A stretch of 32,178 nucleotides of DNA from Elusimicrobiota bacterium (GTDB lineage: Bacteria > CAYTYR01 > UBA6262). The position numbers and the translations under genes were made by a program. The stretch lies in the NCBI GenBank assembly GCA_003153935.1, contig PMCA01000018.1, forward strand, positions 1 to 32,178. Reading direction: 5' to 3'. This document shows positions 1-32,178 of this stretch, one piece after another. The first letter of the stretch is position 1, and each line of letters starts with the position of its first letter. The notes under the pieces were generated by a model that was not told where the DNA came from, did no database searches, and worked only from the letters and a program-made list of their open reading frames with translations.

Positions 1-996
1 CATGTCTGGGAATCCATACGTCGTCTTGCACAAACGCTGGGCTTGGTTACACCCGTAATGCCTCAGAACTGGCTTACACCGATCGATGTTCGCAACCTGG
101 TTGAATTGTCGGGGTTTGATCTGGTGCGACGCTGGGAGGAAGTTCTCAGTCCGGTGGCTGTTCCGCTATTTGCCCGGCTGTGTGATCGGGTTCTGGTCAG
201 GATGCCTTTGGTGCGGAATGCGGCGCTGGCGAATTTTTACATATTGCGCGTTCACCCACGGGCATTGGAGAGGGCGCTTGCGCCAACCGTTTCCGTGATC
301 ATCGCAGCCAGAAACGAGGCTGGTCATATCGATGAACTGTTGCGGCGTATTCCTGAAATGGGGTCTCATACGGAGATTATTTTTGTCGAGGGAAATTCCA
401 CCGATGATACGTATGAGGTGATCAAACGGGCCATTGCCGGTTCCGGCAGGGACTGCCGTTTGCTCAAGCAGCCGGGCAAGGGGAAGGGCGATGCCGTGCG
501 TACCGGGTTTGAAGCCGCAAAGGGCGATATCCTGATGATCCTGGATGCGGATATCACCGTTCCTCCCGAGGATCTACCCCGGTTTTTCGATGTGCTCTCT
601 TCCGGAATCGGGGAATTCGCAAATGGCGTGCGCCTCGTTTATTCCATGGAAAACGACGCCATGCGCTTTTTTAATGTCCTGGGAAATAAATTTTTCGGAT
701 GGGCCTTTAGCTGGCTTCTGGGGCAACCGATCAGGGATACGCTTTGCGGGACGAAGGTTCTCTGGGCGAGTGATTACCGCAAGATTTCCCGAGGCAGAAG
801 TTATTTCGGCGATTTTGATCCCTTTGGCGATTTTGACCTGCTTTTCGGCGCCGCCAAACTCAATTTAAAGATCGCAGAGATACCCATCAGGTACCATGAC
901 CGGACTTATGGCACGACCCAGATAGACCGCTTCCGGCATGGCTGGCTGCTATTAAGAATGTGTCTGCTGGCCCTGCGCAAGCTGAAATTCGTATAA
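1..996 (+). CDS. Methyltransferase-GT2 glycosyltransferase fusion, 5' end outside window
   Basis: The frame is open from base 1 with no stop upstream, so the gene starts before the window; the TTG at 43 is only an internal candidate. Counting from base 1, the first ~95 residues (including PQNWLTPIDVRNLVELSGF) resemble the C-terminal end of class I SAM-dependent methyltransferases found fused to glycosyltransferases. The rest is a GT-A fold family 2 glycosyltransferase related to dolichol-phosphate mannosyltransferases: VSVIIAARNEAGHI opens the nucleotide-binding fold, KQPGKGKGDAVRTGF follows, and LDADITVP holds the DxD-like metal site. It probably transfers a sugar from a nucleotide donor to a lipid or glycan at the inner membrane. 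It is followed 10 bp later by the epimerase gene. The methyltransferase half is inferred from a short tail only, because its SAM-binding motifs lie outside the window. Confidence 0.8.
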   Translation, partial: HVWESIRRLAQTLGLVTPVMPQNWLTPIDVRNLVELSGFDLVRRWEEVLSPVAVPLFARLCDRVLVRMPLVRNAALANFYILRVHPRALERALAPTVSVIIAARNEAGHIDELLRRIPEMGSHTEIIFVEGNSTDDTYEVIKRAIAGSGRDCRLLKQPGKGKGDAVRTGFEAAKGDILMILDADITVPPEDLPRFFDVLSSGIGEFANGVRLVYSMENDAMRFFNVLGNKFFGWAFSWLLGQPIRDTLCGTKVLWASDYRKISRGRSYFGDFDPFGDFDLLFGAAKLNLKIAEIPIRYHDRTYGTTQIDRFRHGWLLLRMCLLALRKLKFV

Positions 997-1006
997 GGGG
1001 TAAATT

Positions 1007-2008
1007 ATGACTGACTTAAAAAACGTTTTCTCCGGCAAGAATGTGATGATCACCGGCGGCTTGGGTTTTATCGGCAGCACCCTGGCCTACCGGCTGGCGG
1101 AGTATGGCGCTCGGATCTTATTGGTTGATTCATTACTGCCTGAATATGGCGGTAATTTGTATAACATCCGGGGTATAGAGAAAGACGTGTTGGTTAATAT
1201 TTCCGATGTCCGGGACCAATCCAGTATGCATTTCCTGGTGCAGGGTCAGGATTATATATTCAACCTGGCCGGTACCTTGAGTCACACCGACAGTATGAAA
1301 GACCCCTTTACCGACTTACAGATCAATTGCGTGGCGCAATTATCCATTCTGGAATCTTGCCGTAAATATAATCCCGGGGTCAAAATAATTTTTGCCGGCA
1401 CGCGCGGCCAGTACGGCAAAGCGGATTATTTACCAGTGGACGAAAAACATTTGATGCATCCCACCGATGTTAACGGCATTAATAATATCGCCGGGGAATT
1501 GTACCACATCCTGTATAACAATGTTTACGGGATCAAGGCCTGCTCCCTGCGACTGACCAATACTTTCGGGCCTCGTCACCAGATGAAACATCACCGGCAA
1601 GGGATAATTAACTGGTTCATCCGCCAGTTGATCGACGGACAAAAAGTAAAGATCTACGGCAGCGGCGAGCAGATCCGTGACACTAATTATGTGGACGACG
1701 TAGTGGAAGCCCTGTTACTGGCTATGGCCAGCGACAAGACTAATGGCGAGGTTTATAATCTAGGTGGAACGCCGTTGTCTCTTAAGGAGCTGGTCGTTAA
1801 AATGATCCAGGTGCATGGCCGCGGAGAGTACGCCATTGAACCTTATCCAGAAGAAGCATCTAAAATAGAGGTAGGCGATTACGTCGCTAACTGGCAAAAA
1901 TTCAAGCAAGCCACCGGGTGGGAACCTAAAGTCAGCATCGAAACCGGCCTGAAGAAAACCTTCGAATATTACGAAAAAAACAGGCAATATTACTGGAAGG
2001 GCCTATGA
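1007..2008 (+). CDS. NAD-dependent sugar epimerase/dehydratase (extended SDR), atypical active site
   Basis: This 333-residue protein is an extended short-chain dehydrogenase that should act on nucleotide sugars in the cytoplasm. The Rossmann glycine motif is GGLGFIG at about residues 17-23, and FNLAGTLSH and LRLTNTFGPR are typical of the UDP-glucose 4-epimerase/dehydratase group. The Ser/Thr of the catalytic triad is probably T132 (AGTRGQYG). The usual YxxxK pair is not seen: the aligned segment reads DVNGINNIAGE, with Asn156 at the Tyr position and Asn160 at the Lys position. The downstream gene overlaps by 4 bp (ATGA), so the two are translationally coupled. The exact substrate cannot be read, and the enzyme may be altered in activity. 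The ATG start is preceded by AGGGG. Confidence 0.85.
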   Translation: MTDLKNVFSGKNVMITGGLGFIGSTLAYRLAEYGARILLVDSLLPEYGGNLYNIRGIEKDVLVNISDVRDQSSMHFLVQGQDYIFNLAGTLSHTDSMKDPFTDLQINCVAQLSILESCRKYNPGVKIIFAGTRGQYGKADYLPVDEKHLMHPTDVNGINNIAGELYHILYNNVYGIKACSLRLTNTFGPRHQMKHHRQGIINWFIRQLIDGQKVKIYGSGEQIRDTNYVDDVVEALLLAMASDKTNGEVYNLGGTPLSLKELVVKMIQVHGRGEYAIEPYPEEASKIEVGDYVANWQKFKQATGWEPKVSIETGLKKTFEYYEKNRQYYWKGL

Positions 2009-3144
2009 TCCCGGTAACGGACCTGAGCAGGCAATATAAAATAATAAAAAATGAACTGGCGCGGGCCATGAACGCGGTCTTCGCGCATTCCAATTATATC
2101 CTGGGTGAAGAAGTAAAAACGCTGGAGAAGGAGATGGCTCGCTATCTTAAAGTTAAATACGCCGTCGGCGTTAATTCAGGTACCGACGCTTTGTTCCTGG
2201 CTTTAAAAGCGTGCGGCATCAAAGAGGGAGACGAAGTTATCACTTCGGCGTTTGGCTACATCGCCTCGGTGTTGGGAATCTCCTTCTGCGGGGCCAAACC
2301 TGTCCTGGTTGACGCCGATCCCAGAGATTATAATATCAATACGGCTTTGATAGAAAAAGCCATCACCAAAAAGACCAAGGCGATCTTACCGGTGCATCTC
2401 TACGGCCAGACCTGCAACATGCCGGAAATAATGCGTATAGCCAGGAAATACCGTTTGAAAGTGGTGGAGGATTGCGCCCAGGCGCACGGGGCCCGACAGC
2501 AAATGACCGCTGGTCTCCGCCCAGCAGACGTTGGCAGGCAGGGCTGGCAGATGGCCGGAGCCATGGGAGAGGCAGGTTGTTTCAGTTTCTATCCGACAAA
2601 GAATCTCGGCGCGTATGGCGATGGCGGTATGGTGGTAACCAATAACGCGAAAATATATCAGCAGCTTCTTCTGCTAAGGGATTATGGACGCCGTGACCGC
2701 TATCAGTTCGCCATTAAGGGATATAACAGCCGTTTGGATGAATTACAGGCTGCTGTGCTGAGAGTCAAATTAAAACATCTCGATTCCTGGAACCGGCAGC
2801 GCCGTTCACTGGCGCAATTATATCGGGAAAAGAGCACAAACCGGAAAATAGTCTTACCAATGGAACTGCCTGGTCGCCGGCACGTATATCACCTTTTCGT
2901 GGCCAGGTCCCAACAGCGAAAAAAACTTCAGGGATACCTGGCGAAGAACGGAGTAGGGACGGCCATCCATTACCCGATACCGTTACATTTGCAGGAGGCT
3001 TACCGGGACCTTGGGTATCAACGCGGAGACTTCCCCCAGGCAGAGAAACTGGCCCGGGAAGTAGTCAGCTTACCGCTGTATCCTGAATTGCGGCCCGCGG
3101 AAGTAAAAATGATCTGTCGTAAATTGGCTGAATATAAGGAGTAA
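2005..3144 (+). CDS. DegT/DnrJ/EryC1/StrS family sugar aminotransferase
   Basis: This 379-residue PLP enzyme of the DegT family should transaminate a keto-sugar nucleotide for amino-sugar synthesis, probably using the product of a dehydratase. Family landmarks are VNSGTDALFLAL near the N terminus, HLYGQTCNM, VVEDCAQAHGA with the PLP-contacting Asp156, and SFYPTKNLGAYGDGG with the Schiff-base Lys199. The C-terminal HYPIPLHLQEAY is also characteristic. The stretch between AQAHGA and GCFSF is about 27 residues instead of the roughly 13 usual for the family. The extra part (QMTAGLRPADVGRQ, about residues 166-179) looks like an in-frame insertion. The ATG overlaps the stop of the upstream epimerase gene. 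Confidence 0.92.
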   Translation: MIPVTDLSRQYKIIKNELARAMNAVFAHSNYILGEEVKTLEKEMARYLKVKYAVGVNSGTDALFLALKACGIKEGDEVITSAFGYIASVLGISFCGAKPVLVDADPRDYNINTALIEKAITKKTKAILPVHLYGQTCNMPEIMRIARKYRLKVVEDCAQAHGARQQMTAGLRPADVGRQGWQMAGAMGEAGCFSFYPTKNLGAYGDGGMVVTNNAKIYQQLLLLRDYGRRDRYQFAIKGYNSRLDELQAAVLRVKLKHLDSWNRQRRSLAQLYREKSTNRKIVLPMELPGRRHVYHLFVARSQQRKKLQGYLAKNGVGTAIHYPIPLHLQEAYRDLGYQRGDFPQAEKLAREVVSLPLYPELRPAEVKMICRKLAEYKE

Positions 3145-3145
3145 T

Positions 3146-4411
3146 GTGGAAATATCGGTCGTCATCCCCACCTACAATGAAGCCGGTAATATCGGCGGTT
3201 TGCTCGTTGAACTGCGTAAAGTATTGGCGCAGATCGGCGGGGAATTTGAGTTGTTGGTGATAGACGGTCATTCCACCGACCGTACCCGCGAGATCGCCCA
3301 GGAATCCGGAGCCCGTGTATTGCTGCAACAAGGTCCGGGTTACGCAGCTGCTCTCCATGAAGGATTGGACACGGCTCAGGGTGAATATGTAGTCACTATG
3401 GACGCCGATTTTTCCCACTCGCCGGACTTTATACGGACCATGTGGGAGAACAGGCAGGAGGCGGAAGTGCTGATCGCTTCCCGTTTCGCGCCCGGAGGAA
3501 ATTTCCAGCAAAAGGGATTTCGCAGTTTCCTTAGCCTGGTCCTGAACTGGGTATCAGTACGAATATTGGACTTGCCGCTCCGGGATATTTCCAGCGGTTT
3601 TCGCATGTATCATCGCGGCACTTTCCAGGGGCTAGTGCTGAAAAGCAGCAATTACGATATTCTGGAAGAAATTATTATCAGGATACTTTGCCAGGGATAT
3701 AAAATAAAGGAAGTCCCGCTGCAATATAGAACGAGGAAATCGGGCAGCAGCAAGGCCAGACTGGTAAAATTTGCCATAAGTTATACCAAAACGATAACCA
3801 GGATGTGGAGGCTGCGTAACTCTATTGCCTGCGCGGACTACGACCATCGGGCTTTTAACAGCCGTATTTTTCTTCAGAGATACTGGCAGAGGAAAAGGCA
3901 CCAGATAATCATGGAGATGATCGGAGCTTCAACCGGAGCGATAAATATACTGGATGCCGGATGCAGCGCGTCCAAAATAATTCAGGACTTGCCGGCCGCT
4001 ACCGGTTTGGAGATCATGATAAATAAACTGCGCTTCCTGAGGAAAACCAACAATAAACTGGTTAACGCGGATATAGCTAAAATGCCTTTCAAGGAAAGCT
4101 CTTTCGACCTGGTGATCTGTTCCGAAGTAGTGGAGCATCTGGCCGACGACCGGGCTGCCTGGCTGGAGATAAAAAGAGTACTAAAAAAAGACGGTGTTCT
4201 TATAATCGGCACACCGGACTATAGCAGCCTGGTTTGGCGGACCCTGGGCTTCGTTTATGAAAGGTTCGTCCCGGTGGCCTACGGTGAAGAGCATGTCAAT
4301 CATTATACCCGGAAAACTCTGTTCGCTAAATTAACAGACCTTGGTTTCAAAATGGCCGGTTTCAGGTATGTAGCCGGAGGGGAATTGATCGTTAAAGCGG
4401 TTAAGGAGTAA
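3146..4411 (+). CDS. GT2 glycosyltransferase fused to a C-terminal class I methyltransferase
   Basis: This 421-residue protein has two domains. Residues 1-225 are a family 2 glycosyltransferase of the dolichol-phosphate-mannose synthase type (EISVVIPTYNEAGNIG, IDGHSTDRT, MDADFSHSPDF with DAD at 86-88, and ISSGFRMYHRGTF). Residues ~235-421 are a SAM-dependent methyltransferase: motif I is ILDAGCSAS around 267-275, followed by MPFKESSFDLVICSEVVEHL and LKKDGVLIIGTPD. The second Gly of motif I is replaced by Ser. No membrane segment is obvious. The GTG start lies 1 bp after the upstream stop, with AAGGAG just before it. The domain order is the reverse of the fusion at the left edge of the window. 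Linkage suggests that one polypeptide both adds and methylates a sugar, but this is inference. Confidence 0.88.
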   Translation: MEISVVIPTYNEAGNIGGLLVELRKVLAQIGGEFELLVIDGHSTDRTREIAQESGARVLLQQGPGYAAALHEGLDTAQGEYVVTMDADFSHSPDFIRTMWENRQEAEVLIASRFAPGGNFQQKGFRSFLSLVLNWVSVRILDLPLRDISSGFRMYHRGTFQGLVLKSSNYDILEEIIIRILCQGYKIKEVPLQYRTRKSGSSKARLVKFAISYTKTITRMWRLRNSIACADYDHRAFNSRIFLQRYWQRKRHQIIMEMIGASTGAINILDAGCSASKIIQDLPAATGLEIMINKLRFLRKTNNKLVNADIAKMPFKESSFDLVICSEVVEHLADDRAAWLEIKRVLKKDGVLIIGTPDYSSLVWRTLGFVYERFVPVAYGEEHVNHYTRKTLFAKLTDLGFKMAGFRYVAGGELIVKAVKE

Positions 4412-4414
4412 GCG

Positions 4415-5470
4415 GTGCAGAAACAAACGATCGGTAAAATATTAGCCATTTCCAGCACAGGTATCGGCAACCTGGTATTATACACGCCGGTCTTGCGGGC
4501 CCTGCGCCGTGATTTCCCGGAGAGCTCGATCACCCTGATCGTAGGTTCAAGCGCGGCCGCCTCGCTGCTGGCCGGCAGCAAAGAAGTGGATGAAATAATT
4601 ATCCTGGATAAGAAGATCAGCGCGCCGCGTTACTGGCGCAGTTTAATAAACAATATGAGAAAGCGCCGTTTCGACCTGGTGGTGACCTCCTTCCTGGACC
4701 AGAGCCTAAAGGTCGCCATTTTTTCCTGGCTGACCGGGGCGAAGTACCGGGTAGGCTTCAGTAATCCGGTTTACGGGAGGCTTTATACCCATCAGGTGCC
4801 GGTCAGCGAAAAGAAGCACGAGATCGAATATAACCTGGACCTGCTGCGGGTGCTGGGGATCAAGATCAGGCGTGAACAGGAAAAGCAGCCTTTCATCTTT
4901 ACCACCGCGCTGGAAGAAGAATTTGCCACTGATTTCCTGCTGAAGAATAATTTAACCCGTAAAGATATTTTGGTGGGCCTGCATCCGGGCAGCGGACTGA
5001 TTCCCGGTACGGCTAAAAGATGGCCCAAGGACCGGTTCGCTAAGTTGGGGGACCTGCTGCTGGCGGCGCCGCACGTCAAGGTGATAATATTCGGCGGACC
5101 GGAAGAGCGCTATGCCGCCGAAGAGATCGCCCGGTTCATGCGCAAGAAACCGGTCATTGCCGCCGGCGAAGTGGATATAAAAGTCACCAGCTGCCTGATC
5201 AAAAGATGCCAGTTGTTCATCAGCAATGACAGCGGCCTGATGCATATTGCCGCCGCGGTCAAGACGCCGGTCATCGCCATTTTTGGCCCGACTTTGTGGT
5301 GGAAAAATTTTCCCTGGGGCAAGAATAACCAGGTGGTCCGCCGGGATCTTTATTGTTCTCCCTGTTATAATTACGCACCGATCAAATGCCGGGACCTGAA
5401 ATGTATGTTAAATATCAGCGTGGAAGAGGTTTATGAAAAAGCCCGTGTGGTTTTGCGGTTACCGCTATGA
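4415..5470 (+). CDS. GT9 heptosyltransferase-family glycosyltransferase
   Basis: This 351-residue GT-B fold protein belongs to glycosyltransferase family 9, the ADP-heptose:LPS heptosyltransferases. The N-terminal acceptor half begins KILAISSTGIGNLVLYTPVLRAL. The donor half has GLHPGSG, a KRWPKDRFAKLGDLL segment and SNDSGLMHIAAA at 270-281, followed by PVIAIFGPT. The C-terminal cysteine cluster CSPC-x7-C-x4-C is seen in many family members and may bind a metal. It acts in the cytoplasm on lipid-linked core or O-chain glycan; whether the donor is really ADP-heptose is unknown. The GTG start is 3 bp past the previous stop with AAGGAG upstream. The next gene overlaps by 4 bp. Confidence 0.9.
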   Translation: MQKQTIGKILAISSTGIGNLVLYTPVLRALRRDFPESSITLIVGSSAAASLLAGSKEVDEIIILDKKISAPRYWRSLINNMRKRRFDLVVTSFLDQSLKVAIFSWLTGAKYRVGFSNPVYGRLYTHQVPVSEKKHEIEYNLDLLRVLGIKIRREQEKQPFIFTTALEEEFATDFLLKNNLTRKDILVGLHPGSGLIPGTAKRWPKDRFAKLGDLLLAAPHVKVIIFGGPEERYAAEEIARFMRKKPVIAAGEVDIKVTSCLIKRCQLFISNDSGLMHIAAAVKTPVIAIFGPTLWWKNFPWGKNNQVVRRDLYCSPCYNYAPIKCRDLKCMLNISVEEVYEKARVVLRLPL

Positions 5471-6648
5471 TAAAGAATGAGCGTTTCATATTCATTTCCA
5501 GCGCCGATTGGGATAATCCCTATTGGACTAATCAGCAGCATGTGGCCTCACGGTTGTCACGGGACAACCGGGTGCTTTACGTGGAATCATTGGGATTGAG
5601 AAGGCCGGTGCTGCAGCGGAAGGACCTTAAACGGATAGTTCGCCGCCTGGTCAGGTTTTTCCGCGGTCCGGTCCGGATCAGTGAAAATCTTTACACTTAT
5701 TCGCCTTTCCTGATACCATTCTATAAATTCGGCATCATTCGTAAATTTAACCACTGGTATTTATTAAGGCAGCTTAAAACCTTGGCCAGGAAGCTGGACC
5801 TTAAGGATCCCGTGCTGTGGTCATATGTCCCCAACGCGGTTGAGTTTAAAGGTGTCCTGGGGGAGAAGCTGACTGTTTATCATTGCGTGGATGAAATCGC
5901 TGCTAATCCCCTGATCCCGGGCGCGGTAGTTTTGGATCTGGAGCGCCGCTTACTGCAAGAAGCCGACCTGACCCTGGTTTCTTCCCGAGAGCTCTATAAG
6001 GCCAAAAAAGCCTTGGCCCGGGAAATACACTACCTGCCCAATGTGGCTGATATAGAACACATCTTAAAGGTAAATGACCCTGAGGTAAAAGTTCCCGCCG
6101 ATATCGCCGGCTGGCCGCATCCGGTTTTGGGTTTTGTAGGCGCGATCTCCGCCTATAAACTGGATTTCGCTTTGCTGGAGAAAGTGGCCAGGGCCCGGCC
6201 GGGGTGGACGATAGTACTGATAGGCGCCGTGGGCGAAGGGGAGAAGGCCGCGGATTATAGCGGTATCAGCTCCCTGCCGAATATTCATGTTCTGGGCGGG
6301 CGCGATTATTCCTTGTTGCCGAATTACCTGAAGGGTTTCGATGTCTGTCTTTTACCCAATCGCCTGAATGAGTATACGAAGAATATGTTCCCGCTGAAAT
6401 TTTTCGAATACCTGGCCAGCGGCAATCCGGTCGTAGGCACTTCCCTGCCGTCACTGGCCGAATTTGCTGATTTTTACTACCAAGCCAACCAGGCAGAGGA
6501 CTTTGTATCTAAGGTGGAAGAAGCGCTGGCGGAAGGTAATAACCGGCGGGCCCAAAGAACGGAAATCGCCAAAAAATACAGCTGGAACATCCGCATGGAA
6601 GAGATCTCTAATTTACTGGAAGGGAAATTGAAACTGGATGCGCGGTAA
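5467..6648 (+). CDS. GT-B family glycosyltransferase (GT4/TuaH-like)
   Basis: This 393-residue protein looks like a glycosyltransferase of the GT1/GT4 superfamily. The N-terminal ADWDNPYWTNQQHVASRL and VLYVESLGLRRP match enzymes annotated as TuaH-like in teichuronic-acid and exopolysaccharide clusters. The C-terminal donor-binding half includes LGFVGAISAYKLDF and, at about 290-325, LLPNRLNEYTKNMFPLKFFEY followed by LASGNPVVGT, where the Glu of FEYLASG is the expected E-x7-E type contact. It probably adds a sugar during synthesis of a surface glycan. It lies between two GT9 genes and overlaps both (4 bp and 11 bp), indicating one operon. The precise sugar is not predictable. Confidence 0.85.
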   Translation: MIKNERFIFISSADWDNPYWTNQQHVASRLSRDNRVLYVESLGLRRPVLQRKDLKRIVRRLVRFFRGPVRISENLYTYSPFLIPFYKFGIIRKFNHWYLLRQLKTLARKLDLKDPVLWSYVPNAVEFKGVLGEKLTVYHCVDEIAANPLIPGAVVLDLERRLLQEADLTLVSSRELYKAKKALAREIHYLPNVADIEHILKVNDPEVKVPADIAGWPHPVLGFVGAISAYKLDFALLEKVARARPGWTIVLIGAVGEGEKAADYSGISSLPNIHVLGGRDYSLLPNYLKGFDVCLLPNRLNEYTKNMFPLKFFEYLASGNPVVGTSLPSLAEFADFYYQANQAEDFVSKVEEALAEGNNRRAQRTEIAKKYSWNIRMEEISNLLEGKLKLDAR

Positions 6649-7777
6649 TAAGCTGTTTAAATTTATCGACAAATACGCCGGAGTTGCCGGGTTGTTCCTG
6701 CTGGCCAAAATATTCCGGAAAAAAATGTCCCAGCCGATGGTCAAATATCAGTGGGATAAGATATTGATAATAAAACTATCAGCCATGGGCGATACTATCC
6801 TGATGGTACCGGCGCTCCGGGCGCTCAGGCAGGCTTATCCCAAGGCGGTTATCAAGATAATCGTGACCAGCATCAACCGGGAAATTCTGGCCGATTGTCC
6901 TTATGTGGATGAGTTGATCTATCTGGACCTGGAAAACATCCTGAAAAATCCTCTTCGATTGCACCGCTTCATTAGAAAATTAAGGAAAGAGAAGTTTGAC
7001 CTGGCCCTGGATTTTGACCAGTGGTTGCGTCTGTCCCCATTGCTGGCATTTTTCAGCGGAGCCGAACAGCGGGTGGGATTCCGGACCGCCGGGCAGCACC
7101 GTGACTTCACTTATACCAGGAAAGTCGATCACGCCCGGGATAAGCACGAGGTGGAGTGTTTCCTGGACCTGGTGTCGGTCCTGGGGATAGAGCCGCAGGA
7201 TAAAAAACTGGAGCTCTGGGTCAAGAGAAGCGCGGTCATCTCGATCAACAAGCACCTGGCTGAGCTGGGCGTTATGAAAGACGATATATTAATTGGTCTT
7301 CATCCCGGCTGCGGCAACCATGGCCAGCCGCGTCAGTGGCCAGCCGATAAATATATCGCGCTGATTAAAGAACTGCAGCAGCAGAAGAAGATTAAGATAG
7401 TTTTGACGGGTGGTAACGGCGAAAAAGAACTGGTTGAATATATTGCAGCCGCTGTGCCTGATTTAGCCCCGGTTTTAGTAATCGGCTGGCCCCTGGCTGA
7501 CCTGATAGCTCTTATCAGGAAATACCGGGCTTTGGTCTGCGGTAATACCGGGGTTATGCATATAGCCGCGGCCCTGCAGATACCGGTGGTGGCCCTGCAT
7601 GGACCTACCGATCCCCGTAAATGGGGCCCCTGGACCGACCAGGCCGCTGTAATAACGGCGAAAAAGCCCTGTGTGCCCTGTCTCTACCTGGGCCACGAAT
7701 ACGGGTGCCACGCACCTTCCTGTATGGATACGATACCTGTGGACGAGGTCTACAGTGCGGTTTTGAAATATTTATAG
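6638..7777 (+). CDS. GT9 heptosyltransferase-family glycosyltransferase
   Basis: This 379-residue protein is a second family 9 (heptosyltransferase-like) enzyme. An N-terminal extension of about 40 residues, basic and hydrophobic (AGVAGLFLLAKIFRKK), precedes the core KILIIKLSAMGDTILMVPAL and may help membrane association. The donor domain carries IGLHPGCG, RQWPADKY and CGNTGVMHIAAA at 301-312, then VVALHGPTDPRKWGPW. It ends with the cysteine cluster CVPC-x8-C-x4-C, as in its paralogue two genes upstream. It overlaps the preceding gene by 11 bp and is the last gene before a promoter-like AT-rich spacer, so it probably ends this part of the operon. An internal start at the core (ATG at 6725 or 6734) cannot be excluded. 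Confidence 0.88.
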   Translation: MRGNKLFKFIDKYAGVAGLFLLAKIFRKKMSQPMVKYQWDKILIIKLSAMGDTILMVPALRALRQAYPKAVIKIIVTSINREILADCPYVDELIYLDLENILKNPLRLHRFIRKLRKEKFDLALDFDQWLRLSPLLAFFSGAEQRVGFRTAGQHRDFTYTRKVDHARDKHEVECFLDLVSVLGIEPQDKKLELWVKRSAVISINKHLAELGVMKDDILIGLHPGCGNHGQPRQWPADKYIALIKELQQQKKIKIVLTGGNGEKELVEYIAAAVPDLAPVLVIGWPLADLIALIRKYRALVCGNTGVMHIAAALQIPVVALHGPTDPRKWGPWTDQAAVITAKKPCVPCLYLGHEYGCHAPSCMDTIPVDEVYSAVLKYL

Positions 7778-7782
7778 ATTTT

Positions 7783-7811
7783 TTGTGAAAATCTTGCTAT
7801 AATATAATATT
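7783..7811 (+). promoter_or_regulatory. Candidate sigma-70-type promoter upstream of the sugar transferase
   Basis: The 54-bp spacer before the glycosylphosphotransferase gene is strongly AT-rich and holds two overlapping TATAAT hexamers (7798-7803 and 7803-7808). A TTGTGA at 7783-7788 could act as the -35, at 16 bp from TAATAT (7805-7810) or 17 bp from AATATT. Neither TATAAT is at ideal distance from a good -35 box, so the exact register is uncertain. Confidence 0.5.
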
Positions 7812-7831
7812 AATATTAACGAGGTAGTTCA

Positions 7832-9259
7832 ATGACCAGCAGAAAACTTAATTTATATTTTAAGTCCATAGCTCTATTAATGGACATTATCGTAATCAAC
7901 CTGGCTTTTTTCCTGGCCTATTGGCTAAGGTTTTATTCGGGTATTATGGTAGCCGATAAGGGGATACCGCCCTTAACTCTCTATTCCCAGGCTTTTGGCA
8001 TCATTACTTTAATTTCTCTGATCGTGTTTAAAATTTCTGATTTGTATGATTTGAAAGATAACTTCCGTTTGGAAGAATTCCCACGAATACTGCAAGCTGC
8101 CACACTGACCGCCATTGCGGTAATGGCGGTTACTTTTTTATACCGGCAATTCACTTTTTCTCGCATCGTCATTTTTTTTGGCTGGTTCCTTAATATTCTG
8201 CTGGTCTCAAGCTGGAGGTATTGTTTCTATTGCTTAAGAAGATACCTGAGGAACAAAATGCATGATTTTAGCCGGGTACTGGTAGTGGGTACAGGCAAAT
8301 TGGCGCTGGAACTGTATCAGGCCGGACAGAGCGTTGAAAACCCGAATTTCCAGATATTAGGGCTGATTAACAGCGATAAAGTCGAGCCTCAGGATTCTCC
8401 GGAATTTAAAGACGTGAAAGTTTATAATGGTATTGATTCCATTAAAACCGCCCTGGATGAGCTGAATATAAACGAAGTGGTTATGACCACTTTGCCTGAG
8501 GATCGGAACCAGATGCTGAATATAATACTGGAATGCGAAAGAAGGGCAGTGGAATTTAAGATCATTCCCGACATCCTGGAAATAATCACCACTCGTGGCC
8601 AAATAGACCAATATCTGGGCTTGCCTGTTCTGTCTCTAAAACCGATCCAGCTGACCGGCTTTAACCTCATCATTAAAAGAGTTTTTGATATAATTATTTC
8701 TTCCCTGGTGTTAATCTTTATTGCCATACCCTTACTGATAATCGCTCTGCTAATTAAACTTGACTCGCCTGGGCCGGTATTTTATAAGCATCAACGAGTG
8801 GGGCATAAGGGAACGAAATTTAATTTTCTTAAGTTCCGTAGCATGGTCCAGGATGCTGACGCCAGGTTGAAAGATGTTCTCCATATGAATGATCGTGGCG
8901 GTAAGGTGTTTAAAATGTTTAACGACCCGCGGATAACGAAGATCGGGAAATTCCTGCGTCATTACAGCCTGGATGAATTGCCGCAGTTCATAAATGTTTT
9001 AAAGGGGGATATGAGCATTGTCGGCCCCCGGCCACAGGTCCTGTGGGAAGCCGAGCTTTATGATGAATGGGCTAAGAGAAGATTGATGGTCCTACCTGGT
9101 ATAACCGGGCTATGGCAGGTAAGCGGTCGTTCCAATTTAAGTTATGAAGAAATGATCAAGCTTGATATTTACTATATTGAGAATTGGTCGCTCTGGCTGG
9201 ATATCGAGATAATGCTGCAGACTATACCGACCATTCTATTTGCCAAGGGTGCGTATTAA
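7832..9259 (+). CDS. Polyprenyl-phosphate sugar-1-phosphate transferase (WbaP/WcaJ-like)
   Basis: This 475-residue protein starts a lipid-linked glycan by moving a sugar-1-phosphate from a nucleotide sugar to undecaprenyl phosphate at the inner membrane. Residues 10-130 contain about four transmembrane helices (for example LLMDIIVINLAFFLAYWL). A Rossmann-like domain follows (RVLVVGTGKLALELY, about 148-260). The catalytic bacterial sugar-transferase domain occupies about 282-475: KRVFDIIISSLVLIFIAIPL is the re-entrant helix, then DSPGPVFYKHQRVG, FKFRSM-type FLKFRSM, and SLDELPQFINVLKGDMSIVGP with the Asp381-Glu382 dyad. GITGLWQVSGRS closes the motif series. The length matches the family. A GAGG Shine-Dalgarno precedes the ATG, and a likely promoter lies in the spacer. 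It is the committing step of the cluster. Confidence 0.95.
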   Translation: MTSRKLNLYFKSIALLMDIIVINLAFFLAYWLRFYSGIMVADKGIPPLTLYSQAFGIITLISLIVFKISDLYDLKDNFRLEEFPRILQAATLTAIAVMAVTFLYRQFTFSRIVIFFGWFLNILLVSSWRYCFYCLRRYLRNKMHDFSRVLVVGTGKLALELYQAGQSVENPNFQILGLINSDKVEPQDSPEFKDVKVYNGIDSIKTALDELNINEVVMTTLPEDRNQMLNIILECERRAVEFKIIPDILEIITTRGQIDQYLGLPVLSLKPIQLTGFNLIIKRVFDIIISSLVLIFIAIPLLIIALLIKLDSPGPVFYKHQRVGHKGTKFNFLKFRSMVQDADARLKDVLHMNDRGGKVFKMFNDPRITKIGKFLRHYSLDELPQFINVLKGDMSIVGPRPQVLWEAELYDEWAKRRLMVLPGITGLWQVSGRSNLSYEEMIKLDIYYIENWSLWLDIEIMLQTIPTILFAKGAY

Positions 9260-9281
9260 ATCTTTTAGGAGGATTACTTAG

Positions 9282-10205
9282 TTGAAGATTCTAGTAACAG
9301 GCGGAGCAGGGTTCATCGGTTCCAATATCGTGGATGCATATTTAGCAGCCGGCCACCGGGTGGTGGTCATAGATAATCTATACAGCGGCAAGATGGCTAA
9401 CCTGAGCAAAAAGGCCAAATTTTACAAGGCTGACATCAGGGATGCCGGTAAAGTTGCGCAAATTTTTGCCCGGGAAAAATTTGACGTGGTTAACCACCAT
9501 GCGGCGCAAATGGATGTGAGGAAATCGGTTGAAGACCCTGTTTTCGATGCCCAGGTAAATGTGCTGGGAACGTTGAACCTTCTGGAGAACAGCGTCAAAC
9601 ACAAAGTAAAAAAATTCATCTTTGCTTCCAGCGGAGGTGTGATGTATGGCGAATGCGGTAGCAAAGCGCCGGCGGAAACTGTCCCGGCCAACCCTATGTC
9701 TCCGTATGGCGTGACCAAGCGTACCGCCGAGATATATCTGAATTATTATGCCGCCATCTATGGGCTTAAATACCTGATTTTCCGTTACGGCAATGTTTAT
9801 GGCCCGCGCCAGGATCCACACGGAGAAGCCGGAGTAGTAGCCATATTCATAAAAAGGATGTTTGCCGCACAAGCGGTTAACATTTTTGGCACCGGCAAAC
9901 AACTGCGTGATTATGTCTATGTGGGTGATGTAGTTAAGGCCAATTTGCTGGGACTGCGGACGGGAGTTAATGAAATAATAAATATCGGCACTCAGAAAGG
10001 CAGCAGTGTCAATCACCTGTATGATCTACTGTCCGCCATTACCGGATACCGGCAAGAACCTGTATATAAACCCGCGCGTTTGGGAGAACTGGACAAAAAC
10101 TTTCTGAATTACGGGAAAGCGAAAAGAATGTTGGGTTGGGAGCCAAAGATGGATTTTAAGGACGGACTGATAAAAACAGCGCAATATTTCCGGGAGTCAA
10201 AATGA
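9282..10205 (+). CDS. UDP-glucose 4-epimerase-like NAD-dependent epimerase
   Basis: This 307-residue extended SDR enzyme probably interconverts nucleotide sugars such as UDP-Glc/UDP-Gal or their derivatives. ILVTGGAGFIGSNIV is the NAD-binding motif. FASSGGVMYG (114-123) contains the catalytic Ser, and SPYGVTKRTAE holds Tyr142 and Lys146. FRYGNVYGPRQ is also standard. The start is TTG at 9282, chosen because a perfect AGGAGG (9267-9272) lies 9 bp upstream and because the glycine motif starts at the expected distance. Unlike the SDR gene at 1007-2008, the full catalytic triad is intact here. The next gene starts within its stop codon (ATGA). Confidence 0.93.
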   Translation: MKILVTGGAGFIGSNIVDAYLAAGHRVVVIDNLYSGKMANLSKKAKFYKADIRDAGKVAQIFAREKFDVVNHHAAQMDVRKSVEDPVFDAQVNVLGTLNLLENSVKHKVKKFIFASSGGVMYGECGSKAPAETVPANPMSPYGVTKRTAEIYLNYYAAIYGLKYLIFRYGNVYGPRQDPHGEAGVVAIFIKRMFAAQAVNIFGTGKQLRDYVYVGDVVKANLLGLRTGVNEIINIGTQKGSSVNHLYDLLSAITGYRQEPVYKPARLGELDKNFLNYGKAKRMLGWEPKMDFKDGLIKTAQYFRESK

Positions 10206-11257
10206 AAGCTTTAATATTGATAGGGGGATTGGGGACCAGGCTGCGGCCCTTTACTTGCAATACGCCAAAACCTTTGCTGCCGATCGTCAATAAGCCGTTC
10301 CTGCAATACCAGATAGAATTGCTGAAGAAATACGGCATTAAGGAAATAGTATTTTGCCTGTCCTACCTGCCCCATACGTTCGAAGACTATTTTGGCAACG
10401 GATCGCGGTACGGGGTGAAGATCCATTATGTCCATGAAAAAGAACCGTTGGGCACCGGCGGCGCGGTCCATAACGCCCGGCAGTACATTGACAAGCCGGT
10501 CTTGGTATTCAATGGCGACGTGATGATGGACCTGGATATCGAGAGAATGCGGAAATATCACGAAAAGAACCGGAGCAAATTAACCATCGCTCTGACCCGG
10601 GTAAAAGACCCGACGATATATGGTTTGGTGGAAACCGCCAAGAACGGCCGGGTAGAAAGATTCCTGGAGAAGCCGAGCTGGGATGAAGTTACGTGCAATA
10701 CCATTAATGCCGGCGCCTATATATTTGACCCGTCGGTTATTTCTTTGATCCCCAAGGGTGTGAACTATTCCCTGGAACGCGGCCTGTTTCCCGGCCTGCT
10801 GGCGAAGAAAGAAAAGATCTACGGCTATGTCAGCTGTAATTATTGGATAGATATCGGCACCATTGGCAAGTATCTTCAGGTCCATTTTGATATTATCGAC
10901 GGCAGCGCCGGAGCGCAGATCACCGGGAAAAAGACCAGGAAAAATGTCTGGCAGGGGAAGAATTGCGCCATAAACCGCGAAGCGGTGATCGAAGGCAACA
11001 TAGTAATGGGCCATAACGTGAAAATAGACGAATTCGCGCAGATCTACGGCAAGGTAACGGTCGGCAATGATGTGCGTATCCGCAAGGGCGCGATCCTGAC
11101 TGATTGCGTTATACATGATAATACCGATATCGGTGAAGGCGTGCGCCTAGAGAAATGCCTGATCGGTAAACACTGCCAGATAGAGCCCCAGGCCAATGTC
11201 AGCCCGGGTTGTGCTCTGGCGGATGACTCTATCATAAAAAAATTCAGCCGTTTGTAA
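10202..11257 (+). CDS. Sugar-1-phosphate nucleotidylyltransferase with left-handed beta-helix
   Basis: This 351-residue enzyme activates a sugar-1-phosphate with an NTP (mannose-1-phosphate guanylyltransferase or glucose-1-phosphate thymidylyl/uridylyltransferase type). The N-terminal catalytic domain shows IGGLGTRLRPFT (7-18), TPKPLLPIVNKPFL, GTGGAVHNA, FNGDVMMD with Asp106, and RFLEKPSWDEV. From about residue 250 to the end, hexapeptide-like turns (CAINREAVIEGNIVMG, GNDVRIRKGAIL) form a left-handed beta-helix as in GDP-mannose pyrophosphorylases. Its ATG overlaps the stop of the epimerase gene by 4 bp. The paralogue at 12717-13757 lies just past the phosphohexomutase, so the trio may convert hexose-6-P into NDP-hexose. 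Which nucleotide is used cannot be read reliably. Confidence 0.9.
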   Translation: MKALILIGGLGTRLRPFTCNTPKPLLPIVNKPFLQYQIELLKKYGIKEIVFCLSYLPHTFEDYFGNGSRYGVKIHYVHEKEPLGTGGAVHNARQYIDKPVLVFNGDVMMDLDIERMRKYHEKNRSKLTIALTRVKDPTIYGLVETAKNGRVERFLEKPSWDEVTCNTINAGAYIFDPSVISLIPKGVNYSLERGLFPGLLAKKEKIYGYVSCNYWIDIGTIGKYLQVHFDIIDGSAGAQITGKKTRKNVWQGKNCAINREAVIEGNIVMGHNVKIDEFAQIYGKVTVGNDVRIRKGAILTDCVIHDNTDIGEGVRLEKCLIGKHCQIEPQANVSPGCALADDSIIKKFSRL

Positions 11258-11272
11258 TGTCTTGGGGGTAAT

Positions 11273-12697
11273 TTGAGTACGGTAATAAGATTCGGCACTG
11301 ACGGGTGGCGCGGGGTAATAGCCCGCGACTTCACTTTTCATAATATTCGCCTTGTTACTCAGGCAGTTGCTGATTACCTTAAAAAGCAATCAACAATCAG
11401 CAATCAACAATCAACTGTTCTGGTCGGCTACGATTGCCGATTCCTTTCCCGGGAATACGCTCAGGCGGCAGCCCGGATATTGTCAGGTAATGGTTATAAA
11501 GTCCTGCTGGCGGGTGAACCGACGCCGACGCCAGCCATATCATACTCAGTAGTAAAGAATGAATTAGCAGGGGCGGTTATTATTACCGCCAGTCATAACC
11601 CCTATAATTTTAACGGTTTCAAATTCAAGACCTCCCAAGGCGTCTCGGCCGGACCGGAGGTTACGCGCCGGATCGAGGGGCTTTGCGGCAAGAGTAAACC
11701 TAAGGAAAATGAACGGCAGATCTCTCCCGCGGACCCGAAAACGGATTATTTACGGCATTTGGGCAAACTGGTTGACCTGTCGACGATGAAGAAAAGAAAG
11801 ATGAGGATTGTGATCGATCCTATGTTTGGCGCCGCCCAAAACTACCTGGAGGAATTATTAACCTCCGGCCGGATGAGCATCAAAAGCCTGAACAGTTATG
11901 TCGACCCGTTATTTGGCGGCGTAAATCCCGAACCGATCGCGGCCAATCTGGGGCTAATGCTCAAGGAAGTGAAGCGCACCGGCTCCGACATCGGTATCGC
12001 CTTTGACGGGGACGGGGACCGGATCGGACTGGGTGACAGGAATGGTAATTTTGTCAACTCGCACCAGATATTCTGCCTGTTGCTGCTGCACCTGGTCAGG
12101 AATAAGAAACAATCCGGGATGGTGGTAAAAACGATCTCTGGCACCTATTTACTGCAGAGGGTCTGTGACCGTTACGGATTGGAGCTTAAGGAAACGCCTA
12201 TCGGGTTCAAATATATAGGCGACCTGATGCTGAAAGAGGATGTCCTGATCGGCGGTGAAGAAAGCGGCGGAATCGGTTTTCGTGGCCATATTCCCGAACG
12301 CGACGGTATCCTTAGTGCTTTATATATGCTGGAGTTAATGGCGGTGTCGGGCCGGGACCTGGCGGCATTACGGAACGACCTGTTCAAAGAATTCGGGATT
12401 TCCTGTTACGACCGCTGTGATCTGGCCCTGGGGCATACCCATCATCACCATATTAACAAGCATGATTTCAGCCGGCAAATGGTGAAACTGTCGCAAACCG
12501 GCGGCCTGGCGGAGCTGATCATGGAGACCAGGGACTATGACGGGGTGAAGATGATCCTGCGGGATGACAGTTGGCTGTTGCTGAGGCCGTCCGGGACTGA
12601 ACCGGTGGTGAGGATCTACGCCGAAGCCGGGAATAGCGCTCAGGTTAAAAAACTCATTGACACTGGGCGCAGAATGGTGTACAAATTTAAGTCTTAA
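11273..12697 (+). CDS. Phosphohexomutase (phosphomannomutase/phosphoglucomutase)
   Basis: This 474-residue alpha-D-phosphohexomutase converts hexose-6-phosphate to hexose-1-phosphate, supplying the nucleotidyltransferases on both sides. IRFGTDGWRGVI opens domain 1. TASHNPYNFNGFK holds the phosphorylated Ser107, FDGDGDRIG (Asp245, Asp247, Asp249) binds Mg, GGEESGGIG contacts the sugar, and RPSGTEPVVRIY binds phosphate. The start is TTG at 11273, preceded by GGGGGT and giving the expected N terminus. Residues 39-48 (QSTISNQQST) are encoded by four tandem 7-base repeats between two conserved segments (ADYLKK and VLVGYDCRF), so this loop is repeat-derived. A His-rich TPALGHTHHHH-like stretch near residue 390 is unusual but short. 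Confidence 0.94.
   Translation: MSTVIRFGTDGWRGVIARDFTFHNIRLVTQAVADYLKKQSTISNQQSTVLVGYDCRFLSREYAQAAARILSGNGYKVLLAGEPTPTPAISYSVVKNELAGAVIITASHNPYNFNGFKFKTSQGVSAGPEVTRRIEGLCGKSKPKENERQISPADPKTDYLRHLGKLVDLSTMKKRKMRIVIDPMFGAAQNYLEELLTSGRMSIKSLNSYVDPLFGGVNPEPIAANLGLMLKEVKRTGSDIGIAFDGDGDRIGLGDRNGNFVNSHQIFCLLLLHLVRNKKQSGMVVKTISGTYLLQRVCDRYGLELKETPIGFKYIGDLMLKEDVLIGGEESGGIGFRGHIPERDGILSALYMLELMAVSGRDLAALRNDLFKEFGISCYDRCDLALGHTHHHHINKHDFSRQMVKLSQTGGLAELIMETRDYDGVKMILRDDSWLLLRPSGTEPVVRIYAEAGNSAQVKKLIDTGRRMVYKFKS
11387..11419 (+). repeat. Tandem 7-base repeat inside the phosphohexomutase gene
   Basis: Four consecutive heptamers read CAATCAA, CAATCAG, CAATCAA, CAATCAA at 11387-11414, followed by CTGTT. 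The last 17 bases (ATCAACAATCAACTGTT) are identical to the end of a heptamer array at 18769-18794 in the M6 protease gene. The repeat is translated in frame. Confidence 0.9.
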
Positions 12698-12716
12698 CGA
12701 TCAAATAGGGGTAAAT

Positions 12717-13757
12717 ATGAAGGCTATGGTAATGGCGGCGGGAGTAGGTACGAGGTTACGGCCTCTAACGCATGTAATTCCCAAACCGATGATACCGATA
12801 GTTAATAAACCGGTGCTGGAACACACCCTGGAACTGTTGCGGAAGCATAATTTCAGTGAAGTTGTCATTAATTTGCACTTTTATCCCCAGATGATCAAAG
12901 ATTATTTCGACGACGGCAGCGCCTGGGGCTTGAAAATAATATATTCCCAGGAAAAGAACCTGTTAGGAACGGCCGGTGGGGTAAAAAAAGTAGAAAAGCA
13001 TTTTGACGATACCTTCGTGGTGATGAGCGGCGACGGCCTGACCGATATCGACCTGTCCAAAGCCGTGGAGTTCCATAAGAAGAAAAAGTCATTGGCCACC
13101 ATGGTACTGAAAAAAATCGACTCACGTTTTGATTACGGCGTGACTCTGCTAGACCAGTATAAGCGGATCGAGAATTTTATTGAGAAACCGGCCTGGAGCG
13201 ACGTATTTGCCAATACGGTCAACACCGGTATCTATATCTTTGAGCCGGAGATATTTAATTATATCCCTGAGAATACTTTTTATGACTTTGGCCATGACGT
13301 CTGGCCATCCCTGCTTAAATCTAAAAAACCGATATACGGCTATGAAATGAGTTCCTACTGGTGCGATATCGGCAACCTGCAGGAATATAAAAGAGCGGAA
13401 CGGGACGCACTTGAAGGCAAGGTCGGCATCAGGTTTTCCGGCAGAAAGTTGTCGTCTGGCATATGGGTGGGGAAAAATACCCGGATACATCCCCAGGTCA
13501 AGATAAAGGCCCCGGTCATTATCGGTAATGATTGCCGGATAGAAAAAGGAGTAGTCATCGACAGCTTTACCACCATCGGCAATAACGGCCTGATCCACGC
13601 GGGGGCGCAGCTGGGCGATTGCATTTTATGGTCCGGCGTCAGGGTTTCTAAAGGCGTGCGCCTGCGCAACTGCATTATCGGCAATGACGCGGGAATAAAC
13701 GAGAATATTTCGGTATTCGAGGGCTCGGTTATCAATATCGAAGAAAACCGCCAGTAA
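12717..13757 (+). CDS. Sugar-1-phosphate nucleotidylyltransferase, second paralogue
   Basis: This 346-residue protein is a paralogue of the enzyme at 10202-11257. The catalytic domain has MAAGVGTRLRPLT (6-18), IPKPMIPIVNKP, LGTAGGVKKVE, and MSGDGLTD with Asp106. FIEKPAWSDV and NTGIYIFEPE follow, and the C-terminal part from about 250 shows beta-helix turns (VIIGNDCRIEKGVVI, LRNCIIGNDAGI). GDP-mannose pyrophosphorylase is the likeliest activity, with other NDP-sugars possible. The start is ATG 12717, after GGGG, rather than an upstream in-frame TTG at 12657 that would overlap the mutase gene. It lies 19 bp after the phosphohexomutase and 30 bp before metK. Confidence 0.9.
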   Translation: MKAMVMAAGVGTRLRPLTHVIPKPMIPIVNKPVLEHTLELLRKHNFSEVVINLHFYPQMIKDYFDDGSAWGLKIIYSQEKNLLGTAGGVKKVEKHFDDTFVVMSGDGLTDIDLSKAVEFHKKKKSLATMVLKKIDSRFDYGVTLLDQYKRIENFIEKPAWSDVFANTVNTGIYIFEPEIFNYIPENTFYDFGHDVWPSLLKSKKPIYGYEMSSYWCDIGNLQEYKRAERDALEGKVGIRFSGRKLSSGIWVGKNTRIHPQVKIKAPVIIGNDCRIEKGVVIDSFTTIGNNGLIHAGAQLGDCILWSGVRVSKGVRLRNCIIGNDAGINENISVFEGSVINIEENRQ

Positions 13758-13787
13758 AAAAATAAAAAATGGACAGGAGGAGGTACA

Positions 13788-14993
13788 ATGCATAGAGGAG
13801 ATTTTGTTTTTACCAGTGAAAGCGTAACTGAAGGCCATCCGGATAAGGTCTGTGACCAGATTTCCGATGCGGTTGTGGATGAGATTTACCGTCTGGATCC
13901 GCCTAACAAGAACAATTTCCGCAGCCGGGTAGCGTGTGAAACATTTATTACCGTGGGTCTGGTAATTGTGGGCGGAGAGATAACCACATCAGCATATGTT
14001 GACCTGCCGCAATTAGTCCGCGGGGTCATTAAGGATATCGGATATACTGATGTCAAATATGGTTTTAATTATGAATCCTGCGCTATTCTGAACGCGATTG
14101 GCAAACAATCCCCGGATATCGCCCAGGGTGTGGGCCGCAAGGGCAAAGTGATCGGTGCCGGCGACCAGGGCCTGATGATCGGTTATGCCTGCAATGAAAC
14201 ACCTGAATTGATGCCTATGCCGATAATGCTGGCGCATGCCTTGTCCAAGCGGCTGGCAGAAGTAAGGAAAAAGAAGATACTCTCTTATCTAGGCCCGGAC
14301 GGCAAATCGCAGGTAACGGTTCGCTACGAGAATAAAAGGCCGGTAGCGGTCGATAAGATCGTCGTCTCCAGCCAGCATACTGAGGAAGCCATGGATAAAA
14401 AAACCGATAATATGGCCAACTGGGCCAAAGATGAAATAATAGAAACGGTGATCAAACCCGTCATATCAGCCAAACTTTTGAAGAATTTCAACTGGAAGCA
14501 GGATTGCTTCATTAATCCGACCGGCAGATTCCTGATCGGCGGGCCGCAATCTGATACTGGCATGACCGGCCGCAAAATAATCGTGGATACATACGGCGGA
14601 ATGGCGGCTCACGGCGGCGGAGCATTTTCCGGTAAGGACGCTACCAAGGTAGACCGCAGCGCCACATATATGGCTCGCTATATTGCCAAAAATGTCGTGG
14701 CCAGCGGCTTGGCTGAGAGATGTACCGTCCAATTAGCCTATGCCATCGGTGTGCCTGAGCCAGTCAGTGTGATGGTGAGTACCATGGGTACCAGTAATGT
14801 TGATGAAGCTAAAATTGAAAAAGCAGTGATAAAAAACTTCCGGCTGGATCCGCGCGGCATTATTGATTCGCTGGAATTGTACAAGCCGATCTTCCGGAAG
14901 ACCGCCAGTTATGGTCATTTTGGCCGCACGGAAAGTGAGTTCACCTGGGAGAGGACCGACAAGGCGGAAGCGATCAAAAGAGACGCCAAGTAA
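13788..14993 (+). CDS. metK: S-adenosylmethionine synthetase
   Basis: This 401-residue enzyme makes S-adenosylmethionine from methionine and ATP in the cytoplasm. [21 protein letters not shown] marks the N-terminal active site. GAGDQG (123-128) and [16 protein letters not shown] (from 276) are the family signatures, and the length is normal. AGGAGGAGG lies 5 bp before the ATG, the strongest Shine-Dalgarno in the window. No SAM riboswitch fits in the 30-bp upstream spacer. It is followed by ahcY across a 100-bp repeat-rich spacer. The product supplies methyl donor for, among others, the two fused methyltransferases in the upstream glycan genes. Confidence 0.98.
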
Positions 14994-15000
14994 AAAAGTT

Positions 15001-15072
15001 ATCGAGTTCACGAGTTGCGAGTTAAGAGAAAATACCTTAACTTAAAACTTAACACTTACAACTTAAAACTAA
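15001..15072 (+). repeat. Two heptamer-like repeat arrays with a central hairpin in the metK-ahcY spacer
   Basis: The left part repeats CGAGTT with 7-8 base period (CGAGTTCA, CGAGTTG, CGAGTTA, from 15003). The right part is a 7-base array ACTTAAA, ACTTAAC, ACTTACA, ACTTAAA ending in ACTA (about 15040-15071). Between them GTTAAG (15021-15026) and CTTAAC (15036-15041) can pair with a 9-base loop. The array occupies most of the otherwise gene-free spacer. It has no U-tract and is not a convincing terminator. Confidence 0.75.
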
Positions 15073-15078
15073 TTTTAA

Positions 15079-16350
<1,272 letters not shown>

Positions 16351-16357
16351 AAGGCAA

Positions 16358-16384
16358 AAAACCGGTTTACAAAGACCGGGTTTA
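16358..16384 (+). terminator. Possible intrinsic terminator after ahcY
   Basis: AAACCGGT (16359-16366) can pair with ACCGGGTTT (16375-16383) through an 8-bp stem with a single-base bulge and an 8-base loop. The T-rich tail is short, so the element is weak. It overlaps the upstream part of the next gene's possible promoter. Confidence 0.4.
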
Positions 16385-16412
16385 TGTGATATAGAGAGAA
16401 GTGGAATATAAT
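16384..16412 (+). promoter_or_regulatory. Possible promoter of the lipoprotein-PorV operon
   Basis: A good -10 hexamer TATAAT lies at 16407-16412, 21 bp before the lipoprotein ATG. At 17-bp spacing the -35 would be ATGTGA (16384-16389), a weak match. Position after a terminator-like hairpin and before a new functional group supports a transcription start here. Confidence 0.4.
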
Positions 16413-16433
16413 TTTAGGAAAAGGGAGGGGACG

Positions 16434-17366
16434 ATGCTTAGTAAGAGAAAACTGATTGCGGTATTTCTTATTATGCTAGTGGCTTTTGGCTTAGCCGGAT
16501 GCAGCAAATCCACTAATATTTTCCGCTGGGCTCATAAAGGCGGGTCGGATACCAGTACCGATGCGCTTTTGTCCGATGGGCAGGCAGCTTTAAGCAGCAA
16601 GGACTTCAGCGACGCCTTAACTTATTACAACAAGATTCTGGATGGCAATCCTAATAATTCCCTGGCACTATACGGCAAAGCGCAATCCTTAGTGGGTCTG
16701 GGCGGTTTAAGCTTAGCCGACCTGATCGCCTCGGTCATCAAGGAAGCGCAATCCAGCGGTACCTCTACTGTAAGAGGTTATGAACTGGGTAAATTATTTA
16801 CCAAGAATGTCACCAGTGTATCCGACCTGTTGCCAGCGACTTTGGACCTGACCAAACTCTATAACACAGCCAAAGCCGTGGTGCCGGTACTGCAACAGAT
16901 CGCCGACGGCAACGGAGACGGACAGATACCGGCAGACGATGCCGATGTTAATATCAACCTGGCCTTTTTCATGACGGTCAGGTCGATTTGCCGTATACTT
17001 GACGATAACGGTGATGGTGTACCCGGCGGAACCGGGGACCTGGTTAAGGTAAACAGCGATTATACGGTAGTTCTACCCAATGCCAACACCTTAACTATAG
17101 CTAAACAAACTACTCTGCGTGACCAGGTCCAAGCGGGCTTGGATGACGAATTCGGTACTACGTCTACCCTAGGTGCGGTAAATTATCTGGAGCGGGCGAT
17201 CCTTAAGGTCAATTCTTCCTCTGATTCGTCTATCTCAAATTTGCGCACCAATATTAATGACCTGAAGGCCAGCATAAAGACCCAGATTGATACAAATGTG
17301 AATCCTAACCTTGATCCATCTATCAGTCCGAAGATCCTTTGGCATCCGCATGCCTCATTAATATAA
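16434..17366 (+). CDS. TPR-containing lipoprotein with an EF-hand-like calcium loop
   Basis: This 310-residue protein is not a recognised named family. Residues 1-23 are a lipoprotein signal ending in LAGC, so Cys23 would be lipidated. Residues ~47-90 look like a TPR unit (GQAALSSKDFSDALTYYNKI then NNSLALYGKAQSLVGLGG). DGNGDGQIPADD at 158-169 fits the EF-hand/dockerin loop consensus, and a second, poorer DDNGDGVPG loop follows. The start is ATG 16434 because AGGGAGGGG lies directly upstream and the lipobox is then placed correctly; an upstream GTG at 16401 would overlap the promoter. It is 11 bp before the PorV-like gene. Membrane-anchored TPR lipoproteins (SprE) occur in type IX secretion, but this protein is much shorter than SprE and homology is not shown. 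Confidence 0.8.
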   Translation: MLSKRKLIAVFLIMLVAFGLAGCSKSTNIFRWAHKGGSDTSTDALLSDGQAALSSKDFSDALTYYNKILDGNPNNSLALYGKAQSLVGLGGLSLADLIASVIKEAQSSGTSTVRGYELGKLFTKNVTSVSDLLPATLDLTKLYNTAKAVVPVLQQIADGNGDGQIPADDADVNINLAFFMTVRSICRILDDNGDGVPGGTGDLVKVNSDYTVVLPNANTLTIAKQTTLRDQVQAGLDDEFGTTSTLGAVNYLERAILKVNSSSDSSISNLRTNINDLKASIKTQIDTNVNPNLDPSISPKILWHPHASLI

Positions 17367-17377
17367 GGGGGATAATA

Positions 17378-18643
17378 ATGAAAAATATCAGAAAAGCTTT
17401 GTTATTATGTTTAACGCTCATTTTTATCCTTCCGGTTTTAGTGTGGGCGAACGAAACGCCAGTAATGATCAGGGGTATCAGGCCGCTGGGCATGGGTGGA
17501 GCTTTTACCGCTATTGCCGATGACCAGAACGCTTTCTTCTATAACGCGGCTGGTTTGACCCAGATACCCAAGTGGCAGGTGAACATAGCCAATATCCCGG
17601 TCATCGTTTCCAACGACACATTCGAAATGTATAAATGGATAAAAGACCATAATGACCAGTTGAAAAACTTCGACACCCAAGACAACGCAACCCGCACCAG
17701 CCTCATTAATGATATTCAGGACAATATCTCCAAACTGCGGGTACATGTTTCCGGTAGCATACTGAACCCTAATTTTATTTCCAGCCCGATGGGACTGACC
17801 AATAACCTTAAGCTGACCTGGGGCTTTGGCCTGTTCGATGTTTATGATGTCAATGTTCGGCTGAACTCGAGCCTGCTGGTGCCGTCGGTAGATACGACCG
17901 GAAGTATTGATTCTGCCACGCTCATCCCCGTCGCCGTTAAAATGGAGAAGATCCCTTTTGACCTGCCGGGTTCGTTATCCCTGGCCGGAACTTTCAAATT
18001 TATCAACCGGGGCAAGATAGAGGAATTAAGGAAATCGGTATTGGAGTTTGATAATTTCTCCCCGGCGCCCCAGTTCGGCGGTGGGCATGGACTGGACATC
18101 AGCTCGCTGTACCAGTATAATGAATATCTTAACTTTGGTTTAATGGTATCCGATTTTGGCGGTACGGTCATTAAATACGACGCCATAAATCCTAATACGA
18201 CCGATAAGGCGCATTTCTTTGGTATGGGATTTAACGTTGACCGTAATGATAAAGTCATTGCCAAGCCCGCGGTCGAGAATGTGATCGCGCCGAGAGTTAA
18301 TGTCGGCGTCGCTTACCGGCCGCAGAATTTTTATTACTGGAAGAATAAGTTCCTGCCGTTGACCCGTCATTTCGTGTTCGCCCTGGACCTGAACGATATC
18401 ACCAGCTCTACGGAAAAACTGACCGGTGCATCTTTCTTTAAGAAAGTGCATGCCGGCGGGGAATACCAGACAAAAATGCTGTCTTTACGCGGCGGTTTTA
18501 ACTCCGGTTATCCCTCTTTCGGCGTAGGGCTGAACCTCTGGCTGGTTAAGCTGGATTACGCCTTCTACGGCGATGAGCTGGGCAGATACGCCGGACAGAT
18601 CGTCGAATGGAACCATGCTATTAGCGCTTCCATCGGATTCTAA
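17378..18643 (+). CDS. PorV/FadL-type outer-membrane beta-barrel protein
   Basis: This 421-residue protein has a signal peptide (MKNIRKALLLCLTLIF..., cleavage probably after VWA at residue 24). Next comes the hallmark segment IRGIRPLGMGGAFTAIADDQ followed by NAFFYNAAGLTQIP, shared by the PorV/PorQ proteins and related FadL-like barrels. The remaining sequence alternates polar and hydrophobic residues, and it ends in Phe (ASIGF), typical of BAM-inserted barrels. In type IX secretion PorV binds the SprA pore, collects cargo by its C-terminal domain and passes it on. The presence of a sorting-domain protease next door and SprA downstream supports that role here. TraF-like proteins share the N-terminal motif and are the main alternative. 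The ATG at 17378 follows AAGGGGGA. Confidence 0.82.
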   Translation: MKNIRKALLLCLTLIFILPVLVWANETPVMIRGIRPLGMGGAFTAIADDQNAFFYNAAGLTQIPKWQVNIANIPVIVSNDTFEMYKWIKDHNDQLKNFDTQDNATRTSLINDIQDNISKLRVHVSGSILNPNFISSPMGLTNNLKLTWGFGLFDVYDVNVRLNSSLLVPSVDTTGSIDSATLIPVAVKMEKIPFDLPGSLSLAGTFKFINRGKIEELRKSVLEFDNFSPAPQFGGGHGLDISSLYQYNEYLNFGLMVSDFGGTVIKYDAINPNTTDKAHFFGMGFNVDRNDKVIAKPAVENVIAPRVNVGVAYRPQNFYYWKNKFLPLTRHFVFALDLNDITSSTEKLTGASFFKKVHAGGEYQTKMLSLRGGFNSGYPSFGVGLNLWLVKLDYAFYGDELGRYAGQIVEWNHAISASIGF

Positions 18644-18661
18644 TGAGCTAATTTAATTTGG

Positions 18662-18695
18662 GGCCGTCCCGATTTTAATCGGGGCGGCCTTTACT
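18662..18695 (+). terminator. Strong intrinsic terminator after the PorV-like gene
   Basis: GGCCGTCCCGAT (18662-18673) pairs with ATCGGGGCGGCC (18678-18689) over 12 bp with one G-U pair and a TTTA loop. A T-rich TTTACTTTATT follows. It separates the PorV-like gene from the M6 protease gene, which begins 40 bp later without a clear promoter of its own. Confidence 0.88.
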
Positions 18696-18728
18696 TTATT
18701 CAGCTGAGATCGAATAGTGGAGATATTC

Positions 18729-20450
18729 TTGAAAAGACTTTCGTTCTTCTTTCTGTTTTTGTTCCTAACTATCAACTATCAACAATCAACTGTTATTGCC
18801 GCTCCGCCTAATCCCCTGATCTACGACACCGGACCGCTGTCCCCCGAGATGCAATCGCTGGTTACTAAACCCCGTATACCTGTGCCCATGTTGCCTGCGG
18901 AAAGCGTCAGGCAAAGCGTCATCACCACCGGCACCGCTAAAATTATCGTCCTCCTGATAGAATTCACCGATGTAAAGCGGGCCGCCAGCCATACCAAGGC
19001 GTTTTTCGACAACATGCTCTTCAGCAAAGGTCTGGGTTATGGCAGTATGGAAGACTACTATAAGGAAAACAGCGATAATCATTTAAATTTAACCGGTACT
19101 ACCGGCGCTAATTGGTACGAGAGCGATCATACCATGGCCTGGTACGGAGGGGATTTTGGCGGGATCGATAACGCGACCGGGTCCATCTCCCGGCTGGTGG
19201 TGGAGGCGATACAAAAAGCCGACAACGATATTGACTTCTCGCAATATGACACCAATGGGGATGGTTTTGTGGATCATCTGATAATCGTCCATGCCGGGTA
19301 TGGACAGGAAAATTCGGGAAATACTAATGATATCTGGTCGCACAGCGGTGATTTCACTTATTCCAGCGGCGGGGTCTTGGACCCGGATGGTTATCTTACC
19401 AACGATGGCGTCCACATAAAAAATTATACCATGTTGAGCGAGTATTCCGAAGTGGGAATATTTTGCCACGAATTTGCCCATGACCTGGGGTTGCCCGACC
19501 TTTACAACACTCTGTATTATGGCGGCCGGGCGGTAGTGGGCGATTGGGATCTAATGGATGGAGGATCATGGCTGGGTCCGACACACGATGGCTCCATACC
19601 GGGACATATAAGCGCCTGGGGTAAAGTGCGCCTGGGTTGGGTGACCCCTAATGAACTGACCGACCAGGAAACCAATATCCAAGTGGCTACTTCAGGCAGT
19701 TCCAGTATTTTTAAGATACCGGTTATGAACGCCGCTGACCCGGTAAGCGAGTATTTCCTGGTGGAGAACAGGCAGCAGCAGAATTTTGACCGCTACCTGC
19801 CGGGAGCGGGACTCCTGATCTGGCACATAGATGATGCTATGTTGTCCTACGCGACCACTGATTCCGACGGCAATACGGGAACAGCGCTGGAACTGAATTT
19901 GGTTAATTCTGAGCCTAAGGTGCCGCACCGGGCGGTAAGACTGATGGAAGCTGACAATAATAACGCTTTGAACCAGGCCGGTGATCCGTTCCCGGGCACT
20001 AAGGATGTTACCAGCCTTAGCAGTTCGTTAAGTGACGGTTATAACGGGAAACCAGCTACTTTCAGCCTGTTAAACATGGGAACCGGGGCGGGTGACTTGA
20101 TGGTCATGAATTTCTACCAGGCTATTTTTAATAAGGCCTTGAGCATCACCAGTACTTATAATGCTCCTAACCCGGCGCCGGGCGGCCGGACTAAGATCAA
20201 ATTGATCCTGACCCAGGTCCTGGATGCGGGGGAGATTTCGTTAAAGATATTCAATGTGGCCGGTGAGCTGGTCAGGGAAGCCCGGGCGGACGAAATTATT
20301 ACCGGGTCCATAGCCAGCAATAAAGCTGTTTACGAGTTTTCCTGGGATGGTAAAAACAATAGCGGCAGCCAGGTGGCCAGCGGAGTGTATATTTACTTTT
20401 TCCAGGCGGGTAATCAACAGCAGGCAGGGAAAATAGCAGTTATAAAATAA
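18729..20450 (+). CDS. Secreted M6-family metalloprotease with type IX-style C-terminal sorting domain
   Basis: This ~573-residue protein is an exported zinc protease of the immune-inhibitor-A/M6 group. The start is TTG 18729, set by GTGGAG 6 bp upstream; the in-frame GTG at 18717 lies inside that Shine-Dalgarno. A hydrophobic signal peptide (KRLSFFFLFLFL...) is cut probably near VIAA. The catalytic motif HEFAHDLGLPD has zinc ligands His247 and His251 and general base Glu248; GDWDLMDGG resembles the Met-turn. From about residue 478 (NAPNPAPGGRTKIKLIL) to the C-terminal GKIAVIK is a beta-sandwich of the FlgD-like/type A sorting kind, with LKIFNVAGELV and WDGKNNSGSQVASGVYIYFF. Such domains direct cargo to type IX translocons. 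Part of the signal region (NYQQST) is encoded by heptamer repeats. The stop is immediately followed by the stop of the convergent lptG gene. Confidence 0.9.
   Translation: MKRLSFFFLFLFLTINYQQSTVIAAPPNPLIYDTGPLSPEMQSLVTKPRIPVPMLPAESVRQSVITTGTAKIIVLLIEFTDVKRAASHTKAFFDNMLFSKGLGYGSMEDYYKENSDNHLNLTGTTGANWYESDHTMAWYGGDFGGIDNATGSISRLVVEAIQKADNDIDFSQYDTNGDGFVDHLIIVHAGYGQENSGNTNDIWSHSGDFTYSSGGVLDPDGYLTNDGVHIKNYTMLSEYSEVGIFCHEFAHDLGLPDLYNTLYYGGRAVVGDWDLMDGGSWLGPTHDGSIPGHISAWGKVRLGWVTPNELTDQETNIQVATSGSSSIFKIPVMNAADPVSEYFLVENRQQQNFDRYLPGAGLLIWHIDDAMLSYATTDSDGNTGTALELNLVNSEPKVPHRAVRLMEADNNNALNQAGDPFPGTKDVTSLSSSLSDGYNGKPATFSLLNMGTGAGDLMVMNFYQAIFNKALSITSTYNAPNPAPGGRTKIKLILTQVLDAGEISLKIFNVAGELVREARADEIITGSIASNKAVYEFSWDGKNNSGSQVASGVYIYFFQAGNQQQAGKIAVIK
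18769..18794 (+). repeat. Tandem 7-base repeat inside the M6 protease signal-peptide region
   Basis: The heptamers CTATCAA, CTATCAA, CAATCAA (18769-18789) are followed by CTGTT. The final 17 bases ATCAACAATCAACTGTT are the same as at 11403-11419 in the phosphohexomutase gene. They encode the polar segment after the hydrophobic core of the signal peptide. Confidence 0.88.
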
Positions 20451-21536
20451 CTATTTGCGGACCTTTTTTACCAACAGCCAGACTGCGGCCGCACCAAATA
20501 ACAGGTTAGAGAACCAGGCCGCCAGCAGCGGCGTCAGCACCTTGTTTTCACCTAAAGCGTGTCCCACCTCGATCATCCCCCAAAAGGCGAAGGCAATAAC
20601 CATACCCGAACCGAAGTTCATTATTTTACCGGCTTGTTTACTCATAAGAGCGAAGGGTATACCCAACAGCATTATTATCACATTGGCCATAGGATAAGCG
20701 AATTTCAGGCCCAGTTCCACCTGCTCCTTGTTAGCCGGGATGCCGCTCTTGCGCAGCCGATTTATGTATTGTTTCAATTCACTATAGTTCATCTCATCCG
20801 ATCTCTTGGCTTCCCGCAGAAAATCGGCGGGAACTTCAGGAAAGACCCGTTCCAGCTGGCTGAACTTTTCTTCCTTGGTTATATTACCTCGTTCGTCAAA
20901 CTCCCTGCTCAGTCCGTCGGTGAATACCCAGCGCTGGTCCTGCCAGGTACCCTTACGCGCTATCAGTTGTCGTATCAGGGCTTTGTGCTGGTCTAATTCA
21001 TCGATCAAAACATCCTGCATGATATTACGTTCCCCGTCATAAAAGCGGATGTTGTAGATGCGCCGGTCCTCGCCAAAAAGGATGACATTATCGCGTTTGA
21101 GGTAATCCAGGCCCTCTTCGTGCCGGATCTTGTTCTTTTCAAAGAGTTTGGCCTTATAGGCCAGTGGTGACGCCAGCTGCTCGTTGAAAGTGAAGGTGAA
21201 CAGGCTGACCAGGAGTCCAAAAACCAGCAAAGGGGCGATGACCCGGTAGAGGCTTACTCCCGAAGCTTTCAATGCGGTTAGCTCGTTATTTCTTTGAAAG
21301 TTGCTTAAGGTGAACAGGGTAGCCAGCAGGGTAGCTACCGGCATCACCTGCACTACCCAAAAGGGCAGGCGGTAAACCAGATAGATCATGATCTTGGCGA
21401 TAGGCGTTTTATAGTTCAGGAAAGTGTCGACCTTGTCGAAGAATTGCGAGATCAACACCACTAGCGCGAAACAACCCAGTGCGAAAAAGAAAGACTGTCC
21501 ATATTCTTTTAAAATGTAGCGGTCGATGATCTTCAT
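20451..21536 (-). CDS. lptG: LPS export permease LptG (YjgP/YjgQ family)
   Basis: This 361-residue inner-membrane protein belongs to the LptF/LptG permease family, which with LptB extracts lipopolysaccharide and passes it to LptC and the periplasmic bridge. MKIIDRYILKEYGQSFFFAL is the classic N terminus. Transmembrane helices lie in about residues 12-120, and the central ~150 residues are a periplasmic beta-jellyroll. Three helices follow at about 270-358 (KFAYPMANVIIMLLGIPFAL). NELTALKASGVSLYRVIAPLL is the conserved coupling-helix region that contacts LptB. The ATG overlaps the stop of lptF by 4 bp. Naming of the pair (F first, G second) follows gene order and is provisional. Its stop abuts the stop of the M6 protease gene on the other strand. 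Confidence 0.92.
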   Translation of the reverse strand: MKIIDRYILKEYGQSFFFALGCFALVVLISQFFDKVDTFLNYKTPIAKIMIYLVYRLPFWVVQVMPVATLLATLFTLSNFQRNNELTALKASGVSLYRVIAPLLVFGLLVSLFTFTFNEQLASPLAYKAKLFEKNKIRHEEGLDYLKRDNVILFGEDRRIYNIRFYDGERNIMQDVLIDELDQHKALIRQLIARKGTWQDQRWVFTDGLSREFDERGNITKEEKFSQLERVFPEVPADFLREAKRSDEMNYSELKQYINRLRKSGIPANKEQVELGLKFAYPMANVIIMLLGIPFALMSKQAGKIMNFGSGMVIAFAFWGMIEVGHALGENKVLTPLLAAWFSNLLFGAAAVWLLVKKVRK

Positions 21537-22636
21537 AATTTTCCTTTAATGGTTTTGAAGGAGAAGAAAAAGCCCAGCCCGCCGATCAGCAGGTTAGGTA
21601 TCCAGACGGCCAGCGCCGGCTGGACAAACCCGCGTTCGCCCAGGGTTATGCCCGAGATCAGTAAAATATAATAAACAAAGATAAGCGCCAGGCTCAGGCC
21701 GAAACCCAGGCTGCGGGCGGTCTGTTTGGGCCGCAATCCGAGGGGAATGCCGATCAGGCCAAAAGCCAGGCAGGCGTAGGGTATGGCCGAGCGCATATGA
21801 TATTCCACCAGTATGGTATTGGCGTTGATCTTGCTGTTGCGCAAGCGGGTGATCTCGTTCCGCAACTCATGCTTATTCATTTCTTTAAGGCTCTTGTAAT
21901 TAATGGCGTTATTGGGCAGGTTATCCTGTAAATTTATCACCATCCGGTAGGTTTCGAAATTTATCCGGTTATACTTATAGAAATTGTCTTTATCCACCAG
22001 GTTGCGGCTGCCGTTGCGCAGCTGCAGGATCAGGCCCTGTTTGGGATCGGAATAGAAATTGCCGTCTTCGGCGGTTATCATCAGGGGGAGCTGGTCCTTT
22101 TCGTTCTTATAGATGATCACTCCCTTAAAAGTAGAATCATCTTTATTTATCTGGTCGAAATATAACCTGGTATCCTTGATCTCAATGAAGGTGTGTTCCT
22201 CCAGTTTCAGCACCGGTTGCTTAAATATTATCTCCGAGTAGAGATTCTTGAACCGGTGATTGGAGGCGGGAACTATTTGGTCGTTAAAATACAGGCCGAG
22301 CAGTGAAAAGAGCACGCAGATGGCCAGCAGGGGGGACATCAGGCGCAGGGTGGACACTCCGCTGGCTTTTATGGCGGTGATCTCGTTATCCTGGTTCAGG
22401 CGCCCCAGGCTGAGCAGTATGGCCAGCAGGGTAGCCATCGGCAAGCTAAGGGTCAGGGTAAAAGGCAATGTGTATGATAACAGGCGGGCGATGGTCAAAA
22501 AGCCCACACCTTTGTTGATGACCATATTGATCATATCAAAAATCCGGTCCATCAACAAAATGAAAGTGAACAGGAAAATCGCCAGCGCGAAGGAGGCCAG
22601 GGTCTCTTTAAGAATATATTTGGTCAATATCCGCAT
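21533..22636 (-). CDS. lptF: LPS export permease LptF (YjgP/YjgQ family)
   Basis: This 367-residue protein is the partner permease of the LptBFG transporter. MRILTKYILKETLASFALAIFLF opens the first helix. ITAIKASGVSTLRLMSPLL is the conserved coupling segment, a beta-jellyroll domain spans about residues 120-250, and ACLAFGLIGIPLGLRPK begins the last helices. No Shine-Dalgarno is visible before the ATG at 22636, and a TATAAT on the minus strand ends only 6 bp upstream, so the mRNA may be leaderless. The gene is transcribed away from the SprA-like gene and forms an operon with the downstream permease gene. Its presence is direct evidence for a lipopolysaccharide-type outer membrane. Confidence 0.92.
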   Translation of the reverse strand: MRILTKYILKETLASFALAIFLFTFILLMDRIFDMINMVINKGVGFLTIARLLSYTLPFTLTLSLPMATLLAILLSLGRLNQDNEITAIKASGVSTLRLMSPLLAICVLFSLLGLYFNDQIVPASNHRFKNLYSEIIFKQPVLKLEEHTFIEIKDTRLYFDQINKDDSTFKGVIIYKNEKDQLPLMITAEDGNFYSDPKQGLILQLRNGSRNLVDKDNFYKYNRINFETYRMVINLQDNLPNNAINYKSLKEMNKHELRNEITRLRNSKINANTILVEYHMRSAIPYACLAFGLIGIPLGLRPKQTARSLGFGLSLALIFVYYILLISGITLGERGFVQPALAVWIPNLLIGGLGFFFSFKTIKGKL

Positions 22637-22642
22637 GAATTT

Positions 22643-22648
22643 ATTATA
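22643..22648 (-). promoter_or_regulatory. Candidate -10 box of the lptF-lptG operon
   Basis: On the minus strand TATAAT occupies 22648 down to 22643. A transcription start about 7 bases downstream would fall on or next to the A of the lptF ATG at 22636. No convincing -35 box is seen at 16-18 bp. Confidence 0.5.
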
Positions 22649-22671
22649 TACTATTTTGCCCTAATATTCTA

Positions 22672-22700
22672 TTGAAAAAAAATCAATTATGCGGTATATT
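22672..22700 (+). promoter_or_regulatory. Sigma-70-type promoter of the SprA-like gene
   Basis: TTGAAA (22672-22677) and TATATT (22695-22700) are separated by exactly 17 bp. The expected start near 22707 leaves a ~38-base leader with GGAGAGAG before the TTG start codon at 22745. It lies in the divergent spacer shared with lptF. Confidence 0.78.
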
Positions 22701-22744
22701 TACCCTAATACCCATCCATTTTATGCTTTGATTACGGAGAGAGC

Positions 22745-25700
22745 TTGAGGAAGCTAATTATAGCGTCTTTAATAATAGGCGGTTGCGCCCTGGGCCTGGC
22801 CGATTTTATCCTGGCCCAACTATCTCCCCGGAATGAAAAACCTACCCTCGTTACCCCTGTAAATAACCGGCAGAAATTATCCCCAAGCGCCCCAGACTAC
22901 CAGCTGCAGTTAAGTACATCTACTTTGGCGACCCAACAAGAGCCAAAGTCACTGCGCTTGCTCGCAGGTGAAAAGCCCATGGGTTTTGACCGCCGGCATT
23001 GGGTGTCCCTGATGGAACAGCAGGAACGCGCCAGGCTGGTCGCGGCGCCTCCGGCGGAGGGGATTGAATTCAATCTTCCCTACGAATCCAAACTGAACAT
23101 CTCCGGACGTAAATCCATCAATATGAAATACGGCCGGATCAAGTTCAAGCATCCGGATCTTACCACCATAACCGGCACTCCGGTCGGATTAACGAACGGT
23201 TTGGATATGCAACAGGAATTGCAGGTGAAGATCAAGGGTAAGGTGGGGCCCAAGATCCATGTGGATATCGATTATGACGACACCAAGGACGATAAGCGGG
23301 CGATATCCGTTATGTATAAGGGCGACCCGGATGAGGTGGTGCAGGAGGCCGCTTTCGGCGACATCGACCTGTCACTACCCCAGACGGAATTTGTCGCTTA
23401 CAATAAGAAATTGTTCGGCGGCAGGATCGACACCATGCCGGTACAGACCGAGAATAACCGGTTGCGGGTAATGGCCATCGGCAGCCGGACCAAAGGGGTC
23501 ACGGAGACGAAGAACTTCAAGGGCTCAACTACCTTTGAAAAGCGGGAAGTCTTCGATACCCAGTATGTCCGGCGTAAATATTATAAGATATTTCCTGACC
23601 CGGGTAAAGCGGCTACCGATCTGCCTATCGCTACGGGCAGTGCGGAAGTATATATAGATAATAAGATCGGCACCGATAATAACAATGCGACCCTGATGAC
23701 GGTGGAAGATATAAACGGCAATCAGTATGCCGGGTATTTTGACCTGCAGTACCCGGGTATCGATTACACTCTGGATTTTCGCACCGGTATCATTACTTTT
23801 AACAAGAACATCACCCAGAATATGGTTATCGCCGTGGACTACCGGCGGCCCAATGGCACCAAACTTTCGGCCGACGACGGACGCCGGAAAATAGTCAAGG
23901 ATGAATTTGAAACATCCATAACCAGGGAAATGAAGAATTTCTACAGTCTGGGCAGCACCAAGATAGTCAATGACCCTAATCTATTCCTGGTCAAGATTAT
24001 GGACCTGAATCGTAACGAACTAAATCTCAGCTCTTTCCCTTTTACCGTAGATTATGATTTCGGGACCATCCAGTTCACGGCTGATACGCCTTTCGACCCG
24101 CCGTACTCGGATGTGTACGCTAATATACCTAACCACCATTTTATCATTTACGTGGAATACCGTCATAGCGTTAAAACCTACAATTTAAGGCCCAACCTGG
24201 TCATTGGCAGTGAAACAGTCAAGGTGGATGGGCGCCAGCTAACCCGGGATGAAGATTATTTTATTGATTATGAGATTGGCTTGCTGACTTTCCTGAAGGA
24301 TGCCATCATAACTGACAATACCGATATTGAAGTGAGCTATGAATACCAGCCCTTTGGCGGCCAGTTCGAGCAAACGATAGTCGGTGCCCGGGCGGAGTAC
24401 GAATATGGCAATAACTTTACCCTGGGATCGACCACTTTGTACAACTGGGCCACCCCGCCGGGTAATATCCCTGATGTGCGTTCCACTCCCGAGAGCGTGC
24501 TGGTGGTGGAAGCCGATTCCAAATTGAAACTGCGACCGAGACGTTTCTGGAACCTGAATCTGGATGGCCTGAAAATGGACCTGGGCGCGGAGGTCGCCCA
24601 GAGCCGGTACAGCCCCGATACTTTCGGCAAAACCATGATTGACGATATGGAAGGGTCGGAAATTTCAGAAACTATTTCCACTGACCGGAATATCTGGCAG
24701 CTGGGCAGCCTTAATCAGCCGCGCGCGTCCCGCGGCACTTTAGATTGGCTGAACGGCGACGAAGATGTTAAAACCATTAATCCTAATTCTTCGGATACAG
24801 GGCGGGAGCAGGTTTTGGACCTGCATTACGGATTACCCGACCTTGGTTCCTGGGTTTCCCTGGCTTATGTAATTGCCCCGGGCGGGATTGACTTGAGCAA
24901 GCATAATTCGATTAAAATGTATATTTTCGGTAGCGGGCAGGGTGAGGAACTGCATATCGATCTGGGCCGGATAAATGAAGACGCGGATGGCGCTGGCGGT
25001 TTTGACCACGATGTGATCGTTAACGGCCACGTAGTTTGGCCCAAGGGTTCTCCCAAGACCGAGGACCTTAACGGCAACGGCGTATTGGACGTGGGTGAGG
25101 ACACCGGCTGGGATTTCGTGAACCCGGATGGAAGTATCACTAAGATTGGCGCCGGTAACGGCCGGCTGGACAGCGAGGACCTTGATGGCGACGGGATTTT
25201 AAGTACGGCGGAAGTGGTTCCCAACCTGACTACTTCCAGTAACTACCCGATCAAGGTAAATTGGCAGGGCTGGCGGCAGGTTATTTTACCCCTCGATATC
25301 AATTCTGCCAACCTGGTAAATTGGCAAAACATCAAGGAAATGCGCATCTGGATGCGTAAGGGCGCCAGTACCACAGGTACGGTCAGGTTGGCCAATATGG
25401 AGATAGTCGGCAACCGTTACGATCCGCCAGTTATTACCGGAACCGGTACTATGGAGGTCAGCGTCAAAAGCAATGAAGATAACGGAGATGTATCACTGAA
25501 AGATAACGGCGACTACCAGTGGCTTTATAAAGAATCGGTTAATAAGGACCTGAGCCAGAACAAAGCCCTGGTTTTGAAATATACCAGCCTGGGTACCGAT
25601 TCAGACGCTTCCACCCGGCGGCAACTGACTAAATCAGAGGATTATTCCAAGCACCGGAAATTGCGCTTTTTTGTTTTTGGCGACAATAACGGGGAAACAT

Positions 25701-27853
25701 TCTACATCCGGGTTGGCGCCGACGATACCAATAATTATTTTGAATACCGCCAGCCGATCAACTGGACCGGCTGGCAATTAGTTAGCATCGACCTGCCTAA
25801 CGGGTTCACCTCCGTGGTCGGCACTCCCAGCCTGGAAAATATCCTGAATATACGGCTGGGCCTGATCGGCAATGGTTCCAGCGGCGAGATCTGGGTGGAC
25901 GAGATCCACCTGACCGATCCCGTGGTCGAGATCGGCAGGGCATCCAAATTTACCTTGGATACCGCCTATACGGATTGGGGCACGGTGAGCGGCAAGTATC
26001 GCGATATGGATAATGATTTTACCATGGTGGGAGTCCCCAAAATAAACCAGAGCACGACCGCGCGTGATATTAGTTCCACGATCACAAAATTAAGTATCCT
26101 GCCGGTCAATTTCAGCTGGAACAAGACCACGACTACCACTCCGACCAGTTTCCGCACCACGTTGTCAACCCAATCGGAAGGTATAGTTATCAGTGATAAC
26201 CTGAACGTGGGCACGACCCTGACCAAGGAGAACGTACCGCAGGTAGGTTTGAGCTTTAACCGCAATAATATAGATTCCAACTTGCAGCAGAAGATAGACA
26301 AGACCTTCACTTACGGCACCCGGGTCTCCTATAATGTCAAACCGCCGATACCGGCGATAGAGAAGGCGCATGGCGCCTCTAAATACCTGTTCTGGAAACC
26401 GCTGGACCTGCTGATACCTGATACCTTTAACAGTTATTACAACCGCATTCAGGAATATATATCTTATGACCCCAGCCTGAAAGTGAACGCCGGATTTGAA
26501 GACCTGGTAAATGAGACTGATGATTGGCAGTTTAGCCCGACTTACCAGTTCCAATTAGGGACCACCCCGAAATACGCTAATCGCTTGAATTTCATGCCGA
26601 CCTACCGGCGCCGCCGCACGGCGGAAACCAAAGATCTATACAGCGGGGACATTTTCAAACGCAATAAATTTGATTCCCAGACCGTTGACGTATCCCTGCA
26701 ACCGGATCTTTACCGGTGGATACACCCGACTTTCAGGTACCAGGTGAATACCAGTGAAACCTATTCCGTGGACGCTTCCAGCAAGAACGTGAACCGTTCC
26801 TCGACCACCGAGGTAGGGTATCTGCTGCGCCTGGTGGACCTGACCAGCTGGAAGCCGGTCAATTCCCTGAATTTCAATAACCGCTATAAGATCGATGAAG
26901 GCGATATTTACGAGAACCTGAATTCCGACTTTAACAGCATGAACAAACTCTGGGTGCGCAACCGCTTGAACCTGGATAACCTGAAATCCACTAATCAACA
27001 ATTAACTTTTGAAACTACGGCGCGCTGGTTGCCTTTGGAATTCCTGAACCTGCAGGGCGGCTGGCGTCCTTTCAAAACTATTGATACTACTACCCGGTAC
27101 AGCAAGATCGACGAGCATAGAAGTACCACCGGCACGCCGTTTGATTCCTATACCAAGGTCTGGCCGGACCTGCAGGTGACTATCAGCGAACTGGAAAATT
27201 TCCCCAAGCTGTCCCTGTTCCTGGAAGCCAGCCAGCTGATCGTCAATTACGCCCTGAAAGACATCAACCAGTCCAATATTTCCTTCTCCCGGGAGAAGGA
27301 CTGGAGCACCAAATGGCGCGGGAAACTGTTCCGCTATTATACTTTGATCCTGAACACCGATGACTCCCGCCTGAAACAGGTGGACCAGGATAGCGTGTTA
27401 ATGCGCACTTTCCGCTCCTCGGCCAAAGGTATCCAGGTCAATTTCCGCACCGCCAACAATTATATCTGGGTCTTTAGTTACGACGACCGCAAACAGCTGG
27501 ACCTGGACCGTTTTGGCATAGTGACTCTGCTGGATTACTCCCGTACGCCGGCCATTAAAGTTGACAAGGACCTGGAATTTCCCCATGGCCTTAAGTTACC
27601 GTTCATTAAGAAAGTGTTCCAGCTGAAAAACCTGATCCACTTTAATTCCCAGGTCAAAACCATCATCCAGCGGAGCAACCTGGCGGACAAGAATAATAAT
27701 ACCTATAGCGCCGAAGTGAATATGGATTACAACGTCAGTTACAACTTCGTGGTAACTTTTGGCTTGAACGGGAGCCTGGTCAAGAACCAGGTGCTGGACA
27801 TCAATGATTACTACACTTATGGAGGGGTTTTTAAGCTGCTGATCAGGTTCTAA
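22745..27853 (+). CDS. sprA: SprA/Sov-like outer-membrane translocon protein of a type IX secretion-like system
   Basis: At 1702 residues this is the largest gene in the window. The start is TTG 22745 with GGAGAG upstream, followed by a signal peptide (MRKLIIASLIIGGCALGLAD). Residues ~100-250 resemble the SprA N-terminal region: KIHVDIDYDDTKDDKRAISV, YKGDPDEVVQEAAFGDIDL and LFGGRIDTMPVQTENNRLRV line up with remembered features of SprA. IDDMEGSEISETI (632-644) matches the conserved D-D-F/M-E-G-S motif of the family. Two acidic loops near 773-820 (EDLNGNGVLDVGEDTG and EDLDGDGILSTAEV) look calcium-binding. The C-terminal ~600 residues are rich in alternating beta-strands, and the protein ends in Phe (LLIRF) as BAM substrates do. 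In Bacteroidota SprA is a giant 36-strand barrel that exports folded cargo with PorV, and is about 2400 residues, so this copy is compact. The closest alternative is another large barrel of unknown function. Confidence 0.85.
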   Translation: MRKLIIASLIIGGCALGLADFILAQLSPRNEKPTLVTPVNNRQKLSPSAPDYQLQLSTSTLATQQEPKSLRLLAGEKPMGFDRRHWVSLMEQQERARLVAAPPAEGIEFNLPYESKLNISGRKSINMKYGRIKFKHPDLTTITGTPVGLTNGLDMQQELQVKIKGKVGPKIHVDIDYDDTKDDKRAISVMYKGDPDEVVQEAAFGDIDLSLPQTEFVAYNKKLFGGRIDTMPVQTENNRLRVMAIGSRTKGVTETKNFKGSTTFEKREVFDTQYVRRKYYKIFPDPGKAATDLPIATGSAEVYIDNKIGTDNNNATLMTVEDINGNQYAGYFDLQYPGIDYTLDFRTGIITFNKNITQNMVIAVDYRRPNGTKLSADDGRRKIVKDEFETSITREMKNFYSLGSTKIVNDPNLFLVKIMDLNRNELNLSSFPFTVDYDFGTIQFTADTPFDPPYSDVYANIPNHHFIIYVEYRHSVKTYNLRPNLVIGSETVKVDGRQLTRDEDYFIDYEIGLLTFLKDAIITDNTDIEVSYEYQPFGGQFEQTIVGARAEYEYGNNFTLGSTTLYNWATPPGNIPDVRSTPESVLVVEADSKLKLRPRRFWNLNLDGLKMDLGAEVAQSRYSPDTFGKTMIDDMEGSEISETISTDRNIWQLGSLNQPRASRGTLDWLNGDEDVKTINPNSSDTGREQVLDLHYGLPDLGSWVSLAYVIAPGGIDLSKHNSIKMYIFGSGQGEELHIDLGRINEDADGAGGFDHDVIVNGHVVWPKGSPKTEDLNGNGVLDVGEDTGWDFVNPDGSITKIGAGNGRLDSEDLDGDGILSTAEVVPNLTTSSNYPIKVNWQGWRQVILPLDINSANLVNWQNIKEMRIWMRKGASTTGTVRLANMEIVGNRYDPPVITGTGTMEVSVKSNEDNGDVSLKDNGDYQWLYKESVNKDLSQNKALVLKYTSLGTDSDASTRRQLTKSEDYSKHRKLRFFVFGDNNGETFYIRVGADDTNNYFEYRQPINWTGWQLVSIDLPNGFTSVVGTPSLENILNIRLGLIGNGSSGEIWVDEIHLTDPVVEIGRASKFTLDTAYTDWGTVSGKYRDMDNDFTMVGVPKINQSTTARDISSTITKLSILPVNFSWNKTTTTTPTSFRTTLSTQSEGIVISDNLNVGTTLTKENVPQVGLSFNRNNIDSNLQQKIDKTFTYGTRVSYNVKPPIPAIEKAHGASKYLFWKPLDLLIPDTFNSYYNRIQEYISYDPSLKVNAGFEDLVNETDDWQFSPTYQFQLGTTPKYANRLNFMPTYRRRRTAETKDLYSGDIFKRNKFDSQTVDVSLQPDLYRWIHPTFRYQVNTSETYSVDASSKNVNRSSTTEVGYLLRLVDLTSWKPVNSLNFNNRYKIDEGDIYENLNSDFNSMNKLWVRNRLNLDNLKSTNQQLTFETTARWLPLEFLNLQGGWRPFKTIDTTTRYSKIDEHRSTTGTPFDSYTKVWPDLQVTISELENFPKLSLFLEASQLIVNYALKDINQSNISFSREKDWSTKWRGKLFRYYTLILNTDDSRLKQVDQDSVLMRTFRSSAKGIQVNFRTANNYIWVFSYDDRKQLDLDRFGIVTLLDYSRTPAIKVDKDLEFPHGLKLPFIKKVFQLKNLIHFNSQVKTIIQRSNLADKNNNTYSAEVNMDYNVSYNFVVTFGLNGSLVKNQVLDINDYYTYGGVFKLLIRF

Positions 27854-27882
27854 CGAACTGCCATACTCAGTAAGCCGCGATC

Positions 27883-28596
27883 ATGACTAAACTCTGGAAC
27901 ATCCTTCTGAATCTTGTCTATCCGCTAAAGTGCGAGATCTGCGAACAGGAGCTATCCCTGACCGCCGCCTGCCGGATCTGTCCAGCCTGCAGAGGTAAAA
28001 TAATCAAAATTACCGACCAGTATTGCCTGCGCTGCGGCAAACCCTTGCAGATAGAACCAACGGTGTGCCTGGAATGCCGGCAGAATGACCGGATCTATTT
28101 TGACAGCGTTCGGGCGGCCGGTATCTACCAGGGCGTATTGCGGGAGAGTGTTCGCGTCCTCAAATATAATGACCGGAGTTGCCTGGGCCGAGAGTTAGGC
28201 GAATTAATGGTAGAAGCCTACCGTAAGCACTTTGACTGGGCGGATTTTGATTACCTTATCCCGGTGCCCTTATACCGCAAGCAGTGGCGGAAAAGGCAAT
28301 ATAACCAGGCGCAGGTGCTCTGCCTTCATCTGGCGGAAAAAACTGGGATACCGGAACTGGCGGGAGGGTTGGTCAGATCCAGGGAAACCAGGCCCCAATA
28401 CCAGCTGACCCGGCAGGAGAGGGGAGTAAACCTGCGCGGAGCTTTCCGGGTAAACCCCAAGTATGACCTGGCCGGGAAAAGGGTGCTGGTAATAGATGAT
28501 ATATCCACCACAGGAACCACCATTAATGAATGCGCCAGGGTCCTTAAGCAGTCGGGGGCAGAAGAAGTCCATGGATTGGTTCTGGCTCACGGATAA
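27883..28596 (+). CDS. comF: ComF family phosphoribosyltransferase-like protein
   Basis: This 237-residue protein belongs to the ComF/GntX family, linked to DNA uptake in competent bacteria and found widely elsewhere. The N terminus carries zinc-ribbon cysteines (CEICEQ, CPACRGK, CLRCGK, CLECRQ). The type I phosphoribosyltransferase fold follows, with IPVPLYRKQWRKRQYNQA and the PRPP-binding motif VLVIDDISTTGTT starting at residue 201. The length is normal. The ATG at 27883 lacks a clear Shine-Dalgarno and sits 29 bp after the SprA-like gene, so it may be translated from the tail of that transcript. There is no evidence here of other competence genes. Confidence 0.93.
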   Translation: MTKLWNILLNLVYPLKCEICEQELSLTAACRICPACRGKIIKITDQYCLRCGKPLQIEPTVCLECRQNDRIYFDSVRAAGIYQGVLRESVRVLKYNDRSCLGRELGELMVEAYRKHFDWADFDYLIPVPLYRKQWRKRQYNQAQVLCLHLAEKTGIPELAGGLVRSRETRPQYQLTRQERGVNLRGAFRVNPKYDLAGKRVLVIDDISTTGTTINECARVLKQSGAEEVHGLVLAHG

Positions 28597-28618
28597 TATC
28601 CCGGCTAATAAAAATTAT

Positions 28619-28647
28619 TTGACTTTTTTGACTGTTTATGACATAAT
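28619..28647 (+). promoter_or_regulatory. Sigma-70-type promoter of gap
   Basis: TTGACT (28619-28624) and CATAAT (28642-28647) have a 17-bp spacer. The start would be near 28654, leaving a ~35-base leader that holds GGGAGG before the gap ATG at 28689. Confidence 0.8.
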
Positions 28648-28688
28648 AAACATTCTTAAAAAACTAAAAAAAACGGGAGGTAACAGGT

Positions 28689-29714
28689 ATGACAGTAAAA
28701 ATTGGTATTAATGGTTTTGGCCGTATTGGACGGCTGGTGTTAAAAGCAGGTTTAGCCAATAAGAACCTGGAGTTTGTCGCGGTAAATGACCTGACGGATT
28801 CAAAAACCCTGGCTCATTTATTCAAGTACGATTCCACGTTCGGTATTTTCCCCGGCACGGTAGAAGCCAAAGAAGGGGCGATCGTGATCAACGGCAAAGA
28901 GATAAAGGTCTTGGCCGAGAAGGATCCTTCCAAGCTGCCCTGGAAAGCTATGGGAGTAGAAATTGCCATTGAGTCAACCGGCAGGTTCACCGATGCTATT
29001 GGCGATCCGGCCAAGGGTAAACCCGGAGCCAATGCGCACATAGCTGCTGGAGCCAGGAAAGTAGTCATCTCCGCGCCGGCCAAGAATGAGGACATTACCA
29101 TAGTCATGGGAGTCAATGACGACAAATATGACCCAGCCAAACATAATATAGTTTCTAATGCCAGCTGCACCACCAATTGCCTGGCGCCGGCAGTCAAAGT
29201 TATCAGGGATGCTTTTGGCGTAAATAAAGGTTTCATGACCACCATCCATTCCTATACCAATGACCAGCCCATTTTGGATTTCCCACATAAGGACCTGAGA
29301 AGGGCGCGGGCCGGAGCCATTAGCATGATTCCGACTTCTACCGGAGCGGCCAAGGCTATCGGTTTAGTCATACCAGAACTTAAGGGTAAATTGGACGGAT
29401 ATTCCATGCGCGTCCCGACCCCCGATGTTTCCGTAGTTGACGTGGTACTGGAAGTTGGTAAAGAAGTGACCGCGGATGAGGTGAATGCCGCTTTGAAAAA
29501 GGCCGCCACCGGTTCGATGAGCAAATATCTCGAATATTGCGACGAGCCCCTGGTTTCCAAGGATTTCCTGGGCAATCCCAAATCCAGTATCATCGACTCC
29601 CTCTGCACAAAAACTATCGGGAACATGGTGAAAGTGGTTTCCTGGTATGACAATGAATGGGGTTATTCAAACCGGGTAATTGACCTGGTGGACCTCATGA
29701 TTAACAAGAAATAA
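28689..29714 (+). CDS. gap: Glyceraldehyde-3-phosphate dehydrogenase
   Basis: This 341-residue glycolytic enzyme oxidises glyceraldehyde-3-phosphate to 1,3-bisphosphoglycerate with NAD(P). [17 protein letters not shown] is the nucleotide-binding start. [15 protein letters not shown] contains the catalytic Cys160, and the downstream [23 protein letters not shown] and [12 protein letters not shown] are typical. The ATG is preceded by GGGAGG and by its own good promoter. It is followed 17 bp later by pgk, so the lower glycolytic genes form an operon that runs on to secG. Confidence 0.98.
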
Positions 29715-29734
29715 CTGAGATCACGGAGGAAATG

Positions 29735-30925
29735 ATGGCGAAACTAAGCATAACCGACGTCGACCTTAATAATAAGAAGGTACTGGTGCGGGTGGATTTC
29801 AACGTGCCGCTGGATAAGCAGCAACATATAACCGATGATACCCGCATCCGGGAAACCTTGCCAACGATAAAATACCTGTTGGACAAGAATTGCCGGATCA
29901 TCCTTTGCGCGCACCTGGGCCGGCCAAAAGGTAAACCCGTACCGGAAATGAGCCTGAAGCCATGTGCCCAGCACCTGGCTGAATTATTAAAGACCAAGGT
30001 CCTGATGGCTCCCGATTGTATTGGCGCGGAGACAGCGAAGATGGCTGCGGCTCTGCAACCTAAGGAAATATTATTATTGGAGAACCTGCGCTTCCATCCG
30101 GAAGAGGAAAAGAATGACCCGAATTTCGCCAAAGAGCTTGCTTCCCTGGCGGAAGTGTTCGTGCAGGACGCTTTTGGCACAGTGCACCGGGCGCATGCCT
30201 CCACTGAAGGTGTTACCAAGTACTTACCGTCTTATGCGGGTTTCCTGTTAAAGAAAGAGATCGATTACCTGGGCAAAGCCTTGGAGAATCCGGACCGGCC
30301 GTTCGTGGCCATCCTGGGCGGCGCTAAGATTAGCGGTAAGATTGATGTGATATCTAACCTGTTAGGCAAAGTTGATACGCTGTTGATCGGCGGAGCCATG
30401 ACCTACACTTTTTTGAAGGCCCAGGGTATAAGCGTTGGCAATTCACTGGTGGAAGATGACCGGCTGGATATGGCCAAGGAAGTATTGGCCAAAGCCAAGG
30501 AAAAGAAAGTTACGTTCCTGCTGCCAATAGATCACCTGGTCGCTGATAAAGTGGAAGCAGGAGCTAAGACCCAGATTGTAGGGGAGAGCATACCTGCCGG
30601 TATGATCGGCGTGGATATCGGCCCAAAGACCATTGCGCTTTTTGGCGAGGCGATCAAGAGAGGCAAGACCATCGTTTGGAATGGCCCGATGGGCGTGTTT
30701 GAGATAGATGAATTTGCCACAGGGACACTGGCTATAGCCAATGACCTGGCGGCGGCGACCAAGCAAGGCGCTATCACCATTATCGGCGGCGGTGATTCAG
30801 TAGCCGCTGTAGCCAAAGCCGGCGTTACCAGCAAGATCTCGCATATTTCCACCGGCGGCGGAGCCAGCCTGGAATTCCTGGAAGGGAAAGTCCTCCCGGG
30901 TATTGCCGCTTTAAAAGATAAATAG
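29735..30925 (+). CDS. pgk: Phosphoglycerate kinase
   Basis: This 396-residue enzyme transfers phosphate from 1,3-bisphosphoglycerate to [34 protein letters not shown] and [20 protein letters not shown] form the N-terminal substrate domain. The C-terminal nucleotide domain has [11 protein letters not shown] and [12 protein letters not shown] followed by [13 protein letters not shown]. Two ATG codons are in frame at 29732 and 29735; the second is chosen because it leaves 4-5 bp from GGAGGA, while the first leaves only 1-2. The next gene is secG; no triosephosphate isomerase gene lies between them, unlike the common gap-pgk-tpiA order. Confidence 0.98.
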
Positions 30926-30946
30926 ATTAATAGATAGGAGCAAAAA

Positions 30947-31354
30947 ATGTTTGTTTTTCTAGTATTGTTACATATCGTTGTCTGCATCTGGCTGATTGTG
31001 ATCGTTTTGTTGCAAGCCGGCAAAGGCGGTGGGTTATCCGGTTTATTTGGCGGGGGATCGCAGGATGTGATCTTCGGTGGCGGTGGGGACACTACGCTGA
31101 AGAAGCTCACCACCATATCCGCGGTGGTGTTCCTGATAACTTCCATCTTGCTCTATATCGTAGCCTCCAGACAAGGATCATCCAGCGTAGTTAGAGCCAC
31201 TGCGCCTATGTCAAGCCAGAGTGCTCCGGCTACTCCGGCGGCACCGATGGCGACCAATACGGCTGCCCCGGTGCAAACAGCGCCAGCCCAACCGGCCGCA
31301 GCACCTGCTGCTCCTGCGTCGGCAGCGAGCCAGTCTGCTCCAATTAAAAAGTAA
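30947..31354 (+). CDS. secG: Preprotein translocase subunit SecG with Ala/Pro-rich tail
   Basis: This 135-residue inner-membrane protein is the SecG subunit that assists SecYEG protein export. Two transmembrane helices (FLVLLHIVVCIWLIVIVLLQ and TTISAVVFLITSILLYIV) flank the conserved cytoplasmic LLQAGKGGGLSGLFGGGS loop. The last ~65 residues are low-complexity Ala/Pro/Ser/Gln, longer than in many SecG proteins and probably disordered. AGGAG precedes the ATG. It sits 21 bp after pgk and just before a tRNA-Leu gene, an arrangement also seen in other bacteria, such as secG-leuU in E. coli. Confidence 0.95.
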   Translation: MFVFLVLLHIVVCIWLIVIVLLQAGKGGGLSGLFGGGSQDVIFGGGGDTTLKKLTTISAVVFLITSILLYIVASRQGSSSVVRATAPMSSQSAPATPAAPMATNTAAPVQTAPAQPAAAPAAPASAASQSAPIKK

Positions 31355-31379
31355 TAATAGATTTGCGATAAAGTTATTT

Positions 31380-31461
31380 GCGAGGATGGCGGAACTGGCA
31401 GACGCGTACGTTTGAGGGGCGTATGGGTAACCCCGTGAGGGTTCAAGTCCCTCTCCTCGCA
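31380..31461 (+). tRNA. tRNA-Leu (anticodon GAG)
   Basis: The acceptor stem GCGAGGA (31380-31386) pairs with TCCTCGC (31454-31460), followed by discriminator A at 31461. The anticodon stem is TACGT/GCGTA with loop TTGAGGG, giving anticodon GAG at 31414-31416. A long variable arm (GGG-TAA-CCC) identifies a class II tRNA, and the T arm is GAGGG-TTCAAGT-CCCTC. CCA is not encoded. It follows secG by 25 bp and probably shares its transcript. Confidence 0.97.
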
Positions 31462-31488
31462 TAATTTACCAAGATAGAAGAGGATGTT

Positions 31489-32070
31489 ATGAAGAAAATA
31501 GTTTTGCCATTTGTGTTAATCATGATGGTTTTTACGACAACAAGTTATGCCGAAAGCGGGTTCTTTGGCGCGCCTCCTGAGGGTACGCCATCTATAATCA
31601 ATTACGGGTGGGACGGACTTACTGAAGGAGCTCTGCTGGGAGTCAGTATAGGTTATTTAGCCTACTTAGGTGGGAGTGATGCGAATAAAATCGGCTATGA
31701 CACCGCTTATGGGGCTTTAGGTGGTATGGTTGGTGGTTTAGCTCTGGGTTTTTCCGATGCTTCTAAAGGTAAAAAAGGCTACGGCGCGATAGTGCTCCGG
31801 GATATGCATTTAGGCGGAAACCTGGGTTTGGTGGTGGGTGGTATTATCGGTGCCCTGCAATATTCCAGTGATAAAGAATGGAAACGGGTGCCGAAGGGGA
31901 TGGCTTGGGGTTACCTCGGCGGGTCCCTGGCGGGTTTGGCTATCGCGTTTTATGAAGGACCGAAGCTGGTGGATTACAGCGAGAACAAGACCATTTCCTA
32001 TAACCTGGCCTTGTTGACGGATTCTCGGAATAACCTGTGCCCGGGCTATCAAATTAATTACCGGTTTTAG
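31489..32070 (+). CDS. Small Gly-rich envelope protein of unknown function
   Basis: I do not recognise this 193-residue protein. It has a signal peptide (MKKIVLPFVLIMMVFTTTSYA, cleavage after residue 21). It then shows three to four Gly-rich hydrophobic segments, such as GALLGVSIGYLAYLGG, GALGGMVGGLALGF, LGLVVGGIIGAL and LGGSLAGLAIAF, spaced like glycine-zipper repeats. It ends in YRF, an aromatic C terminus like that of outer-membrane proteins. GAAGAGG lies upstream of the ATG. It sits between two tRNA genes, 27 bp after tRNA-Leu, so transcription from the secG operon is possible. A membrane or periplasmic role is likely from the signal peptide only. Confidence 0.8.
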   Translation: MKKIVLPFVLIMMVFTTTSYAESGFFGAPPEGTPSIINYGWDGLTEGALLGVSIGYLAYLGGSDANKIGYDTAYGALGGMVGGLALGFSDASKGKKGYGAIVLRDMHLGGNLGLVVGGIIGALQYSSDKEWKRVPKGMAWGYLGGSLAGLAIAFYEGPKLVDYSENKTISYNLALLTDSRNNLCPGYQINYRF

Positions 32071-32082
32071 AGCATATAATGC

Positions 32083-32111
32083 TTGAAAAAAAGTAACAAT
32101 TATAGTATAAT
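32083..32111 (+). promoter_or_regulatory. Sigma-70-type promoter of the tRNA-Gly gene
   Basis: TTGAAA (32083-32088) and TATAAT (32106-32111) are separated by 17 bp. The predicted start near 32118 lies about 12 bases before the tRNA. Confidence 0.85.
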
Positions 32112-32129
32112 TATAAGATAAACGCACAA

Positions 32130-32178
<49 letters not shown>

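What the first reader, a model, noticed from the sequence alone, without database searches (positions are those of the whole stretch)
16434..27853. Type IX secretion-like locus: PorV-like protein, sorting-domain protease and SprA-like translocon side by side
A PorV-like barrel, an M6 protease with a type IX-style C-terminal sorting domain and a 1702-residue SprA-like protein lie within 10.5 kb. In Bacteroidota these are translocon, shuttle and cargo. Here they sit in a chromosome with an Elusimicrobia/Omnitrophica-like flavour, beside lptFG and with no GldKLMN or PorU genes in view, so this may be a divergent or minimal version.
Basis: partly seen in the sequence, partly recalled or inferred. 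Interest (0 to 1): 0.85.

Follow-up and report, generated by a model that had tools for sequence, protein, structure and literature searches.

The report
Motor-less type IX-like secretion in Elusimicrobiota
This bacterium, and nearly every sampled member of the neighbouring phylum Elusimicrobiota, carries the outer-membrane channel, shuttle proteins and cargo tags of a secretion system thought to belong to Bacteroidota and their kin, without any recognisable copy of its motor, and usually with one shuttle gene encoded beside each cargo gene.

Summary
ORF 22745-27853 is a divergent SprA (NCBIfam SprA E=5e-47; F. johnsoniae SprA structure E=7e-17). The M6 protease ends in a domain whose profile best matches the PorZ and PorU sorting domains. 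The window's PorV-like protein is the weakest member of the genome's PorV-family set. SprA occurs in 131 of 150 Elusimicrobiota genomes and in all five held genomes of the window's own small phylum, usually divergent from lptFG. Whole-genome profile searches of 25 SprA-bearing genomes found no GldM or GldN, only marginal GldL hits, and PorU hits confined to its sorting domain. No positive-control genome was available and GldK was not searched. New here: PorV paralogues (8-35 matches per genome) typically sit directly beside a sorting-domain cargo gene (29 of 37 sampled; about 1.4% of ORFs carry the domain). This resembles Bacteroidota type B cargo/SprF pairs, but with type A-like tags and PorV-family carriers. 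Best reading: a divergent type IX-like system with cargo-dedicated carriers, energised by something other than a recognisable GldLM motor. Homologies and gene pairs are shown; secretion and energisation are inferred.

The parts
16434..17366 (+). TPR lipoprotein (lipobox LAGC); role unknown, conserved beside the PorV-like and M6 genes in two other loci
   Evidence: weak TPR/BamD hits; PDB hits are generic TPR only; same gene order in L057 and L098
17378..18643 (+). PorV/FadL-type outer-membrane barrel (ORF opens at TTG 17339; ATG 17378 avoids overlap with the upstream gene)
   Evidence: NF033709 PorV_fam E=9e-11, below cut-off; model top fold match F. johnsoniae PorV 6h3i_F E=7.5e-6, FadL/TodX similar, model confidence low
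18717..20450 (+). M6 metalloprotease with intact HExxH and C-terminal sorting-like domain; predicted cargo
   Evidence: TIGR03296 E=1e-66; CHEFAH motif; the 10 family members near sprA/lptFG all keep HExxH, with similar C-termini
20130..20447 (+). C-terminal Ig-like sorting domain of the M6 protease
   Evidence: alignment A2 of 15 own-genome C-termini; 7-stranded AF2 model, pLDDT 75.6; PorZ and PorU are the best PDB sequence matches
20451..21536 (-). lptG
   Evidence: PF03739 E=3.5e-88; TIGR04408 232.9 bits
21533..22636 (-). lptF, divergently transcribed from sprA
   Evidence: TIGR04407 230.6 bits, at its cut-off; an lptF/G gene lies immediately upstream and divergent in 41 of 62 informative sprA loci
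22745..27853 (+). sprA-like outer-membrane translocon, 1702 aa (TTG start as called)
   Evidence: TIGR04189 E=5e-47; 6h3i SprA E=7e-17; full-length orthologues at 58-62% identity in three genomes of the same family, 40% in a fourth genome of the same phylum
27883..28596 (+). comF/gntX-like phosphoribosyltransferase; conserved neighbour, probably unrelated in function
   Evidence: TIGR00201 E=1.8e-27; immediately downstream of sprA in 43 of 62 loci

Best explanation
The window holds the translocon gene (sprA) and one cargo gene (M6 protease) of a divergent type IX-like secretion system that is nearly universal in Elusimicrobiota and in the window's own small neighbouring phylum. Cargo proteins with N-terminal signal peptides reach the periplasm by Sec, and their C-terminal Ig-like domain is recognised at the SprA channel. 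A PorV-family barrel, usually encoded directly beside the cargo gene, docks at the channel, picks up the domain and carries the cargo out through the outer membrane. With no PorU sortase recognised, the domain is probably not removed, and the dedicated PorV-type barrel probably stays on as the cargo's anchor, as SprF does for type B cargo in Flavobacterium. Carrier extraction, which in Flavobacterium needs the GldLM motor, must here be driven by an unrecognised or different energy source, or by BAM-coupled supply of new carriers. Shown: homology of all three components, gene pairing, co-occurrence, failure to detect GldLMN and PorU. Inferred: secretion itself, anchoring, energisation.
For: SprA. 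Terminal domains: all 15 own-genome matches end at the protein's C-terminus, 14 in Lys and one in Arg; profile matches PorZ, PorU, the T9SS substrate chain 8glj_D and gingipain domains in the PDB; seven-stranded Ig-like model. PorV: an own-genome paralogue's only PDB sequence match is F. johnsoniae PorV, E=1e-8. Pairing: 9 of 11 evaluable PorV-type loci in the own genome adjoin a terminal-domain gene; 28 of 37 elsewhere lie directly downstream of one and 1 directly upstream, against 13 of 952 background ORFs. Co-occurrence: terminal domains in 18 of 21 SprA+ and 2 of 19 SprA- Elusimicrobiota genomes. Cargo heads are extracellular types: subtilase, GH2/GH72-like, fn3, Big domains, M6. No GldM/GldN/PorU peptidase and no convincing GldL in 25 genomes. 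No CxC tail on 49 PorV paralogues, whereas SprF and PorG use one to bond to GldK. Background.
Against: No experiment shows secretion. SprA, the window's PorV-like protein and the M6 terminal domain's T9SS-specific hits all score below curated cut-offs. FlgD-type Ig domains share the terminal domain's fold, and the generic Ig fold dominated the structure search, with no match at E<=0.001. The GldM and GldN profiles rang nowhere and no positive-control genome could be included, so a diverged motor is not excluded; GldK, SprE, PorG and other parts were not searched. Some SprA+ genomes (3 of 21) had no terminal-domain hit, and two SprA- genomes had several (possibly incomplete bins). The two groups were not corrected for phylogeny. 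Anchoring by the carrier is analogy only.
Confidence: 0.68

Rival explanations
1. A conventional type IX system: the motor (GldLM), ring (GldKN) and sortase are present but too diverged for the profiles, or are replaced by a TolQR/ExbBD-type motor, and the PorV paralogues are used as in Bacteroidota.
For: SprA itself is very diverged (1702 aa against 2403 in F. johnsoniae, below cut-off). GldM and GldN searches rang nowhere, with no positive control. Energy is needed to eject the carrier in F. johnsoniae.
Against: The same search method found SprA, PorV and terminal domains readily in these genomes, yet GldM and GldN gave nothing in 25 genomes and GldL only three marginal hits at E about 1e-3. 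PorU's profile hit only its sorting domain region. PorV copies are numerous and paired with cargo, unlike the single PorV that serves all type A cargo in F. johnsoniae.
Confidence: 0.27
2. The SprA-like protein serves outer-membrane lipid or glycan traffic (it sits divergent from lptFG and near a surface-polysaccharide cluster), the PorV-like barrels are FadL-type transporters, and the terminal domains are ordinary FlgD-type Ig domains.
For: lptF/G immediately upstream and divergent in 41 of 62 informative sprA loci; glycosyltransferase cluster at 1-13757; FadL/TodX fold similarity of the window's PorV-like protein; FlgD matches to the terminal domain.
Against: The terminal domain sits at the very C-terminus of every own-genome match and matches PorZ and PorU better than FlgD. 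PorV-cargo pairing far exceeds background. SprA and terminal domains co-occur. An own-genome PorV matches PorV alone in the PDB by sequence.
Confidence: 0.1
3. Contamination or recent horizontal gain of a few Bacteroidota genes.
For: T9SS genes have been described as absent outside FCB phyla (PMC11285876).
Against: sprA sits in conserved chromosomal synteny in dozens of Elusimicrobiota MAGs, is present in 131 of 150 genomes of the phylum and in all five held genomes of the window's phylum, and forms a deep tree of Elusimicrobiota and neighbours.
Confidence: 0.02

Closest known systems
Bacteroidota type IX secretion system, type A cargo (SprA/Sov, PorV, PorU, GldKLMN/PorKLMN; TIGR04183 sorting domain)
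   Same: SprA homologue, PorV-family barrels, C-terminal seven-stranded Ig-like domains closest to those of PorZ and PorU, hydrolase and adhesin-like cargo
   Different: No GldM, GldN or PorU peptidase and no convincing GldL recognised; SprA about 700 residues shorter than in F. johnsoniae; many PorV paralogues paired with cargo, instead of one shared PorV
Bacteroidota type B cargo with cognate PorP/SprF carriers (PMC12618676, PMC9143113)
   Same: Carrier gene commonly directly downstream of its cargo gene; cognate pairing
   Different: Carriers are PorV-family, not PorP/SprF; terminal domains are type A-like; no Cys-Xaa-Cys tail for bonding to GldK
T9SS reported in other FCB phyla (Chlorobiota, Ignavibacteriota, Rhodothermota, Gemmatimonadetes, Cloacimonadota, Fibrobacterota; list in PMC11285876)
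   Same: T9SS components outside Bacteroidota
   Different: [quoted passage not shown] whether those lineages also lack the motor was not examined here

Membership tests
Type IX secretion system | SprA/Sov outer-membrane translocon | tested here: met
   TIGR04189 E=5e-47, four stretches, below curated cut-off; 6h3i E=7e-17
Type IX secretion system | PorV-family carrier protein | tested here: met
   own genome has seven NF033709 hits above cut-off, best E=4e-59; 24 of 25 genomes have one above cut-off; the window's own PorV-like protein is below cut-off
Type IX secretion system | Cargo with C-terminal Ig-like sorting domain | tested here: met
   15 own-genome proteins, domain at the very C-terminus; PorZ and PorU best PDB sequence matches; FlgD matches more weakly
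Type IX secretion system | GldLM (PorLM) proton-driven motor | tested here: not met
   GldM none and GldL only three marginal hits (E about 1e-3), none in the own genome, across 25 genomes; no positive-control genome, so strong divergence is not excluded
Type IX secretion system | GldKN (PorKN) ring | tested here: inconclusive
   GldN none in 25 genomes, no positive control; GldK not searched
Type IX secretion system | PorU sortase (C25-type peptidase) | tested here: not met
   the NF033707 hits listed cover only about residues 836-1095, the C-terminal part; the list was truncated at the weaker end
Type IX secretion system | SprE/PorW, SprT, PorP, PorG and other accessory parts | not tested
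Type IX secretion system | SprA-dependent secretion of cargo | not testable with these tools
   needs a mutant or localisation experiment

The most novel reading that the evidence does not exclude
Elusimicrobiota use a motor-less type IX-like system in which type A-like cargo each travel with their own PorV-family carrier, which remains as the uncleaved cargo's outer-membrane anchor, so neither a sortase nor a GldLM/GldKN energy chain is needed.
Probability: 0.4. Interest if true: 0.87.

Novelty: new variant of a known kind. Interest (0 to 1): 0.74.

Why it matters
If right, type IX-like translocation is not confined to the FCB group but is a near-universal trait of another phylum, and SprA with PorV-type carriers may be the ancestral core to which the motor, ring and sortase were added. 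It also makes an open question testable: what energy, if any, is needed to pull a carrier-cargo complex out of SprA. In F. johnsoniae this step needs the motor (PMC10994853); here no recognisable motor is found. The cargo-PorV gene pairs give a ready list of cognate shuttle-cargo couples and of the surface enzymes of a largely uncultured phylum.

Tried and rejected
Taking the window's PorV-like gene as the system's main shuttle: rejected as the default because seven stronger PorV homologues exist elsewhere. TPR lipoprotein as SprE/BamD: only generic TPR similarity. Structure search with the terminal-domain model alone: not decisive, since generic Ig folds dominate and no match reached E<=0.001, although T9SS chains 8glk_D, 5m11 and 6za2 appear in the list. 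Structure of the PorV-like protein: PorV first but FadL-type proteins nearly equal, and the model is weak. Taxon titles of some SprA-bearing contigs (Sumerlaeota, Clostridia, Caldiserica) were not taken as evidence of other phyla, because at least L035 groups with Elusimicrobia-labelled loci in tree and synteny. Two adjacency misses (L176, L193) rest on a wrong ORF choice and were counted as contig-edge cases, so the 29 of 37 is approximate. Literature: no paper in the open-licence library linked T9SS to Elusimicrobiota; two of the three co-mentioning papers were opened and do not claim it; most subscription papers are not in the library.
Full report
WHAT IS THERE. The large protein (22745-27853, 1702 aa) matches NCBIfam SprA TIGR04189 at E=5.3e-47 over four stretches, although at 159.9 bits it is under the 200-bit curated cut-off. 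Orthologues were found in all five held genomes of the window's phylum. An alignment of five matches the solved F. johnsoniae SprA at E=7e-17, in collinear blocks. The protease (18717-20450) is an M6 enzyme with an intact HExxH motif and a C-terminal domain hit by FlgD_ig, CHU_C and Por_Secre_tail. The PorV-like protein is weak: 41.9 bits against a 90-bit cut-off for NF033709, and its low-confidence model has PorV and FadL-type barrels as nearly equal nearest folds. Between protease and sprA lie lptG and lptF. Left of the locus is a surface-polysaccharide cluster. A TPR lipoprotein gene precedes the PorV-like gene.

THE SORTING DOMAIN. The protease's last 106 residues have relatives in 14 other proteins of the 1.75 Mb genome. 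Each match ends at the protein's C-terminus, with Lys (14) or Arg (1) as last residue. A profile of the 15 matches the C-termini of PorZ (8e-11) and PorU (1e-9) in the PDB, then FlgD (3e-6), then the T9SS substrate chain 8glj_D (1.5e-4) and, weakly, gingipain. The predicted fold has seven strands, as described for type A domains (PMC12618676). The structure search was dominated by generic Ig folds, with T9SS chains among the hits and none at E<=0.001, so the sequence result carries the weight.

PHYLUM-WIDE DISTRIBUTION. The genome-contig scan brought in 80 SprA loci, nearly all titled Elusimicrobia(ota) or unnamed. In 150 genomes drawn evenly from the phylum of G009, 131 have SprA. The tree is deep; the window groups with the loci titled UBA6262 and NC_groundwater_1672, inside a clade of Elusimicrobia-labelled and neighbouring lineages. 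sprA is divergent from an lptF/G gene in 41 of 62 informative loci and followed by comF in 43 of 62. The order TPR lipoprotein, PorV-like, M6 protease, lptGF, sprA recurs in L098 and L057, and parts of it in L034, L060, L065, L069 and L096.

CARRIERS PAIRED WITH CARGO. PorV-family profiles match 8 to 35 times per genome in 25 SprA-bearing genomes. In the own genome, 9 of 11 evaluable PorV-type loci adjoin a terminal-domain gene, usually with the carrier directly downstream and a short gap. Among 40 further PorV hits, two from most genomes, 28 lie directly downstream of such a gene, 1 directly upstream, 8 have none and 3 were scored as contig-edge cases. Only 13 of 952 ORFs from the sprA loci carry the domain. 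The binomial figure, 1e-38, overstates the case because paralogues are not independent, but the contrast is plain. In F. johnsoniae, type A cargo all use one PorV, while type B cargo commonly have a cognate PorP/SprF gene directly downstream (PMC12618676). Here type A-like domains are paired with PorV-family carriers: an arrangement that mixes the two. Cargo heads include subtilase, GH2/GH72-like, fn3 and Big domains.

CO-OCCURRENCE. Terminal domains (E<1e-5) occur in 18 of 21 SprA+ and 2 of 19 SprA- Elusimicrobiota genomes (Fisher p=3e-6). PorV hits at E<1e-15 occur in 19 of 21 and 4 of 19 (p=1e-5). The SprA- set includes small, possibly incomplete or reduced genomes, and relatedness was not corrected for.

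WHAT IS NOT FOUND. In 25 SprA-bearing genomes GldM and GldN gave nothing and GldL three marginal hits, none in the own genome. The PorU profile hits listed fall only in its C-terminal part. The tool warns that the GldM and GldN results lack a positive control. GldK and accessory parts were not searched. None of 49 PorV paralogues has a Cys-Xaa-Cys motif near its C-terminus, and 34 end in an aromatic residue. SprF and PorG use such a tail to bond to GldK (PMC12635249).

HOW IT PROBABLY WORKS. By analogy with the F. johnsoniae mechanism (PMC10994853), the cargo's terminal domain binds a PorV-type carrier docked at the SprA opening, and the pair leaves sideways into the outer membrane. In F. johnsoniae the leaving step needs the GldLM motor. 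Here either another motor drives it, or continual supply of dedicated carriers does; the data do not decide. Lack of a recognised sortase fits a carrier that stays bound as anchor. These last steps are inference.

NOVELTY. A 2024 paper lists T9SS in FCB phyla and states that the genes are absent from other phyla (PMC11285876). No paper in the searchable library was found that assigns T9SS to Elusimicrobiota. I therefore rate it a new variant of a known kind, with the caution that most subscription papers could not be searched.

Noticed in passing
L154:778-2409 (-), own genome contig C7: A 544-aa protein appears to fuse a PorV-family barrel (NF033709 E=5.5e-12, N-terminal) to Wza-type polysaccharide export and SLBB domains (PF02563 E=1e-16).
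   Followed up: partly
window 20451-22636 and 22745: lptF/lptG divergent from sprA is conserved across much of Elusimicrobiota (41 of 62 informative loci); a functional link between LPS export and the translocon is possible but untested.
   Followed up: partly
window 1-13757: Surface-polysaccharide/LPS biosynthesis cluster (glycosyltransferases, two heptosyltransferase-family genes, DegT aminotransferase, undecaprenyl sugar transferase, sugar nucleotidyltransferases).
   Followed up: partly
L148:1015-2454 (-); also L171, L173: Some PorV-family proteins carry long C-terminal extensions; in L148 the extension contains a TPR repeat.
   Followed up: partly
L151/L155 (own genome contig C17 end) and L153 (contig C14 start): A PorV-family gene next to a terminal-domain ORF is split into two ORFs near a contig end, and a near-identical PorV tail starts another contig; possibly a duplicated or frameshifted pair, or an assembly break.
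   Followed up: no
L105, L107, L108 (Endomicrobium/Endomicrobiellum loci): Termite-gut Endomicrobia keep sprA; the one genome searched (G024, 1.3 Mb) has low counts of terminal-domain and PorV matches (4 and 8).
   Followed up: partly
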